This document shows positions 1 to 64,000 of a DNA stretch of 64,000 nucleotides, in pieces; the first letter of the stretch is position 1; each line of letters opens with the position of its first letter. Made by a program: the position numbers and the translations under genes. Source of the stretch: Chamaesiphon minutus PCC 6605 (lineage in GTDB: Bacteria; Cyanobacteriota; Cyanobacteriia; Cyanobacteriales; Chamaesiphonaceae); the NCBI RefSeq assembly GCF_000317145.1, contig NC_019697.1, positions 434,001-498,000 on the forward strand. Reading direction: 5' to 3'. The notes beneath the pieces are model-generated. The model was not told the DNA's origin. It saw only the letters and a list, made by a program, of their open reading frames with translations, and did no database searches.

Positions 1-976
1 CAAACTCCTCGCGATCGAGATTGCGACCAATCGCGACCAGTTGAGTTAATTTGGGTTCGTCTGTTTTCCACAGTCGATCTCGACGCATCGATGTTAACAT
101 CCGCACACTCTGAAATAACACTCTTTCCTGAAAACCTTGGGCATAAAATAAGCCCTTAGTACGGTATAGATCCTCGCCTTTTTCCTGTGCCAAATCGTTC
201 ATCCAGAGCATGAATTTATTCATATCTATGGGTCGATCGGAGGTTAAAGCAAAGGAGCCGATTGCCGCATCGTGTTCGTGCGCCAAGTCTTCTAAAAATG
301 ATGGATCGACTTCTAATTTTGCTTCTAAATCGAAGGCTTTAGTACCTAAAATCAGCGATAGATCGATCTCACTATGCTCGGTCTGGTAAATTTTGGCAAT
401 CGGATTTAATTCCCAAATTTGCTGCTTGACACGAGCGATGTCTTTATCCGAAACGAGATCGATTTTATTGATTAAAATAATATCTGCAAAAGCAACTTGC
501 TCCTGAGCCTCGTGACTATCCTTGAGATTTTGCTGCAAATTCCGCGCATCGACGACGGTAACGAAAGCATCTAAGCTAAATTTAGACTTAATCTCATCGG
601 CGACGATAAATGTCGAAGCCACTGGAGCCGGATCTGCCAGTCCCGTCGTTTCAATCAATACTGCATCCAAATCTGCTCGTTTGGTTAGATCTTCGAGAGT
701 CCGAACTAAATCGCCGCGAACCGTACAACATAAACAACCATTATTAAACTCGACAATCTGTTCTTCGTCGTCCGCGATCGTCAATTGGCCATCGATACCA
801 ATCTCACCAAACTCATTAACAATTACAGCGATTTTACGACCGTGTTGTTCTTTGAGAATATGGTTGACTAGGGTTGTTTTACCCGAGCCGAGAAAACCAG
901 TCACGATCGTCACTGGAATCTTTTGTTGTTGAGTATTGAGAATTGTCTTTGTCGGTCGAATTACTTCCATGACCAT
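1..976 (-). CDS. COG0523/CobW-family GTPase (P47K-like metal chaperone), 3' end outside window
   Basis: This region translates on the minus strand from an ATG at 976, with an AGGAG ribosome site about 8 nt upstream. The protein begins with a P-loop (GFLGSGKTT) and then carries [10 protein letters not shown], the family hallmark GCLCC and NKIDL, and ends at the window edge in [10 protein letters not shown], so only a short C-terminal tail is missing. COG0523 GTPases deliver metals (zinc, cobalt, iron) to client enzymes; one branch (P47K) activates nitrile hydratase and often sits beside amidase genes. An aliphatic amidase lies in the same orientation 4.4 kb upstream, with tubulin-like genes between. 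Which metal or client it serves cannot be read from the sequence. Confidence 0.9.
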
Positions 977-1254
977 GATTGTGACTCCTGTAATGACTGA
1001 ATTACTTCTGACAAGTAGAGGCAATTCCTAAATTACCTCTACTTCGTAAATTGCTCTGTCTGAAATTTTTACCATCAACCTTTCTTATAAATGTGGTGTG
1101 GTTTCATCCAAAAAAATAAAAATGTGAAAACCCTGGTGCTTAGTCTTTAACCGCCCTCAAATGAATTTGGGGCTAATAGCTAAAGTTCACTGAAGTGAAC
1201 TGAAATATTTTATTCTGGTGTATGAAACCACCCCGCAACCTTTCTTATATGTTT

Positions 1255-1327
1255 GGGGGATTTTCTACACCAGTTCTAGCGAGAAAATCCCCTCCGAGGA
1301 GGGGTGCCCGTAGGGCGGGGTGGGTAG
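1255..1327. repeat. Inverted repeat plus dispersed GC-rich repeat downstream of the tubulin-like cluster
   Basis: The gap 977-1364 holds no gene. It contains an inverted repeat (GGGGGATTTTCT at 1255-1266 against AGAAAATCCCC at 1281-1291), a CCCCTCCGAGGAGGGG hairpin, and a GC-rich block (GGGGTGCCCGTAGGGC) that recurs at about 5197 and, inverted and diverged, near 61940. Just upstream (about 1079-1250) a short motif, CAACCTTTCTTATA, occurs twice. The hairpin could end transcription of the cluster that stops at 1365, but there is no clean T-run. Confidence 0.6.
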
Positions 1328-1364
1328 ATCTCCGCTTTAACCAATCAACCCACGATCGATCCGC

Positions 1365-3041
1365 TCAAATGGCACTAACAGCCTGAGCAGAAGCTGGAAT
1401 TTTGACCACCGTTCCCGTCATCGGTGCAATCCCGTTGGCGAGAATATCCCGACGGTTGACAGGTACTGGGGCATCCCCCCGCAGTTGGTCGTAAGGCACC
1501 ACGATCCAACAAGCACAACCCCACAGACATTCACCTGCCATCCCTTCAAACCGGATTGCTGGCTCGGACATCATTACGCCCAGATCCATCAGCCAAGAGT
1601 GGTGGAGTAATTTTTGCTCCCAAGTGAGCGTGTCGTAAAGATCGCGACTTTTGAAGAATTGCACGAAGTCTACCTTGGCAACTCCTGGCAGCATGATGTC
1701 TGCAAAGGCAGTCAGATGGTCGAAAAATTCGCGGTGGGTGACATTCAGTGCCGAATCTTCCGATTCAACGAGGAAGGTAGAGACGACTTCTTTGAATTTT
1801 TCATCGAGCTTGTCATTCCACATTTCGCGCGGTGCGTGGATGATGCACTCGGCATAGTCGGTTTGGAAGCCTGGTTTCAATCCGGCATAGTCGGGGATAT
1901 GCTCGATCCATTCACCAATCACACTGCGCCATTTGCTCAATGGTTCGCCTGGTAAGACTTGCACCGCTGGGTGAGTGAATTTGGCGATGTCGTAGAGCGT
2001 CCAGTTGCGGGCTTTGGTGCTGATTGCTTCGTGGGGGGCGGTGGTCTGTCCGACTAGCCGCAGGGCTTTGAAAATGGTGCGTCCGTAGTCATCGAGTGCG
2101 ATCCGCATAAAGGCATCGGCAACGAATTTGTGAGTCACTTGCAGCCGCATCCGATCTCGTTCGCTGGGTACGCCAGTTTCGGTATATTTAGAGAGCCGCT
2201 GGTAGGAGTTCTCGGTGGCGAGGGCAAAGAAACCGCCAGTGAAGGGGTTGCGGTATAAGTCTCCCCAGACGGTGGTGACACCCGCATTCTTGTCGTCATC
2301 GAGCATACAGTCGATTTCGTTCATAGTAGCGAACAAGCTGCCATCGCGGAAGGCTTCGGGGTCGCCGCTACAGGGCAATTCGCCGACACCAATGACGGGG
2401 ATGCGTCGTCCGAGTTTGACGTTGGAGAGATGGCGGGCGAGATCTACCACAATACCGCTACCCGTGCCGTCGCCCATCCCGAAGCAGCAGAGCACCATCG
2501 AAGGAAGTTTGGTATTATCGATGCTTTTAGCAAAGTCGTCGAGTTCTTTATTGAGAGGTCGATCGCCGTCGTAATAAGCTTTACCATAGATGGCTTTGGA
2601 GATGGCGCGAGGGAAGTATTCGCCCGCTTTGGGAATCTCGACGTTATCTGGCAACCACGGTTCGTAGTTGGGGTTCCAGTAGTAGCGCGGATATTCGAGT
2701 TTGAGAAATTCCCGATAGCGGCGGAGGGAGGTGAATAAATCGTCGCGGGTTGGCACGGCTAGTGGTACGAACCGAATTTGCGCTCGCTCTGGAGGGATAT
2801 TTCGCTCCTCTAACCGCTTCAAGAAGCCTTCTGCGTAGTCTTTGGCTTGGAACATATCTTGTTCGCCGATATCGACGAGCAGGGCAGTGAAGCGGGCGCG
2901 AGGGTCTTCGAGTTGGTCTTCGAGATCGCCTTGACGGAGCATAGCATCGAGCATGTTTGCTCCGGTTTTGCCGATGCCCAGGAAGTGGATGCAGTGGGGG
3001 GATTGGGAACCTGATGCACTGTGATACATGGATTTCGACAT
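1365..3041 (-). CDS. Tubulin/FtsZ-superfamily protein A (558 aa), divergent G-loop
   Basis: Member of the tubulin/FtsZ GTPase superfamily, of the Tubulin_2-like kind by appearance. A glycine-rich nucleotide site (HFLGIGKTGAN) lies near residue 20 and the tubulin signature loop near residue 190 reads GMGDGTGSG, with Asp where its paralog has Gly. A stretch shared with the paralog includes YPRYYWNPNYEPWLP and AIYGKAYY. Near the C-terminus both share GECLWGCACW, a C-x3-C-x-C motif that is unusual for tubulins. No classical FtsZ catalytic NxDFxD loop is evident. It is the last of three co-oriented genes (spacings about 67 and 84 bp). The function is unknown; filament formation is inference from the fold family. 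Confidence 0.82.
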   Translation of the reverse strand: MSKSMYHSASGSQSPHCIHFLGIGKTGANMLDAMLRQGDLEDQLEDPRARFTALLVDIGEQDMFQAKDYAEGFLKRLEERNIPPERAQIRFVPLAVPTRDDLFTSLRRYREFLKLEYPRYYWNPNYEPWLPDNVEIPKAGEYFPRAISKAIYGKAYYDGDRPLNKELDDFAKSIDNTKLPSMVLCCFGMGDGTGSGIVVDLARHLSNVKLGRRIPVIGVGELPCSGDPEAFRDGSLFATMNEIDCMLDDDKNAGVTTVWGDLYRNPFTGGFFALATENSYQRLSKYTETGVPSERDRMRLQVTHKFVADAFMRIALDDYGRTIFKALRLVGQTTAPHEAISTKARNWTLYDIAKFTHPAVQVLPGEPLSKWRSVIGEWIEHIPDYAGLKPGFQTDYAECIIHAPREMWNDKLDEKFKEVVSTFLVESEDSALNVTHREFFDHLTAFADIMLPGVAKVDFVQFFKSRDLYDTLTWEQKLLHHSWLMDLGVMMSEPAIRFEGMAGECLWGCACWIVVPYDQLRGDAPVPVNRRDILANGIAPMTGTVVKIPASAQAVSAI

Positions 3042-3125
3042 GATTTTACTTCCTTGATGTGAGTAGTAAATGTGGGAATTCCTAAACGTAACGATCGACT
3101 AGGTTCCAGCCCTTATCAGCTAAAT

Positions 3126-3452
3126 TCAACAGGTTGGATAATAACCGCGATCCTCGGTCAAAAACCCCAGATCTTTAAGGATGTGCGCTGCTGAAGTAGC
3201 CCGCTCGTCAGCGACGTAGATTTTGTAGTCTTCGACGAATTGACCGGGTTGTCGATCGATGATGCCTTCTTCGATGAGCTGAACGCCTTTTTCGAGGTTG
3301 GCTCTACTCAGACTGGCAACCCACAGGGGCGATTTGATGTGAATCTTCTGGTCATCGACTCCAGTGATATGGAGGATCTTGTTCCCGGCAACGGTAGGCA
3401 CGTCGGCTCCATTGCCATACCGTTGGCTGACTACAGCCCAATCTAGTGGCAT
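3126..3452 (-). CDS. Small unknown protein between two tubulin-like genes (108 aa)
   Basis: I do not recognise this family. The protein is soluble, has no signal peptide or membrane segment, and ends in GYYPTC with one C-terminal cysteine. The C-terminal half (about 50-105) looks helical and could be a small winged-helix or adaptor-type fold, but no motif proves it. It lies between the two tubulin-like genes on the same strand with gaps under 90 bp, and an AGGAGG-like ribosome site (cctcctttg on the plus strand near 3460-3468) precedes its ATG. The placement suggests a partner or regulator of the tubulin-like proteins; that is inference. Confidence 0.72.
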   Translation of the reverse strand: MPLDWAVVSQRYGNGADVPTVAGNKILHITGVDDQKIHIKSPLWVASLSRANLEKGVQLIEEGIIDRQPGQFVEDYKIYVADERATSAAHILKDLGFLTEDRGYYPTC

Positions 3453-3519
3453 GTTTACACCTCCTTTGTAGAGAGATTGATGTTAGAATTTTTCTGCCTA
3501 ACCTACGAGTACAACTAAC

Positions 3520-5082
3520 TTACGCTTTGACGACTTCTTCGAGCTTCAACCGAACTTCCTCTAAATCCTCACCGCGAATGGCACTATAGGGAACGACCAC
3601 CCAACAGGCGCACCCCCACAGACATTCACCCGCCATCCCTTCAAACCGAATTGCTGGCTCGGAGAGCATTACACCGAGTTCGAGCAGCCAGGAATGTTGG
3701 AGGAGTTTTTCATCCCAGGTCTGTAGATCGTATGCCAGACGCGCTTCGTAGAAGATATCCAGGGCGGTTTTGGTGGCACCTGGAATGACGAATTGGACGT
3801 AAGGTTCGCTGTTAGCCGTTGGGGACGAACCTTCCATGAAGGATCGAGCGATCTCTGGCTCCAACATCGGTGCGAATGAAGCATTCATTTTGGCTGCTAA
3901 ATCTTCGAGCTGGGCGCGGAGAGCGGCAGTTGGGGGAGTTGAAGCGCGAATCTCAAAGAAGTCAGGATTGAAGGTGCCCGCTCTGATGCCCAATCGATCG
4001 GGTATGTTACTGTTATCTGACTCCAAGGTGGTGAAGCCAAACATGTGCGCCCAACGCGCTCCATATTGACTGCGGGCAGCCATGTGTTGGCTGGGCGGTG
4101 CGCCTACCCAATTGAGCAACCGGAGGGTTTCGTAGAGATCTAAGCCGCGATCGCGAGTCAAGAATTTAGCTAGTTCGCGATCGACTTTGTGATTGGTCGC
4201 TCCCAAATCTCCTGTTTCTTGCCAAGCTGATTTTTGGGGTACCATCAAGAATCCAGCGGTAAAGGGATTGCGATATAAATCGCCCCACACCTGAACCACA
4301 CCTTGGTTTTTTTCCTGGTCGAGCATACAATCTAGCTCGTTAATCGTCGGGAACAGGCTGCCATTGTTGTGGTAATTTGGATCGCCTTCACAAGGTGCAA
4401 TCCCGACTCCCAAAACTAGTGCCCGTCGGCCAAATTTGACATTGGTCAGATGCCGTGCCAAGTCCATGACGATCCCGCTACCCGTGCCGCCGCCTAACCC
4501 GAAGACAATGCAAACGATCGATTGACAAGTTGTGGCATCAACACTATTGGTAAATAGCTCTAACTCGCGATCGAGCGGTCTGTCGCCTTCATAATAAGCT
4601 TTACCATAGATCGCTTTGGCGATCGCGCGAGGGAAATGTTCACCCGCTTCGGGAATGGCGATCGTGTCTGGCAACCAAGGCTCGTAGTTGGGATTCCAGT
4701 AGTAGCGGGGATATTCTAGTTTCAGATATTCCCGATACCGTCGGAGCGAGCCAAATAGTTCGTCGCGGCTGGGGACGGGTAGAGCGATGGTGCGGACTGT
4801 AGCTTTGTCGCTGGGCAGCTTGTCAGCGACATCTCGAACTGCTTGTAAGTCTCGATCGCCGATATCGACAGCTAGAGCCGTAAACCGCTGGCGATCGTCG
4901 CTCAAAAAATCGTCTGGAGCCTGTACGATCGTCTGGGCAATGAATTCAGCTCCAGCTTTGCCAACGCCGATGATATGCACGGATGAGGGCATCGGATCTT
5001 GGTCTTTAATGCGATGGACGCTGCCTCGTTTGAGAGCTTCCAGTCGCTTTTTGATGCGCTGCATTTCCTGCGGATCGACCAT
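3520..5082 (-). CDS. Tubulin/FtsZ-superfamily protein B (520 aa), canonical GGGTGSG loop
   Basis: Paralog of the 558-residue protein encoded downstream. After a basic N-terminal helix comes a glycine-rich loop (IIGVGKAGAEF, near residue 35) and the intact tubulin signature GLGGGTGSG near residues 193-201, so GTP binding is more plausible here than in protein A. It shares the WNPNYEPWLP and KAIYGKAYYEGDRPL blocks, NELDCMLD after the G-loop, and the C-terminal GECLWGCACW cysteine motif. It is longer than FtsZ (about 400 aa) and lacks an obvious FtsZ C-terminal tail, so it is not the division protein. It is the first gene of the tubulin-like trio and lies 266 bp downstream of the amidase gene. 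Confidence 0.85.
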   Translation of the reverse strand: MVDPQEMQRIKKRLEALKRGSVHRIKDQDPMPSSVHIIGVGKAGAEFIAQTIVQAPDDFLSDDRQRFTALAVDIGDRDLQAVRDVADKLPSDKATVRTIALPVPSRDELFGSLRRYREYLKLEYPRYYWNPNYEPWLPDTIAIPEAGEHFPRAIAKAIYGKAYYEGDRPLDRELELFTNSVDATTCQSIVCIVFGLGGGTGSGIVMDLARHLTNVKFGRRALVLGVGIAPCEGDPNYHNNGSLFPTINELDCMLDQEKNQGVVQVWGDLYRNPFTAGFLMVPQKSAWQETGDLGATNHKVDRELAKFLTRDRGLDLYETLRLLNWVGAPPSQHMAARSQYGARWAHMFGFTTLESDNSNIPDRLGIRAGTFNPDFFEIRASTPPTAALRAQLEDLAAKMNASFAPMLEPEIARSFMEGSSPTANSEPYVQFVIPGATKTALDIFYEARLAYDLQTWDEKLLQHSWLLELGVMLSEPAIRFEGMAGECLWGCACWVVVPYSAIRGEDLEEVRLKLEEVVKA

Positions 5083-5159
5083 GATAAATCCTCTCTCAAA
5101 TTATCAATTTGTCAGAGTCGTCTCTGTCGTCTCTATACTCATTGTCAAAAAATTACCAG

Positions 5160-5245
5160 AAGGTTCCCTCCCAGGAGATCTGCCCAAAATTCCCCTCCTA
5201 TGAGGGGTGCCCGTAGGGCAGGACATATGTGTCTGGGTGGGTCAC
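5160..5245. repeat. Second copy of the GC-rich repeat upstream of the tubulin-like cluster
   Basis: The block CCCCTCCTATGAGGGGTGCCCGTAGGGC and its flanks resemble, in the same orientation, the sequence at 1283-1327. The two copies bracket the three tubulin-like genes. It lies in the 266-bp gap between amidase and tubulin-like gene B and could be a stem-loop (CCCTCCTATGAGGGG) or a dispersed element. Confidence 0.55.
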
Positions 5246-5348
5246 AGATCTACGTAACAACTCAGATCTCATAGTGCAGATGCGATCGAACGTCGATCGA
5301 GCGAATGAATCAACACTCGATCGATCTGCACCGCTAGCCAATCTAGAG

Positions 5349-6434
5349 TTAAACTGTGACTGACACTTTTTCAGTTTCGGGTACTACCACGACTGGCGGC
5401 GGGACAATCTTCTGGTTGGGAATCCCCTCGATCGGACATTCTGCCGTGCCAGCCGTCGATCGGGTAATCGCCTCTGCTTTGGCTTTGGCTTTTTGGGGAT
5501 CGAGAATCCACTCGCGGTAAAATTCGTAGGGACATTCGGCCATGCCATCGGGACCATCGCCAGAATTAATCGTACCCGTATAGCCGCGATGCATCAGTTT
5601 AAAGATGTGATTTTGCGACTGAGCGTTTTTGCGGAAGTCGCGAATCGCAAACTTCGAGAGCGCGGCGTATTGAATGCCATTTTCTTCTTCACCGCATTCA
5701 CCGAGCGTCCGCCCGTCAAAACCGACGATCGCTGAGTGTCCGAAGTAGCTATACACGCCATCAAATCCGGCAGCATTAGCTACGGCAACATAAGTATTAT
5801 TCATCCACGCCATCGCCTTGGCGACGATTATTTGTTGTTCCTTGGCGGGATACATGTAACCCTGACACCGCACGACGAGTTCGGCACCGCGCATCACGCA
5901 GTCTCGCCAGATTTCGGGATAGTTACCGTCATCGCAGATAATCAAGCTGATCTTCAGCCCTTTTGGCCCGTCGGAGACGTAAGTACACTTGCCGGGATAC
6001 CAACCTTCGATCGGCGTCCATGGCATGATTTTCTGATATTTCTGAACGATCTCACCGCGATCGTTCATCAGAATTAGGGTATTGTATGGGACTTTGCGTG
6101 GATGATCTTCATGCCGTTCGCCTGTTAGTGAAAAAACTCCCCACACTTTATTACGGATACAAGCTTCCGCAAAGATGGCTGTTTCTTCACCAGGTACAGT
6201 TGCGGCTGTATCCATCATTTCTTGCGGATCGTACATGATGCCATGAGTGGAATATTCAGGGAATATTACCAGATCCATTCCTGGTAGTCCTAGCTTCATG
6301 CCATCGATCGTGGTTGCAATTTTTTGGCAATTCTCAATAACTTCTGCTTTGGTATGTAATCGCGGCATTTTGTAGTTAACAACCGCAACTCCTACAGAGT
6401 CTTCACTCGAAGATATATCGCCATGATAAGACAT
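5349..6434 (-). CDS. amiE: Aliphatic amidase (EC 3.5.1.4)
   Basis: A 361-residue protein of the nitrilase/amidase superfamily, closely resembling AmiE: it opens with HGDISSS and [14 protein letters not shown] and runs colinearly. The catalytic triad is visible: Glu in FPEYS (about residue 63), Lys in YQKIMPW (about 138) and Cys in [10 protein letters not shown] (about 170). It hydrolyses short aliphatic amides to the carboxylate and ammonia in the cytoplasm, giving a nitrogen source. The C-terminal 20 residues form a Pro/Val-rich tail (PPPVVVVPE). It is upstream of the tubulin-like trio and the COG0523 GTPase on the same strand. In nitrile-degrading bacteria amidase and a P47K GTPase accompany nitrile hydratase; no hydratase gene is in the window. 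Confidence 0.95.
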
Positions 6435-7528
6435 GATAATTCTCCATTTATTATATTCAATCGGCTCGATGAATAACGCTCGAAGTGCTACATAAAGCTT
6501 GTTACATAAAGCTGTGGAATAGCTCTAGCAGTCGTATATTCACGATGTTCGTAGTATTTAAAAGCGATCGCCCAATATTATTGTTGACGATTCATCAGGC
6601 AGAACGGCCATACATGTCCTTGACCCTGTTGAATGACAACCAAAGTTTTAATTTGTTGTAGATATGTTAAGCCATCGAAAACGTCAATATTGTATCATCA
6701 GTTACCTGGCAATAATTATCTTGAATATTTCTGCTGAGTGACGATATTTATCTTGATAGTATAATAATTAAATTCACTTTTCACGACGCTCGGAGCCGTA
6801 AACTAAGCTAGTAAATCTCATCTTCAGCTCTGCGGCAAACGGTCTCTGGATACTAGATCGAGCTAAATTAACCGAGCTAAGTCAGTTCGAGATCGGAATA
6901 GGTGGAGGCGAAGCTAAAAGATATTAGTATTAACTATTTAGCACCTCTGCCCATGAATAGTTGATAAAAATTGTTCGGCGATCTCGACAATTTCTGCCAA
7001 AATTTTGAACCACAATGGCATTCACACCTCATCGAGCAGGGTTGGAAAACCCGCGATCGAGCTAGAAAGAGCCAAAATAATTAGCTGCAAACATAAGTAA
7101 ATTTGTAGCCAAATGAACCAATCTAATTACCAGCTAAATTGCTTCGTTAAGACTAATAAAATTTGTATCAATCGAGACAGAATTGTTCAAAACAACGACA
7201 AGTAACCAAAAGTTCAGATCGGTCGATCTCCTCAATCGCCCTAAAAGCGATTTAATGCCGATCGATAGTATCTATCGAACGACTGATGGAGATCCAGATA
7301 AAAGATGTAAAACTGATTGGAAGTTACAGGCTTCATAGATAGGAACGCCAATCGAATTGAGTTAGGTTTTAAACTACTTGCCAGACGATCGAGCTGTTGC
7401 CCAATGCATCCGCTTTTAAACATGTTCTTGAATCATCGCCGCTCCGCTCGGCATCACATTGCTCTTGCTTCAGCACTCAGGAGTGCAATTCATCTTGGCT
7501 ATTTATTTGTCAGTACTCGATATAAATA
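6435..7528. other. 1.1-kb gap without a recognisable gene
   Basis: No credible coding frame appears on either strand: short frames here lack ribosome sites and protein-like composition. It is the upstream region of amiE (minus) and of the HAD-like gene (plus), so promoters for both are expected. I see no tRNA, no clear terminator and no long repeat. AT-rich tracts lie around 6660-6790. Confidence 0.5.
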
Positions 7529-8098
7529 ATGAATAAGATTTCCCCCGACTCGTATTTACCAAATTTTTTTCAGCAAAATGCTCGCGAACATAGCTTGCCC
7601 AAACGAGCGAAGATTCTTGCTTCAGTCAGTCTTGGTCGCCTCATGGACTCAGCCATCCAAGGTATAATTATCGCGCTAGACAACACGATTGTTTCTGAAG
7701 ACGATCGCTACATATCTCCTTACGCCGTCACCTGGATAAATTTGGCGAAACAGTTAGGGTTTAAGATATTTATCCTTTCTAATGGCAAGCATACATATCG
7801 GGTTAAATTTTGGTCGAATCGACTAGATATCCCAGCCATTCACTCTGCTAGAAAACCATTTCCTACGGCCTTTCGTAGAGCACTAAGGCACATGCAACTC
7901 CCCCCCGAACGAGTAGTTGTCATTGGCGATAGTTATCATACCGATATTTTAGGTGCTTGGATTGCAGGCTGTCATAGCATTCAAGTTGCTTCTTTGCCTC
8001 ATCGCCCTAAATTGTGGGAAAAATTAATTGGCAGATACGTTCAAACTACTTACCCCAGAGGACAAGAACTGTGGGAGTTTAAATCATCGAATTACTAA
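7529..8098 (+). CDS. YqeG-like HAD-superfamily (subclass IIIA) protein with missing nucleophile
   Basis: A 189-residue protein whose layout follows the YqeG-type HAD phosphatases: motif I near residue 53, motif II SNG near 88 (IFILSNGKH), Lys of motif III near 111 (ARKPF) and motif IV VVIGDSYHTDILGAW near 128-142. Motif I, normally DxDNTL, reads ALDNT here, so the first Asp (the phosphoryl-accepting nucleophile) is Ala. It is probably not a phosphatase by the usual mechanism and may have become a binding or regulatory protein. ATG at 7529 is the first Met. It stands alone, 347 bp upstream of ndhC. Confidence 0.8.
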   Translation: MNKISPDSYLPNFFQQNAREHSLPKRAKILASVSLGRLMDSAIQGIIIALDNTIVSEDDRYISPYAVTWINLAKQLGFKIFILSNGKHTYRVKFWSNRLDIPAIHSARKPFPTAFRRALRHMQLPPERVVVIGDSYHTDILGAWIAGCHSIQVASLPHRPKLWEKLIGRYVQTTYPRGQELWEFKSSNY

Positions 8099-8445
8099 TT
8101 GCTTAACAATTAACTAAGCTCACATCTGGCGAGCGGTAGGCAGTTACTTGTGGATAGTGGATAGTGGATAGTCAATAGTGGATCGGCGTTGGCAAAGCCT
8201 CTGCGGGTAGCGGCGAGCCGCCGCTCCTTATCAAATTTCGCTACAGCTAGGAGAGAGATCCTATCCCCTAATACCTATATGTGGATAAAATAGTAAATAG
8301 ATTGAGTCTAGAGCACCAACGCAGCTAAATAATTATTCTTGCCAGCCGGATTGCGATCGCACGTAATGGGTTGCCAGATGTGAGTTATGGACTGCGCGTT
8401 CGGTGCCGAATCGATCGTTATCCCTTCATGACTATAAAATAATCT
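8099..8445. other. Gap upstream of ndhC with short tandem repeats
   Basis: No gene. A short tandem array of GTGGATA-like heptamers lies at about 8150-8180, followed by a GC-rich stretch (about 8184-8225). The rest should contain the promoter and leader of the ndhC-K-J operon; I cannot point to a specific -10/-35 pair with confidence. Confidence 0.5.
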
Positions 8446-8808
8446 GTGTTTGTCCTTAACGGTTATGAATATCTGCTCGGCTTCTTATTGACATGTAGCT
8501 TGGTGCCGATATTAGCCTTGTCAGCATCCAAATTACTCCGACCTAGTGGTGGTGGTCCCGAACGACGGACGACCTACGAATCAGGGATGGAGCCGATCGG
8601 TGGTGCCTGGATTCAGTTTAATATTCGGTACTATATGTTCGCCCTAGTCTTTGTCGTCTTTGACGTAGAGACCGTATTTTTATACCCTTGGGCAGTTGCA
8701 TTTAGTCAATTAGGCTTACTCGCTTTTATTGAAGCTCTCGTTTTCATCGCAATTCTGGTAATTGCGTTAGTCTATGCTTGGCGCAAAGGAGCCTTAGAAT
8801 GGTCATGA
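8446..8808 (+). CDS. ndhC: NDH-1 subunit 3 (NdhC)
   Basis: A 120-residue integral membrane subunit of the cyanobacterial NAD(P)H/ferredoxin:plastoquinone oxidoreductase in the thylakoid membrane, used in respiration, cyclic electron flow and CO2 uptake. It starts at GTG, giving the family-typical N-terminus [12 protein letters not shown]. Three membrane segments flank the conserved loop [16 protein letters not shown] and the acidic [11 protein letters not shown] segment, and it ends in the typical KGALEWS. Length is the usual one. Its stop overlaps the ndhK start by 10 nt, indicating coupled translation. Confidence 0.97.
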
Positions 8809-9530
8809 ACCCTGTGAATAAGATCGATACTTCCGAGCGGATTGCTAGTCCGATCGAGCGTCCGCAAGTAACGACCGATTTGTCAGAAAATGTGATTCTG
8901 ACAACGGTAGACGATCTCTACAACTGGTCGCGGTTATCCAGCCTGTGGCCGCTATTATTTGGGACGGCGTGCTGTTTTATCGAAATGGCGGCAATGATCG
9001 GTTCGAGATTTGATTTCGATCGGTTCGGACTGCTCCCGCGTGCTAGTACCCGTCAGGCCGATTTATTGATTACCGCTGGTACGATCACCATGAAAATGGC
9101 TCCAGCACTCGTGCGTCTCTACGAACAGATGCCCGAACCCAAGTATGTAATTGCAATGGGTGCCTGTACGATCACGGGTGGGATGTTTAGTGTAGACTCG
9201 CCGACAGCCGTGCGTGGTGTCGATAAACTGATTCCAGTCGATATCTACCTTCCTGGCTGTCCGCCGCGTCCAGAGGCAGTCATGGATGCAATTATCAAGC
9301 TACGCAAAAAAATCGCCAATGAGTCGATGCAAGAGCGGAGTAAATTAAATCAAACCCACCGCTATTACAGTACGACTCATAACATGAAAGTCGTACCCTC
9401 CATTTTGACAGGTGCCTATCTCCAAACTGGTACTCACGATAATCCGCCTGCGGAAATTGCGGCGGCAATGGGAATGCCTGTCACCCCAGCACTAGCTACC
9501 GCTCAAAAACAGGAGGTCGAACGTGGCTGA
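8799..9530 (+). CDS. ndhK: NDH-1 subunit K (NdhK, 4Fe-4S)
   Basis: A 243-residue peripheral-arm subunit carrying the N2-type [4Fe-4S] cluster. Ligands are visible as the adjacent Cys pair in GTACCFIE, Cys in MGACTITGG and Cys in PGCPPRPE. I chose ATG at 8799 because AAGGAG lies 6 nt before it, inside the end of ndhC; a TTG at 8778 would lengthen it but lacks support. The gene overlaps ndhC by 10 nt and ndhJ by 8 nt, so the three form one tightly coupled operon. Confidence 0.97.
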
Positions 9531-10062
9531 GGAAGAAACCAAACCAACCGCTGAAATTGCCCCACCAGCAGCTCCACTTGCCCCGATGGGTCAAGTCTCG
9601 CAATGGCTGACCCAGAATGGCTTTGTAGACCATACAGCCTTGGCTGTGGACGCTCAGGGCGTGGAAGTCATCCGTGTGGAACCGCAATTTTTGCTGCCGA
9701 TTTCGACGGCGTTGTATGCCTACGGATTTAACTATCTTCAGTGTCAGGGTGGTTACGATGCGGGGCCTGGTGACGATTTGGTGAGTTTTTACCACCTGAT
9801 TAAGCTCAGCGACAATGCCATTAAGCCAGAAGAAGTCAGACTTAAGGTGTTTTTATCTCGCGAAAATCCGGTCGTCCCTTCGGTGTACTGGATCTGGCGC
9901 ACTGTGGACTGGCAAGAACGCGAAACCTTCGATATGTATGGGATTGTCTATGAAGGTCATCCTAATCTCAAGCGGTTATTGATGCCCGAAGATTGGGTCG
10001 GTTACCCACTCCGCAAGGATTATGTTTCACCTGATTTTTACGAGTTGCAAGACGCTCATTAA
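9523..10062 (+). CDS. ndhJ: NDH-1 subunit J (NdhJ)
   Basis: A 179-residue homologue of the 30-kDa/NuoC subunit in the hydrophilic arm of NDH-1. The family signature is seen in [19 protein letters not shown] followed by [18 protein letters not shown]. It starts at GTG 9523, with AGGAGG at 9511-9516, overlapping the ndhK stop. The N-terminal 25 residues are Ala/Pro/Glu-rich and poorly conserved, as usual. A hairpin with a T-run directly follows, ending the ndhC-K-J operon. Confidence 0.96.
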
Positions 10063-10071
10063 ACCACTCGT

Positions 10072-10097
10072 CCTCGCTACCAAGCGGGGATTTTTTT
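10072..10097 (+). terminator. Intrinsic terminator of the ndhC-K-J operon
   Basis: A seven-pair stem (CCTCGCT with AGCGGGG, one G-T pair) with a 4-base loop is followed by seven T. It sits 10 nt after the ndhJ stop. Confidence 0.85.
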
Positions 10098-10136
10098 AGG
10101 GTAAATTTACTCACATCTTGCACCAATACGGAAAGA

Positions 10137-10195
10137 CTAGTGCTTAGTAGAGATAGTCGGGCACCCTTACGCAATTAATCTGTAGGGGTGCCCCT
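10137..10195. repeat. Dispersed repeat (copy also near 45291-45345)
   Basis: The words CTTAGTAGAGATAGTCGGGCACCC and AATTAATCTGTAGGGGTGCCCC recur, rearranged and slightly diverged, after the tetR gene at about 45291-45345. Within each copy the GGGCACCC/GGGGTGCCC parts can pair. It lies in the non-coding gap between ndhJ and the bilin lyase gene. Confidence 0.6.
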
Positions 10196-10270
10196 GTCTT
10201 GACGCACACAAACGGGAGGGAACCTCCCGTTCGATGCGTCGCTTGTGGGTACCCTGGATCTACACTAATC

Positions 10271-10400
10271 ACTAGTAGTCTACGGCGTAAATAAGGTTAC
10301 TATTTTGGGAGACTCGGAGACTCGGAGACTGGGAGAAAGAAACGGTATCCTCATTTTCGTTGCCTATAACTAGTATGCTTGAACTAGTGCAAGATATGAG
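10271..10400. repeat. Roughly 120-bp dispersed repeat, copy 1
   Basis: Starts at ACTAGTAGTCTACGGCGTAA and runs through TACTATTTTGGGAGACT, a GGAGACTC tandem stretch and GAGAAAGAAACGGTA to GTGCAAGATATGAG. The same arrangement occurs at 41246-41367 on the same strand. A core piece recurs inverted at 52350-52382 and a degenerate one near 13498. No coding frame spans it. It makes up most of the 10063-10488 gap. Confidence 0.75.
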
Positions 10401-10488
10401 TTTATTAAATGCGGGCACGGGGAGCGATCGAGAGAATGGGTGATAGCACAATTTTATCTTTCCCCCGTCTCCCCGTTTCCGTTCGCAC

Positions 10489-11037
10489 CTAGACCCCGAT
10501 CCGTTTTTCTAAATATTGACCGATCGTCACTTGTTCGCCAGCGCGCGAGATAATTGTTTGACGAGTACGATATTTGTCGCCGACTAATTTGATTTCTTCT
10601 TCAAATACCGAATTTTGATATTCCGTTTTCAGGCACATCGTTTCGGGATTGGGGAAATGATAAATAGCGGTAACTGGTTTGGAGGTAGCAAAACCGCGAT
10701 CGCGATAGAGAATATTTCCGCTCGCTCCAAATAGGGTACTACCTTTAGAAGCTTTTTTGCCTGTTACAGAGTCGCGGCTCTCCCAATGAACTTCGCTCCC
10801 ACAGACGAGTGCCAATTCATCCAGCTCGTGTAAGCGAGCTAATTGTTGCAGTTCCACACAGCCAGCTTCGAGAAATTTGACCTCGATCTCGCTGACTACC
10901 TCTTGAGTATCTCCGTGGGGAAGCGTATAGTAGCGGCGTTCGGATAACCAGTTACCAGCCGAGCTGCGAAAAAATTTGGCAACTAGCGATTCTTCGGTGG
11001 TAAATGTAGCTGGTGAATTTTGGATACCTTTAGTCAT
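10489..11037 (-). CDS. CpcS/CpeS-family phycobiliprotein chromophore lyase
   Basis: A 182-residue protein of the CpcS/CpeS lipocalin-like lyase family, which attaches bilins to cysteines of phycobiliproteins. Evidence is the N-terminal FFRSSAGNWLSERRYY block (family: FF..S.G.W.SQR), the HELDE turn, the W near residue 100, and the C-terminal RTRQTI strand of the beta-barrel. ATG at 11037 is chosen because GGAG lies 7 nt upstream; a codon at 11052 would add five residues. The exact substrate cannot be assigned from sequence, and it stands alone with no phycobilisome gene nearby. Confidence 0.75.
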   Translation of the reverse strand: MTKGIQNSPATFTTEESLVAKFFRSSAGNWLSERRYYTLPHGDTQEVVSEIEVKFLEAGCVELQQLARLHELDELALVCGSEVHWESRDSVTGKKASKGSTLFGASGNILYRDRGFATSKPVTAIYHFPNPETMCLKTEYQNSVFEEEIKLVGDKYRTRQTIISRAGEQVTIGQYLEKRIGV

Positions 11038-11424
11038 AAACTCGCTCCGCACGTAATTAGATACACATATTAGGTTTTAGATTCAAAACCTTTAATACTT
11101 CTTAATATAGCGATAATTGCTTCCATTCGACCATAGCAATTGTTACAGAAATTTTGTCGATCGCCTTTTAAGCTAATCCCAGCAACAACTCGAACGATTT
11201 GAGCTGCCAATAGTGAATTGACGGGAGGAACCTAAAAATGTTAATCATCTTCTGAGTGAAAACTAAAACAAAAACCGAAATCGGTACCCTCACCCTAAAT
11301 GTGTCATCGCATATTGATGACATCGCTTTTTAAAAACCAAAATTGTGATGCACTCACAGCTTAAATTCTTACAGTCATGAGTGCGTCCAGACATAGCTCT
11401 ACCATTACATCCCGTCCTCACTAT
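11038..11424. other. Divergent gap between bilin lyase and AMIN/beta-lactamase-fold genes
   Basis: No gene. The region must hold the promoters of both divergent genes. An alternative in-frame ATG for the right-hand gene lies at 11377. An AT-rich stretch near 11270-11345 contains GATGACATCG-type words, but no operator stands out. Confidence 0.4.
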
Positions 11425-12693
11425 ATGAAACTAAATTGGCTCCTCACCGGACTGATTGGCAGCGCGTGCTTATTGCTTGCCGCACCAGCGCAAGCAAGCA
11501 AGTTTACTGGCTGGGAATTCAAACCCGATCGCAATCAATTGAATTTTGGCACCGATACTGGAGTGCAACCCAAAGCCACCTTGCTCGATGGTCCCTACCG
11601 CCTAGTGGTCGATTTACCAGGCACCAAAATGACCGAAGCAACAGTGCGCAAGCAATACGGCGCGGCGGTGCGAGAAGTGCGAATTGCCCAATCTGACAGG
11701 AATACTACGCGCTTGGTGATGGAGTTGGCTCCAGGTTACGGTGTGAGTCCGCAGAATATTATTATTCGCAGCGATATTCCGTCCCGGTGGTCGATTAAAT
11801 TGCGAACGATCGAGCGGGGTGTTTCCACAGCTAGCACGGGTACGATTCAGACAGTCCCGATCGCGCCAATTATCTTTGCTGGGGTGGTGCCCATTGGCAA
11901 GGAAATGACCATTCTCAAGAGCCAAATTAAGGCTCTAGCGGCGAAGTATGGTTCCATCTCGCCAGGGATGTTTTTTATGGAAGTGGAGACGGGCAATTAT
12001 TTAGATATTAATGGGGAAAAGAGTTTTCCAGCGGCAAGTACGATTAAATTGCCCATTTTGATGGCACTGTTTCAAGCCGTCGATGCTGGCAAAATTAAGC
12101 TAGATGAAAAACTGACAGTCAGGCGCGATTTAATTACTGGTGGTTCGGGCAGACTGCAAAATAGTCGTGGAGCCAAATTGAGCGTGTTGCAAACCGCCAC
12201 CAAGATGATCGTCATTAGCGATAATACGGCGACGAATATGATTATCGACAGGTTGGGTGGGCGCAAAGCTCTCAATAGTAAGTTTAAGAGTTGGGGACTG
12301 CGTAAAACAGTTCTCAACCGGATGCTGGGAGATTTTAAGGGCACAAACACGACTAGTCCCGCAGATTTGGTGAGGTTATCAGCATTACTTGCCAAACGCC
12401 AATTAATTACAGAAACCAGCCGCAGCAAAGTTTTAGATATTCTCAATCAAACTGCCAATCGAAAGCTTTTACCCGCAGGTTTGGGTAAAGGTGCCGCAAT
12501 CGCACATAAGACGGGAACGTTGGGACGATTGATTGGAGATGCGGGAATTATTGAGATGCCTAATGGCAAATTGTATTTAGCCGGAATTTTTGTGAAGCGT
12601 TCGTTTAATGATGTGCGCGCTCGCGATTTTGTACAGGCGGTGTCGAAGTTGACTTATAACTATATTAATAATCGACAGGTAAGTCAGAAGTAG
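11425..12693 (+). CDS. AMIN domain plus serine beta-lactamase-fold protein (exported)
   Basis: From ATG 11425 the protein (422 aa) starts with a good signal peptide (KLNWLLTGLIGSACLLLAAPAQA). An AMIN domain (about residues 27-125), known to target cell-wall enzymes to peptidoglycan, is followed by a class-A beta-lactamase-type domain with the SxxK (STIK), SDN (SDNTA) and KTG (HKTGTLG) motifs. The omega-loop between SDN and KTG is short (GDFKGTNTTSPADL) and lacks the ExxxN with the deacylating Glu166 of true class-A enzymes, so a penicillin-binding or peptidase role in wall metabolism is at least as likely as drug hydrolysis. An upstream ATG at 11377 would add 16 residues before the signal. 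Confidence 0.82.
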   Translation: MKLNWLLTGLIGSACLLLAAPAQASKFTGWEFKPDRNQLNFGTDTGVQPKATLLDGPYRLVVDLPGTKMTEATVRKQYGAAVREVRIAQSDRNTTRLVMELAPGYGVSPQNIIIRSDIPSRWSIKLRTIERGVSTASTGTIQTVPIAPIIFAGVVPIGKEMTILKSQIKALAAKYGSISPGMFFMEVETGNYLDINGEKSFPAASTIKLPILMALFQAVDAGKIKLDEKLTVRRDLITGGSGRLQNSRGAKLSVLQTATKMIVISDNTATNMIIDRLGGRKALNSKFKSWGLRKTVLNRMLGDFKGTNTTSPADLVRLSALLAKRQLITETSRSKVLDILNQTANRKLLPAGLGKGAAIAHKTGTLGRLIGDAGIIEMPNGKLYLAGIFVKRSFNDVRARDFVQAVSKLTYNYINNRQVSQK

Positions 12694-12769
12694 GCTTTAG
12701 GCTTTAGGCTTTAGGCTTTAGGCTTTAGGCTTTAGGCTTTAGGCTTTAGGCTTTAGGCTTTAGGCTTTA
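12692..12769. repeat. (TTTAGGC)n heptamer tandem array, about 11 copies
   Basis: Perfect TTTAGGC heptamers begin at the stop codon of the preceding gene. The same unit, inverted as GCCTAAA, forms arrays at 22137-22204 and 24817-24857. This is the class of short tandemly repeated repetitive (STRR) sequence known from cyanobacteria. Confidence 0.95.
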
Positions 12770-12778
12770 GCTATAGGG

Positions 12779-12793
12779 TGGGCACTGCCCACC
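12779..12793. repeat. GTGGGCACTGCCCAC palindrome, copy 1
   Basis: A palindrome (GTGGGCA-N-TGCCCAC) preceded by TAGGG. Identical or one-base variants occur at 24064-24078, 28959-28973, 59756-59770 and 59838-59852, always between genes. Confidence 0.85.
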
Positions 12794-12926
12794 ACATAGG
12801 TTTCAGGTAATTTTCATTCGATCGATAGCTGTACCCATTTACTGACTAAGATCTAGGTGGCTGGCAATGCCCACCCGAAAATTAATAAAAATAATTATTA
12901 ACGATCGATATATTAATTATAAGTTA

Positions 12927-13481
12927 ATGTTTCCAGTTATTAGAATTGCGATTGAGTCAGATTTTGATGGTATCCTCGACCTTCAGTCGCGAAATTTGTA
13001 TAGCAAATTATCGATATCAGAGTTAGAAAATGGCTTTGTAATGACACCTTTTACTCCAGATTTATTAATGAAGTTGCTACTTCAGTCTGGGGTGTTTGTG
13101 GCGGAGGATGCAGGGCATATTGTTGGATATTTGCTAGCGGGAGATTGGGAGTTTTTCTCGCAGTGGGAAATTTTTGAGTTGATGATTTCGCGGTTGCCAA
13201 ATTTAAAATTTGAGGATCGAGAAATTACGCTCGATCGCAGTTTTCAGTATGGGCCGATTTGTATCGATCGAGCAAGCCGTGGAAGTGGTATTTTTCCTCA
13301 GCTATTCGATCTAATGCGATCGAGTTTCGCCCCCAAGTTTCCGGTGGGAGTGACTTTTATTAATAAATTAAATAGTCGATCGTTCGCAGCACATACACGC
13401 AAGCTCGATCTGAAAGTTGTCGATGAGTTTGAGTTTAATGGTAATTCTTTTTATACTTTAGCTTTCTTGACTGCAAATTAG
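12927..13481 (+). CDS. GNAT-fold acetyltransferase-like protein
   Basis: A 184-residue protein with a GNAT-like layout: N-terminal IRIAIESDFDGILDLQ (strand 1, helix 1), the strand VFVAEDAGHIVGYLLAG, and a later acetyl-CoA-loop region YGPICIDRASRGSGIFPQLF, where a degraded RGxG replaces the full Q/RxxGxG/A. ATG 12927 gives the canonical N-terminus; a longer frame from 12867 adds 20 unlikely residues. No operon partner; substrate unknown. Confidence 0.6.
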   Translation: MFPVIRIAIESDFDGILDLQSRNLYSKLSISELENGFVMTPFTPDLLMKLLLQSGVFVAEDAGHIVGYLLAGDWEFFSQWEIFELMISRLPNLKFEDREITLDRSFQYGPICIDRASRGSGIFPQLFDLMRSSFAPKFPVGVTFINKLNSRSFAAHTRKLDLKVVDEFEFNGNSFYTLAFLTAN

Positions 13482-13555
13482 CATCTACTATTCTTGGGTG
13501 TAAATCTAGTTGCTATTTTGGAGGGGAGCGGGGAGCGGGGGGAAATTATTCTTTT

Positions 13556-13625
13556 ATCCATTACCCATTACCCATTACCTATTACCTATTACCCGTCCAC
13601 CCATCCACCCATCCACCCATCCACC
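13556..13625. repeat. Heptamer arrays CATTACC and CATCCAC
   Basis: Tandem 7-bp units shift from CCATTAC/CTATTAC to CCATCCA within one array, in the gap (13482-13742) upstream of the giant kinase. Just before it, GCGTAAAT-like text (about 13498-13525) is a degenerate copy of the 10.3-kb repeat. Confidence 0.85.
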
Positions 13626-13742
13626 CATTCCCCTCAGTAACACATAGAGCATAACTGGGCATATTAAGAGATGAACTGAAGCTTCGACCGAATTGGGGTC
13701 GGGAGCAGGTTGGAATCAATCAGCGATCGCGGATCGGGAATT

Positions 13743-16700
13743 ATGACGATGAGTGGCTTTAACTTTCACCTGAGTGGGTATCATCCGATCGAGGAGTTGT
13801 ATCGCGATGCCAAAACTGTAGTGTATCGGGCGATCCGCATGGGACAGGAGCTGGGGGCGGAGTCCGATCCTGTAGCGATTAAGATTTTGGCATCGGTATA
13901 TCCCACCGCACGCGAGTTGCAGGATTTTCGCCATCAATATGCGATTCTCCAGGGGAGCGACTTGCTCCCGATCGTGGAAGCGAGTCAAGACAGAGGCTCC
14001 ACCACCGCCAAGGAGTTAGATCTGTCGGGGATCGTGCGCGTGTATAGTTTGGAGACTTACGATCGCGGTTATGCGCTGGTAATGGAGGATTTTGGGGGGA
14101 TATCTTTAGAGCGGTATCGATACCAGGTGGGTGAAGTCGTTGAAGGTGTGCATTATTTAGCCGTCAGTGATGTCCTGAAGATCGCAATTCAAATTGCCGA
14201 TACATTGCACGCACTCGGACAAAAGCGGCTCGTACATAAAGATCTCAAACCTGCGAATATTCTAATTAATCCGACTACCCAACAGGTGAAGCTGATTGAC
14301 TTTAGCATTGCGTCGCTGTTGGAGCGAGAAACTCCAGAGTTGCTGAGTCCAGATTTATTGGCAGGAACCTTGGCATATATGCCGCCCGAACAAACGGGAC
14401 GAATGAATCGGGGCATCGATTATCGGAGCGACTTTTATGCGGTGGGTGTGACTTTATACGAACTGCTGACGGGTAGATTGCCATTTGAGGAGCGCGATCC
14501 GATCGAGTTAATCCACGCTCATCTCAATCGGGCAGCAGTAAGTGTCGATCGAGTCAACCTCACCGTACCATCCGTTATCGCTCAAATCGTGGCCAAACTG
14601 ATGGCCAAAAATGCTGAAGATCGATATCAGAGTGCTTTAGGACTTAAGTATGACTTGAAGCAGTGTCTCAGCCAATGGCAAGCGACGGGAACGATCGCGA
14701 AGTTTGAATTGGGCGAGCGGGATCTGAGCGATCGGTTTGTAATTCCCGAACATCTGTATGGGCGCGAATCGGCGATCGCCACTTTGATGGCTGCTGTTGC
14801 TGACATGGCGGCGGGGAGTAGCGAATTGGTATTGGTGGCGGGAGGTTCGGGGATTGGCAAAACTGCTGTTATCAATGAAGTCCACAAACCGATAACTCGT
14901 CATCATGGCTATTTTATTAGAGGCAAATTCGACCAATTCAATCGCGATCTGCCGCTGTGGGGTTTCGTCTGCGCCTTGCGGGACTTAATTGGGCAACTAA
15001 TGAATGAAAGTGACGCGCGATTGGCAGCCTGGAAGAGTCGGATTTTGACAGCAGTGGGCGACAATGGCAGGGTACTATGTGCAGCTATTCCAGAGCTAGA
15101 AAGGATTATCGGCTGTCAACCACCCGTGACGGAGCTATCGGGAACCGCAGCCCAAAATCGCTTTAAGTTGTTATTCCAAAAAGCGATCGAGGTATTTGCC
15201 CAGCCAGAGCATCCATTGACGATTTTCTTGGATGACTTGCAGTGGGCAGATTCGGCGTCTTTAGAGTCGATCGAATTGTTGCTGCAAGGGACGGGACATT
15301 TATTGATTGTCGGAGCGTATCGGGACAATGAAGTCTCACCCAGCCATCCATTGATGTTGACAGTTGCCAAATTGCCAGAAGCTGGACAGAATGTGCGCAC
15401 TATTACTTTAGCACCCCTAACTTTCGACGATACCGATCGATTGGTGGCGGATACTCTCCGTTGTTCGCCGCACCGCGCGCAACCGCTAACCGAATTAATC
15501 TATCTCAAAACTGAAGGCAATCCTTTTTTTATTATCCAGTTTCTCAAGGCATTACACGCCGATGGCGAGATTTGGTTTAACGCTAAAGGCTATTGGGAGT
15601 GCGATATCTTGCGGGTACAAGCTTTGGCACTGAGCGATAATGTGGTGGAATTTATGGCAGCACAGTTGCAAAAATTGCCCCCAGCCACCCAGAATCTGCT
15701 GAAATTAGCCGCTTGTATCGGTGAAAAGTTCGACTTGGAGACACTATCGATCGTCTCCGAACAGTCTACAGCGGACACAGCTACAGCACTCTGGGAGGGA
15801 TTGCAAGCTGGGTCGATCTTGCCTAGTAGTTACATATACCAATTCGATCGGGATTTACAGGATTCACAAGATTTACAAGATTACGCTGGTGCGAGTCACG
15901 ATCCCGATCCTCTCCACTCCCCCACTCCCCGACTCCCCCACTCCCCGACTCTCCCACTCCCCGCTCCACTCTTCCGCTTCCTCCACGATCGCGTTCAGCA
16001 AGCTGCGTACTCGTTGATTCCAGAGAGTCGGCGACAACAAACGCATTTACAGATCGGGCGGTTATTGCTCGCTCATGCGTCAGAGCGACAGCCGTTGGCA
16101 AAGTTGTTTGAGATTGTCAGTCATTTTAATAAAGCGATCGGTGCGATCTCGGAACCGTCCGAACGCGTGCTGGTGGCAGAATTGAATCTCCAGGCGGCGT
16201 GTAAAGCTAGAGCTACCAATGCTTATGGTGCAGCCTTTAGTTATGCACAGATCGGTACGGAGATTTTGGGTGTTTCGGGATGGACGCAGCAATATCTGTT
16301 GACGCTAGCACTCCATGAAACCTTAGCGGATGCGGCGTTACTCAGCGGTGACTTGGAATCGGTGCCTAGATTAGTGCAAATTGTTTTGGAGCGGACGCGA
16401 ACGCCGATCGATCGAGTCAAAGCTTATGAAACGACGATCCATTTTCATGCGATCCGCCAGCAGCACCAAGCGGCGGTTGCGCGGGGATTGGAAATTCTGC
16501 ACCAGTTGGGCATTAAGTTATCGCCAACACCCGATCGATTGACGATTGTTAGGGAATTAGCGAAAACGAAGCTTGCTTTAGCTGGCAAATCCGATCGACA
16601 ATTGTTAGATTTGCCCCAGATCGACGATCCGGTAAAGATGGCGAAGCTGCGGATCTTAGATTTGATGCAGGCTCCCGCTTTTTTCTGTTCTCAAGAATTG

Positions 16701-19700
16701 ATGGCAGTATTGAGTATGGTCGGGATTCGGCTGACTTTACTCGATGGCAATAGCCCTTGGGCGGCGAGTTTTTATGTTACATATTGCATTGTCATATCTG
16801 GATTGGGCGAATTAAAACAGACTTATCGGCTGGGGCAATTGGCAACGATTTTAGTCGATCGATTTGGGCATCCATCGATTTCGGCACGAGTCAAAGTAGT
16901 TGCGGCTTGGTATACAAAACCTTGGCAAGAGCGATTGCGAACTACAATTCCACTGTTGGATGAGAGTGTGCGCATGGCGATGGATAGTAGCAATCTTCAG
17001 TATATCGGCATCAATGCTGGTGTCTCGATCGCGACGAGATTCTACGCTGGCATTCCTTTAGATGAGTTAGTCGATCGAATTGAGCCGTTAGAAAAATTAA
17101 TCGTTATATCTAAGGATGAGAATAGCCAACAGTTTTTCGATTTGATGCGCCAAACGATCGAGAATTTACACATCCCATCCACTCGACCGATCGATATTTT
17201 CAAGGGGCAAGATGAGCTGTCATTAGTATCTCAATGGCAAGCTAAAAATGAAGCCATTCTGTTATCGACGATGTATGGTTTTCAAACTTTACTGGCTTAT
17301 CACTTTGAAGATATTTCTGCCGCGCTCATCTATGCAAACGCTCAATTACCTTATGAATATTCTGCCAAAGGTGGTTATTCGATCGCGCGGATTTGGCTAT
17401 TCGATGCTCTTACACGCTTGGCATCGTATCCCCAACAAGCCGAGCGAATTCAAAAACAATTACTCCAACGCGTCGATGAGACTCAGAGCGAGTTAGGCAA
17501 ACGAGCGCGCTTGATGCCTGCTAATTTTCAACATCAGCACGATCTGGTGGCAGCCGAAAAATGTCGGGTATTGGCAGATTTTACCCAAGCGATCGAATTA
17601 TACGATCGGGCGATCGCCAATGCTAAGGCAAATGAGTATCTACAAGAAGAAGCCTTAGCTAACGAATTAGCGGCGAAGTTTTATCTCGATTGGGGTAAAG
17701 TCAAAATCGCAGCGGTGTACATGCAGGATGCCTATTATTGCTATGCGCGTTGGGGTGCTAAAGCCAAAACTAATGACTTAGAACGCCGCTATCCTCAACT
17801 GCTTGCGCCGATCCTGCAAGCACAGCAGCTAGAATTTAATTCCCTGTGTACCCTAGCCAAAATTACCAATTCGTCCGATCTCGCTAGTTGTCAAGGTGCA
17901 ACTTTAGATTTGGTTTCGGTAATTCAATCGGCTCAAGCTCTATCTGGCAACCTCGAACTCGAAGAACTGATCCACCAACTGAGCCAAGTCATCCTCCAAA
18001 ATTCTGGTGCTCAAACCTGTATCTTGGCGTTGCCCGATCGTCAGGATAACTGGCAGATTCGTTCGATTTCCACTCTCAAGGCTGCGGAAATTGCCACTAC
18101 AGCCCTGTGTCCGGCACTGATAAATAGCGACGCATATCCAGCTAACCTAATTTATTGGATTAAAAATACTCAAGCTACTGTCGTCTTCGATGCCAGACAA
18201 CCATTAGAGGTGCCCGATCTCTACTTGCTCAAACATCAGCCGCCCAGTGTATTGGCATTGCCGATCGTCAAGCAGGACATGGTTTTGGGCGTATTGTATC
18301 TCGAACACCGCCAGATCCCCGATTTATTTACAGATAACCACAAAACTGCGATTTCGTTTTTGTGTACCCAAGCCGCGATCGCGCTCCACAACGCTCAACT
18401 CCACGAATCTGTCGTCCAACGTTCTGCGGCGATCGAAGCATCTTTAGATGGCTTTGCGATCCTCGATGGCGGTCGCTTTATTTATGTCAATCAGAGCCAT
18501 ACCGAGATGTTTGGCTATAGCGTCGCCGAAATGCTCGATCGAGATTGGCAGTGTCTCTATTCACCTGCCCAAATTCAAGAGTTTGAAACCACTGCCTTTC
18601 CTGCTGTCGGCACATCACGGCAATGGCGTGGCGAAGCTGTCGCGATTCGCAAGGATGGTAGCACTTTCAATGAAGAAGTAACTTTATTTTTGCTTGACAA
18701 CGGGCAACTAATCTGCATCTGTCGAGATATTACCGATCGAAAATCGATGGAAATCGCCCTGCGCGAATCAGAAGAACGATATCACCAACTCGTCTCCAAT
18801 GTACCGGGCGCGCTCTATCAGTTTGAGGTTACCGCTGAGGGTACTCATCGACTCAATTATGTAAGTGCCAGATTTTACGAAATCTTTGAGATTTTGCCGG
18901 ATGTAGTAGTGGACGATCTTGCGGTCTTGTTAGCCCAAATCTTACCAGCAGACCGCCCTAGCTTCGATCGATCGATTAAAAAGGCCACTAAATTGGGCAA
19001 GTCATGGATGTGGCAAGGACGCATCTCTACCCCGACAGGGAAAACCAAATGGATTCGCGGCGAATCCCGACAGATCGATACTCCCAATGGCACATTGGCG
19101 CAGCCTCTGGGCGAAAGAATGGTATGGGATGGGATTTTGGTAGATGTGACCGAACAGCAAGCCGCTTTACACGAACGCCAGCTCGCTGAAATCGCCCTGC
19201 GTCAGTCCGAAGCTCGCTACCAGAAGTTAGCAGATAATATTCCTGGCGTTATCTATCAATTCCGATTGGCTCCAGATGGACACCTCAGTTATCCATATAT
19301 GAGTTCGGGCTGCTGGGATCTATTTGAAATTTCCCCCGCAGCAGTCATGGCTGATGCCAACTCTCTGTTGAAGATGATGCATCCAGGGGATGCGCTAGAT
19401 TATCACAGTACGATGGTAGAATCTGCCCAAAATCTAACGCCTAAATTTTGGGAAGGTCGAGCAATCCTAAATTCTGGAGAGATTAAATGGATTAAATGCG
19501 TCTCCCGTCCAGAGCGACAACTCGATGAGTCGATTGTCTGGGATGGGGTATTGTTAGATATTACCGCCCAAAAAGCCGCACAACAAGAACGCCAACGCCA
19601 AGAAGATGCCCTCCAAGCGATCGTATCTTGGTCGGCGGAGGGCAAGACGGGGATCGATTTTTATCAAGCCTGCATTCGCTATCTCGCCGACAGCTTTGGC

Positions 19701-22109
19701 GTCCAGTATGCTTTTTTGGCCAAACCGAGCGATCGATCGGCAACTAAGACTGAAGTGGTATCCCTCTGGACGGGCACCGAATTTGTAGCAGGTTCCGAAC
19801 TAGATTTAGCGGATAATCCTTGCGGCATTACTTACCAAAATGATTGGGGAATTTTTCCCGACAACCTCCAGTTACATTTTCCCAACGCCCCCATCATTGC
19901 CAGTTTGCAAGGTGAAAGTTACCTCAGCGTATCAATCCGCGATTTTGAAGGCCAGATTTTTGGCAATCTCGGCATCATCGATACCCAGCCGTTACCCGCA
20001 GATATTTCGGCTTTACAATTTATCATCCAACTGTTTGCCGATCGCATTGCCGCCGAGATGAAGCGTCAAGCCGATGAATCCGAACTCCGCAAACGCCAAC
20101 AGCAAATCGAGGGATTTATCGACAATTCATCAGCAGCAATGTATCTCAAAGATTTGGAGGGACGCTATCTGCTGGTCAATCAAACTTGTATCGATTTGAT
20201 GGATGGGAATTTACACTTAATCTTAGGGCACACCGATGATGACATTTTCCCCTTCGAGATCGCCAAACAATCGCGGGAAACAGATCTAGCCATTATGAGA
20301 TCCGGTCTAGCTAAAACGTTAGAAGAGCTAGTTATCCATCCTGATGGTACAGAACATACCTATATTTCTAACAAATTTGCACTGATCGACGAGGAGGGTA
20401 AGCCTTATGCACTCGGCGGCGTATCTACAGATATTACCGCTCGCAAACAAGTAGAAGCAGAGCTGGCTCGATCGCAACGCAAATATTACAGCCTAATTCA
20501 ATCGATCGATGGAGTCGTCTGGGAATACGATCTCCGCACCAAGCGATTTAGTTTTGTCAGCGATCGCGCACTCTCATTATTTGGCTATACGATGGAAGAG
20601 TGGCTCGTTTTAGATGATTTTTGGCAACAGCACGTCCATCCAGATGATTTCGAGATAACCCGCATCTTCTTTAAGGAGGCGATTAAAAACAATCGTAGTG
20701 GTGCGGTCGAGTATCGGTTAATTACCGCTGCTGGGGAGATAATTTGGGTTTACGATATTTTTACGCCTCTGTGCGATGAAGCTGGCCGACCGATATTAAT
20801 GAATGGTTTATTAATTAATATTACCGATCGCAAGCAAGCTGAAGACACCCTCCACCACACTAATCTTCAGCTCGAAGCGACCATCCAGGAACTTCAGGAG
20901 GCCACGCGCCTTAAGGACGAGTTTCTCGCGATTATGAGTCACGAACTCCGCACGCCGCTCAATGCGATTTTGGGAATGTCTGAAGCCTTGCTAGACGAAG
21001 TATTCGGTGCTCTCAATCCCAAACAACTTAACTCGATCTCGACGATCGAGCGCAGCGGCGAGCATTTATTATCGGTAATTAACGATATTCTCGATGTCTC
21101 CAAAATTGCTGCGGGCAAACTCGAACTGAATATCGCTGAGGTTGCTCTAGCCGAATTATGTCGATCGAGTCTGACTTTAGTCAAACAACAGGCGATTAAA
21201 AAGCAGATTCAGATCGATACCGATCTCCCCACAAATCTAGATCTCATCGCGGTTGACGAACGGCGGATGCGTCAAGTTTTAATCAACTTACTCAATAATG
21301 CTGTCAAATTTACGCATCAAGGGGGGCTAATCAAGCTTTCGGTCTGGGCCGAACCCCTCGCTCCCATGAGTGCTGCCGAGCGTTCCCAAGATTATTGTCT
21401 GTGTTTTGCCGTCAGCGACACGGGGATTGGCATCAGCGATGTCGATCGAGCCAAGCTGTTTCAACCCTTTATCCAGATCGATAGCCGTCTGGCTCGCAAA
21501 TATCAAGGGACTGGATTGGGACTTGTGCTCGTCAAACAAATTACCGAATTACACGGCGGTCAAATTACTGTCGATAGCCAAGTAAATCGCGGTAGTTGCT
21601 TTACAGTCATGCTGCCCCAAACTTACAGTCCATCTAACGCGGTAAATCTAGATAGCAGGCAGCGTTCGGCGTTAGCTGCGGTCGATCGTCCGCACTTACA
21701 CGTCTGGACGGCTCCACAGATCTTGCTAATTGAAGATGATCGAGTCACGATCGATACCTTCTCTAGCTATCTAATGGCTATCGGCTATCGCGTCATGGTG
21801 GCTCAAACCGGAGCGCAGGCGATGTCCATTCTGGAGGGCTGTTGCGCCACTGCGTCAATCGCACACAGCCCTCGTCCCGCCCTGATTTTGATGAATATTC
21901 ACATGCCTGGACTCGATAGCATCGCTACCATCGAGTGGATTCGCCAACATTCCCCCCAAGTTCACATCCCGATTATCGCCCTCACCACCCTCTCCACGAT
22001 CGGCGAACGCGAAAAATGCTCGAACTACGATGCCGATAAATACCTCACTAAGCCAGTCAAACTGCGCGAACTCCACCAGCATATTCAGGAGTGCTTGGAC
22101 CTTAATTAG
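13743..22109 (+). CDS. Giant Ser/Thr kinase-ATPase-GAF-PAS-histidine kinase-receiver protein (2,788 aa)
   Basis: One polypeptide with, in order: a Ser/Thr protein kinase (residues about 10-290; PVAIKIL lysine, HKD catalytic loop with Asp167, DFS, PPEQTGR); an AAA-type predicted ATPase (YGRE, P-loop GGSGIGKT 367-374, FLDDLQWAD); a long TPR-like helical region; GAF (about 1395-1555); at least five PAS/PAC modules with a second GAF-like segment (about 1570-2360); HisKA with His2400 in SHELRTPLN; HATPase_c with intact NLLNNAVKF, DTGIGI and GTGLGL; and a C-terminal receiver. The receiver's phosphosite reads LILMNIHMPG, Asn2718 instead of Asp, so it should not accept phosphate. The layout matches the HstK-type dual kinases of filamentous cyanobacteria. 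Start 13743 (ATG) is a choice; TTG 13710 would add 11 residues. Confidence 0.93.
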   Translation: MTMSGFNFHLSGYHPIEELYRDAKTVVYRAIRMGQELGAESDPVAIKILASVYPTARELQDFRHQYAILQGSDLLPIVEASQDRGSTTAKELDLSGIVRVYSLETYDRGYALVMEDFGGISLERYRYQVGEVVEGVHYLAVSDVLKIAIQIADTLHALGQKRLVHKDLKPANILINPTTQQVKLIDFSIASLLERETPELLSPDLLAGTLAYMPPEQTGRMNRGIDYRSDFYAVGVTLYELLTGRLPFEERDPIELIHAHLNRAAVSVDRVNLTVPSVIAQIVAKLMAKNAEDRYQSALGLKYDLKQCLSQWQATGTIAKFELGERDLSDRFVIPEHLYGRESAIATLMAAVADMAAGSSELVLVAGGSGIGKTAVINEVHKPITRHHGYFIRGKFDQFNRDLPLWGFVCALRDLIGQLMNESDARLAAWKSRILTAVGDNGRVLCAAIPELERIIGCQPPVTELSGTAAQNRFKLLFQKAIEVFAQPEHPLTIFLDDLQWADSASLESIELLLQGTGHLLIVGAYRDNEVSPSHPLMLTVAKLPEAGQNVRTITLAPLTFDDTDRLVADTLRCSPHRAQPLTELIYLKTEGNPFFIIQFLKALHADGEIWFNAKGYWECDILRVQALALSDNVVEFMAAQLQKLPPATQNLLKLAACIGEKFDLETLSIVSEQSTADTATALWEGLQAGSILPSSYIYQFDRDLQDSQDLQDYAGASHDPDPLHSPTPRLPHSPTLPLPAPLFRFLHDRVQQAAYSLIPESRRQQTHLQIGRLLLAHASERQPLAKLFEIVSHFNKAIGAISEPSERVLVAELNLQAACKARATNAYGAAFSYAQIGTEILGVSGWTQQYLLTLALHETLADAALLSGDLESVPRLVQIVLERTRTPIDRVKAYETTIHFHAIRQQHQAAVARGLEILHQLGIKLSPTPDRLTIVRELAKTKLALAGKSDRQLLDLPQIDDPVKMAKLRILDLMQAPAFFCSQELMAVLSMVGIRLTLLDGNSPWAASFYVTYCIVISGLGELKQTYRLGQLATILVDRFGHPSISARVKVVAAWYTKPWQERLRTTIPLLDESVRMAMDSSNLQYIGINAGVSIATRFYAGIPLDELVDRIEPLEKLIVISKDENSQQFFDLMRQTIENLHIPSTRPIDIFKGQDELSLVSQWQAKNEAILLSTMYGFQTLLAYHFEDISAALIYANAQLPYEYSAKGGYSIARIWLFDALTRLASYPQQAERIQKQLLQRVDETQSELGKRARLMPANFQHQHDLVAAEKCRVLADFTQAIELYDRAIANAKANEYLQEEALANELAAKFYLDWGKVKIAAVYMQDAYYCYARWGAKAKTNDLERRYPQLLAPILQAQQLEFNSLCTLAKITNSSDLASCQGATLDLVSVIQSAQALSGNLELEELIHQLSQVILQNSGAQTCILALPDRQDNWQIRSISTLKAAEIATTALCPALINSDAYPANLIYWIKNTQATVVFDARQPLEVPDLYLLKHQPPSVLALPIVKQDMVLGVLYLEHRQIPDLFTDNHKTAISFLCTQAAIALHNAQLHESVVQRSAAIEASLDGFAILDGGRFIYVNQSHTEMFGYSVAEMLDRDWQCLYSPAQIQEFETTAFPAVGTSRQWRGEAVAIRKDGSTFNEEVTLFLLDNGQLICICRDITDRKSMEIALRESEERYHQLVSNVPGALYQFEVTAEGTHRLNYVSARFYEIFEILPDVVVDDLAVLLAQILPADRPSFDRSIKKATKLGKSWMWQGRISTPTGKTKWIRGESRQIDTPNGTLAQPLGERMVWDGILVDVTEQQAALHERQLAEIALRQSEARYQKLADNIPGVIYQFRLAPDGHLSYPYMSSGCWDLFEISPAAVMADANSLLKMMHPGDALDYHSTMVESAQNLTPKFWEGRAILNSGEIKWIKCVSRPERQLDESIVWDGVLLDITAQKAAQQERQRQEDALQAIVSWSAEGKTGIDFYQACIRYLADSFGVQYAFLAKPSDRSATKTEVVSLWTGTEFVAGSELDLADNPCGITYQNDWGIFPDNLQLHFPNAPIIASLQGESYLSVSIRDFEGQIFGNLGIIDTQPLPADISALQFIIQLFADRIAAEMKRQADESELRKRQQQIEGFIDNSSAAMYLKDLEGRYLLVNQTCIDLMDGNLHLILGHTDDDIFPFEIAKQSRETDLAIMRSGLAKTLEELVIHPDGTEHTYISNKFALIDEEGKPYALGGVSTDITARKQVEAELARSQRKYYSLIQSIDGVVWEYDLRTKRFSFVSDRALSLFGYTMEEWLVLDDFWQQHVHPDDFEITRIFFKEAIKNNRSGAVEYRLITAAGEIIWVYDIFTPLCDEAGRPILMNGLLINITDRKQAEDTLHHTNLQLEATIQELQEATRLKDEFLAIMSHELRTPLNAILGMSEALLDEVFGALNPKQLNSISTIERSGEHLLSVINDILDVSKIAAGKLELNIAEVALAELCRSSLTLVKQQAIKKQIQIDTDLPTNLDLIAVDERRMRQVLINLLNNAVKFTHQGGLIKLSVWAEPLAPMSAAERSQDYCLCFAVSDTGIGISDVDRAKLFQPFIQIDSRLARKYQGTGLGLVLVKQITELHGGQITVDSQVNRGSCFTVMLPQTYSPSNAVNLDSRQRSALAAVDRPHLHVWTAPQILLIEDDRVTIDTFSSYLMAIGYRVMVAQTGAQAMSILEGCCATASIAHSPRPALILMNIHMPGLDSIATIEWIRQHSPQVHIPIIALTTLSTIGEREKCSNYDADKYLTKPVKLRELHQHIQECLDLN
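15900..15972. repeat. STRR-like CCCCACT/CCCCGACT array inside the kinase gene
   Basis: CTCCCCCACTCCCCGACT-type repeats, like the intergenic arrays of this genome, are read in frame as a His/Ser/Pro/Leu low-complexity stretch (SPTPRLPHSPTLPLP, about residues 725-740). It is preceded by a QDLQDSQDLQD repeat. It interrupts the ATPase/helical region just before FRFLHDRVQQAAYSL, a block conserved in this ATPase family. Confidence 0.85.
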
Positions 22110-22136
22110 GGAGGGGAGGGGGGGACGCAAGCGTTT

Positions 22137-22204
22137 GCCTAAAGCCTAAAGCCTAAAGCCTAAAGCCTAAAGCCTAAAGCCTAAAGCCTAAAGCCTAAAG
22201 CCTA
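22137..22204. repeat. (GCCTAAA)n heptamer array, about 9 copies
   Basis: Inverse-complement orientation of the array at 12692-12769, starting some 25 bp after the giant kinase stop. The rest of the 22110-22538 gap holds no gene and presumably the promoter of the next kinase gene. Confidence 0.95.
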
Positions 22205-22538
22205 GATCCCGCTCACATCGATCGGCGCACAATTTGGGTATACTTAATATGTAGTGTTAAATCGATTACTGGATTTAACCAGCTTGCATGACACTCATCG
22301 ATCGCCAAATCTAGCACAGAGATACGAATTTAATAATTACTAATTATGATTTCTAATTCTGGAGGCTCAGCTTTCCAATTCAAAGCGATCGAATTAATTT
22401 ATACGAACCATAAATAATCAAGTAGAATCTGCTATTGTCATACATCATATCGATCGGCATAGCTCGCTCCGATCTAACTATAAATTTAAACTTTCAAAAA
22501 TCTACCGTAAGTAAAAGTAATAGCTTGAATTTTTGCTC

Positions 22539-24023
22539 ATGAATTGTCAGGATGAATATGAATTTATAGAAGCAGCGCAAGCAAAAACTTTGGAAGAATA
22601 TGCGATCGAGATCGATCGAATAGAACGAGCGATTCTAGCAGCTCAATCCGCTCACTCTCCCGAAGCAGAAGCGATCGCCAACGAACGCGCCAGTAATTTT
22701 TATGCAGCGTGGGGTAAAGAGAAAATCGCCGCAGTATATTTGCAAGATGCTTACGATTGCTACGTTCGAGCCGGAGTTACCACAAAAATAACCGAACTCG
22801 AACAATGTTATCCACAATTATTGCAATCTATCCAAAGCCCATCTATTGCGGCAACTAACTACTTCACCGACGAGTTTATTGCCACCCTCAGCCATGAATT
22901 TCGCAACCCCCTCAATGGCATTTTGGGCATGTCAGAAGCATTATTAGAAGAAGTCTTCGGTGTCATGAACGAACGACAACTTAATGCCGTCACGACGATC
23001 GATCGCAGTGGCGGGTATTTGCTCGCACTTGTGAATAACATGACAGATCTGTCTCAAATTCAAGTCGGTAAACTAGAACTAGAGCTGACGCAGGTTTCGG
23101 TGGTAGAACTCTGTCAGTTTAGTGCCAGCTTTGTCAAACACCATGCCATCCAAAAACAGATCCAACTAGATACACACATCCCTACCGATGCTGGCATGAT
23201 TCGCGTCGATCTTCAGCGGATGCGCCAAGTATTAATTAACTTACTCGATCGAGCGATCGATGCCACCCCCATTGGCGGTCAGGTGAAACTAACAGTGACT
23301 CGCCAGCCAGAAGGGACGATAGCGGGTGCCAAATCATCCATTCATTTTGCTGTGAGCGACACTAGTAAAGAGATTCCTGTTGCTAGCGAAGATGAATTAT
23401 TTCAACCGATCCTTCCGAGCCTCCCCATGCAAGGCTACACCAACGATAGCCACCATGTCGGCTTAGGCTTAATGCTCGTCAATCCGATCGTCGAATTGCA
23501 TGGCGGTACGCTCACTTGTCAAAGTATTATCGGTCAGGGTACCCATATTGCCGTATCACTGCCACATACCTGTCTGGTTTTTGAGCCTCAAAGCGAGCCT
23601 AGCCGCTCGCCTGACTATCTCGGTACTATTTCCGAAACTATCGTCGAGGAAGCAATCGAACCACCACTGATTCTCATCGTCGAAGATAACGAACTAAATA
23701 TCAATACGATTTCTAGCTACCTCACCGTCAAAGGCTATCGTCCGATTGTCGCTCAAGATGGCGAATCAGCACTAAAACTCGCCCAAAAACACTGTCCCGA
23801 TCTCATTTTGATGGATATTCAAATGCCTGGAATGGACGGCTTAGAGGCAATCTCTCGCATTCGCGAACATCCCCAACTAACAAGCATTCCCATCGTCGCG
23901 CTCACAGCTCTAGCCATGGAAGGAGATCGCGACAAATGCTTGAGTGCAGGTGCCAATGACTATCTCACCAAACCAGTTAAGCTCAAACAACTCAATCAAA
24001 CTATTCAGCAGTGGTTGGGGTAG
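22539..24023 (+). CDS. Shortened hybrid histidine kinase paralog with degraded ATPase and intact receiver
   Basis: A 494-residue protein. Residues about 40-90 match the end of the helical region of the giant kinase (ANERASNFYAAWGKEKIAAVYLQDAYDCY against its ANELAAKFYLDWGKVKIAAVYMQDAYYCY); GAF and PAS modules are absent, and HisKA follows with His119 in SHEFRNPLN. The ATPase domain is degraded: the N-box reads NLLDRAIDAT (essential Asn lost) and the G1 box DTSKEI replaces DTGIGI, while HVGLGLMLV survives. The receiver is intact (IVEDNELN, Asp426 in LILMDIQMPGMD, LTKPVK). ATG 22539 is preferred over TTG 22533. It likely acts as phosphoacceptor rather than kinase, probably with the upstream protein (inference). 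Confidence 0.9.
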   Translation: MNCQDEYEFIEAAQAKTLEEYAIEIDRIERAILAAQSAHSPEAEAIANERASNFYAAWGKEKIAAVYLQDAYDCYVRAGVTTKITELEQCYPQLLQSIQSPSIAATNYFTDEFIATLSHEFRNPLNGILGMSEALLEEVFGVMNERQLNAVTTIDRSGGYLLALVNNMTDLSQIQVGKLELELTQVSVVELCQFSASFVKHHAIQKQIQLDTHIPTDAGMIRVDLQRMRQVLINLLDRAIDATPIGGQVKLTVTRQPEGTIAGAKSSIHFAVSDTSKEIPVASEDELFQPILPSLPMQGYTNDSHHVGLGLMLVNPIVELHGGTLTCQSIIGQGTHIAVSLPHTCLVFEPQSEPSRSPDYLGTISETIVEEAIEPPLILIVEDNELNINTISSYLTVKGYRPIVAQDGESALKLAQKHCPDLILMDIQMPGMDGLEAISRIREHPQLTSIPIVALTALAMEGDRDKCLSAGANDYLTKPVKLKQLNQTIQQWLG

Positions 24024-24063
24024 GGGATTGGGGATTGGAGAGCCAATTCATCCAACGAGTAGG

Positions 24064-24078
24064 GTGGGCGGTGCCCAC
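24064..24078. repeat. GTGGGCGGTGCCCAC palindrome, copy 2
   Basis: One-base variant of the dispersed palindrome; flanked by GTAGG and CATCTAGG, between the kinase and ferredoxin genes. Confidence 0.8.
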
Positions 24079-24172
24079 CATCTAGGTTACAGACGATATA
24101 AGTACAAAAAAAGACACTTGGCTACTTAGAAATCGGATAAAATCTAGATAAATTGTAGCGATCGCTATATTT

Positions 24173-24424
24173 ATGGAAGAAAAAACTTGCATTCTGATTT
24201 GTCAAAATCGTACCTGTAAAAAACAAGGCGCAGCAGATATATTGACAGCATTTCGCACGCTTAATATTTCAGAAATTAATTACGAAGGTTGCGGTTGTCT
24301 GGGTAATTGTGGCAATGGGCCAATGGTATTAGTATTACCAGCCAGAATATGGTATTATCACGTTCGACCTCAAGATGTATCGAAAATTATCACAGCCAGC
24401 ACCGAGAAGTGCGAATCTACCTAA
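24173..24424 (+). CDS. Small thioredoxin-fold [2Fe-2S] ferredoxin-like protein
   Basis: An 83-residue protein resembling the (2Fe-2S) ferredoxin family with thioredoxin-like fold. Cysteines lie in ICQNRTC near the N-terminus and in GCGCLGNCGNGP in the middle, the arrangement expected for a four-Cys [2Fe-2S] site. It starts at ATG 24173. It ends 6 nt before the DUF952 gene, so the two are likely co-transcribed; their relation is unknown. Its electron partner cannot be told from sequence. Confidence 0.82.
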   Translation: MEEKTCILICQNRTCKKQGAADILTAFRTLNISEINYEGCGCLGNCGNGPMVLVLPARIWYYHVRPQDVSKIITASTEKCEST

Positions 24425-24429
24425 AATAC

Positions 24430-24774
24430 ATGAACACAATCTTACATATTACCCAGCGCGATCTATGGACAAAAGCCAAAAATTTGGGTAGTTATAACAG
24501 CGATACATTAGCAACTGAAGGATTCATTCATTGTTCGACTCTGGCTCAAGTTGTCGGTTCTGCAAATCGATTTTTTAAGGGTCTTAAAGATTTAGTAATT
24601 CTGGTAATTGATGTCGATCGAGTTACGCCAGAAATTCGCTACGAAGGCGCAGATCCAAACAATTTATTCCCACACATCTACGGCGAATTAAATATCGATG
24701 CAGTAATTAGAGTTGTCGATCTCGAATCTGATGCAGATGGTTTATTTATATTGCCAAAAGAGTTAGATAATTGA
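24430..24774 (+). CDS. DUF952 family protein
   Basis: A 114-residue protein that looks like the DUF952 family: N-terminal ILHITQRDLW, central EGFIHCST (conserved His and Cys), and the segment YEGADPNNLFPHIYGELNIDAV, typical of the family's PHIYGxL motif. The role is unknown; the fold has been compared with ADP-ribosyltransferase-like domains, which I treat as tentative. ATG 24430 is the sensible start, since an upstream frame overlaps the ferredoxin gene out of phase. It follows that gene by 5 nt. Confidence 0.85.
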   Translation: MNTILHITQRDLWTKAKNLGSYNSDTLATEGFIHCSTLAQVVGSANRFFKGLKDLVILVIDVDRVTPEIRYEGADPNNLFPHIYGELNIDAVIRVVDLESDADGLFILPKELDN

Positions 24775-24816
24775 TAATTAATAATTGATAATTAATAATT
24801 GAAACTACTTTATTAT

Positions 24817-24898
24817 CCCTAAAGCCTAAAGCCTAAAGCCTAAAGCCTAAAGCCTAACACCTACCCCCTACCCCCTACCCCCTACCCTCTACCCTCTA
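24817..24898. repeat. (GCCTAAA)n array followed by (CCCCCTA)n array
   Basis: About six TAAAGCC heptamers pass directly into CCCCCTA/CCCTCTA heptamers and end two bases before the exonuclease ATG, so the array occupies the place of the ribosome-binding site and 5' leader of that gene. Confidence 0.92.
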
Positions 24899-24900
24899 AA

Positions 24901-25692
24901 ATGCAGATTGCTACTTGGAATGTCAACTCGATTCGGACGCGGCTAGATATTGTTACTAATTGGTTGCAACAAAATCCGGTTGATGTTCTTTGCATTCAAG
25001 AAAGTAAAGCCACCGACGAACAATTTCCGATCGCGGCGATCGCCGCTTGTGGATATCATGCTTATATCTCTGGGCAGAAATCATATAATGGTGTCGCCAT
25101 GTTTGGCAAACAGCCGCTAACAGATGTCAGTATTGGTTTTGGCGGCGTTTTATCACCAGAATTAGTTGGCGATTTGGACGAGCAAAAGCGAGTAATTGCT
25201 GGTACTCTCGATGGCGTGCGGATCGTCAATCTTTACGTCCCGAATGGGAATACGATCGACAGCGATAAATACGTCTATAAGCTGCGGTGGTTGGAGTTGT
25301 TGGGTGAGTATTTAAAAACCATTATTGCATCCGGTCAGCAGTCAATTTGCGTCTGTGGCGACTTTAATATTGCACTCGAAGATATCGATATTCATAGCAA
25401 AACTGTCTCGTTAGATCGAGTGATGGCAACTTCCGCCGAAAGAGACTTATTACGCAAATCTGTACTAGATTTAGGCTTTCAAGATAGCTTCCGTAAATTT
25501 ACAACTACTGGCGGACATTTTAGTTGGTGGGACTATCGCCAACAGGGGTTTGAACGCAATCGCGGTTGGCGTATCGACCATCTTTATCTGACACCAGATT
25601 TATTCGATCGGGCTATTAGTTGTTCGATCGATATCGAGCCGCGTAAGCTAGTCCAACCCAGCGATCACGCACCTGTAATTGTCGAACTTTAA
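24901..25692 (+). CDS. xth: Exodeoxyribonuclease III (AP endonuclease family)
   Basis: A 263-residue ExoIII-type exonuclease/AP endonuclease for base-excision repair. The conserved residues are present: ATWNVNSIRTR at the N-terminus, IQES (metal-binding Glu), NLYVPNG, GDFNIA (catalytic Asp and Asn) and PSDHAPVIVEL at the C-terminus. Length is normal. No ribosome-binding site can be seen because a pyrimidine-rich tandem repeat runs up to the start codon. Between its stop and 25772 there is no gene. Confidence 0.95.
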   Translation: MQIATWNVNSIRTRLDIVTNWLQQNPVDVLCIQESKATDEQFPIAAIAACGYHAYISGQKSYNGVAMFGKQPLTDVSIGFGGVLSPELVGDLDEQKRVIAGTLDGVRIVNLYVPNGNTIDSDKYVYKLRWLELLGEYLKTIIASGQQSICVCGDFNIALEDIDIHSKTVSLDRVMATSAERDLLRKSVLDLGFQDSFRKFTTTGGHFSWWDYRQQGFERNRGWRIDHLYLTPDLFDRAISCSIDIEPRKLVQPSDHAPVIVEL

Positions 25693-25771
25693 TCGATCGG
25701 GCATCGTGCTCGCCACAGCTAATCTACTAGCACAAGCAACGATTACATTAATAGCACTTTACCGATTTTGC

Positions 25772-26605
25772 TTAGTTGCTAAACCGCTGTTGAAATGCTG
25801 TGAGTGTGTCTACATTGCTTTTAGAAGTATAAATCGCAAACACGACTCGATCGAAACAACCCAAAAAGCGTGGATCACTCAGCCATTGTCCGAACGCATC
25901 GGCTACCATGCTAGGATCGTTGCCAAATACCCCACAACCCCAAGCTCCGAGCAATAACGATCGATGTCCATTATCGCGGGCGATCGCCAGCACGATTCCC
26001 GCACGTCGCCTGAGTGTTGCCACAATTTCGTCACCACAAGTAGGATCGCGCCGCAAAGCTTGCCCCGCGTTGGGTGCGGGTGCGGTAATTACCGATGCCA
26101 GAAAAATATCATCGATTAACTCCCGATTGCGGATGCGAATCCAGGGTACGTTGGGCGAATAGATGACATTATCCGTATACAGTAGCGATTCACCCTGTCG
26201 ATTGGCATCATAGTAGGCGGGTTGAGTCAGCAGACAGGGATAGATGCCCGAACAACGCGCCAAATCTTCTTCCTGAGCTTTGGCACCGTTAATGAAGCCA
26301 CCGCCCGGATTCCGCGCTGAGGCGAAGCTCAACAGTACCAAATCGTGACATCCTTCGGATTGTACGAGTCGCTGGGCGGCAACTTGAGTTGTTTCACTGG
26401 TGACTTCGATCGTGGGTTGTCGATCGAATGTACCAGCCGCTGGTTGTGCTAGTAATGCCGATGACTGTTGTGGTGGATATAAAACCGTTTTCTTAACTGC
26501 CATCTGTTGTGCCGCCATAAATTCAACAGTTTTTCCGACACTATTAATATATTTCCCGGCTTTAAGGATACTTAGTGTTTCTTGAGCAGTATTTTTGAGC
26601 GACAT
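25772..26605 (-). CDS. TIGR02452/microbial PARG-like macrodomain hydrolase
   Basis: A 277-residue protein of the bacterial-type poly(ADP-ribose) glycohydrolase family. The signature is clear: LLSFASARNPGGGFINGAKAQEEDLAR contains the ADP-ribose diphosphate loop and the catalytic QEE, followed by the GIYPCL region and LLLGAWGCGVFGNDP near the C-terminus. It probably removes ADP-ribose groups from proteins or nucleic acid, or processes free ADP-ribose derivatives. I start at ATG 26605 (MSLKNTAQET); the frame extends to 26713, but that part overlaps the divergent gene. It is divergently transcribed, 55 bp from a transglutaminase-GNAT gene. Confidence 0.88.
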   Translation of the reverse strand: MSLKNTAQETLSILKAGKYINSVGKTVEFMAAQQMAVKKTVLYPPQQSSALLAQPAAGTFDRQPTIEVTSETTQVAAQRLVQSEGCHDLVLLSFASARNPGGGFINGAKAQEEDLARCSGIYPCLLTQPAYYDANRQGESLLYTDNVIYSPNVPWIRIRNRELIDDIFLASVITAPAPNAGQALRRDPTCGDEIVATLRRRAGIVLAIARDNGHRSLLLGAWGCGVFGNDPSMVADAFGQWLSDPRFLGCFDRVVFAIYTSKSNVDTLTAFQQRFSN

Positions 26606-26660
26606 AATTTGATTCGTTTGCTTGGAACGAGAAAACCCAACAGTAGCAATATCTAAATAT

Positions 26661-27755
26661 ATGCAAAAATATCTAAAATCTAGTGAAATAATCGATTGGC
26701 AACATCCAGACATTTTAGCACTAGCCCATCAAATTGCCTCCACACATCAAACCACCCCAGAGATTGCCAAAGCTTGTTTTGAATGGGTGCGCGATGAAAT
26801 TCATCACAGTCACGACTACCAGATGAACCCCGTCACCTGTCGCGCCTCCGACGTCCTCAAATATAGAACGGGATATTGCTTTGCCAAAAGTCATCTCCTT
26901 GCGGCATTACTCCGCGCCAATAATATTCCGGCTGGCTTGTGCTATCAAAGATTGAGTATTGACGATCTAGGCGCACCTTATACTTTACACGGTTTAAATG
27001 CTATTTGCTTACCACAAATTGGTTGGTATCGCGTCGATTCGCGTGGCAATCGCGAGGGGGTTAATGCTCGATTTACTCCACCACAAGAGCAACTAGCTTA
27101 TGAGATTAGACTGCCGCAAGAAGCTGATTTTGGTAATATTTTTTCAGAACCGCTACCAATAGTTATCGAAGTTCTTCAGACCTCGCGATCGTGGGATGAA
27201 GTTTTACATTCTTTGCCAGATGTATCTCTAGAAATATGGCAGCAACATCAACTAATTTTACAAATAGCAGACTATAATATTCGCACTTTAACTAACCAAG
27301 ATGAGTCAATTTTGTGGACGATGCTGATGTATGCCGCACACGAATCATCGGTAGATACCGTGCGTGAAAATCCCGCTCTCGATCGATATGTCAAAGATTG
27401 GGGTAAAAGTGGCGATTTTGGATTGGTAGCGATCGATAATACACACGCGCTAGGTGCTGCTTGGTTGCGATTATTTCCTAGCAACAATCGCGGATTTGGT
27501 TATGTCGATGAGGGGATTCCAGAATTAGCAATAGCTGTATTGCCCGAACATCGAGGCAAAGGAATTGGTACTAAATTATTAATACAAACGATCGAATTAG
27601 CCAGCAGTCTCTATCCTGCGATTTCTTTGAGCGTTCGAGCCAATAACCCAGTTATTAATTTATACCAGCGTGCGGGTTTTGTGAAAGTCGATGGTAGCGA
27701 AATTCTCAATCGCACTGGTATATCGTCATTCAATATGATTTATCGCTACGACTAA
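26661..27755 (+). CDS. Transglutaminase-like domain fused to GNAT acetyltransferase
   Basis: A 364-residue two-domain protein. The N-terminal half (about 20-190) is a transglutaminase-like thiol domain with Cys in YRTGYCFAKSHLLAALLR, His in LHGLNAI and Asp in YRVDSRGN, the usual Cys-His-Asp triad. The C-terminal half (about 215-364) is a GNAT domain with AIAVLPEHRGKGIGTKLL (acetyl-CoA loop RGxGxG) and SVRANNPVINLYQRAGF. ATG 26661 is preferred; an upstream TTG at 26622 adds 13 residues. It is divergent from the PARG-like gene, sharing a 55-bp promoter gap. The biochemical link between the two activities is unknown. Confidence 0.85.
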   Translation: MQKYLKSSEIIDWQHPDILALAHQIASTHQTTPEIAKACFEWVRDEIHHSHDYQMNPVTCRASDVLKYRTGYCFAKSHLLAALLRANNIPAGLCYQRLSIDDLGAPYTLHGLNAICLPQIGWYRVDSRGNREGVNARFTPPQEQLAYEIRLPQEADFGNIFSEPLPIVIEVLQTSRSWDEVLHSLPDVSLEIWQQHQLILQIADYNIRTLTNQDESILWTMLMYAAHESSVDTVRENPALDRYVKDWGKSGDFGLVAIDNTHALGAAWLRLFPSNNRGFGYVDEGIPELAIAVLPEHRGKGIGTKLLIQTIELASSLYPAISLSVRANNPVINLYQRAGFVKVDGSEILNRTGISSFNMIYRYD

Positions 27756-27905
27756 CAGCGCAACTTTGCGTCATAGGTATCGCTTCGAGGGTAAAAAATC
27801 GGTAAACCTCGATCGCTGCTATGTGAAGACTGTTACCAAAGATCCTACTACCACGCCCTATTCCTGCTAAAATCGATCGTAAATACAGCAGTAACTTGAG
27901 TGCAA

Positions 27906-28868
27906 ATGCGTATCCTGGCTCTTGTCCCTGGTGGAATTGGCGACCAAATCCTTTTCTTCCCCACAATCGATAATCTCAAAGGACGTTACCCAGACGCAGA
28001 AATTGATGTCGTCGTCGAACCTCGATCGACTTCCGCATACCGTGTTTCCAAGTCTGTCCATAAAGTTATTCCCTTCGATTTCAAAGATGTTAATGGCCCC
28101 GCTGACTGGGGCAATCTTTTGGGTATCATCCGCGATAGCGAGTACGATGTCGCCATGTCTTTGGGGCGACGGTTTGGTGTCGGCTTGCTCCTGTGGTTGA
28201 CAGGCATTCCCGTCCGTATTGGTTTTGATGTTGGTGCGAGTAAATTATTTCTTTCCAATCCAGTCTCGCTAAATCTCAACCAATATGCGGCGCAGATGTT
28301 TCACGATCTGGTTAGAGGTTTGAATATAACCGACCCTTGTCCGGCTGTGGGCATCAATGTTCCTAAAGCGGATATCGACTGGGCAGAAGCCGAACAGCAA
28401 CGACTGGGGATAAAAGAGAGTGGTTACGTGCTGATTCATGGGGGCGAAAATAAGCCGGATCGCACTCTGGGTGTAGATCGCATTTATCCCGTCAAACAGT
28501 GGCAACAGATTGTCAAAGACTTGCAAACTCGGCAACCCAATATCCCCGTCGCAGTTATCGAAGGCCCCGATGATGGCGAGTTTATCGAAGCACTATTAAC
28601 ACTTTGTCCGGCTCTAAAAGTAATTAGCCCCCCAGATATCGGCAAACTCGCAGCCACGATCGCAGGTGCCAATCTGATGTTATGTACCAATAGCGGCCCG
28701 ATGCACCTAGCCGTAGCCGTTGGTACGTATACGATCGCCCTATTTGGCCCATCCGACCCAGCCAAATTATTACCCGAAAATGGTCGATCGATCGCGATCA
28801 AATCCCGCACAGGAAAGCTCGCCGATATTCCGCCATCAGATATTCTGGAGAAGATTTGGAAGGGATAG
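27906..28868 (+). CDS. Glycosyltransferase family 9 (heptosyltransferase-like)
   Basis: A 320-residue GT9 (ADP-heptose:LPS heptosyltransferase-type) protein with a two-Rossmann layout: N-terminal ILALVPGGIGDQILFFPTI and C-terminal CTNSGPMHLAVAVGTYTIALFGPSDP, the family's nucleotide-sugar site. It likely acts on lipopolysaccharide or another surface glycan at the inner membrane face. ATG 27906 is chosen; the GTG two codons earlier is an alternative. A strong hairpin shared with the convergent perR gene follows. Confidence 0.9.
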   Translation: MRILALVPGGIGDQILFFPTIDNLKGRYPDAEIDVVVEPRSTSAYRVSKSVHKVIPFDFKDVNGPADWGNLLGIIRDSEYDVAMSLGRRFGVGLLLWLTGIPVRIGFDVGASKLFLSNPVSLNLNQYAAQMFHDLVRGLNITDPCPAVGINVPKADIDWAEAEQQRLGIKESGYVLIHGGENKPDRTLGVDRIYPVKQWQQIVKDLQTRQPNIPVAVIEGPDDGEFIEALLTLCPALKVISPPDIGKLAATIAGANLMLCTNSGPMHLAVAVGTYTIALFGPSDPAKLLPENGRSIAIKSRTGKLADIPPSDILEKIWKG

Positions 28869-28946
28869 GTTTGAGTTGAAATGTCAGGGTTAAGTCTTGG
28901 TGACGATCGTTTATTAAATCGATAACACTATTTTTTTGGGAAGAGA

Positions 28947-28985
28947 TAAAAATAGATGGTGGGCACTGCCCACCATCTATTTTTA
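28947..28985. terminator. Bidirectional terminator built on the GTGGGCACTGCCCAC palindrome
   Basis: TAAAAATAGATGGTGGGC pairs with its complement around a tiny loop. The long stem has A-tract and T-tract ends, so it works in both directions. It lies between convergent GT9 and perR genes and contains copy 3 of the dispersed palindrome. Confidence 0.85.
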
Positions 28986-28995
28986 GAGCAGGGCA

Positions 28996-29427
28996 CTACT
29001 CACTATCTGCTTGACTACATCGATCGCAATATCCGCGCACGGTAATTTCGTATGTCTGCGCCTTAAGACCCGCTCGGAGTCGATCGAATTTTACTACAGG
29101 CAGCTCATCCCAGCCGATATCCTCGATCGTGCCACATTGTTGACAGTGGAAATGATGGTGCGGTCCGACGATCGCATCGTAGCGCGATACGCCAGCTTCG
29201 AGCAATACTTCGCGGATCAATCCTGCCGCGCGCAAAGCTTGCAAGGAGCTATAAATCGTCGCTTGCGAAGAGACAGGGCAATATTGATTTAAATCCACCA
29301 GCAGTTGTTCGACTGTGGGATGATCGTTACGTGAGAGGAGATTGGCATACACGGCGAATCGTTGCGGTGTGACCCGCAAGCCTTTAGCTTTGAGTGTTTG
29401 GACGATCGCGTCTGTTGATTGGCTCAT
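28996..29427 (-). CDS. perR: Fur-family regulator, PerR type
   Basis: A 143-residue Fur-family repressor: winged-helix TPQRFAVYANLLSR and SQATIYSSLQALRAAGLI, then the metal-sensing part with HHHFHC and two CxxC motifs for structural zinc (CQQCG and CDRC). PerR proteins repress peroxide-defence genes until oxidation of a histidine ligand releases DNA. Assignment to PerR rests on the divergent peroxiredoxin gene, the same arrangement as Synechocystis slr1738/sll1621 (established), and on a PerR-box-like site between them. Confidence 0.88.
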   Translation of the reverse strand: MSQSTDAIVQTLKAKGLRVTPQRFAVYANLLSRNDHPTVEQLLVDLNQYCPVSSQATIYSSLQALRAAGLIREVLLEAGVSRYDAIVGPHHHFHCQQCGTIEDIGWDELPVVKFDRLRAGLKAQTYEITVRGYCDRCSQADSE

Positions 29428-29570
29428 TGCGGGGGAACTAGGGACTAGAAACTAGTGGCTAGTAGAGAGGTACTGTTACCACCAATTATAATCCCGAATT
29501 TCCCAGAACGCTCGTTAAATTTTAAATATTCTTAATTAAGTTTAATTATGACTCTTGACTTATTCCTAAA

Positions 29571-29585
29571 TTAGAATTATTCTGA
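29571..29585. promoter_or_regulatory. PerR-box-like 7-1-7 palindrome
   Basis: TTAGAATTATTCTGA is an inverted repeat with one mismatch between arms and matches the PerR consensus TTATAATNATTATAA at 11 of 14 informative positions. It lies 84 bp upstream of the peroxiredoxin start and 143 bp upstream of perR, suited to repress both. Confidence 0.6.
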
Positions 29586-29669
29586 GATATGTGAGCTTAG
29601 ATCGCTCGGTGGCCAGTTGTCGCGAACGACTTTGCGCTGAAAATATTTAATTAAATTTAGGAGTAAATC

Positions 29670-30209
29670 ATGGCTGTAGTCAATCAACAAGTGCCCAACG
29701 TTGTATTTAAGACTCGCGTGCGCGACGAGTCGGTCGAAGGGCCAAACCCCTACAAATGGCAGGACACGACTACACAAGATATCTTCGCAGGTAAAAGAGT
29801 AGTTGTCTTCTCCCTCCCTGGTGCCTTTACCCCTACCTGCTCTACTAGCCACCTCCCTGGTTACGATGCCGCATACGACGAAATCAAATCATTGGGTATT
29901 GACGAAATCTACTGTGTATCCGTCAATGATGCTTTTGTGATGTTCCAATGGGGTAAAAACATGGAAGTGAAAAACGTCAAGCTATTACCCGACGGGAATG
30001 GTGAATTCAGCCGTAAAATCGGGATGTTGGTCGAAAAATCCAACTTGGGTTTTGGAATGCGGTCTTGGCGTTACTCGATGGTCGTCAATGACGGCAAAGT
30101 CGAGCAAGCATTCATCGAACCTGGTTACAGTGACAACTGTGAAACCGATCCTTTTGAAGTTTCCGATGTCAATACGATGCTAAATTATTTGAAAAGCGTC
30201 AAAGGTTAG
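29670..30209 (+). CDS. Type II (Prx5-like) peroxiredoxin
   Basis: A 179-residue thiol peroxidase of the PrxII group, reducing H2O2 and alkyl hydroperoxides in the cytoplasm. The peroxidatic Cys is in PGAFTPTCSTSHLPGY (about residue 54). VNDAFVMFQW and LLPDGNGEFSR are family motifs. It is divergently arranged with perR and followed by glutathione reductase, so glutathione/glutaredoxin recycling is a plausible electron route. A ribosome site (AGGAG) precedes the ATG. Confidence 0.95.
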   Translation: MAVVNQQVPNVVFKTRVRDESVEGPNPYKWQDTTTQDIFAGKRVVVFSLPGAFTPTCSTSHLPGYDAAYDEIKSLGIDEIYCVSVNDAFVMFQWGKNMEVKNVKLLPDGNGEFSRKIGMLVEKSNLGFGMRSWRYSMVVNDGKVEQAFIEPGYSDNCETDPFEVSDVNTMLNYLKSVKG

Positions 30210-30215
30210 TTACTG

Positions 30216-30240
30216 GGGGTTGGTTGAGACTAACCAACCT
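30216..30240 (+). terminator. Hairpin after peroxiredoxin
   Basis: GGTTGGT pairs with ACCAACC around a TGAGACTA loop shortly after the stop codon; the following T-run is short, so termination may be partial. Confidence 0.5.
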
Positions 30241-30478
30241 CTATTTAAACCAGTCATGCAGCAATAAGTTTATCCCATCCCAGTTTCCTCTTCTAGACTC
30301 TAAGAACGAGGTAAATTGGTGATGGGTAATCCCATCGGATTTACTATCAGTCTCAACTAGCCAGTAAGCGTTAAATTAAATAATAGCTATCGAATATCTC
30401 GATCTTGAGTCAACCTGGATCGATTACACCACAGATTCGCTACATTTCCAAATTTTGGGCAAGAAGGACATACAAGAC

Positions 30479-31828
30479 ATGAGTTATGATTTTGACCTAT
30501 TCGTAATTGGTGGCGGCTCTGGCGGGATTGCTACAGCACGTCGTGCAGCAGAATATGGTGCCAAGGTAGGTGTTGCTGAGTATAGTAAGCTCGGTGGTAC
30601 CTGCGTCAATCGTGGCTGTATTCCCAAGAAGCTGATGGTGTACGCTTCGCACTTTCCAGAATTATTCACCGATGCCGAAGGTTATGGTTGGAGTGCAGTT
30701 AACAGTCAGCTAGACTGGCCGAAAATGATTGCCTCGATCGATAATGAGTTACTCCGGCTCAATGGGATTTATCAAACGATGCTGGATAAATCCAAAGTAG
30801 AAGTTATTCCCGCACGCGCGAAGTTTATCGACAATCATACGCTGCAAGTAGGCGAGCGCACCGTTACCGCCGATAAGATTTTGATTGCTGTTGGCGGATA
30901 TCCGTTTCGTCCAGAAATTCCAGGGATCGAACACGCGCTGATCTCCGACGAGATGTTTTATTTACCCACCCAACCCAAGAAAATCGTGATTCTGGGTGCT
31001 GGTTATATCGGCTGTGAGTTTGCTTGCATTATGAACGGATTGGGTACCGAAGTTACCCAGATTATTCGCCCCGAGCTGATTTTACGGAGTTTCGATAGCG
31101 ACATTCGATCGGCAGTCCAAGAAGGCATGATCCGTCATGGCGTGAATATTATCAATAACGCCCAAGATCTATCGATCGAAAAAACCGATAATGGCGTGAG
31201 CGTCACTGTTATCACCAAAGATGGCAAACAGACAGTTTTAGCCGATGCCATCAGTTTAGCTGCTTTAGGACGCAAGCCGAATACCGCTAACTTAGGGCTA
31301 GAAAATGTCAACGTCAAAACCCATGAAGGAGCAATCTTGGTCGATGCAAGCAGCCAGACGAATGTAGAAAATATCTACGCCGTGGGCGACTGTACCGATG
31401 AGATCCAGCTTACACCCGTAGCTGTCAACGAAGGTCGTGCATTTGCCGATACGGTATTTGGCAACAAACCCCGCGTCATGAACTATGCCGATATTCCGAC
31501 AGCCGTATTCACCACTCCCGAAGCAGCCACCGTCGGTTTAACCGAAGAAGAAGCGCGAGAAATGCACGGCGATAACATCAAAATCTACCGGAGTAATTTC
31601 CGTCCGATGTACTATGTCCTACCAAATAAACAGGATCGCACCCTGATGAAACTGGTAGTAGATAGCAAAACCGATCGCATTCTCGGCGCACACATGGTTG
31701 GCGATCACGCCGCAGAAATCATTCAAGGCGTAGCTATCGCCGTCAAAATGGGCGCGAAGAAAGCCGATTTTGATGCCACCGTAGGCATCCACCCCAGCTC
31801 CGCTGAAGAATTTGTCACCATGCGCTAG
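30479..31828 (+). CDS. gor: Glutathione-disulfide reductase
   Basis: A 449-residue FAD/NADPH disulfide oxidoreductase. FAD site VIGGGSGGIATARRAA; redox disulfide GGTCVNRGCIPKK; NADPH site ILGAGYIGCEFA; second FAD motif IYAVGDCTD; and C-terminal active-site base His in GIHPSSAEEFVTM, typical of glutathione reductases. ATG 30479 has AAGGA 10 nt upstream; a longer frame from 30455 is less likely. It restores reduced glutathione and follows the peroxiredoxin gene by 269 bp, with a hairpin between. Confidence 0.95.
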   Translation: MSYDFDLFVIGGGSGGIATARRAAEYGAKVGVAEYSKLGGTCVNRGCIPKKLMVYASHFPELFTDAEGYGWSAVNSQLDWPKMIASIDNELLRLNGIYQTMLDKSKVEVIPARAKFIDNHTLQVGERTVTADKILIAVGGYPFRPEIPGIEHALISDEMFYLPTQPKKIVILGAGYIGCEFACIMNGLGTEVTQIIRPELILRSFDSDIRSAVQEGMIRHGVNIINNAQDLSIEKTDNGVSVTVITKDGKQTVLADAISLAALGRKPNTANLGLENVNVKTHEGAILVDASSQTNVENIYAVGDCTDEIQLTPVAVNEGRAFADTVFGNKPRVMNYADIPTAVFTTPEAATVGLTEEEAREMHGDNIKIYRSNFRPMYYVLPNKQDRTLMKLVVDSKTDRILGAHMVGDHAAEIIQGVAIAVKMGAKKADFDATVGIHPSSAEEFVTMR

Positions 31829-32097
31829 GTAGCCCATTTCTAGAGAGCAGTGCCTCATCCTTGCTTTCTAGAAACCAAGCAACTCAAAGAGAATCGATCG
31901 GTTAAACTAAATTCGGGATCGGCTGCTGGGATGTTGCAGGAGCTAAGGATGATTTTTCATCATTATAAATATAGATTTTATATCCAAAACTAATGTTATC
32001 TATCAAAAGGTAGACACTCGATCGCGTAGTGGCTTGATAACATAATAGCAGCTCAAAAGTAACATAAATAGAGCTAAATATTAGCGAGGACAATCTC

Positions 32098-32472
32098 ATG
32101 ATCGAACGTGGTTCTAAAGTTCGGATACTCAGACAGGAATCTTACTGGTATCGCGAAGAAGGTATCGTGGCTGCCATGGACAAAAGTGGAATTAAATATC
32201 CAGTAATCGTCCGGTTTGAAAAAGTTAACTATGCAGGCGTCAACACCAATAACTTTGGATTGCACGAGCTACAAGAAACCGCCGCACCCAGCAAAAAAAC
32301 TCTCTCAACTGCTGCATCTGGCGGCAAACAAACCACGATCGAGCCAGCCACCCGCCGCACTGGTTCTGGTAACATGAAAGGAAATGTCAGCCCCGGAGCC
32401 GAACCAGAAGCACCATCCGTAGACGATCCCTACGTTGAAGGTTCGCCCAACCAAGGCACAGAAGCGCGCTAA
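32098..32472 (+). CDS. psaE: Photosystem I subunit IV (PsaE) with a long C-terminal tail
   Basis: Residues 1-60 are a full PsaE SH3-like barrel ([37 protein letters not shown]), the stromal PSI subunit that helps dock ferredoxin and supports cyclic electron flow. Normal cyanobacterial PsaE is about 65-76 residues; this one continues to 124 with a Ser/Thr/Pro/Gly/Glu-rich, probably disordered tail. The tail is in frame with no break, and a strong terminator follows only after its stop, so it looks genuine. GCGAGGA precedes the ATG. Confidence 0.95.
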
Positions 32473-32491
32473 TAATATTATTAAAATTTTG

Positions 32492-32534
32492 AAAATAGGT
32501 AGGGGAAATCGTGTGATTTCCCCTACCTATTTTT
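32492..32534 (+). terminator. Strong intrinsic terminator after psaE
   Basis: AAAATAGGTAGGGGAAATC pairs perfectly with its complement around GTGT, ending in TTTTT, 20 bp after the psaE stop. Confidence 0.95.
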
Positions 32535-32641
32535 GCACGTCTCTACCTAAAGATAGATTTGATAGTCTGTCTTTAGAAGCTGTGAGTTATGAGAGCAAAT
32601 TAGATATGATAACCCTGTAGTAAAGATGAATTTTGCGAACA

Positions 32642-33268
32642 ATGGTTAACATAATTAAAGCACTAAAAAAAACAGTACTGTCTATTAAATTTAAGTCATT
32701 TATCAAAATGACACTAAGTTTATTCGCAGTCATGCTATTAATTACTACTACTGCCTGCGGCGGTAATCCCACAACTGAGGGCGAAAAAATGACCTCTGGT
32801 AGTGGCGTTCGTCCCAACCCAGCTAACCCAGGCCCAGGTAAAGTTACCGAACTATATAAGACGATCGAAAAGCCTGAAGGCGGCATGAATAACTATAGCG
32901 ATGTCGATCCCCGCATGGATACATCCGAAGCTGCTGCCAAAGCCGAACGTAATATCAAGCAATCTGACGAACTGCAAAAGAACGTTACTAATCCCTTCAA
33001 ACAACTTGGCAAACAATTAGACGGTCGCGGTATTCCCGAAAGAGTAGCCGATGGTGCTAAAGGTGTCACCCGTTCTGCCAAAGAAACCGCAGAAGACGTC
33101 GCCAAGGGTACCGAAAGAGGATACAACAATCTTAAAGGCAATACTAAAACATTTGCAGACGACCTCAGTTCCGGTGTAGATGAGCTGAAGCAAAACGCTA
33201 AAAATACAGGTAAAGATATCAAAGAGTCGGCCAACGATCTCAAAGATACCATTCGGAAAGCGAGCTAA
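32642..33268 (+). CDS. Predicted lipoprotein with LEA-like repetitive C-terminus
   Basis: The N-terminus is basic and then hydrophobic (MTLSLFAVMLLITTTACGG) with a lipobox TTAC, so it is likely lipidated at Cys39. The mature part (about 170 aa) is very hydrophilic, Lys/Asn/Asp/Thr-rich, with amphipathic repeats such as GVTRSAKETAEDVAKGT and ELKQNAKNTGKDIKESAND, resembling LEA-like or coiled helical proteins. I do not recognise a named function. ATG 32642 is chosen; ATG 32708 would also give a lipoprotein signal. It follows psaE but is separated from it by a terminator. Confidence 0.75.
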   Translation: MVNIIKALKKTVLSIKFKSFIKMTLSLFAVMLLITTTACGGNPTTEGEKMTSGSGVRPNPANPGPGKVTELYKTIEKPEGGMNNYSDVDPRMDTSEAAAKAERNIKQSDELQKNVTNPFKQLGKQLDGRGIPERVADGAKGVTRSAKETAEDVAKGTERGYNNLKGNTKTFADDLSSGVDELKQNAKNTGKDIKESANDLKDTIRKAS

Positions 33269-33293
33269 TCAACTGAATATTTCATCAAAAAAC

Positions 33294-34475
33294 ATGATTA
33301 TTCAATCTGTTGATGTTAGCGATTTCCACACATCTTTAACTAGCGTCCCACCGCTAGCTAAATGTGAGGTTAGCGTCATCATCCCAGTCAAAGACGAAGC
33401 ACAAACACTTCGAGAAACACTCTTAGCACTCGCTCACCAGACCGATACCCAGGGCAAACCTTTAGATCCAAACCGTTACGAGCTGATTATTTTAGCGAAT
33501 AACTGTGCTGATGATTCAGCAGCGATCGCCCGGAAGTTTGCCCTAGAACATCCTCAGCTACCCATCCATGTCGCCGAGATGACATTGCCACCAGAGCACG
33601 CCTATATTGGCTATGTGCGCAAACTGTTGATGGATGAAGCGTATCGCCGTTTGATGAGTTTAGGGCGTCAGCGTGGCATTATTGCCTCCACTGATGGCGA
33701 TAGTAGGGTCGCTCCAACGTGGATTGCCGCCACCATCGACGAGATTAATGCGGGTGTAGATGCTGTTGGCGGTCGCATTCTCACCGATCGCCGTAGCCGT
33801 CACAACCTCTCACGACAAGCTCGGACTTACTTTTTGCAAGAAGTCGGCTATCGATCGCTAGTGGCGCAGATGGAGTATCATCTCGATCCTGACCCCTACG
33901 ATCCCTTGCCGCGACATTACCAACATTATGGTGCGAGTCTGGCTGTTACCGCCGAAATGTATGCCAAAGCTGGCGGTATTCCTCCGGTACGCACGCCGGA
34001 AGATGAAGCCTTTTATCAGTCCCTGCTCCGCGTCAACGCTCGGTTTAGGCACAGTCCTCGCGTGCAGGTAATTACCTCTGCTAGAGCATCCGGACGATCG
34101 CCAGTCGGATTAGCCAACCAGTTGAGCAAATGGACTCAAATGTCCGTCGATACCTCATTTAAAGTCGAACCAGCAGAGGCGATCGCCTCCCGCTTTGGCT
34201 CGCGTCGCAAGTTACGCTCCATGTGGCATAAACTCTTGGATGGATATCAGGTTTCGGTTAAAGAATTAGAGCCGATTGCTAGCAAATTGGGCGTTTGTGC
34301 TGACTGGTTGCGGACAGAACTCGATCGATCGCAAACATTTGGCAGATTATTCGAGCAAGTCACCCAGTATCAACATCAAAATGCACCGATGCACTGGCAA
34401 CCGATCGATATTAAGACCGCAATTACCGAACTTCGCCAACGACTGGCACTCCTCAAAGATCGTGCTGTCGGCTAA
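33294..34475 (+). CDS. Glycosyltransferase family 2 protein
   Basis: A 393-residue GT-A fold protein: VSVIIPVKDEAQTLRETLLAL at the N-terminus, NNCADDS, then TDGDSRVAPTWI as the metal-binding Asp motif, and TPEDEAFYQ as the likely catalytic-base region. There is no membrane segment. The C-terminal 130 residues are helical and family-specific. It starts 25 nt after the lipoprotein gene on the same strand, so co-transcription is possible. Acceptor and sugar unknown. Confidence 0.85.
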   Translation: MIIQSVDVSDFHTSLTSVPPLAKCEVSVIIPVKDEAQTLRETLLALAHQTDTQGKPLDPNRYELIILANNCADDSAAIARKFALEHPQLPIHVAEMTLPPEHAYIGYVRKLLMDEAYRRLMSLGRQRGIIASTDGDSRVAPTWIAATIDEINAGVDAVGGRILTDRRSRHNLSRQARTYFLQEVGYRSLVAQMEYHLDPDPYDPLPRHYQHYGASLAVTAEMYAKAGGIPPVRTPEDEAFYQSLLRVNARFRHSPRVQVITSARASGRSPVGLANQLSKWTQMSVDTSFKVEPAEAIASRFGSRRKLRSMWHKLLDGYQVSVKELEPIASKLGVCADWLRTELDRSQTFGRLFEQVTQYQHQNAPMHWQPIDIKTAITELRQRLALLKDRAVG

Positions 34476-34512
34476 TTTTCACACCCACTCTGTCCTTTAT
34501 TCCTAACTGACA

Positions 34513-34734
34513 ATGTTTCTTCAAAATAAAAGCTCTGATACCATGGTCGAAATCAAAGATCTGGAAACTCTGTTCAATCCACTCAAAAATGAAGTCGAGG
34601 GCAGAATTCAAGAAGGTCAAGAAGAACAAGATCCTACACCCTTCCCCAAGCAGGATCTCATATTTGCATCGGGTGAAGAGTTACCACGTTGCTGGATCGA
34701 CCCCGACTATCGAACTTCTAACTCAGCCAACTAG
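34513..34734 (+). CDS. Small acidic hypothetical protein (73 aa)
   Basis: I do not recognise it. It is hydrophilic and acidic with a short amphipathic start (VEIKDLETLFNPLKNEVEGRI) and a Gln/Glu-rich middle. It follows the GT2 gene by 37 bp on the same strand. A second ATG at 34543 would give 63 residues. Composition is protein-like and unlike its shadow frames, but no homologue is known to me. Confidence 0.5.
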   Translation: MFLQNKSSDTMVEIKDLETLFNPLKNEVEGRIQEGQEEQDPTPFPKQDLIFASGEELPRCWIDPDYRTSNSAN

Positions 34735-34775
34735 AGCGATCCATACATTCGATCGACGGAAACTACCGAGCGGCT

Positions 34776-34819
34776 GCGGACGAAGATCCGACGATTGCAA
34801 TCGTCGGATCTTCGTCCGC
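34776..34819. repeat. Perfect 44-bp palindrome without loop
   Basis: Two 22-base arms (GCGGACGAAGATCCGACGAT and two more bases) are exact reverse complements with no spacer. It sits between the small acidic gene and the convergent VOC gene. No T-run follows, so it is not a standard terminator; a cruciform, protein site or inverted duplication is possible. Confidence 0.9.
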
Positions 34820-34917
34820 TCTAGTTTGAGCTAAAAATTTAAAGTATGACTTGTAAAGATGAGGAACTTGTGAGCAAACAAGCTAAACCCTTCAAAATCG
34901 GCCAATTTGCTTATCTA

Positions 34918-35352
34918 TCACATCGTTTCTGTATTGTTTTTGACAGAACTTTCACCAACATCCCAACCTGTATTTTCTAAAACCACCCGATAACCATCTG
35001 GATCTTCAAAAGTGACTCCATTTTTGTCCCAGTAAGGATTGTAAGACTTTACGGGCGCGTACCCGCTCTCTTGGAATCGATCGATCGCCTGTTGCCACTC
35101 TTGCGGATCTGGAATATAGAATACAAGCAGGTTATCTAGTGTGGGAGCGCGACCCACCACATGCCCCTGTTGGTGAACAAACTCCAGGTGATAAGCCAAT
35201 CCTGGCAACCCCACCATCACACCATCAAATCCCTGATGATTTTCAAATCGATCGAGAATTTGCAATCCTAGACTATGGGTGTAAAATTTGACAACTTCAT
35301 TTAGTCGATCGGTCGGTCGAGCGATCCGAATAATCTTGCCGACAAGCATCAT
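34918..35352 (-). CDS. VOC-superfamily (glyoxalase-like) protein
   Basis: A 144-residue protein of the vicinal-oxygen-chelate fold, with paired beta-alpha-beta-beta-beta modules: IIRIARPTDRLNEVVKFYTHSLGLQIL and, in the second half, GYAPVKSYNPYWDKNGVTFEDPDGYRVVLEN. The latter holds the usual metal Glu near the end (VVLE). Substrate unknown; such proteins include lyases, dioxygenases and resistance proteins. It is single-gene and convergent with the plus-strand genes to its left. Confidence 0.85.
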   Translation of the reverse strand: MMLVGKIIRIARPTDRLNEVVKFYTHSLGLQILDRFENHQGFDGVMVGLPGLAYHLEFVHQQGHVVGRAPTLDNLLVFYIPDPQEWQQAIDRFQESGYAPVKSYNPYWDKNGVTFEDPDGYRVVLENTGWDVGESSVKNNTETM

Positions 35353-35446
35353 AACTCCTCCAAAATTATCTAGATGGGGCGATCGCGTATTTAATTTTTT
35401 TCGATCGTGAAGCAGTCATCGATAGTTTAAATTTCTCTAAATTGGC

Positions 35447-35596
35447 TCAGATTCTCTTGCGGGCAGCGAGTTTGTTTCTCGTTTACTCACTGTTGTATCT
35501 TCTCTGAATCTGCAAGAGCGTAATATGCTTGATTTTCTGGTTGAATCTATCTCTGCCACTCGTTCTGGGGCAATTCCACCTTCTCTTCGCCGTTAG
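35447..35596 (+). pseudogene. 3' remnant of an IS66-family transposase
   Basis: The plus strand reads SDSLAGSEFVSRLLTVVSS followed by LNLQERNMLDFLVESISATR and then SGAIPPSLRR and a stop. This matches the C-terminal end of IS66-type transposases (G-x-FV.R.LTVV..L..Q.RN.L.YL...). Upstream sequence does not continue the protein, so only about 50 codons remain. The 35353-35774 gap also holds one copy of a 22-bp direct repeat at 35709-35730. Confidence 0.7.
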
Positions 35597-35708
35597 CCCT
35601 CGGAACTTCTACCGACGAAACCCCAGATAATACAAGAACGTGCCGATATTTTCGCTTTGATGATGTGGCAATTTGGACTAGAGAACTATCAACCTCGATC
35701 GATTTAAG

Positions 35709-35730
35709 TGGACATAATTGGCTACGATCG
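35709..35730. repeat. 22-bp direct repeat bracketing a small gene (partner at 36451-36472)
   Basis: GGACATAATTGGCTACGATCG occurs here and at about 36451-36472 in the same orientation, either side of the coiled-coil membrane gene. The second copy is preceded by an extra GGACATAAT unit. Confidence 0.8.
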
Positions 35731-35774
35731 AACCTGCGGAATGTGGGAGGCAAAAGTACGATTTAAATTGGTGT

Positions 35775-36197
35775 TTACTGATGAGGTGTCATCAAACTAG
35801 CTGCTAGGATTGTCACAGAAAAGCACATTGACAAAAATGTCAACCCTGTTAAGATCGCGATAGTTTTTTTATTGCTTTTGAGGACTTTTTGTAATTGCTC
35901 GATCGCTCGATCGTGTTCGGCAAGTACATTAGTCTGCCGTCTACACGCATCTGATAGTTTTTCGAGTAAATCGATACATCTTTCGGTGCGGGATTCTGTA
36001 CCTTCATCTAACTTTGATACGGCTTGATGAACGAGCGAGATCATCTCGATTAGTTCATCCCGAATCGGGTTAGAGCTAAACCTGCGATTTTTCTCGCTCG
36101 ATATCTCGTAGTCGGGATCTTTTTGACTCGATTGTAAGTATTCTCTGAGTTTCTCTGCTGATATTTTAAACTCGTCTTCTGGTGAATTGTCTTCCAT
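35775..36197 (-). CDS. Small coiled-coil protein with a C-terminal membrane anchor
   Basis: A 140-residue protein I do not recognise. It has an acidic N-terminus, a long helical stretch likely to form a coiled coil (about 55-108, e.g. CIDLLEKLSDACRRQTNVLA), and a single transmembrane helix near the C-terminus (TIAILTGLTFLSMCFSVTIL), giving a tail-anchored layout with most of the protein in the cytoplasm. It lies between an IS66 relic and a Fic gene, flanked by 22-bp direct repeats, which suggests an accessory gene. The 305-bp gap to the Fic gene holds the second repeat copy and nothing else seen. Confidence 0.6.
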   Translation of the reverse strand: MEDNSPEDEFKISAEKLREYLQSSQKDPDYEISSEKNRRFSSNPIRDELIEMISLVHQAVSKLDEGTESRTERCIDLLEKLSDACRRQTNVLAEHDRAIEQLQKVLKSNKKTIAILTGLTFLSMCFSVTILAASLMTPHQ

Positions 36198-36502
36198 GTT
36201 GATTTTATAGAACTAACGCTTGTCACCGAACATAATCCCTGCCGTCATCTGCCCATCGAGTGAAATCTATTTATCAATAATTGTACCTACTTATCTCGGT
36301 TCATTGCGATCGAAGTCAGGAATGTTTGGCTCGATCTCTCCCAACCCAAATCCTCAGCCAATCTTACCGATCTTTGCTAAGTTTTAACATTCGCCCAACG
36401 GCTCGCATCACCTATATCAAGCATCTATAAATTAGTTAATTGGACATAATCGGACATAATTGGCTACGATCGGTTCATTAATCGGACAAGGTAGTCACTC
36501 TA

Positions 36503-37552
36503 ATGACAAATATTGACATTCCGATCGGGCAAGAACTCGTGTTACTCATTGCCGAAATTGACGAGTTTAAAGGCAAATGGCGGGCACTCAATACCTTAGC
36601 ACCAGATAGATTGGCAGCACTCCGAAAGATTGCCACGATCGAGAGTGTCGGTTCTTCCACGCGGATTGAAGGAGCTAGACTGACCGATCGACAAGTACAA
36701 GCATTGCTAGCAAATGTGGGCAAACAAAGCTTCACATCCCGCGACGAGCAGGAGGTAGCGGGCTATGCCGCAGTTATGGATGCGATTTTTGTAAGCTGGG
36801 AATCGATCCCATTTTCAGAAAATTACATCAAACAGTTTCACAAGATGCTACTGAAATATAGTCCTAAAGACGAGCGACATCGGGGCAAATATAAGAAGTT
36901 TGAGAATAGCGTGCAAGCTTTCGACGTCGATGGAAACAGTTTAGGGATTGTATTTGAAACTACCTCCCCGTTCTATACTCCCCGCCAGATGTCTGAAATT
37001 GTCACCCAGACAGCAGATCGCCTGATTTCACCCACGATTCATCCGCTGCTGACAATCGGGATTTTTGTGGTTACCTTTCTGGCAATCCATCCATTTCAGG
37101 ATGGAAATGGTCGTTTGTCCCGAATTTTGACGACACTGTTGCTGTTGAAAGCTGGATATAGCTATGTGCCATATTCTTCGCTCGAAAGCATTATCGAAGA
37201 GAGTAAAGAGGGCTATTATCTCGCTCTACGCCAGACTCAAGGTACTATCGGCTCGGATCGATCGCCTAACTGGGAACCTTGGTTACTGTTCTTCTTTCGT
37301 GTTCTGCAACGCCAGAAGAACAGACTCCAAACTAAACTGGACAACGAAAGAATCATGGCTTCAACCTTGCCATTGCTATCGGTACGCATCCTCGAATTAG
37401 CCAAGGAGCATGGCAGAGTAACGACTCAATCGATCGAACAAGCAACAGGCGAAAGTCGCAGCACGATTAAGGCACGGCTCAAACAACTGACTCTCGATCG
37501 ATTATTAATTCGTTATGGCAATGGCAGATCTACTTGGTACGGACTTAGTTAA
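36503..37552 (+). CDS. Fic-family protein (class II, self-inhibited)
   Basis: A 349-residue Fic protein. The core motif HPFQDGNGR (about residues 194-202) is intact, so AMP transfer to a target hydroxyl is expected. The N-terminal inhibitory helix carries STRIEG, which fits [S/T]xxxE[G/N], placing it in class II with built-in inhibition, so no separate antitoxin is needed. The C-terminus is a winged-helix domain (RVTTQSIEQATGESRSTIKARLKQL). Target unknown. It is convergent with the TcmP/DUF5131 pair, in a patch with an IS relic. Confidence 0.92.
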   Translation: MTNIDIPIGQELVLLIAEIDEFKGKWRALNTLAPDRLAALRKIATIESVGSSTRIEGARLTDRQVQALLANVGKQSFTSRDEQEVAGYAAVMDAIFVSWESIPFSENYIKQFHKMLLKYSPKDERHRGKYKKFENSVQAFDVDGNSLGIVFETTSPFYTPRQMSEIVTQTADRLISPTIHPLLTIGIFVVTFLAIHPFQDGNGRLSRILTTLLLLKAGYSYVPYSSLESIIEESKEGYYLALRQTQGTIGSDRSPNWEPWLLFFFRVLQRQKNRLQTKLDNERIMASTLPLLSVRILELAKEHGRVTTQSIEQATGESRSTIKARLKQLTLDRLLIRYGNGRSTWYGLS

Positions 37553-37606
37553 GCGATCGAAAGGTAAAGGAAAAATGCTAAAGGGGAATCCATCGAATTT
37601 TGGATA

Positions 37607-38482
37607 TTACGACTGCTGTCTTAATTTTTCATGTAAATTAAAAATTTCGTTTGTAATTTTGATAGCTGTCTGATTGTGACTTGCCAAGCACAATGCATAC
37701 AATGCTGAATTTGTAGAGTTTCGCATCAGAACAGGTCTGCTTACATGTGGAAAGAGAGATCTTAGTTGAGCTGTGTAAAGACTTGCCAACCATTCAGCCG
37801 GAATCGTCTCACGACTCAGCGAAGACTCTTCCTGATTTCCAAACAAATTTAATTGAGTTACAGGAGATTCTTTGTAGATTTGATTAATCCAATCTGTACT
37901 GCCCATCACCTTGTTTAATTGCTCTATCACTTCTGGGCTTGGGCTTCGATCTCTGGGTAGAAGGCGAGTAACGCCCATTACAGAGAAATTCACAAAAATA
38001 TCACATGTTCTGGTATTGGCTAGTTCTTGAACCGTTTCCCAATCAACCTGCAACCCATAAGGATCTAAAAATACAAATGCTCTCTTTTTTGACGAGTAAG
38101 GAAGTTGAGGAATAATATCGTTCCTCAAAACCTCGTTACAGTTTCCCTGGCATATATCGATCTTGCAATCTGGAAACTCTTCACGGAGCTTTTCTACACG
38201 CTCTATACGCCGAGATGACAAATCCACAAACCAGTACCCATCAAACTTCGGTTCTGTTTGTAAGGCACGCAGGGGTGAACCTTCGATATATCTCTCATCA
38301 TCTTTTGCTCTAGGATTAACAGAGCCAGCAAAGGCGTCAATGTAATAGTAAGCTCTAAGCCAATCTTTTTTTTGCTCATTCATGATGACTGAATAAGCTT
38401 TCAGGTATTTAGTCAGTAAATTTAGTTTGTCCTCAGACCATCGCCCAATAATATCTTCACCTTCGCTACCAAATCGATTCAT
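37607..38482 (-). CDS. tcmP: Three-Cys-motif partner protein TcmP
   Basis: A 291-residue protein matching the three-Cys-motif partner family: WSEDKLNLLTKYLKAY at the N-terminus, YYIDAFAGSV, GSPLRAL, a methyltransferase-like nucleotide-binding region around YWFVDLSSRRIERVEKL, and AFVFLDPYGLQVDWE. Such proteins travel with a radical-SAM-like DUF5131 (Gp37/Gp68) protein on plasmids, phages and islands; the joint function is unknown. The DUF5131 gene lies 19 bp upstream on the same strand, so they form an operon. Confidence 0.85.
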   Translation of the reverse strand: MNRFGSEGEDIIGRWSEDKLNLLTKYLKAYSVIMNEQKKDWLRAYYYIDAFAGSVNPRAKDDERYIEGSPLRALQTEPKFDGYWFVDLSSRRIERVEKLREEFPDCKIDICQGNCNEVLRNDIIPQLPYSSKKRAFVFLDPYGLQVDWETVQELANTRTCDIFVNFSVMGVTRLLPRDRSPSPEVIEQLNKVMGSTDWINQIYKESPVTQLNLFGNQEESSLSRETIPAEWLASLYTAQLRSLFPHVSRPVLMRNSTNSALYALCLASHNQTAIKITNEIFNLHEKLRQQS

Positions 38483-38501
38483 TTTTGGACTCTTGTAATA
38501 T

Positions 38502-39299
38502 TTATTTAGCAGAAACAGAAATTATCTGTCTGTTTTCTAACAGATCTGGCTTTTTGTGCCGAGATATTTTCTGGTTTTGCCACTTATTAATATGTTCATC
38601 CCACATCGGAGGCATCTCATCCCAAATACGATCGTCAAGCAGCCTACCACCAGATTTAGAATGTGTTCCTCCCCATTGTTTAAAGAAAAAGGCAACATCA
38701 GTTTCCCGTGTTTGATTCAATATTTCTCTAACCCATTCAGGTTTCATTGGACGATGTTGATATCCAGACTCGCCACCAACAATTACCCAATCTATTCCTT
38801 TCAAATCAAGGCTTAACGATCCCAACAGCGGCTCACACGATAAAAAACGTACTTTTGAGGGCACTTGGCGTAAAGCATCAATTCTATGACTATATTGCTG
38901 ACTTTCTACAGACACACCCATCCAAATATTTTCAGCCCAATCCAGCTTAGGTGCTAACTCAGCCAACCGCTCGTCACGCTTAGTTAAAACTTGATATATA
39001 TGCCAAGGAGTTTCTCGCATAACAGCGAAGACTGCCTGCAAATATGCCAAAGGTACCTCTTCATGAAAAAGATCGCTCATGGAATTGACAAAGATTCGAC
39101 TGGGCGTGCGCCACTTTCTCGGTTGCTCCAATCGCTCTTGATGTAATGTTAATTTGAAACCCTGGGGAAAACTTCGCGGAAATCGTGTTGTCAACGCTTC
39201 CGCATAACAATATCGACAACCAGGACTCACCTTATTGCATCCAGTCGTCGGGTTCCAAGTTTTATCAGTCCATTCAATACCAGTATTTGTGCTTGACAT
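38502..39299 (-). CDS. DUF5131 (phage Gp37/Gp68-like) three-Cys-motif protein
   Basis: A 265-residue protein opening with IEWTDKTWNPTTGCNKVSPG and CRYCYAE, a C-x6-C-x2-C cluster resembling but not identical to the radical-SAM CxxxCxxC site. MSDLFHEEVP, VLTKRDERL, WMGVSVE, RFLSCEPLLG and VIVGGESG are the family's conserved blocks. ATG 39299 is preferred over GTG 39314. It is the first gene of the operon with tcmP. Proposed activities (Fe-S dependent nucleic-acid or tRNA chemistry) are unproven. Confidence 0.87.
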   Translation of the reverse strand: MSSTNTGIEWTDKTWNPTTGCNKVSPGCRYCYAEALTTRFPRSFPQGFKLTLHQERLEQPRKWRTPSRIFVNSMSDLFHEEVPLAYLQAVFAVMRETPWHIYQVLTKRDERLAELAPKLDWAENIWMGVSVESQQYSHRIDALRQVPSKVRFLSCEPLLGSLSLDLKGIDWVIVGGESGYQHRPMKPEWVREILNQTRETDVAFFFKQWGGTHSKSGGRLLDDRIWDEMPPMWDEHINKWQNQKISRHKKPDLLENRQIISVSAK

Positions 39300-39484
39300 T
39301 TTGCTAGTATACACCTCAATCGGACTGCACCGAAACCTATATTATAGTACAAAATACCCATAAGCTTTATGACTTGACACAGTTCTTCGCAAGTGGGTAC
39401 TGCAAATTAGAGCGGACGCAAAGCAGATGAAGTCGATCGATCGCCTCATACTCGATGTGGCTAAACAACCGATACCTTGATGAC

Positions 39485-40474
39485 ATGCATAACACAATGA
39501 CACCACCCGATCTGATTATTTCTACGGCAAACCTCACTAAATCCTACGGCAAACGGCAGATTGTCAGTAACCTGAATTTAGCAGTACCCAGAGGTTCTAT
39601 TTGTGGTTTTCTTGGCTCTAATGGGGCGGGCAAAAGTACCACCATTAAGCTCTTGCTGGGGCTGGTACAGCCGACGAGCGGTGTCGGGACTGTTTTTGGT
39701 AAAAATATCGTTACCGATAGCCTAGCAATTCGCGATCGAGTGGGTTTCTTGGCTCAATCGCCGAGTTTTTATGGCTATTTGACAGCCAGAGAAACGCTCC
39801 AATTTGTGGCTTCGTTCTTCTTTACTGGCTCCAAAACGGCAATCGCGGCACGAATTGGGGAATTAATTGAATTGGTGGGTTTGAGCGGCAAAGCCAATCG
39901 CCCCGTGAAGGGTTTTTCTGGGGGCGAAAAGCAAAGATTGGGAATTGCCCAAGCGGCGATTAACGATCCAGAATTAATTATTCTCGACGAGCCAGCCTCC
40001 GCACTCGATCCGTTGGGGCGGCGGGATGTATTAAAGATTCTCGAAAGTTTTCGCGGACGCAGTACGGTGTTTTATTCTACTCATATTCTCGATGATGTGC
40101 AGCGGGTGAGCGACAGGGTAGTAATTCTCGAACGTGGTAAATCGATCGCCCAAGGATCGATCGAGGAATTATTAGCGGGCGATTTGAGTTTATTTCACAT
40201 GACGGTGCGCGGCGATGGTTTGCTACTTAAAGCTCGATTACTATCGATACCTTGGGTTAAAAAGATCGAGTTAGAAGCTGGCATCCCCGACTTAAAAAAT
40301 AGGCGCACGACTAAACTCCAAATTCATGTCACCGACTCTCACACCGCCGAAACCGAATTGTTGCGACTGGCGATCGCCGACACGGAAACGATCGTCACCC
40401 AATTTGAAAGATCGGCTCACAATCTCGAAGATATTTTTGTCAATTTAGTCGCTGGAGGCACCAAATATGAATGA
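39485..40474 (+). CDS. ABC transporter ATP-binding protein
   Basis: A roughly 329-residue ABC ATPase: Walker A GSNGAGKST, signature FSGGEKQRLGIAQA, Walker B LIILDEPASALDP and H-loop STHILDDV. A C-terminal extension of about 90 residues is typical of ABC-2-type exporters. The gene overlaps the permease by 8 nt. In-frame ATGs at 39455, 39485 and 39497 are possible; no ribosome site decides, and I take 39485. The cargo is unknown. Confidence 0.9.
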   Translation: MHNTMTPPDLIISTANLTKSYGKRQIVSNLNLAVPRGSICGFLGSNGAGKSTTIKLLLGLVQPTSGVGTVFGKNIVTDSLAIRDRVGFLAQSPSFYGYLTARETLQFVASFFFTGSKTAIAARIGELIELVGLSGKANRPVKGFSGGEKQRLGIAQAAINDPELIILDEPASALDPLGRRDVLKILESFRGRSTVFYSTHILDDVQRVSDRVVILERGKSIAQGSIEELLAGDLSLFHMTVRGDGLLLKARLLSIPWVKKIELEAGIPDLKNRRTTKLQIHVTDSHTAETELLRLAIADTETIVTQFERSAHNLEDIFVNLVAGGTKYE

Positions 40475-41243
40475 GCGAGATTTTGGACTCCAGCGCGTCT
40501 CTAATAGTTGGTATCGCGGTTTTGATGCCATCTATCGCAAAGAGCTAGCCGCATGGTTTGGCACTCATCGCTGGATAAATCAGTCGATTATTTGGATGGC
40601 ACTTACTTTAACTCCCGCGCTGATGGTTCCGGCTACTACTCACGATCGCGGTGTGGCAGTTTTAACATTATTTCTGTGGTCGGGGAGTAATATGATGTCA
40701 ATCGGGACGGTAATTCTGACTCAAGGCGCGATCGTCGAAGAAAAACTTACGCAAACTTTAATGTGGATTTTTTCTAAACCGTTATCGCCTGCGGGTTTTG
40801 TGCTCGGTAAATTTGCCGCTTATGCCGTATTTATTGCGGCGATCGTCATTGGTGCGCCGTCGATTTTTATCTATGTTTATGCCTTGTTTACTGGTTTGCC
40901 AGCAAGTATCTCGATTTTTAACTATTTCATCGGGGTATTGATGCTCTATTTGGTGGTGCTATTTGTGTTAGCATTTACTATTTTATTGGGAGTATTATTC
41001 GATCGTATTGCCGCAGTAACAGCACTGGCATTGACGATCTTTTTTAGCGGCTCGAGTATAAAATCTAACTCCCAAATTCGCTGGATCGAACCATATACCG
41101 TCTGGGCACTCCAACACAATTCCTACGAAACAATGATGGGAAATTTTCCAAGTACGGTTTGGTTGGCAATGGTAAGCGCGGTTATCTCGATCGCTGTAAT
41201 CCTAACGATCTCCATTATCTGGATGCAGCGATCGGAACTATAG
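40467..41243 (+). CDS. ABC-2-type transporter permease
   Basis: A 258-residue integral membrane protein with six predicted segments (for example MALTLTPALMVPAT, ILTQGAIVEEKLTQTLMWIF before the second half, and the last helix near AVISIAVILTISIIW). It forms the exporter with the ATPase encoded upstream, overlapping it by 8 nt. Sequences such as SKPLSPAGFVLGKF are characteristic of ABC-2 membrane domains. Confidence 0.88.
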   Translation: MNERDFGLQRVSNSWYRGFDAIYRKELAAWFGTHRWINQSIIWMALTLTPALMVPATTHDRGVAVLTLFLWSGSNMMSIGTVILTQGAIVEEKLTQTLMWIFSKPLSPAGFVLGKFAAYAVFIAAIVIGAPSIFIYVYALFTGLPASISIFNYFIGVLMLYLVVLFVLAFTILLGVLFDRIAAVTALALTIFFSGSSIKSNSQIRWIEPYTVWALQHNSYETMMGNFPSTVWLAMVSAVISIAVILTISIIWMQRSEL

Positions 41244-41245
41244 TA

Positions 41246-41367
41246 ACTAGTAGTCTACGGCGTAAATAAGGTTACTATTTTGGGAGACTTTGAGACTGGG
41301 AGAAAGAAACGGTACCCTCATTTCCGCTGCTTAATACTAGTATATTTAAGCTGGTGCAAGATGTGAG
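41246..41367. repeat. Roughly 120-bp dispersed repeat, copy 2
   Basis: Same order and strand as 10271-10400: ACTAGTAGTCTACGGCGTAA, TACTATTTTGGGAGACT, GAGAAAGAAACGGTA, then a diverged tail to GGTGCAAGATGTGAG. The GGAGACTC triplication of copy 1 is reduced here. Confidence 0.75.
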
Positions 41368-41525
41368 AAGTGCGATTCATGTCGATCGAGGATGTTACCT
41401 TGGAGATCGACTACTATATACGTACCGTTCCAATCTTCAGCATGTCGAATCAAAACGGGCATTTCGGCTTGAATGGAAGTCACTGGCGGTACTCCTTGGG
41501 GAATGAATACTTCATGCACACCGTC
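41346..41525 (-). pseudogene. Possible 5'-truncated protein remnant
   Basis: The minus strand, immediately after an in-frame stop, reads DGVHEVFIPQGVPPVTSIQA then EMPVLIRHAEDWNGTYIVVD and LQGNILDRHESHFSHLAPA before TAA. The composition is clearly protein-like but there is no start codon near its beginning (the only ATG gives 38 residues). I do not know the family. Its end overlaps the tail of the dispersed repeat. Confidence 0.35.
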
Positions 41526-41599
41526 TCAGATAGAGTGTGCGGATTTAACTCTCGATCGAGTACTTCAGAATCGATCGAAATTGAAAAGGGACGATCGCC

Positions 41600-41998
41600 A
41601 TGAGCGCAGGACAAGAAAATACTTTAAAAGTTGGTCATCAGGCATTTGAACGCCTTCAACATGGTTTGACAACAGCGGACTGGACTCCCATGTTAGATCT
41701 CCTCACCGAAGACTTTACTTTTTGGTTTCCTGTCGGCGCATACCACGGGTTAAATGTGGGTAAGGAGAGAGCGCAAGCTTTTTTCCAACATGTCTCCGAA
41801 GTGTTCGGTAAAACCATCAAAGTCACCAGTCTAGAGCGCGTTACCAGCAATGAGACTACGATTGTATTTGAGTTTCGCGATGAGGGGATGATGTTCGACA
41901 CACCTTATGCCAATCGGATTGCGGTATCTTTTGACGTGCGCGGGGACAAAATTTGTGGCTATCGAGAATATTTTGGGAGCGATGGTAAATCGAATTAA
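41600..41998 (+). CDS. NTF2/SnoaL-like protein
   Basis: A 132-residue protein with the cone-shaped NTF2-like layout: helix AFERLQHGLTTADW, then LLTEDFTFWFPVG, VGKERAQAFFQHVSEVF and strand-rich TIVFEFRDEGMMF and RIAVSFDVRGDKICGYREYFG. Such proteins are small-molecule isomerases, hydratases or binding proteins; no catalytic assignment can be made. It stands alone. The 312-bp gap that follows (41999-42310) shows no gene, only a GTGGACACTGCTCA word related to the dispersed palindrome. Confidence 0.8.
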   Translation: MSAGQENTLKVGHQAFERLQHGLTTADWTPMLDLLTEDFTFWFPVGAYHGLNVGKERAQAFFQHVSEVFGKTIKVTSLERVTSNETTIVFEFRDEGMMFDTPYANRIAVSFDVRGDKICGYREYFGSDGKSN

Positions 41999-42310
41999 CG
42001 TAGAAATGCTATGCTCACATATTGTATCAATGCAATCAGTAACATTTTGAGAGATCGCTTTACCTACAGTTCTATTCTGGTCACACCAGTAAGGTGGACA
42101 CTGCTCATGGATAAAGCCAGATGAAGCAAAAGATTGAGATTATTATCGATCGCAAACGCTTCACAATTATCTCAAAATAAACTCACCAGCATCAATAATT
42201 TAATAATGTACAAAGGATCGATCTAATCACGATCGTGTAGCTCATTTCTGAGGATTTCGATAGTATGATTACAGTTGCCAGTCGATATATTTTGAGAGGA
42301 TGCTGTTGAT

Positions 42311-42721
42311 ATGCTATCTAAATCGGTACGAGCTTTTAACGATCGAGTAGCGGCTTCTCCAGAATTGCAAACAAAGCTCCGCGCCGTAACTTCTCCGATC
42401 GATTTTTTAGCCCTGGCAAAGTCAGAAGGACTCGATCTCAGCGGTCAAGATTTTCAGACGATCGCGCAGCAGGCATATCAACAGTGGCTGGAACAGTTAG
42501 CTCCCAAGATGAGGGAGTTCTTTAGTCGGGTTCATAGTACCAAAGAATTGGACGAGCGATTAAAAGTCTCTCAGTCGAGTACTGATGTTATTGCGTTGGC
42601 GCAGGAGTGTGGCGTCGAGCTATCGGCGGATGACCTCCAACAAGCGGCAACGGTAGCGGAATGTATTCCTGGCTTTAGCTTTGAAAAGCTCTGGTTCAGG
42701 GGATTAGGTTTGAGTAAATAG
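42311..42721 (+). CDS. Tandem Nif11-domain protein
   Basis: A 136-residue protein with two Nif11-like helical modules: SVRAFNDRVAASPELQTKLR with SPIDFLALAKSEGLDLS (1-55), and FFSRVHSTKELDERLKV with TDVIALAQECGVELSADDL (about 73-120). Nif11 domains serve as leader regions of some ribosomal peptides and also occur as stand-alone proteins of unknown role. The C-terminal 20 residues contain one Cys but no Gly-Gly cleavage site followed by a peptide core, and no maturation enzyme is adjacent, so a peptide-precursor role is not supported. Confidence 0.75.
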   Translation: MLSKSVRAFNDRVAASPELQTKLRAVTSPIDFLALAKSEGLDLSGQDFQTIAQQAYQQWLEQLAPKMREFFSRVHSTKELDERLKVSQSSTDVIALAQECGVELSADDLQQAATVAECIPGFSFEKLWFRGLGLSK

Positions 42722-42727
42722 TACGGA

Positions 42728-43150
42728 CTAGTTTTTCTCAACTTGAATTGGCTCGGCTGTTTTACGCATAGTCAGTAGCACAAAGGCGATCGATTCTGGG
42801 ACGAGTGCGGCAATTGCCGTGAGTTGTAGCGAGCGAGTTTCAGATGCGTTAAATAACCCCGCCGCACCGCTCAAATATGCAGAGATAACATCGGTAGCAT
42901 CAATCGCAATGCACGCCAATAACAGAGTCTTCACAGTACTGAGATCGGCAATAGCCACGAGGATCGCCAGTAAGATGTCTCTAATTGCCCACACCCGAAT
43001 AATGTAAGGCATTTGGATATTTGAATCGATCGGGATGTTGAGCTGTGCCATCAACCATAACGGATCGACATAGCCCACCGCACTCAGACTAAACCGAACC
43101 AGACACATCAAACCGATGAGGAAAACGACATACCAACTTTGACCTCTCAT
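42728..43150 (-). CDS. Small membrane protein with four predicted helices
   Basis: A 140-residue hydrophobic protein; helices lie roughly at 8-28, 50-70, 75-95 and 108-128, with the conserved-looking motif RVWAIRDILLAIL between helices 1 and 2. I do not recognise a named function; the layout resembles small DUF-type membrane proteins (DUF4267-like). It stands on the same strand as the SDR and GNAT genes, 49 bp downstream of the SDR gene, so it may be the last gene of that operon. Confidence 0.7.
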   Translation of the reverse strand: MRGQSWYVVFLIGLMCLVRFSLSAVGYVDPLWLMAQLNIPIDSNIQMPYIIRVWAIRDILLAILVAIADLSTVKTLLLACIAIDATDVISAYLSGAAGLFNASETRSLQLTAIAALVPESIAFVLLTMRKTAEPIQVEKN

Positions 43151-43199
43151 ATTTACCCTCCCAGATCTAATTTATTAGAAAATAAGGCCGAAAACTGCA

Positions 43200-43898
43200 T
43201 TAAGCACCCTCGCCTAACATTGCAGGCACATCGATTTCTTTGATGCAGGTGGCTCGCGATAACGAGAGAATGCAATCGATAATCTTTAACATATCCGTCA
43301 GCGGAATCGCTTCACCGCCGCTTAAATTGTCTGCGGCAAGATCCGCTAAAACTTCGGGTGTGCCCACGTTACCAGGATTGATTACCGTCACACCGATTTG
43401 CTGAGAACGCAATTCTTCGCGCAATGAATGCACTACCCCCCGCAACCCGAACTTAGACGCACTATTAGCAACTTCTCGCCCAGAGAAATTATCTCGCACT
43501 GAGAGCGCGCCCATGAAGATGATTTTTGGATTATGAGATCGTCTGAGGGCAGGTAGTAAAGCTTTAACCAATCGAATCGGAGCTAATAAATTTACCGCAA
43601 TTACTCGATCGATATCCTCATCAGTACAATCTTCAAAGCGATACTGACTGGTAAAAGCATGAGTTTCCCAAGTTCCGCCCATGTATAGTAAGGCATCTAA
43701 TCGATCGCTTCCAATTGCTGTTGCTACCGTTTCCACCCCCGCAAGCTGGGATAAATCTGCCTGAATCCATTCACCAATTGGTGCCGGAGTCCGCGCAACC
43801 GCTAACAATCGATCGGATCTATCTACTAAATGTTCGGCCACCGCCAGCCCAATCCCACGGCTCGCACCCGCTACAACTATCGTCTCGAACGACATCAT
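43200..43898 (-). CDS. SDR-fold protein lacking the catalytic tyrosine
   Basis: A 232-residue short-chain dehydrogenase/reductase: nucleotide-binding GASRGIGLAVAEHL, the FMGALSV strand with Ser, and the helix with the active-site Lys. The YxxxK motif reads NSASK, Asn replacing Tyr, so ordinary oxidoreductase activity is doubtful unless another residue substitutes. It ends in a PGNVGTPEVL segment. It lies 12 bp downstream of the GNAT gene (same strand), divergent from tetR. Confidence 0.82.
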   Translation of the reverse strand: MMSFETIVVAGASRGIGLAVAEHLVDRSDRLLAVARTPAPIGEWIQADLSQLAGVETVATAIGSDRLDALLYMGGTWETHAFTSQYRFEDCTDEDIDRVIAVNLLAPIRLVKALLPALRRSHNPKIIFMGALSVRDNFSGREVANSASKFGLRGVVHSLREELRSQQIGVTVINPGNVGTPEVLADLAADNLSGGEAIPLTDMLKIIDCILSLSRATCIKEIDVPAMLGEGA

Positions 43899-43910
43899 TA
43901 GTGCTCCTGT

Positions 43911-44585
43911 TTAGTTCAAACACATACCAAATTTAGTAATTCCTGGAAATTCGACCCCAAACAGTTGGCTAAAATAATCAGCATGAAAAGTTTGGTAGGG
44001 CTTGAACCCGATCGACTCATAAGTATGACGAGCCGCATCGTTCCCATTAATGACCATAATTCCGGCATGAGAATGCTGTTGCGATCGACCTTTTTCTAAT
44101 ACGGCTTTGAGTAAAACTTTTCCTAACCCGCGACCCCGTGCTTCCGGTATTACGGCCACATTTTCAATAATCCAAGGTGCTTGAGGGGTGAGAAATAATG
44201 GTCGGGAGTCGCCGCCCCAAAATTGCTCGTAGCGATCTCCAAAGGCGGTAGCGATTTCTGACGACCAGTTTAATCGATCGGCGATTTTGGCTAGGCAAGA
44301 GAGCCGCAACGGGCAGTAATCCTCCGCATTGGGGGTGTATCCTGCTGCTGCGGCAACGGGCTTACCGTCCTCTTCCAAGATCGAGAAATCATTCACAGCT
44401 CCCCAGTTACAAGCATTTGTCTGCAATTGAGTTTCAATAAATTGCAGCGCGCTGGTGCCTGTACCTTGCAAAATGTCGTCCCAGAAGCAGTGATTTAACG
44501 GCGGTAGGGACGCTTCATATACGATCCTGGCGAGAAACGGAATATCAGCGATCGATGCTGTGCGGACGTTGATTGTGGATTGCAT
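43911..44585 (-). CDS. GNAT acetyltransferase
   Basis: A 224-residue acetyltransferase. INVRTASIADIPFLARIVYE opens the fold, ENVAVIPEARGRGLGKVLLKAV is the acetyl-CoA loop (RGxGxG), and MVINGNDAARHTYESIGFKPY is the final helix-strand. ATG 44585 is best because AAGGAG lies 6 nt before it; longer frames reaching 44777 overlap the divergent tetR gene. It is the first gene of a GNAT-SDR operon, divergent from tetR and sharing the operator region. Confidence 0.88.
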   Translation of the reverse strand: MQSTINVRTASIADIPFLARIVYEASLPPLNHCFWDDILQGTGTSALQFIETQLQTNACNWGAVNDFSILEEDGKPVAAAAGYTPNAEDYCPLRLSCLAKIADRLNWSSEIATAFGDRYEQFWGGDSRPLFLTPQAPWIIENVAVIPEARGRGLGKVLLKAVLEKGRSQQHSHAGIMVINGNDAARHTYESIGFKPYQTFHADYFSQLFGVEFPGITKFGMCLN

Positions 44586-44624
44586 TCCCATCTCCTTGTA
44601 GAGCATCTTAATAACAGATACAAT

Positions 44625-44677
44625 CTGTATGTATCCTTTATACTGCAATACCTTTTTTGTTGTCAAGATACATACAG
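44625..44677. promoter_or_regulatory. Inverted repeat operator between GNAT and tetR genes
   Basis: CTGTATGTATC (44625-44635) and GATACATACAG (44667-44677) are exact reverse complements 31 bp apart, each inside a looser palindrome (ATACAATCTGTATGTAT and CATACAGTATG). Their position in the 120-bp divergent gap suits binding of the TetR protein to control itself and the GNAT-SDR operon. Confidence 0.7.
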
Positions 44678-44705
44678 TATGAATGCTAACTAAGAATAAG
44701 CTACC

Positions 44706-45299
44706 ATGTCCGCCAAACTGACCAAAGCCGAACAAACCCAACGCACTCGCCGCGCCATTCTCGATCGAGCGCATCATCTATTTGCTACCAAAGGCTATGC
44801 CGCCACTGGCACCGAAGAAACGATCGAGGGATTAGGAATTACGCGTGGGGCACTGTATCACCAGTTCGGCGATAAGTTGGGTTTATTTAAGGCCGTAATT
44901 GCCGAAGCCTATGACGAAATTACAGAATATATTAGATCCAAAGTTCAGCCATTAGATGACAATTGGGAACAGTTGGTGGTGGGTTGTCAGGCATTTTTAG
45001 AAATTGCCCAACAAGATAATTTGCGACGATTGGTGTTTATTGAAGCTCCAGCAGTTTTAGCCGCAGATACCTTAGTTGAGTTCGATCGATATGGATTTGG
45101 GCTACTCCATCAGGCGATTGAGGTTGCCGTCAAAGAGGGCAAGCTAAACACGATCGATGCCGAAGGTTTCGCTCATTTGGTCAATGGTGCGCTGAATGAA
45201 TTAGCTGCTTGGGTCGCGCAATCTGACGATCCCGAACGATTGAAAACGGCTCAAAAATTAGTCGAAACCTTGTTAAATCGGCAAAAGACTAGTACTTAG
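44706..45299 (+). CDS. TetR-family transcriptional regulator
   Basis: A 197-residue regulator: helix-turn-helix RRAILDRAHHLFATKGYAAT...GLGITRGALYHQFGDKLGLFKAV is canonical, followed by an all-helical ligand-binding part. It is divergent from the GNAT-SDR(-membrane protein) genes, so it most likely represses them; an inverted repeat lies between. Ligand unknown. Confidence 0.93.
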   Translation: MSAKLTKAEQTQRTRRAILDRAHHLFATKGYAATGTEETIEGLGITRGALYHQFGDKLGLFKAVIAEAYDEITEYIRSKVQPLDDNWEQLVVGCQAFLEIAQQDNLRRLVFIEAPAVLAADTLVEFDRYGFGLLHQAIEVAVKEGKLNTIDAEGFAHLVNGALNELAAWVAQSDDPERLKTAQKLVETLLNRQKTST

Positions 45300-45345
45300 T
45301 GTAGAGATAGTCGGGTACCCACAAGGGGCACCCCTACAGATTAAT
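45291..45345. repeat. Second copy of the CTTAGTRTAGAGATAGTCGGG repeat
   Basis: Begins at the tetR stop codon and shares CTTAGT-GTAGAGATAGTCGGG and CCCCTACAGATTAATTG (inverted order) with 10137-10195. Confidence 0.55.
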
Positions 45346-45386
45346 TGTGCTGCTGAATTGATGTATGAAATTTCAGGTATCGATCG

Positions 45387-47051
45387 TCAAAAACCGCCCT
45401 TACCGATCTCCTCAGCAATAAAAGCACAAGCACGCGCAGTCACAGCCATCTCCGTCAAAGTGGGACTTTGCCATCCCGAAGATGGCCAGCAGGCTCCGTC
45501 GGTGACAAAGAGATTCGGTGCATCCCAGCACTGATTGTGCGGGTTGACGACTGAATTAGTCGGATCTGTCCCCATCCGCGCGCCGCCGACTTCGTGGATG
45601 TAATAGCCTGGAGGAGCCGAAAAAGACATCGTATGTTCCATCTTGCTCACCAGCTCGCTAAACAGCGGAATCCGAAACATCTCCGTCAACTTCATTGGTT
45701 TACCGCCAGCTACCGCGATCGTTTCATCGATCTGGGCGTGCATGTGCGCTAGCATCCGCTGTTCGTTATCCGACCAAGCACACTCGATATGCGGCACGGG
45801 AATCCCCCATGCGTCTACTACATCCTCACTTAACTGAATCCGATTGTCGAAGCGGGGTAAAACCTCCCCATGTGCGATCGCAAATCCGATCGAACCTTTT
45901 CCAACCTTCCGCACGATACCAGGTAAATCGAAGCGTTGTACGCCGCCCCAGATGCCGTAGCCGCGCAAAAAATCTTCGGTTTGCGATTCCAAATTGACAA
46001 AGCAGGGAATGAAAAAGCTATCGCAGCCAGACAGAGCGAAAGGTTTGGCAGGTGGTTGCAAGCCAGGGATGAAAAAGAAGGTGGAAGTAGATACGTGATC
46101 CATCAAAAAGCGACCGAGCATTCCCGATCGATCGACTAACCCACCCGATCGATAACGTGCGGTAGAATGCAACAGAATCCGCACGGACTCGATCGTCGAA
46201 GCACACAAGATGATGGTACGCCCGAATACTCGATGAGTTGTCTTGTTCGTGCGATCGATATATTCCACCCCAGTAGCTTTGTGAGTATCGGGATCGAAAA
46301 TGACATGACTGACTACCGCATCAGATTTGAGCGTTACATTCCCAGTCTCGATCGCGACATGCAGCGAAGAACCTTGACTCGAAGACGACGGCCAAGCTGC
46401 CGATCTTGTGGACTTATTCAATCCAAAACCGCGCGAAGCGATCAACTTGCGATCGGGCCATTTTGTTTCGACTACTTGCTTGAGATGTAGTTCGCCAGGA
46501 GTCAATGGAATCGTCGGTTGATAGTCACCATCGGGTAATTGTGCCAGCCCATCGCGATCTCCGCGCACCTGAAAGAACCGCTCCAACTTACTATAATAAG
46601 GGGCTAAATCGGCATACTCGATCGGCCAATCTTGCTCGTGGCCGTCGCGACTAGCCGCTTTAAACTCATAATCCGACAAGCGTAAGGTAATCCCGCCCCA
46701 GGTCAGACTTTTGCCCCCGACTTGACGACCGCGAATCCACGAAAATGGTCGATCGGGTGGCGTAGTGTAGGGATTATCCTTCTCATCGACGAATAAATCT
46801 GGGTTAGTTTTCCAATAACCGGGGTGCATCGCTTGGTATGACTGCCGCCCAGAGATCGCTAGATTGTAAAACCGCTTTGCCATATCTTGCACCGGATGCC
46901 CCAGATCTGCCTGTGGATCGACTGCTGACCCCGCTTCTAGCACGAGGACTTTCAATCCCCGTTCGCTGAGTTCTTTTGCTGCCACGCCCCCATTAGCCCC
47001 CGATCCGACGACGATTGCATCATAGATCTCAGCAGAAAAGTCGTCACTCAT
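45387..47051 (-). CDS. GMC-family FAD oxidoreductase
   Basis: A 554-residue flavoprotein: FAD-binding YDAIVVGSGANGGVAAKELS with LVLEAGS, GMC signature region RQVGGKSLTWGG, and the C-terminal block HEVGGARMGTDPTNSVVNPH plus FVTDGACWPSSGWQSPTLTEMA. It belongs to the glucose/choline/gluconate-dehydrogenase-like group acting on alcohols or sugars. No signal peptide. It stands alone; the 241 bp upstream (47052-47292) hold no gene. Confidence 0.92.
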   Translation of the reverse strand: MSDDFSAEIYDAIVVGSGANGGVAAKELSERGLKVLVLEAGSAVDPQADLGHPVQDMAKRFYNLAISGRQSYQAMHPGYWKTNPDLFVDEKDNPYTTPPDRPFSWIRGRQVGGKSLTWGGITLRLSDYEFKAASRDGHEQDWPIEYADLAPYYSKLERFFQVRGDRDGLAQLPDGDYQPTIPLTPGELHLKQVVETKWPDRKLIASRGFGLNKSTRSAAWPSSSSQGSSLHVAIETGNVTLKSDAVVSHVIFDPDTHKATGVEYIDRTNKTTHRVFGRTIILCASTIESVRILLHSTARYRSGGLVDRSGMLGRFLMDHVSTSTFFFIPGLQPPAKPFALSGCDSFFIPCFVNLESQTEDFLRGYGIWGGVQRFDLPGIVRKVGKGSIGFAIAHGEVLPRFDNRIQLSEDVVDAWGIPVPHIECAWSDNEQRMLAHMHAQIDETIAVAGGKPMKLTEMFRIPLFSELVSKMEHTMSFSAPPGYYIHEVGGARMGTDPTNSVVNPHNQCWDAPNLFVTDGACWPSSGWQSPTLTEMAVTARACAFIAEEIGKGGF

Positions 47052-47292
47052 TTTGCGTTTTACCTCGGTTCGATCTGTTGGCCCCGCGCCCAGTCTGCGT
47101 CATTAGCGATCTGTTGAATTTGTCAGTACAGGGACATGCCAAAGATCTTACCCCAATATTCAACCAGACAGCGCGAATTTACCTGGAAAAACATTCATTC
47201 GATCGCAGTTTTTAAGGCGAGCGGACACTCTATCAAAATAGAAGACATGACATCCGCTCGTCCGATTCTACTAGCAGCATTCAGAAACAACT

Positions 47293-47937
47293 TTATTGTC
47301 TAGCCCAAGCAGTACCCGCCCACAACCGCACGAATAAGACACCTGTAACTAAAGCACCCAATCCCCACTTCACAGCACTTTTGACTAAAGTCGTTCTTTG
47401 AGTACCTTTACTAATATTCGACTGATCTTTTAAGTTCTTCTCAACAGTAGCGGCTTCCTGCATCGCTTTAGCCTTAAAAGCTGTCGCATCTGTCATTTGC
47501 ACGCGACTACTCTTCATCAGAGCTTCTACTTGAGTGCCTGACATCTTGTCAAGTTGCGTTTGAATCTGCTGTGCTTGAGTAATTCTGGGATCGAATTGCG
47601 CGCTGACTTGTGATTGAGCGCGGTCGTTTAGGGTGGGTAAGGTCACAAAGAAAACCACCACCAATAGAAAATAGAAGATTGCCGATACCAACGCAATCCA
47701 AGACAATCCCTTGAGTACCAACATCTCTCGCTTTTTGCGGATCTCTTGGTTGCCATAAAAGACGAGGATAAAGCCGATCAGCGGTACGGCGGAGCGTTCT
47801 ACAAATCCTCCAGCAGTCTGAAACTGCCAGCCAGGATTGCTAAATTGAGGCGGTACGAGCGCGCTGACTACATCAAATAGTGTCAGTAACAATAGTCCAT
47901 AACCAACAACGCGAAAGAGAACTAGAGCTGGAGTCAT
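47293..47937 (-). CDS. HpsJ-like membrane protein
   Basis: A 214-residue protein with N-terminal helices (LFRVVGYGLLLLTLFDVVSA), the FVERSAVPLIGFILVF segment, further helices near 75-100, a soluble helical loop (about 110-185), and a last membrane segment near WGLGALVTGVLFVRL. This matches the cyanobacterial HpsJ-type family linked to hormogonium polysaccharide. It is 58 bp downstream of the broken exosortase-associated gene on the same strand, so the insertion may reduce its expression. Confidence 0.75.
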   Translation of the reverse strand: MTPALVLFRVVGYGLLLLTLFDVVSALVPPQFSNPGWQFQTAGGFVERSAVPLIGFILVFYGNQEIRKKREMLVLKGLSWIALVSAIFYFLLVVVFFVTLPTLNDRAQSQVSAQFDPRITQAQQIQTQLDKMSGTQVEALMKSSRVQMTDATAFKAKAMQEAATVEKNLKDQSNISKGTQRTTLVKSAVKWGLGALVTGVLFVRLWAGTAWARQ

Positions 47938-47995
47938 AAAAAAATAGCACCTGATTATTTAATTTGTCCGGAGTAAATAAAATTGAGTTAGCAAT

Positions 47996-48252
47996 TTAGG
48001 CGGCGGGGAAATTTCCCTGCCACCAACGAATCCAATTTACTCCTGTTGTTTCTAATATTTTCATCGTAGCATCAGGAGCGGCTTCATCGATTGGGGTGGA
48101 GAGCAATGTCCATAGGCAGCGGCTATCCCTAAAGGTTTGCCGTCCCATCAACCACGGTATAAACCGATGGAAGGGGATACCATTACCCAGTGGATTGGGA
48201 CTGCTATTGCTATGAAATTGATCCCCAGTTACCGTGCTAATCCCTTGCGGAC
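47996..48252 (-). pseudogene. 3' part of the cyanoexosortase-associated gene, cut off by the IS
   Basis: Read from the target duplication at 48252-48244 on the minus strand, the frame continues as SPQGISTVTGDQFHSNSSPN, then GIPFHRFIPWLMGRQTFRDS with RCLWTLLSTP, and ends WIRWWQGNFPAA-stop at 47996. It fits directly in frame with the upstream part ending at 49736. Removing the IS and one duplication copy restores a 233-residue protein. As it stands this part has no start of its own. Confidence 0.88.
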
Positions 48253-48349
48253 CATTCGTGACAAGTTAAGAAAATCAGAGATTTGTCAAAAAGGTAATAA
48301 AAAGATGCCAAACTGTTTCTAGTCAAGAGTTTGAGGGAATAGAGGCCTG

Positions 48350-49722
48350 ATGACCAGCCGCCGAAGAAGTAACCGCGACCACGCCAAAAAGAACCACCAA
48401 CCAGGTGTGGAAGATGAGATCATCGCCGCTCAAGTAGAGGCTTTATTGACACCAGCAATTTTCAATCAAAGTCATTACTACCGACAATTAGGGCTGAGAA
48501 ATCGGCTGTTAAATTTACCCTTGATGATGGCAGCAGTGCTGACGCTACTGTGGCGGAATGTGCCAGGAGTCAGAGAACTAAGCCGAATGTTAGGGCGAGA
48601 AGGATTTTTGTGGTGTGAGCCAACACAAGTAAGTCAACAGGCGATTGCACAAAGATTTCTGACCTTTCCATCTGAGTTATTTGAGAGAGTGTTTAAGGAA
48701 TTACTGCCAGAATTTAGAGTGAAGTGGCACCAGAGAAAACAGCGATTGTTGCCACAAAGCATTGAATTTGCTCAAGCAAAATTTGAGCGGATTTGGGCAT
48801 GTGATGGCTCCACATTGGAAGCGATATTCAAGAAATTAGATAGCTTATCTGATGTGCCAATCGGACAACTAGCGGGAAAAATGGGAGTAGTCATAGATTT
48901 GGTGACGAGATTGCCGATTGAAATCTGGTTTAGAGAAAATCCCAAAGCTTCAGATGTTAATTTTGAGAAAGATATCCTGAATTTAGTAACATCGGGCACT
49001 TTATTGCTCTTGGATCGAGGCTTCTATCATTTCCAATTTTGGCAAGAATTAATTAACAGAGATATTCATTTTATTACTCGATTAAAAAAGGTGCATCGCT
49101 ACAGATAGAGCGAGTATTTAGCAATAGTTATAGTATCCGTGACCGAATAGTGCGGATGGGGTCTGGCACCAAAAAGACTCCATATATAACTGTAAGATTA
49201 GTCGAAATTAAAGTGGGTAAAGTCTGGTATTCTTATCTAACTAGTGTACTCGACCCATTGAATCTTCCTCCCTATGTAGTCGCCGATTTGTACGGAAGAC
49301 GGTGGCGAATTGAAGAGGCTTTTAATACTGTTAAACGATTGCTCGGGTTGAGTTATTTATGGACTGGTTCAGTTAATGGAATTAAATTACAGATGTGGGG
49401 GACTTGGCTGTTTTATGCAGTTCTAGTCGATTTAGGTGATGCTGTAGCTGATGAATTATCTCTCCCATTCGACCGCATTTCTTTAGAGATGATTTATCGA
49501 GGTCTTTATCATTTTCATGTAGCTCATCATAAAGGTTTAGCTGCCAATCCAGTCACCTATTTTGCTGCCCCAGAGAATCAAGATTTAGGTATTGTTAAAA
49601 CTGTTCGTAAACCTAATGTTAAGTTAATTATTGCACCTTTTCCTGATTCTATGAGTCGAACAGACAATTTTTTCTTCGACTCATCGCCTCAAGCCCGCTT
49701 GACAAGTGCGATCGCTTCTTAA
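48350..49722 (+). CDS. IS4-family transposase in two overlapping frames (-1 shift at A AAA AAG)
   Basis: Frame 1 (48350-49108) encodes the N-terminus and two catalytic Asp residues (WACDGSTLEA and LLLLDRGFY). It stops shortly after LKKVHRYR. The -1 frame continues the protein (GASLQIERVFSNSYS, through KVGKVWYSYL) and contains YGRRWRIEEAFNTVK, an exact IS4 YREK signature with the catalytic Glu. The frames meet at A AAA AAG (49084-49090), a classical -1 slippage heptamer in the right phase. So the product is either made by ribosomal frameshifting or the gene has lost one A. Only the fused form would be an active DDE enzyme. Confidence 0.88.
49084..49090 (+). promoter_or_regulatory. Putative -1 ribosomal slippage heptamer A AAA AAG
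   Basis: In the transposase frame the codons TTA AAA AAG allow tRNA slippage to AAA AAA in the -1 frame, as in dnaX. No clear stimulatory stem or upstream SD is obvious, so a simple indel remains possible. Confidence 0.45.
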
Positions 49723-49735
49723 CTTGTCACTAATG

Positions 49736-50189
49736 CTTGCGGACTGATACAAGTACCAAAATAAGCGGTTTTGCGATCGACAAACAAGCTATAAAAACCC
49801 ACACCAGGTTGTTGCTTCATCGTGGCTGGTACGAGGACACTCACTGGAACCTTGCTAAACTGGGGTAGCATGGCATCCATGGTCGGACGATTGGACACCC
49901 CATCGGTAACATAGCGGATCTGAATATCGATCGGTTGAGGCTTATTGTCGTAGCGATAAGACATCCCTGTCGCGAGCTGCTTATTAGGAAAAGCATGGTC
50001 GGCTAGGGGTTTACTCGCTAACATCTTTATTGGCAATGGCACCTGCTGCGGATAATCAAACTTGGCAGGCTCGCGCAGACTTGCCTTGGTAGGATTATTC
50101 AAAATTGCATTACCCAGTACGCCAATGGCACTGCCACACAAGATGACTAGCAAAGATTGACGCGCTAAAGTGGCTACAGACACCATCAT
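49736..50189 (-). pseudogene. 5' part of the cyanoexosortase A-associated protein gene, truncated by the IS
   Basis: Starts at ATG 50189, overlapping the exosortase stop by 4 nt (ATGA). The protein has an N-terminal membrane helix (LLVILCGSAIGVLGNAIL), a periplasmic-type domain (YVTDGVSNRPTMDAML) and reaches FGTCISPQ before the IS. The IS supplies four codons and a stop, giving a 156-residue truncated product. The other 82 or so residues, including the RCLWTLLSTP motif, are at 47996-48252. The partner protein of cyanoexosortase systems is therefore probably inactive in this strain. Confidence 0.88.
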
Positions 50190-51049
50190 TCTGCATCCTC
50201 CCGTACTGGCAATGCAGGTGTAAAGAATTTAATCAGCAACCAGACCAGCCCCACTAATAATATCGTTCCGATGACCGAAAATACCAGCGAACCCGAACCC
50301 TCATGCCAGTATTCAAAAGATTTCATCTGTTTTTGAGATACCAAAATTGCCATTAAGGCTACCCGTGCGGCGTTAACTACAAACCCGATCGCGATCGCCG
50401 CTACAGGTATAATCAATTTTTGAGACCGTTTCCAGGGCAACGGTAACAACATCAGAAATAAGATTGACATGCCTAGTAATTGTGTCATAGCCACTACTCC
50501 AGAGCAGCCGCTATACACCTGGACGACACCACCTGGCATCTGAATGTAAATACCATTTTGGGTGACAGGAAAGCCTGCATACCATAGCATGGCAGTCGCA
50601 AATTGAGCGGTCAGTGGCGATGGATCTGTAAGTGTAGCTAGCAAAACTTCCGGGATACCTGAAAAAAATAGCAGCATGAGTTCTCGCCAATATTCTTTCA
50701 ATCCCTGAAAACCAGACGCGATCGTCGCCAGCGCAATGCCAGCGATGAGTGGGTAAATAATTAAAAAAGATTCTTCACAATAGCCTGTAGTTTTAACTAA
50801 AAGTAACGAAAGTAAGACGGCACCGAACGAGCTGGCTGCCAGACTGGTGTGATATTTAAGCTGGGACTGTCGCTCCCAAATTAAATAGGCAGCAGTCGCC
50901 CAAAATAGCATACTCGTGATTTGGCGATCGGGACTACCAATTTTTAAGACCAAAGTCAGATGAATGGCAATAACTGTCGAGCATAAAACTAATAATAAAA
51001 GAGTTGGTGATGTCAGGGATCTGCGATCGAACAAAGCCTGCTGTTTCAT
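50186..51049 (-). CDS. Cyanoexosortase (CrtA-like)
   Basis: A 287-residue polytopic membrane transpeptidase of the exosortase family. Catalytic Cys lies in VYSGCSGVVAM, Arg in VVNAARVALMA and His in WHEGSGSLVFS, the Cys-Arg-His set of exosortases. Exosortases process PEP-CTERM proteins and couple to surface-polysaccharide export. It is the first gene of an operon with the associated protein (4-nt overlap) and the HpsJ-like gene, which together resemble the cyanoexosortase A system. No PEP-CTERM substrate was seen in this window. Confidence 0.88.
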   Translation of the reverse strand: MKQQALFDRRSLTSPTLLLLVLCSTVIAIHLTLVLKIGSPDRQITSMLFWATAAYLIWERQSQLKYHTSLAASSFGAVLLSLLLVKTTGYCEESFLIIYPLIAGIALATIASGFQGLKEYWRELMLLFFSGIPEVLLATLTDPSPLTAQFATAMLWYAGFPVTQNGIYIQMPGGVVQVYSGCSGVVAMTQLLGMSILFLMLLPLPWKRSQKLIIPVAAIAIGFVVNAARVALMAILVSQKQMKSFEYWHEGSGSLVFSVIGTILLVGLVWLLIKFFTPALPVREDAE

Positions 51050-51463
51050 GCTTTTAATACATTAATATTAATTGTCTACTTTTAAGTTCTCTATGAGCGA
51101 CAGAGTTGATGCGTTTCGACTATGTCGATAGATTCGCTTTGGAATCCGGAAACTATCAACATTAGTATTGCTTATTATGGTCGATCGCTTTTGCTGTTTA
51201 TGATAAATAAATTCTATTTAGTCGAGGCTCGGCTATAAGCGTAGCCTCTTAATTGCAAGCTGCATATCTGAACTTAGAACTTTTAGGAGTGTCCGATCTC
51301 TCAAATCTGCGACTCGATTCGATCGCTGTCAACGGTAGGCAAACACGTCGTATCTGCCCCAGCAAAAAGTTTGGCTACTTTAACCCAAGTCACAGTGACG
51401 GATTCAGGAACCGCAATTAATGCATCACCAGTTAGAATTGGAGCATCCGCTAAAAGCTAAAAT
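51050..51463. other. Gap with a short protein-like plus-strand tail
   Basis: Around 51305-51460 the plus strand reads LSTVGKHVVSAPAKSLATLT followed by QVTVTDSGTAINASPVRIGA before a stop; composition is protein-like but there is no start or known family, so it may be a gene remnant. The rest is the upstream region of the exosortase operon. Confidence 0.3.
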
Positions 51464-52096
51464 TTAACGAGTTTGAACGCCCAGGCCATTTTGTTCGTTA
51501 CCATTCAACCAAATTTGGCAAGTATTCCGAGGTGTTGCTGGCGTTGACTGCGTTGTGGCAATCGCGTCTATTCTCGAATCGCAGGTGTAGTGAGCGATCG
51601 CAATTTTTTGGGTATTACAGATTTTGAGGTTATACCCGTAGCTTTGGGCGACGCGACCGAATCGATCGACAGTGCGATATCGATCGATATAATCTAAAAT
51701 ATTCCAGTACTGAGTATTAACTATTACATAAATTTGATTTTGACGGCGATCGGCAACCCAGTTTGTTACTAATTTGGCCGGAAATTCTTCGCTCGTCCAC
51801 CATAAGCTAGGTACGGTCATTCCTTTTGGAGATGCGGTATCGGCAGTGACAATATTTGGATTATTCTGACGATCGGTCGCAGTTAATGATGTCTGGTCGA
51901 GCTTGCAAATTTCTGGGATCGAGGGTGTTAAGCTTGACTGCGATAAGGCGATCGCACTCCATCCCCAACCCCAAATCAGAGCCAAACTGATGCTACAACC
52001 GATCGCTCGATTTCGCACTTTCTCACCATATTTCCCTTTTTTTGTCAATCCAATTAGAGTTTTTAGTCGCACGATCGTCAAATCTTGAGCTTTCAT
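51464..52096 (-). CDS. Conserved-looking exported protein of unknown function
   Basis: From ATG 52096 the protein has 210 residues: a basic start, a hydrophobic segment (AIGCSISLALIWGWGWSAIA) likely to be a signal peptide or anchor, then a soluble domain with SLWWTSEEFPAKLVTNWVAD, a strand-rich QIYVIVNTQYWNILDYIDRY and four cysteines. I recognise the WWTSEEFPAKLV/YWNxLDYIxRY pattern as typical of a cyanobacterial protein family without known function. An ATG at 52138 would add 14 residues. Confidence 0.7.
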   Translation of the reverse strand: MKAQDLTIVRLKTLIGLTKKGKYGEKVRNRAIGCSISLALIWGWGWSAIALSQSSLTPSIPEICKLDQTSLTATDRQNNPNIVTADTASPKGMTVPSLWWTSEEFPAKLVTNWVADRRQNQIYVIVNTQYWNILDYIDRYRTVDRFGRVAQSYGYNLKICNTQKIAIAHYTCDSRIDAIATTQSTPATPRNTCQIWLNGNEQNGLGVQTR

Positions 52097-52349
52097 GGTA
52101 GTTAAGTGCTTTTGAATGATGACGATATTCGATCGCACTAGTTGCGATCGAATTGCATTAAAAATGGCAATATTTTCACTCCTACCCTCTACCCTCTACT
52201 TTCTCCACCCACCAATAATGATTGACTAGCACGAGACGGCAGAAATGACGCTACCATTTCTTGCCAACTCTCCCTGTCTTGTCTTGTCTTATCTCGCTAA
52301 ACCGTCGGGAAACTCGACTTTTCGCGCATCGCTCCCCGATCTCCGCCAC

Positions 52350-52382
52350 AATAGTAACTAGATTTACGCCGTAGACTCCTAG
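52350..52382. repeat. Inverted partial copy of the 10.3-kb repeat
   Basis: ATAGTAACTAGATTTACGCC followed by GTAGACTCCTAG is the reverse complement of the start of the roughly 120-bp repeat. The 52097-52391 gap also holds CTACCCTCTACC-type short tandem units (about 52180-52210); no gene. Confidence 0.7.
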
Positions 52383-52391
52383 CGACATCTA

Positions 52392-52763
52392 TTAGGTGCC
52401 GAGCCAGGTAAGTTCGATCGCATTACCATCGGGATCTTGGGTAAAGAGCGCGGCTCTGCCAGAATTGCTCATTTTAACGACACAATTAGCAGCGAGGAGT
52501 TGTTGTTTGGCTGCATCCAAATCGCTAACGGCAAAAGCAATATGCGGGTTACGAGTCGATACATTGAGGTCGATTTTAGCATCGGATCGATCGGCATTCT
52601 CGATCAAATGAATCTGAAAATCGCCGATTTGATACCAAGCTCCTGGATAATTGAGATGGCGATCGACCCGTTGCAATCCCAATACCCCACTATAAAATGC
52701 GATCGCCCGATCGAGATCCGAGACGATGGTTGCAGCGTGGATACAATTGGTAATTTTAATCAT
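52392..52763 (-). CDS. VOC-superfamily (glyoxalase/dioxygenase-like) protein
   Basis: A 123-residue single VOC domain: IHAATIVSDLDRAIAFYSGVLGLQRV at the start, GAWYQIGDFQIHLIE in the middle (metal-type His), PHIAFAVSDLDAAKQQLLA and LFTQDPDGNAIELTW with the C-terminal Glu. The three metal positions (His, His, Glu) appear present. Substrate unknown. It is not part of an obvious operon. Confidence 0.88.
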   Translation of the reverse strand: MIKITNCIHAATIVSDLDRAIAFYSGVLGLQRVDRHLNYPGAWYQIGDFQIHLIENADRSDAKIDLNVSTRNPHIAFAVSDLDAAKQQLLAANCVVKMSNSGRAALFTQDPDGNAIELTWLGT

Positions 52764-52866
52764 AGAGGGTAGTAGATAGTGAATAGTGGATAGTGGATGA
52801 GGTTTAGAGTTTTAGAACTGCGTTTTCAGTCCCATCGTCTCCCCGTTTCCTCCTCCCCCTCGTTAG

Positions 52867-53841
52867 TTAATCGATACTCAAACCTTTAGTTGCCAACCAG
52901 GCTCGATCGAAGATGCGGGATTGATAGCGGGCACCACCATCGCATAAGATCGTCACGATTGTATGTCCTGGCCCCATTTGTTTGGCCAGTCTGACTGCGG
53001 CAGCGACGTTAATTCCTACCGAACCACCCATAAATAAGCCATCTTTGCGGAGGAGTTGATAGACGACTTCGATACATTCTCGATCGGGGATTTGGATCGC
53101 ATCATCGATAGGCGCGCCTTCCATGTTGCCCGTAATCCGACTATTTCCGATGCCCTCAGTTATCGAACTGCCTTCGAGGGTAATCGTACCAGTCTTAACA
53201 TAACTATATAACCCACTTCCCATCGGATCGGCGACGATACTTTTTATCTGCGGATTTTTTTCTTTGAGAAACATCGATACGCCTGCAAATGTTCCTCCCG
53301 TGCCCGTCGAAGCTACCCAACCATCGATTTTGCCATCGGTTTGCGCCCAAATTTCTGGCCCAGTTGTTTCGTAATGTGCTAGACGATTGGCAAGATTTTC
53401 AAATTGATTTGCCCAGATCGCGTTTTCCATTTCCGCCGCGACACGACCGGACAATTTGACATAATTATTCGGATCTTTGTAGGGTACTGCGGGCACTGTG
53501 CGGACTTCTGCGCCGAGGGTGCGTAATGCTTCTATTTTTTCTGCTGACTGGGTGTCGGGGATGATAATCAGGCATTTATAGCCCTTAGCATTGCAAATAT
53601 GCGCCAGTCCGATGCCAGTATTACCAGCCGTACCTTCAACGACGGTACCACCTGGTTTGAGGATGCCGCGCCGCTCGGCATCTTCGATGATATATAAAGC
53701 CGCCCGATCTTTGACGGAACCACCAGGATTGAGAAATTCAGCTTTACCTAAAATTTCACATCCGGTGGCATCGCTAAAGCTATTGAGCCGAATTAATGGG
53801 GTGTTGCCGATTGCTTTTGAAAAGCCGTATTTGATATCCAT
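52867..53841 (-). CDS. cysK: Cysteine synthase A (O-acetylserine sulfhydrylase family)
   Basis: A 324-residue PLP enzyme that makes cysteine from O-acetylserine and sulfide. The PLP lysine is in NPGGSVKDRAALYII, the substrate loop is EGTAGNTGIGLAH, and the phosphate loop is STGTGGTFAGVS. It has the length and layout of CysK-type enzymes, with TSGNTGIG changed to TAGNTGIG and LCDGGARYQSRIF at the C-terminus, as in the cyanobacterial and plastid branch. It stands as a single gene; an AT-rich spacer precedes the ATG. Confidence 0.93.
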   Translation of the reverse strand: MDIKYGFSKAIGNTPLIRLNSFSDATGCEILGKAEFLNPGGSVKDRAALYIIEDAERRGILKPGGTVVEGTAGNTGIGLAHICNAKGYKCLIIIPDTQSAEKIEALRTLGAEVRTVPAVPYKDPNNYVKLSGRVAAEMENAIWANQFENLANRLAHYETTGPEIWAQTDGKIDGWVASTGTGGTFAGVSMFLKEKNPQIKSIVADPMGSGLYSYVKTGTITLEGSSITEGIGNSRITGNMEGAPIDDAIQIPDRECIEVVYQLLRKDGLFMGGSVGINVAAAVRLAKQMGPGHTIVTILCDGGARYQSRIFDRAWLATKGLSID

Positions 53842-53962
53842 TTTAATAATTGATAATTGATAATTAATATTTTAGTACTAGGCAGCGTAATTAAGTGAGG
53901 TTACTATTCCTCACTCCTCGCGCCCCGCTTCCCGCAACATAGTGGCTCTTGGATCGAGACTA

Positions 53963-54757
53963 CTAATTACTATTTAAAGCGTATTGCTGAAATAGAAGAT
54001 CGAGATTATCAGAGTTAGTATTGACTTTAGAAATTAATTTTACTGCTAATTCGCAATTTTCTATTTCCGATCGAATAAACTCATTGAGGAGCGGAATGGG
54101 GGCAATTATGGTGGATTCATTGGCAGTTGCTTTAATTGTTAATAGTCGATCTATCTCAGCTACGATATCTCGACGATCGCTAATTAATTCCATCAATTTA
54201 CTCAAAACCATTGGCGGAAATGTTTGATAAGTAATAATCCATTTGGCAGCTAAAATCGGACGGAGGGCATAAAAATACTTCTTCAACTTGACAGTATCAA
54301 ATTGTAGATGTTCGCGATAGCAGCCGATCGTCATATTTAGATAATGATGTATTCCCGCGCGACAGGAATAATAATTACTCGCTAAATTTAGTAATTCTTG
54401 AGGAAGATGAGTACGATCGGCATAGACAATTGGCGATTGAATCCATTCATAAATTGCCGAGTTAGAGCCTTTAAATAATTTTAAAGCTTTACGCAGATCC
54501 CAACCATTAATATCTAGTAATGAATTGACAGGAAGATCGACCGTGTCTGGACGATCGTCGATCGATAAATACCATGCTAATGGACGCAGATAGATAAATC
54601 GTACATCGTAGTCGCTATCTGGCGAAGGAAATCCCCACGCACGGCTCCCCGATTCACAAGCATAGAGAATAGTTAGCTGCTCCGCGATCGCAAGTTGCTG
54701 CAACTTAGCGGTGATGGTAGGATCGATATCTACCGCTACTGTCCTGTCTGTTTCCAT
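53963..54757 (-). CDS. Nucleotidyltransferase (YcgL/COG3541-like)
   Basis: A 264-residue protein with a minimal nucleotidyltransferase active site near residue 35: ACESGSRAWGFPSPDSDYDVRFIYL, i.e. GSxxxGxxxxxSDxD with two metal-binding Asp. The C-terminal helical part (RAGIHHYLNMTIGCYREHL, VKLKKYFYALRPILAAKWI) is typical of the COG3541 family, whose substrate is unclear. It runs opposite to ispF, with 115 bp between the starts. Confidence 0.85.
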   Translation of the reverse strand: METDRTVAVDIDPTITAKLQQLAIAEQLTILYACESGSRAWGFPSPDSDYDVRFIYLRPLAWYLSIDDRPDTVDLPVNSLLDINGWDLRKALKLFKGSNSAIYEWIQSPIVYADRTHLPQELLNLASNYYSCRAGIHHYLNMTIGCYREHLQFDTVKLKKYFYALRPILAAKWIITYQTFPPMVLSKLMELISDRRDIVAEIDRLLTIKATANESTIIAPIPLLNEFIRSEIENCELAVKLISKVNTNSDNLDLLFQQYALNSN

Positions 54758-54872
54758 CGCTCCCCGTTCCTATCATAGGCTGGCTCGCTCTTTGACGATC
54801 GAGAGTTAGTTCTCGACCTGCCGCGCCAACTATACTAATAAATATTTTGACACATTCAATACCGCAAACTCC

Positions 54873-55358
54873 ATGAACATCCGGATCGGCAATGGTTATG
54901 ATATTCATCGCCTCGTTTCAGATCGTCCCCTCATTTTAGGTGGTGTCAAAATCGAGCACGAGTTGGGCTTGCTGGGACACAGCGATGCCGATGTCCTCAC
55001 TCATGCCATTATGGATGCGATGCTGGGTGCGCTGAGTCTGGGCGATATCGGACATTATTTTCCGCCTACTGACGCCAAATGGGCGGGTGCTGATAGTATC
55101 GAACTCCTCAAACAAGTCAATACTCTAATTATCGATCGCGGCTGGCAAATTAGTAATCTCGACACGGTTGTCGTCGCCGAACGTCCCAAGCTCAAGCCCC
55201 ATATTAATTCTATGCGCGATCGATTGGCGAAAGCTCTCCAATTATCGCCGGAACAAGTCGGTGTCAAAGCTACTACCAATGAGAAGTTAGACGCGACAGG
55301 AAGAGAAGAGGGGATTTGTGCGTATGCAGTAGTTTTATTGACTAACCCAAGTTCCTAG
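54873..55358 (+). CDS. ispF: 2-C-methyl-D-erythritol 2,4-cyclodiphosphate synthase
   Basis: A 161-residue enzyme of the MEP isoprenoid pathway that makes MEcPP in the cytoplasm. Zn ligands Asp and His (GNGYDIHRL) and His ([21 protein letters not shown]), the ERPKLKPH region and the C-terminal [17 protein letters not shown] motif are all present. Length normal. It is divergent from the nucleotidyltransferase gene; an inverted-repeat element follows its stop by 21 bp. Confidence 0.97.
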
Positions 55359-55379
55359 TTCTTTAGAGTGTCAGCGATT

Positions 55380-55495
55380 GAAATCGCCGCTCATGATGCA
55401 AAGTCCGGTTGTTGTCGCAAGCGGCAAAAGCCTGCCGACGCGGACTAATCAAGCAAGTTCGCGTAAGCGGACTTTGCATCATTAGGAGCGGTTTC
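55380..55495. repeat. 116-bp MITE-like element with imperfect terminal inverted repeats
   Basis: The ends GAAATCGCCGCTCATGATGC-AAAGTCCG and CGGACTTT-GCATCATTAGGAGCGGTTTC are inverted repeats of about 28 bp with a few mismatches. It has no coding capacity. An inner region (CGCAAGCGGC) can fold too. It lies between ispF and a TPR gene. Confidence 0.75.
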
Positions 55496-55572
55496 TAACT
55501 GCTTAGATTATCTATTTGTTTTATCTGGCTAATTCATTTACAGTGAGAGTGAGAATATAGAGATAAAAATTT

Positions 55573-56385
55573 ATGATTTGGCGTTGGTTGGTGGGTATTG
55601 TGGCGATCGTGCTAATCTTGTTAACTCCAATTAGTTCTGGTTTAGCACAGCCAGCACCGACTGATGTTACCGACGCTCAATTCGAGCTGGGTGATAAGTT
55701 ACGTACCCAAGCTTTTACCGCTACTAATGAGGGAGATTTTGCCAAAGCAGAACAGTATTGGACGAAATTGATCGAGCTGTTCCCGCAGAATCCGGCAATC
55801 TGGAGCAACCGGGGCAATTCCCGCGTCAGTCAGAATAAATTGAATGAAGCAATTACCGATTTTAATAAGTCGATCGAGTTATTACCAGATCGTCCCGATG
55901 CTTATCTCAATCGCGGCACGGCTTTAGAAGGTTTGGGTAAATGGAATGAAGCGATCGCTGACTATCAGTATATCCTCTCGATCGATCCTAAAGATGCGAT
56001 GGCTTACAATAATTTAGGTAATGCCTATGCAGGTTTGGGCGAGTGGGATAAGGCAATTAAAAATTATGTCAAAGCGTCAGAAATTGCACCTGATTTTGCA
56101 TTCGCACGGGCTAATTATGCCCTAGCTTTATATCAGAATGGTGAGACGGCAGAAGCAATCCGCAACATGAAAAATATCGTCAGAAAATATCGCGATTTTC
56201 CAGATGTACGGGCGGCATTGAGTGCAGCTTTATGGCAAGATGGTCAACGCGGTGAAGCTGAAAGTAATTGGGTTGCTGTGATTGGCTTGGATAGTCGGTA
56301 TAAGGATTTAGATTGGGTCAGAAATACTCGCCGTTGGCCGCCAAATATGGTGGCGGCGTTAGAAAAATTCTTGAAATTGCAGTAA
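55573..56385 (+). CDS. Exported tetratricopeptide-repeat protein
   Basis: A 270-residue protein with an N-terminal signal peptide (WLVGIVAIVLILLTPISSGLAQ). Then come four or so TPR units (for example AIWSNRGNSRVSQNKLNEAI, PDAYLNRGTALEGLGKWNEA, AMAYNNLGNAYAGLGEWDKA, and a fourth at AFARANYALALYQNGETAEA). A C-terminal helix ends near NTRRWPPNMVAALEKFL. TPRs build protein contacts; the location is likely the thylakoid lumen or periplasm. Such proteins in cyanobacteria often aid assembly of photosynthetic complexes, but no partner is indicated here. A perfect hairpin terminator follows. Confidence 0.88.
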   Translation: MIWRWLVGIVAIVLILLTPISSGLAQPAPTDVTDAQFELGDKLRTQAFTATNEGDFAKAEQYWTKLIELFPQNPAIWSNRGNSRVSQNKLNEAITDFNKSIELLPDRPDAYLNRGTALEGLGKWNEAIADYQYILSIDPKDAMAYNNLGNAYAGLGEWDKAIKNYVKASEIAPDFAFARANYALALYQNGETAEAIRNMKNIVRKYRDFPDVRAALSAALWQDGQRGEAESNWVAVIGLDSRYKDLDWVRNTRRWPPNMVAALEKFLKLQ

Positions 56386-56400
56386 TCGAACCTTCATCAA

Positions 56401-56447
56401 AAATTAGGGTAGCGGCAATTCATGAATTGCCGCTACCCTAATTTTTT
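56401..56447 (+). terminator. Intrinsic terminator after the TPR gene
   Basis: TTAGGGTAGCGGCAATTC pairs with its complement around AT, ending in TTTTTT. AAAATTAG on the other side makes it usable for the convergent dedA gene as well. Confidence 0.93.
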
Positions 56448-56502
56448 AAGATTGCACCGAGTGAAAATTTTTGCTAAATTCAGAGTGCCATTTAGCCTGA
56501 AA

Positions 56503-57105
56503 TTAATTTCTGGAGCGCATTTTCTTGAAGATGGCATACCCGAGCAAACCTAATAGTCCAAACACGACTAGTTTAGAAACTGGAGCTAAATATCCTTCGA
56601 TCGAGGCATAGTTATCGCCCAGCAGAAATCCCGCCGCAGTTAAGGCTAGCGTCCAGATCGAGGTGCCGATCGTTGAATAAATGGTAAAAGAGATAAACGG
56701 CATCTGATTCATCCCTGCGGGCAGCGAAATCAGCGTCCTAATTCCCGGTACCATCCGTCCAAAAAAGACGGCTCTGACTCCATATTTATTAAACCAATCA
56801 TTGACTCGATCGATATCTTTGGCAGTTACGCCGATCCATTTGCCATACCGCTCCGTCCAAGTCTGTAATCTCTGATAATTGACCAGTCGGCCTAGATAAT
56901 ACCAAGCATAAGTGCCTGCCATCGTGCCAACGGTACCCGCCAGCACAGCCAGACCAAAATTCATTTTACCTTGAGCAACTGTAAAGCCAGCCAAAGGCAT
57001 AATTAACTCGGATGGAATTGGCGGAAAGAGATTTTCTAAGAACATTAGCAGCCCGATACCCCAGTATCCCAAACTGCCCATTAAGTTATTAATCCATTCC
57101 ACCAT
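56503..57105 (-). CDS. DedA-family membrane protein
   Basis: A 200-residue inner-membrane protein of the DedA/VTT family, several of which move undecaprenyl phosphate or other lipids. Conserved features are FLENLFPPIPSELIMPLAGF (the E..P/PPSE motif), the F/YGRMVPGIRTLISLPAG segment with two functional Arg, and membrane helices at the C-terminus. A basic end (KKMRSRN) closes the protein. It is followed on the same strand, upstream, by ktrA (35 bp gap), so it may share that transcript. Confidence 0.9.
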   Translation of the reverse strand: MVEWINNLMGSLGYWGIGLLMFLENLFPPIPSELIMPLAGFTVAQGKMNFGLAVLAGTVGTMAGTYAWYYLGRLVNYQRLQTWTERYGKWIGVTAKDIDRVNDWFNKYGVRAVFFGRMVPGIRTLISLPAGMNQMPFISFTIYSTIGTSIWTLALTAAGFLLGDNYASIEGYLAPVSKLVVFGLLGLLGYAIFKKMRSRN

Positions 57106-57140
57106 TTTCTAAATCGCTCCAGATATTTTACAGATATTTT

Positions 57141-57851
57141 TTAGAGTGGCAATCGATCGAGATCCCGTTTATTACCAATGACAACCAATACATCATTTTG
57201 CTGGAGACGACGATCGGGTTTGGGATTGATATCAAAATTTTTAGATTGGCCGATCGCTAACACGTTAATACCATAATCGCTCCGCAGTTGTAACTCCAAG
57301 ATCGTTTTGCCATAAAAAGATTCGGGCACTTTAATCTCGACAATACTGTGTTCGGGGTCTAAATCCAAGCTTTCTAAAAGTCCCGGTCTCACTAGCGTCT
57401 GAGCTAGGTTGCAGCCTGCTTCGTATTCTGGTAATACTACTCGATCGGCTCCAACTTTTTGCAGCAGTTTGGCATGAACTTCAGAGGAGGCTTTGGCAAT
57501 AACATTGGTAACGCCAGCTTCTTTAAGATTTAGCGTCGTGATGATACTTTCTTGCAGGTAATTCCCGATCGATACGATGACCGTATCGAACTCAAATATC
57601 CCGGCCTCCTTTAAGGATAATGGATTGGTGGAGTCAATGACCAGCGCGTGAGCTGCCAGTCCTGATGCTAAAATGTCGTCTACACGTTTTTCATTGATAT
57701 CTGTGCCCAGGACTTCATATCCAGCTTTGTGTAACGTTTCACAGACCGCTCGTCCAAATCGACCTAATCCAATTACCGCAAACTGACGGGCTTTATTGGG
57801 TCTTAAATTGCGAAAAAAGCTAAAAGATTGGCGTTCTAGTGACTGTGACAT
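57141..57851 (-). CDS. ktrA: KtrA-like potassium-uptake regulatory subunit (RCK)
   Basis: A 236-residue TrkA/KtrA protein: an RCK_N Rossmann domain (FAVIGLGRFGRAVCETL, with the GxGxxG and later acidic residues) and an RCK_C domain. It forms the nucleotide-gated cytosolic ring on the KtrB membrane subunit. The ktrB gene is upstream on the same strand, 96 bp away with a tandem repeat array between. Like Synechocystis it likely serves K+ uptake and osmotic adaptation (established for KtrABE there). Confidence 0.92.
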   Translation of the reverse strand: MSQSLERQSFSFFRNLRPNKARQFAVIGLGRFGRAVCETLHKAGYEVLGTDINEKRVDDILASGLAAHALVIDSTNPLSLKEAGIFEFDTVIVSIGNYLQESIITTLNLKEAGVTNVIAKASSEVHAKLLQKVGADRVVLPEYEAGCNLAQTLVRPGLLESLDLDPEHSIVEIKVPESFYGKTILELQLRSDYGINVLAIGQSKNFDINPKPDRRLQQNDVLVVIGNKRDLDRLPL

Positions 57852-57855
57852 AGGG

Positions 57856-57912
57856 GGTGGATGGGTAATGGGTAATGGGTAATGGGTAATGGGGTAATGG
57901 GGTAATGGGTAA
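57856..57912. repeat. GGTAATG heptamer array between ktrB and ktrA
   Basis: About seven units of GGTAATG/GGGTAATGG lie between the two co-oriented genes, in the intergenic stretch of the probable operon. Related to CATTACC at 13556-13625. Confidence 0.9.
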
Positions 57913-57947
57913 TCCCTCTGTTCTATCCCCTATCCCCTCTATCCTCA

Positions 57948-59282
57948 TTAACCAACTAATAGTGATTCTTCAGGGTACTTAACGGTAGTGGTGCGCGGAT
58001 CTCCCAGGAGTGCGGCAATTAGCAGCAAAATTCCGACTCGCCCGATATACATCGTAGCGATTAATACTAGCTTACTAAATGGTGTCAGTCCTGCGGTAAT
58101 CCCGGTCGAAAGTCCGACTGTGGCAAAAGCGGAAACTACTTCAAAGAGAATGCGAATAAAATCTAGTTTCGGATCTGCCAGGGCAATTGCCATCGTGGCA
58201 AACACAACTGTTAGTAGCGAGCCAAAGGTGACAGCAATTGCTTTTAATAGCAGCGAGTTGGGTACCTGACGACGATAGAGGATTACCGATTCTTTGCCTC
58301 GGAGGATTGCGTAAGTACAGCTTGCCAATAACCGCGCTGTGGTGGTTTTAATACCTCCTGCCGTGCCGCCAGGACTACCCCCGACTAACATTAGCGCAAT
58401 CGTCACAAATAACCCGGCAGTGGTCATTTTGGAAATGTCGATCGTATTAAAGCCCGCCGTGCGGCTGGTGACTGATTGAAACCAGGCTGCAAGTACTTGT
58501 TGTGGGAAACTCAGCGCGCCTAAAGTTTGAGGATTCCTAATTTCGATCGCCCAAATTGCCAACGTTCCGCCCAGCAATAGAAACAGGGTCGTACTCACCG
58601 CCACCTGAAAATTGAGCGATCGAGAAATCCCGCTCCTCTGGCATTGCAGTCGCGCTCGTCCCCTCAGATATAGCTCTAAAATTACTTCATAACCGATCCC
58701 GCCAAAAATAATCAGTCCCGTAATCACCCCATTTACCAGCCAGGAACCCTGATAGCCGACTAAATTATCCGAGAATAGTCCAAATCCGGCATTATTCCAG
58801 GCACTGATACTATGGAAGAGTGCGAACCAAAGTCCTTTCTGCCAGCCGAGATCGGGGACGAATACCAGTAGTAACAAAAAAGCCCCCGTTAGTTCAAATA
58901 ACATGGTTGTCGCCACGATCGACTGGAGAATCTGAGTACTACCTTGAAGCGATCGCCGATCGAGCGATTGCTGAATGGCCACTTTGTCCTTGAGACCGAA
59001 TCTACGACCCAGCAACAATAGTAAAAAGGTGGTCACTGTCATATAACCCAACCCGCCAACCTGAATTAGCAGCAAGATCGCCAACTGCCCCAATCGGGAG
59101 AAATAAGTGGCTGTATCGACGACAACATGCCCTGTCACACAGACTGCGGACGTGGCCGTAAACAAAGCGACGATCGGGTCATTCCATTGGCCGTTACTCG
59201 TCGAAATCGGCAGCATCAATAGCAGCGCGCCGAACGAGATAACCGCCATAAACCCTAGGCAAATACTGCGTGAAACCGTCAT
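57948..59282 (-). CDS. ktrB: KtrB/TrkH-family potassium transporter
   Basis: A 444-residue membrane protein with the repeated membrane-pore-membrane layout of the Ktr/Trk superfamily. The first pore loop (FTATSAVCVTGHVVVDTAT) and others (SAWNNAGFGLFSDNL, TSRTAGFNTIDI, TVGLSTGITAGLTPFSK) show the single filter glycines of KtrB. It moves K+ (Na+-coupled) into the cytoplasm with KtrA. The order here is ktrB then ktrA on the minus strand. ATG at 59282 fits. Confidence 0.93.
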   Translation of the reverse strand: MTVSRSICLGFMAVISFGALLLMLPISTSNGQWNDPIVALFTATSAVCVTGHVVVDTATYFSRLGQLAILLLIQVGGLGYMTVTTFLLLLLGRRFGLKDKVAIQQSLDRRSLQGSTQILQSIVATTMLFELTGAFLLLLVFVPDLGWQKGLWFALFHSISAWNNAGFGLFSDNLVGYQGSWLVNGVITGLIIFGGIGYEVILELYLRGRARLQCQRSGISRSLNFQVAVSTTLFLLLGGTLAIWAIEIRNPQTLGALSFPQQVLAAWFQSVTSRTAGFNTIDISKMTTAGLFVTIALMLVGGSPGGTAGGIKTTTARLLASCTYAILRGKESVILYRRQVPNSLLLKAIAVTFGSLLTVVFATMAIALADPKLDFIRILFEVVSAFATVGLSTGITAGLTPFSKLVLIATMYIGRVGILLLIAALLGDPRTTTVKYPEESLLVG

Positions 59283-59321
59283 ATGTAAAACAAGTACTGG
59301 GGCAATGCCAATACATAATCT

Positions 59322-59723
59322 CTACCCCATTAATATTACTCGATCGATAACATGAATAATTCCATTGTCGGCTTCAATATCTGCGGCGATGACCGTTGAG
59401 TTTTTGACCTCGAAGCCATCACTACAATCGATCGAAATTGGCGAACCTTCGAGCGAGTCTACCTTTCCGAGTTTAGCGAGGTCGGCTTGGGTAAACTTTC
59501 CTGCTACTACATGAAATTTGAGGATGCGGGCTAGTTGGGGTGGGTTTTGGACTAAAGTTTGGACTGTACCAGGGGGTAATGCCGCAAAGGCAGCATCGAC
59601 GGGGGCAAATACGGTAAATGGCCCAGGTGATTGTAATGCTTCGACTAATCCGGCTGCTTGGACGGCAGCGACGAGGGTTTTAAAGTTATCGTTACTAACT
59701 GCAATTTCTACAATATTTGGCAT
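59322..59723 (-). CDS. cupS: Fasciclin-domain protein, probable CupS
   Basis: A 133-residue single FAS1 domain without signal peptide: [57 protein letters not shown] and [12 protein letters not shown] (FAS1 H1 and H2 motifs). The NDH-1MS CO2-uptake subunit CupS (Synechocystis sll1735) is a fasciclin-fold protein of the same size, encoded next to cupA. Here cupA lies 738 bp upstream on the same strand, with a GNAT gene between. The assignment therefore rests on fold, size and neighbourhood; a generic FAS1 protein is the alternative. Confidence 0.72.
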
Positions 59724-59750
59724 TTTATTTATCCTGAATTTATCTATTTT

Positions 59751-59857
59751 GTAGGGTGGGCACTGCCCACATATTTAAATACAACTAGCTCAATGTCTCT
59801 TGTTCTCGATCGATTTTTACAATCGATCGAGATGTTGGTGGGCAGTGCCCACCCTAC
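59751..59857. repeat. 107-bp element with perfect 20-bp inverted ends containing the GTGGGCANTGCCCAC palindrome
   Basis: Ends GTAGGGTGGGCACTGCCCAC (59751-59770) and its exact complement (59838-59857) enclose 67 bp. It lies between cupS and the GNAT gene. Each end is itself palindromic, so the element can form nested hairpins. Confidence 0.85.
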
Positions 59858-59875
59858 GGTGTATATTAAAATCTT

Positions 59876-60373
59876 TCACAACTTTTTCTCCCAAAATAGA
59901 GCTTTGCCCAGTTGGGGATTGAGTGCGTAGCCTTCAAATCCAAACGATCGATATGCTTTTTGAGCGATATAGTTATGCTCCAAAACTTCCAGCGTCAGTT
60001 TGCAACAGCCTAAATCGACGGCAATTTGTTCGGCAAATTGCAACATTAATTTAGATAATCCTAAACCTCTATACGGCAACGAGACGATCGCGTCATGAAT
60101 ATTCAATAACGGTTGACAAGCAAAAGTAGAAAATCCTTCAAAACAAATAATTAATCCGGCTGGTTTTCGCTCTACAAAAGCGAGAATCACATAACTAGTC
60201 TTTCGTTTGGTTAATTCGGAAATTAGATGAGTTTTTACATAATCAGACAATCCCCTACTGCCACCCATCGGGTCGCTTGCGTATTCATCCATCAATGTTA
60301 TGACAGCCAGAGCGTGTTCGGCAACAGTTAAATCTGCTTCAATTACTTCGATCGTGGATGTATCTATCGTCAT
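59876..60373 (-). CDS. GNAT acetyltransferase
   Basis: A 165-residue GNAT protein: VIEADLTVAEHALAVITLMD, SYVILAFVERKPAGLIICF, DAIVSLPYRGLGLSKLMLQF (acetyl-CoA loop) and LEVLEHNYIAQKAYRSFGFEGY. Substrate unknown. It sits between cupA and the probable cupS on the same strand, where no such gene is usually found, and is likely an insertion into that operon. Confidence 0.88.
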   Translation of the reverse strand: MTIDTSTIEVIEADLTVAEHALAVITLMDEYASDPMGGSRGLSDYVKTHLISELTKRKTSYVILAFVERKPAGLIICFEGFSTFACQPLLNIHDAIVSLPYRGLGLSKLMLQFAEQIAVDLGCCKLTLEVLEHNYIAQKAYRSFGFEGYALNPQLGKALFWEKKL

Positions 60374-60461
60374 AACTTATTGGATGATTTTCGACATATT
60401 TTAGCTTACTTGAGAGCGATCGTCTCACAATCTTCTCGAAGTAAGCTATCTGGCGCACCAA

Positions 60462-61751
60462 TTAACGATAATCTTGACTTTGAATGTCTGAGAGCCGAGC
60501 TTCAGGACGCTTAAACCTGTCGATTTGGGCTTCAAAGAATTTACGATTTTTCTCTAAATGTTTGGGATTGGTATCGTCTAAAGGATAAAGTAATGCGCCT
60601 CGTAAAGCCTGGATTACTGCCGAAGTAACGCAGTACATCGATCGCTGGAAACTTACACCCAATTGCACCAACATATCATCTTTGCCCCGACAATGTTTTT
60701 CGTAATAATCGAGTAGATATTGCGGCAAGAAATGATACATATCATCCATCAATAATGTCGGTGGAATGCCAGCACTACCGACGGGATTGACATCGGCATA
60801 TAAAATTCCATAGTGGAAATCGGCTTGTTCTGCGGGCACTTGCTCGGCTTGAGCATTATAAGATTTAGTGCCTCTAAATGGTGCAGTCCGATAAAATACG
60901 GCTTCGACATAGGGTAAAGCCGCCTCATACAACCAGGTAAATCCTACCGATTTGGGGATGATTTCAAACATTTCCCCATCGATGTAAACGTGATGATAAA
61001 TCGGTCTACCAGCGACGGCAAAGATGCCATTAACTAGGAAATTCATCGCATCGGGAACAGAGGCAATTTTGCCCTCATCATACAAATCGCTCATTTCAAA
61101 AAATACCGGAGCCATTACTTCCCAAAACAGTCCTAAATTAGAATAATAGGACAGTACCCGCACCTGCTCGATAAACATATCGGGGAAGAGTTTGTACGCC
61201 GCCAGCATGGCGGGATTGCCTTTGAAATATGCTTTAATAGCTCGATCCGCATTTTGCTTGTATTCTTCGGTATCTAGATAAGGATCGAACCGCCCACCCA
61301 TACCCCGATGCCAGTACATCGCTTGCATACAGGCTTCGGCAAACTCCATATTAATCCGATCGTGCAATAAGTGATGGAAAAGTTTGGGCATTTTGGTACT
61401 GCGCCCATTTTCCATAAATTCGAGTAGTTCTGGATGAGCTGAAGCCGAGCCTTTTTGCCAGATCCGCAAGTCGGCGGTATCGCCTGCATAGTGATTGGGT
61501 AAGTCTAAATATTCTTGCGGGAGGAAGTATTTAAAGGCGGGTAGCGGGTTGAGGAAAACGCGTTCGGCGATGTAGAGCAAGTCGCGCCAGTAGAAGTCCA
61601 TCGGGACGGCGTAGGCTTTGTATAAGCCGATGATTTGCATCAAGTTTTCGGGCGTATCTGGGAGCATCGCGCCACCAGCTTCGAGGCGATGGATGACGTC
61701 GGCGAATTGATGGTTGGACGGTGGTAATTGGGTGGTGATGGTTGCTGTCAT
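60462..61751 (-). CDS. cupA: CO2 hydration protein of the NDH-1MS complex (CupA/ChpY)
   Basis: A 429-residue protein matching CupA/CupB, which turns CO2 into bicarbonate at the thylakoid NDH-1 complex. Features include PMDFYWRDLLYIAERVFLNP, LPQEYLDLPNHYAGD, MYWHRGMGGRFDPYLDTEEYK and the SFQRSMYCVTSAVIQALRGA block, all seen in this family. The length and linkage to an ndhD-type gene and a fasciclin protein suit CupA (high-affinity, low-CO2 induced) rather than CupB. It is downstream of ndhD3 on the same strand, separated by 391 bp with inverted-repeat elements. Confidence 0.9.
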   Translation of the reverse strand: MTATITTQLPPSNHQFADVIHRLEAGGAMLPDTPENLMQIIGLYKAYAVPMDFYWRDLLYIAERVFLNPLPAFKYFLPQEYLDLPNHYAGDTADLRIWQKGSASAHPELLEFMENGRSTKMPKLFHHLLHDRINMEFAEACMQAMYWHRGMGGRFDPYLDTEEYKQNADRAIKAYFKGNPAMLAAYKLFPDMFIEQVRVLSYYSNLGLFWEVMAPVFFEMSDLYDEGKIASVPDAMNFLVNGIFAVAGRPIYHHVYIDGEMFEIIPKSVGFTWLYEAALPYVEAVFYRTAPFRGTKSYNAQAEQVPAEQADFHYGILYADVNPVGSAGIPPTLLMDDMYHFLPQYLLDYYEKHCRGKDDMLVQLGVSFQRSMYCVTSAVIQALRGALLYPLDDTNPKHLEKNRKFFEAQIDRFKRPEARLSDIQSQDYR

Positions 61752-61790
61752 GGCGATTTTGGATTAATTCAGATACATTATTAGATTCGT

Positions 61791-61865
61791 AGGGGCGGGT
61801 TTATGAGATCGATCTCACTCTTACTAGCAATCTCAATCAAACCCGCCCTTCTCACTAGCCCCTAC
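61791..61865. repeat. Imperfect inverted repeat between ndhD3 and cupA
   Basis: GTAGGGGCGGGTTT is repeated inverted as AAACCCGCCC...CCCCTAC with a 13-bp interruption. Non-coding. Confidence 0.65.
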
Positions 61866-61947
61866 GTTGCATGTAAAGTCTGTTAGAGGTGCTGCGGAGA
61901 TCTTCCCACCCCACTGGGCGGGTCACCTGACCAGCAGCCCTTCGGGC

Positions 61948-62123
61948 ACCCCTCCTGGGAGCTGCCGTGTATACACAAGTCTGTTGGACTTTGCTTCTAG
62001 ATCTGAATCCCCCCTAACCCCCCTTAAAAAGGGGGAACCGGAAGTCCCCCTTATTTAAGGGGGATTTTCACCAATCTCGCTTTTTTCCAGAGATGTGTAT
62101 ACACGGTAGCTCCTGGGAGGGGA
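61948..62123. repeat. 176-bp MITE-like element between ndhD3 and cupA
   Basis: Ends of about 30 bp (CCTCCTGGGAGCTGCCGTGT, then ATACACA) are inverted repeats with about four mismatches. Inside are CCCCCTTAAAAAGGGGG and CCCCCTTATTTAAGGGGG hairpins, a motif common between cyanobacterial genes. Upstream (61895-61947) lies a diverged copy of the GC-rich repeat of 1.3 and 5.2 kb. Together these fill the gap inside the probable operon. Confidence 0.75.
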
Positions 62124-62142
62124 TTTAATATTAGGGGGCAGA

Positions 62143-63627
62143 TTATTTGCTAATTTCTATTTCAGCGATTTGGGTACCTGCTTGAGGGAGACTAGCGACG
62201 ATGGCGTCGGTGGAAATTTGGGTGTGAGAGATAATGATGTTTGGTTGGATGCCGAGTAAGATAATCAGCGTAGCAAGTACGATCGCGGGAATGCGTTCGT
62301 AACCTGCCACTTTGGGTAAATATGTGAGATCTTCAGCTAATTTGCCAAACAGGGTGCGATTGATGATGATGATGAAGTAGACAGATGTCAAACCCGTACT
62401 CGCCAAACAGATCAGTGTCGCAATTGGGAAAGCGATGTAGCTACCCTGGAAGGAGAGAAATTCGCCGATAAAGCCTACCATTCCTGGAATACCCGCACTT
62501 GCCATCATGGTTAAAATCGCCATAGCTCCGACAAAAGGTAAGCCCCGTTTGGGATTGAGCAAGCCGTGGAGTTGGTTGAGATCGCGCGAGCCAGTTTTGG
62601 CTTCCATGATACCGACGAGGTTGAATAATAGAGCCAAAATCAAACCATGTGCGACCATTTGATAAACGGCACCCAGCAGGCTCAAAGAATTGCCAGCGGC
62701 GGTGGCGAGGAGTACATAACTCAAGTGAGCGACAGAACTATACGCGATTGTTTTCTTGATATCGGTTTGCGCGATCGCGATCAGGCTACCATATACGGCA
62801 GTAACTACCGAAATCAGAGCTAACCACGGCGCGACAATTACCCACGCATCGGGAAATAAACCCAAACCAAAGCGGATCAGTCCATAAGTACCCAACTTGG
62901 AGACAATGCCACCTAACAACATCGAAACGGGTGTCGATGCCTCGACATAGGCATCGGGCAGCCATGTATGAAAGGGCACCAGCGGCATTTTAATGCCAAA
63001 ACCGAGGACGATAATACTTAGGAATAAGAGTTGTAGATTGGCAGGTAAATGAGTTGCTGCTAATGACTGATAATTAAAGTCACCAGTTTTGGTAAACCAC
63101 GCCCAGCTTAAGAAACCTGCAAGTAAGATAATGCCCGATAATGCCTGATAAATCAGAAATTTGGTTGCCGCGTAGCCGCGCTTCTCGCCGCCCCAAATGG
63201 CAATCAATAAGTAGAGTGGAATTAGCTCCAACTCATAAAACAAGAAGAATAATAGTAAATTCTGAGCGAGAAATGCGCCAGTAATTGCCGTGCTGACTAA
63301 TAGCATTAAGGCATAAAATAATCGAGGGCGTTCGGTATTTTTGCTAGTTGCTTGTACGGATAGTAAAACTAGTAAAATATTGAGGATGACCAGCGGTAAA
63401 GATAAACCATCGATACCCAACTGATAATCTAAGCCCAACGGCTCGATCCAAGTGAAATGCTCGACAAATTGTAATCCAGTATTTTGATAGTTAAACATCG
63501 CTGCGATCGCGATCGTGACTGCTAAAGTCAAGCCCGAAATAGCCAAGGCGATCGAACGACTAAATCCAGGTAAAATTCCAATTAAAATCGCACCCAAAAC
63601 GGGCAGCCAGACAATAGAACTTAACAT
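62143..63627 (-). CDS. ndhD3: NDH-1 subunit 4 of the CO2-uptake complex (NdhD3-type)
   Basis: A 494-residue proton-pumping-type membrane subunit with about 14 helices. FVEHFTWIEPLGLDYQLGIDGLSLPLV, the Glu in LLFFLFYELELIPLYLLI, WGGEKRGYAATKFLIYQALSG, FHTWLPDAYVEASTPVSMLL and IAYSSVAHLSYVLL are NuoM/NdhD hallmarks. The D3 type is inferred from the neighbouring cupA; D4/cupB is the less likely alternative. In NDH-1MS it works with NdhF3, CupA and CupS in the thylakoid membrane for low-CO2-induced CO2 uptake. No ndhF3 is in the window. Confidence 0.9.
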   Translation of the reverse strand: MLSSIVWLPVLGAILIGILPGFSRSIALAISGLTLAVTIAIAAMFNYQNTGLQFVEHFTWIEPLGLDYQLGIDGLSLPLVILNILLVLLSVQATSKNTERPRLFYALMLLVSTAITGAFLAQNLLLFFLFYELELIPLYLLIAIWGGEKRGYAATKFLIYQALSGIILLAGFLSWAWFTKTGDFNYQSLAATHLPANLQLLFLSIIVLGFGIKMPLVPFHTWLPDAYVEASTPVSMLLGGIVSKLGTYGLIRFGLGLFPDAWVIVAPWLALISVVTAVYGSLIAIAQTDIKKTIAYSSVAHLSYVLLATAAGNSLSLLGAVYQMVAHGLILALLFNLVGIMEAKTGSRDLNQLHGLLNPKRGLPFVGAMAILTMMASAGIPGMVGFIGEFLSFQGSYIAFPIATLICLASTGLTSVYFIIIINRTLFGKLAEDLTYLPKVAGYERIPAIVLATLIILLGIQPNIIISHTQISTDAIVASLPQAGTQIAEIEISK

Positions 63628-63770
63628 AATTATTTATATTTCCATTTTTATGCAAGATGGGCAAGTAAACTAATAATTTCATAGTAAAATCTATTACTAA
63701 TTAGTTCAAATTGCCCGTCAAATCGATGTTATAGCCGCTGCGTCTAAAAGCAGCTACGCTTTATGAATAT

Positions 63771-64000
63771 TTAAGCAACTTGGGTAACAATTCCAGTATC
63801 AAGACTATAAAAACCACCGATAATTTTGAGCTTGCCGCTATTAATTAAATCAGTTACTACAGGCGAAGCTTTGAGCGTAGCAATTTGATTTTTGATATTA
63901 GCAATAGTCGTCGCCCTTAATAGATCGCCTGATTCATTTGTGCTAGCAACTTTCAAGGTTTTAATGTGCTTGAGAACACTACCAATTTGTCCGGGAACTG
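63771..64000 (-). CDS. Beta-type carbonic anhydrase, C-terminal part (5' end outside window)
   Basis: The minus strand reads PGQIGSVLKHIKTLKVASTN followed by ESGDLLRATTIANIKNQIAT, SPVVTDLINSGKLKIIGGFY and SLDTGIVTQVA, then TAA. NIKNQI...SPVV..LI..GKLKI.GG.Y.LDTG.V is the usual C-terminus of beta-carbonic anhydrases. Catalytic Zn ligands lie upstream, outside the window. It is 143 bp upstream of ndhD3 on the same strand, consistent with bicarbonate/CO2 handling, though whether they share a transcript is unknown. Confidence 0.8.
   Translation of the reverse strand, partial: VPGQIGSVLKHIKTLKVASTNESGDLLRATTIANIKNQIATLKASPVVTDLINSGKLKIIGGFYSLDTGIVTQVA

What the first reader, a model, noticed from the sequence alone, without database searches (positions are those of the whole stretch)
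13743..24023. Two adjacent kinases with complementary defects: live ATPase with dead receiver, dead ATPase with live receiver
In the giant kinase the histidine kinase core is intact but the receiver phosphosite is Asn2718. In the next gene the N-box and G1 box are destroyed while the receiver keeps Asp426. Both share a helical segment and HisKA/receiver sequences, so the second arose from the first by internal deletion. The pair looks like a duplicated kinase whose functions have been partitioned, with phosphate passing from the first kinase to the receiver of the second, possibly through HisKA heterodimers.
Basis: partly seen in the sequence, partly recalled or inferred. Interest (0 to 1): 0.78.

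Follow-up and report, generated by a model that had tools for sequence, protein, structure and literature searches.

The report
Split kinase pair in Chamaesiphon cyanobacteria
Two neighbouring signalling genes of a cyanobacterium look like one sensor kinase whose jobs were divided, the first keeping the engine that makes the phosphate signal and the second keeping the part that receives it; related species mostly show the same division, but no experiment has yet shown phosphate passing between them.

Summary
The giant kinase (13743-22109) has an intact HisKA/ATPase core but Asn2718 in its receiver; the next gene (22539-24023) keeps His119 and receiver Asp426 but has lost the N-box Asn and G1. 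Nearest named relatives are Chamaesiphon. The second gene was found in 6 of 9 genomes of the genus: ATPase dead in 6 of 6, receiver Asp kept in 5 of 5 seen. The giant was found in 7 of 9: receiver absent (3), Asn (2), missing a metal-binding acid (1), intact (1); 6 of 38 other cores lack a working receiver. Constraint mirrors this, though only gene 2's ATPase is clearly outside the control range. Descent of gene 2 from the adjacent giant is unresolved. Best reading: the giant supplies phosphate to the second receiver in trans, as reported for LvrA/LvrB and EspA/EspC, gene 2 being a natural pseudokinase; direct transfer versus HisKA heterodimers stays open. The exception, G004, has an intact giant receiver and none of the shared flanking genes. 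New variant of a known kind.

The parts
13743..22109 (+). Giant Ser/Thr kinase + AAA_16 + GAF + PAS + hybrid histidine kinase (2788 aa; upstream alternative TTG start at 13710)
14010..14630 (+). Ser/Thr protein kinase domain (aa 90-296)
   Evidence: Pfam Pkinase
14754..15311 (+). AAA_16 domain (aa 338-523)
17508..17837 (+). Helical segment shared with the N-terminus of gene 2 (aa 1256-1365)
17955..18386 (+). GAF domain (aa 1405-1548)
18420..20807 (+). PAS region (aa 1560-2355)
20913..21116 (+). HisKA, phosphoacceptor His2400 at 20940-20942
21255..21620 (+). HATPase_c with intact N, G1, F and G2 boxes
21720..22088 (+). Pseudo-receiver: phosphosite is Asn2718 at 21894-21896; acidic pair, Thr and Lys kept
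   Evidence: Asn also in G003
22239..22244 (+). TATACT element in the spacer, also seen upstream of the second gene in the other four genomes whose spacer was read (TACACT in G001); possible own promoter
   Evidence: pattern match only, no chance estimate
22539..24023 (+). Second hybrid kinase, pseudokinase with live receiver (494 aa; alternative TTG start at 22533)
22539..22832 (+). N-terminal helical domain (aa 1-98) homologous to the giant's helical segment
22872..23063 (+). HisKA with H-box SHEFRNPL, His119 at 22893-22895
23208..23567 (+). Degenerate HATPase_c: N-box 23238-23267 (NLLDRAIDAT), G1 23358-23375 (DTSKEI), lid region of low model confidence
23670..24005 (+). Intact receiver, Asp426 at 23814-23816

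Best explanation
The pair is a hybrid kinase split over two proteins. The giant integrates signals (GAF, PAS, AAA and Ser/Thr kinase modules) and autophosphorylates its HisKA His with its intact ATPase. Gene 2 should not bind ATP in the usual way and therefore takes its phosphate from the giant: the final acceptor is the Asp of the gene 2 receiver. The giant's own receiver thereby became dispensable and was lost, or lost its phosphosite or metal site, in several lineages. Shown: the residues, their conservation across genomes, the shared neighbourhood and the domain-specific constraint. Inferred: loss of ATP binding and that phosphate passes between the two. Open: whether it goes straight from the giant's His to the gene 2 receiver, or through a HisKA heterodimer in which the giant's ATPase phosphorylates His119 of gene 2 first. 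The receiver has no attached output domain, so it must act on a partner; the genome has 15 HPt domain matches that could take the phosphate on.
For: Second gene found in 6 of 9 Chamaesiphon genomes; N-box and G1 dead in 6 of 6, receiver Asp intact in 5 of 5 in which it is seen, H-box SHEFRNPL in 5 of 5 seen. Giant receiver non-functional or absent in 6 of 7: Asn in G000 and G003, metal-binding acid replaced by Ser in G005, absent in G001, G006, G007, against 6 of 38 other cores (Fisher p 0.0007, not corrected for kinship). Sister-genus giants (G009, G010) lack a receiver too. Reciprocal constraint in G000/G004/G005: gene 2 HisKA 0.88, ATPase 0.55, receiver 0.815 identity; giant 0.83, 0.73, 0.59; ratio of ratios 3.69, bootstrap 95% interval 2.35-6.19. 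In close pairs dN/dS is about 0.16-0.23 in the dead ATPase and about 0.22 in the Asn receiver, so neither decays freely. Giant and second gene are adjacent in 5 of 5 genomes in which both lie on one contig, with shared flanking genes in G006 (complete) and in part in G001, G005 and G008. The HK853/RR468 specificity positions agree in 4 of 5 between the two HisKA domains of the window, and the receiver signature LNTY is seen only in the 5 second genes and the one intact giant receiver, of 57 receivers that the pattern caught behind 52 of 66 cores.
Against: The G004 giant keeps an intact Asp receiver next to a dead-ATPase gene 2, and none of the flanking genes tested was found around the G004 pair in the 19 kb held. 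Sister-genus giants lack a receiver although the hybrid kinase some 5 kb away has a live ATPase, so receiver loss does not need a pseudokinase partner. The giant's receiver divergence is at the edge of, not clearly beyond, 11 control pairs. Gene 2 has a frameshift before the H-box in G006, an in-frame TAG in the linker in G008 and an unread receiver at a contig end in G001; all are draft assemblies. The spacer has a possible promoter, so co-transcription is not assured. No phosphotransfer data.
Confidence: 0.5

Rival explanations
1. Phosphate siphon or phosphatase: gene 2 (His, Glu and Asn of the H-box kept, no ATPase, live receiver) drains or removes phosphate from the giant or from its unknown regulator and damps the pathway, as RetS does to GacS, instead of carrying the signal on.
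For: SHEFRN keeps the ExxT/N residues linked to phosphatase activity of HisKA domains (motif recalled; conservation); HisKA is the best conserved domain of gene 2 (0.88); the receiver has no output domain; a review describes RetS siphoning phosphate from the GacS DHp and dephosphorylating its receiver (PMC12189002, passages); RetS and DivL structures are among the best fold matches.
Against: No sign in sequence of the direction of flow; T-to-N at H+4 is compatible with kinase and phosphatase roles alike (recalled).
Confidence: 0.22
2. Independent decay: two members of a large, fast-turning kinase family lost different parts for unrelated reasons, and their adjacency is incidental.
For: Pseudo-receivers are not rare (PMC12632262: about 6% of bacterial receivers, 2.0% lack Asp; sections read); 6 of 38 other cores lack a working receiver; the giant receiver's rate is at the edge of the control range; broken reading frames in two draft genomes.
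Against: dN/dS well below 1 in the close pairs that are not saturated (the exception is the G001 receiver, 0.93 with G008 over 46 codons that include its divergent contig end); gene 2 HisKA and receiver kept with all key residues; repeated receiver loss in giants; conserved neighbourhood except in G004.
Confidence: 0.17
3. The gene 2 receiver is charged by other kinases or by acetyl phosphate, and the dead core is only a dimeric scaffold; the giant is one of many donors.
For: Receiver and HisKA specificity positions are similar across many paralogues; the genome has 89 HATPase_c matches.
Against: Adjacency with the giant in every genome where both were seen on one contig and the LNTY signature confined to the second genes and the intact giant receiver (one giant only).
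Confidence: 0.11

Closest known systems
EspA/EspC of Myxococcus xanthus (Schramm et al. 2012, cited in a passage of PMC8175716; the paper itself is not held, so its details are recalled)
   Same: Two hybrid kinases with intra- and interprotein phosphotransfer; the kinase of one is thought to phosphorylate the receiver of the other, whose own ATPase is dispensable (recalled).
   Different: EspC keeps a working ATPase (recalled); here it is destroyed by evolution. Most giants here have lost or damaged their receiver.
LvrA/LvrB of Leptospira (PMC5863495: abstract and passages)
   Same: Adjacent hybrid-kinase genes; LvrA phosphorylates the receiver of LvrB; gene duplication is part of their history.
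   Different: LvrB has its receiver at the N-terminus and is an active kinase; LvrA keeps its receiver Asp and prefers it.
HstK / cbSTKIII dual kinases of cyanobacteria (PMC2176072: passages)
   Same: The giant has the N-terminal Ser/Thr kinase, GAF and C-terminal HisKA layout; adjacent, co-transcribed members (Alr0709/Alr0710) are described.
   Different: No complementary loss between neighbours is mentioned in the passages seen.
DivL, RetS and other pseudo- or non-canonical histidine kinases (PMC12189002: passages; PMC12632262: abstract and two sections)
   Same: HK-like protein that works on another kinase instead of as a normal kinase of its own.
   Different: DivL lacks the phosphoacceptor His (recalled); gene 2 keeps His, lacks the ATP-binding residues and carries a live receiver.

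Membership tests
HstK / cbSTKIII dual kinase (giant) | N-terminal Ser/Thr kinase, at least one GAF, C-terminal HisKA | tested here: met
   Pfam; definition from PMC2176072 passages
Hybrid histidine kinase (giant) | HisKA + HATPase_c + receiver with Asp | tested here: not met
   Core intact, receiver Asp is Asn2718
Hybrid histidine kinase (gene 2) | HisKA + HATPase_c with N and G1 boxes + receiver with Asp | tested here: not met
   N-box Asn and G1 lost; receiver intact
Pseudo-histidine kinase (gene 2) | HK fold lacking at least one function such as ATP binding | tested here: inconclusive
   By motif met in 6 of 6 orthologues; ATPase fold predicted but 290-306 at pLDDT under 50. ATP binding itself not assayed
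Pseudo-receiver (giant) | Receiver lacking a key catalytic residue | tested here: met
   Asn2718, also Asn in G003
EspA/EspC-type interprotein phosphotransfer | Kinase of one protein phosphorylates the receiver of the other | not testable with these tools
   needs a phosphotransfer assay
LvrA/LvrB-type dyad | Adjacent, co-oriented hybrid-kinase genes | tested here: met
LvrA/LvrB-type dyad | Co-transcription | tested here: inconclusive
   Spacer about 430 bases in the window, 50-110 in G006/G001, possible promoter element
RcsC/RcsD | Second protein carries an HPt domain | tested here: not met
   No HPt in gene 2 by Pfam at E<=0.01
RetS/GacS heterodimer | Physical HisKA heterodimer | not testable with these tools
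   no complex prediction available

The most novel reading that the evidence does not exclude
An obligate two-subunit hybrid kinase: giant and gene 2 form HisKA heterodimers in which the giant's ATPase phosphorylates His119 of gene 2 in trans and gene 2 passes the phosphate in cis to Asp426, so that kinase and receiver functions are permanently divided between paralogues.
Probability: 0.22. Interest if true: 0.68.

Novelty: new variant of a known kind. Interest (0 to 1): 0.52.

Why it matters
Cross-talk between hybrid kinases is usually worked out from laboratory mutants. Here evolution has removed the ATP-binding residues of one partner and, in most lineages, the working receiver of the other, which makes the direction of transfer a clear prediction and gives a series of natural genotypes (intact, Asn, metal-site, receiver absent) for asking how duplicated kinases divide their work and why a pseudokinase keeps its phosphoacceptor His.

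Tried and rejected
Internal deletion of the adjacent giant as the origin of gene 2: not supported as stated. The core tree puts the second genes nearer to other paralogues (94/83; the bootstrap had not settled), the AU tests do not separate the options (p 0.425-0.62), and receiver and helical-segment trees give separate clades. Kinship of the G004 giant receiver with the gene 2 receivers (for example by gene conversion): not favoured and not rejected, AU p 0.181.

Wider distribution: a profile of the second genes in 388 genomes of the order (191 with any match at E<=1e-80; at most three candidates scored a genome) gave 732-936 bits for the five long orthologues and 473 or less for everything else listed; the G008 fragment scores 461 over part of the profile. 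A plasmid search to name the strain gave no match. Absence of gene 2 in G002, G003 and G007 is not claimed: the giant contigs of G003 and G007 end within or just after the giant, and G002 has no giant match above 58% identity. The giant was not found in G008 (best 55%, 77% complete).

Structure: model of gene 2 has mean pLDDT 82.1 and pTM 0.54; domain placement is not reliable and no complex could be modelled. The fold search returned histidine kinases, among them ShkA, DivL, HK853 and RetS (top 50 seen).

Literature: searches for HstK with Anabaena, EspA/EspC (two), pseudo-histidine kinases (two), heterodimers, Chamaesiphon with histidine kinase (1 paper, a glacier virome), and hybrid kinase with pseudokinase listed no paper whose title or abstract start describes this pair; full texts were not read for it, beyond the passages cited. 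RcsC/RcsD was looked at by abstract only (PMC3762810); passages of PMC6791715 gave nothing of use.
Full report
What is there. The giant gene (13743-22109) encodes a Ser/Thr kinase, AAA_16, a helical segment, GAF, several PAS domains, HisKA, HATPase_c and a receiver; the next gene (22539-24023) encodes a helical segment, HisKA, HATPase_c and a receiver. The giant core is intact (NLLNNAVKFT, DTGIGI, GTGLGL); gene 2 has NLLDRAIDAT, DTSKEI and HVGLGL. In the same genome 80 HATPase_c domains were examined of 89 matches (the nine left out score 49 bits or less): only gene 2 lacks the N-box Asn, and 7 others have an altered G1 with the Asn kept. The predicted structure keeps the ATPase fold, but the lid region (290-306) is below pLDDT 50.

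Which organism. The window lies on a 6.28 Mb contig of a 6.76 Mb genome. The contigs that carry the pair in four same-genus relatives reappear in the named collection as Chamaesiphon (three) and an uncultured cyanobacterium (one). That the strain is C. minutus PCC 6605 is my recollection of the genome size and is not shown; the plasmid search found nothing.

Orthologues. A profile of the second genes gives 732-936 bits to five long orthologues and at most 473 bits to everything else listed from 388 genomes of the order; a sixth, partial one is in G008. The flank (beta-lactamase-like gene, a 204-aa ORF, giant, second gene, a 155-aa ORF, exodeoxyribonuclease III) is complete in G006 and present in part in G001, G005 and G008 as far as their contigs reach; in G004 none of these flanking genes was found in the 19 kb held, and another hybrid kinase lies upstream. 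The ATPase of the second gene is dead in 6 of 6, with the common derived motif DTSK(E/D)(I/V); the H-box SHEFRNPL is kept in 5 of 5 seen and the receiver Asp in 5 of 5 seen (G001 ends at a contig edge, G008 starts after the HisKA). Giants found in 7 of 9 genomes: receiver Asn in G000 and G003, metal-binding Asp replaced by Ser in G005, receiver absent in G001, G006 and G007, intact in G004. Receivers of the four giants that keep one are a clade (97/93), so the missing ones are best read as losses.

Against background. Of 38 other cores in the 50-row tree set, 4 have no receiver and 2 have a defective one (the acidic pair of one more, L225 2975-4714, was not checked); 6 of 7 against 6 of 38 gives Fisher p 0.0007, without correction for kinship. 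Two of the four without a receiver are the sister-genus giants, which are kin of the giants here. An earlier count found 3 defective of 96 rows, two of them these giants, before more loci were fetched and with some overlapping rows. The G004 locus L225 adds another Asn receiver in a different kinase, so such losses do occur elsewhere.

Constraint. For G000, G004 and G005, mean identities are: gene 2 HisKA 0.88, ATPase 0.55, receiver 0.815; giant HisKA 0.83, ATPase 0.73, receiver 0.59. The ratio of ratios is 3.69 (bootstrap interval 2.35-6.19). In 11 control pairs (pairs of orthologues or paralogues, not triples), ATPase minus receiver identity ranges from -0.09 to +0.14; gene 2 (-0.26) is far outside, the giant (+0.14) is at the edge. 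So the relaxed ATPase of gene 2 is clear, and relaxation of the giant receiver rests on residues and losses, not on rate. In close pairs dN/dS is about 0.16-0.23 in the dead ATPase (G001, G006, G008) and about 0.22 in the Asn receiver (G000/G003), so both are still constrained; the G001 receiver gives 0.31 and 0.93 over 46 codons that include its divergent contig end (NG86 estimates, the other pairs are saturated in dS).

Origin. The giants, the second genes and several other kinases form a family-specific clade (95/93), and the second genes are one clade of their own (100/100), present in all sampled lineages where the locus was read, hence older than these species. The tree places them nearer to other paralogues than to the giants (94/83), but enforced alternatives are not rejected (AU p 0.425-0.62). 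The helical segment is shared, so an internal deletion in some multi-kinase ancestor is plausible; that the ancestor was this giant is not shown. In the sister genus a giant without receiver lies about 5 kb from a hybrid kinase with live ATPase and receiver, with other genes between.

Mechanism. Gene 2 has lost the residues that bind ATP and kept His, H-box and receiver; the giant has kept the kinase. The simplest reading is phosphate transfer from the giant to the gene 2 receiver. Positions that set HK853/RR468 specificity (positions from PDB titles, mapping by recall) agree in 4 of 5 in the two HisKA domains of the window (AGATR and GGATR), and the receiver signature LNTY is seen only in the five second genes and the only intact giant receiver among 57 receivers that the pattern caught; this is suggestive, as one giant carries it and 14 of 66 cores had no receiver caught. 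Published work supports the idea that kin hybrid kinases can share receivers: three of nine receiver swaps into GacS worked, predictably from kinship (PMC8175716, abstract, passages and one section), LvrA phosphorylates LvrB (PMC5863495, abstract and passages), LadS signals through the GacS HPt (PMC4866733, abstract). EspA/EspC is cited in PMC8175716 and otherwise recalled. Why gene 2 keeps a highly conserved HisKA with His, Glu and Asn is the main open point: heterodimer acceptor, phosphatase, or both.

Verdict. The finding is real and its evolutionary test came out largely in its favour, with one clear exception (G004). It is a new variant of known hybrid-kinase cross-talk. I found no biochemical evidence for this pair.

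Noticed in passing
L066 (G004:C56) 203-6520 and 6716-8005, + strand: Another neighbouring pair in the same genus with a different split: an intact giant hybrid kinase followed by a 430-aa kinase whose H-box reads SNEVRTPL (phosphoacceptor His is Asn) with N-box Asn, G1 and G2 largely kept and no receiver.
   Followed up: partly
L225 (G004:C53) 1379-2971, - strand: A hybrid kinase in a kinase cluster whose C-terminal receiver has Asn at the phosphosite and Ala in the acidic pair.
   Followed up: no
window 22110-22538: The spacer holds about nine tandem CCTAAAG heptamers and, further on, GGGTATACT; GGGTA(T/C)ACT also stands in the spacers of G001, G005 and G006, and AGATATACT in that of G004.
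   Followed up: partly
L062 about 6700-6720; L075 linker between ATPase and receiver; L063 1-70: The second gene has a frameshift just before the H-box (G006), an in-frame TAG between ATPase and receiver (G008) and a divergent end at a contig edge (G001); draft assembly error or real breakage is undecided.
   Followed up: partly
L222 (G000:C1:990000-1002000) 5070-9086, - strand: Paralogous hybrid kinase of the same genome whose receiver reads VENDE, so one acid of the metal site is Asn; a separate receiver-containing ORF lies next to it.
   Followed up: no
window 11377-12693: ORF with a class A beta-lactamase-like domain, below the cut-offs of the 25 NCBIfam families shown, conserved next to the pair in G006.
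   Followed up: no
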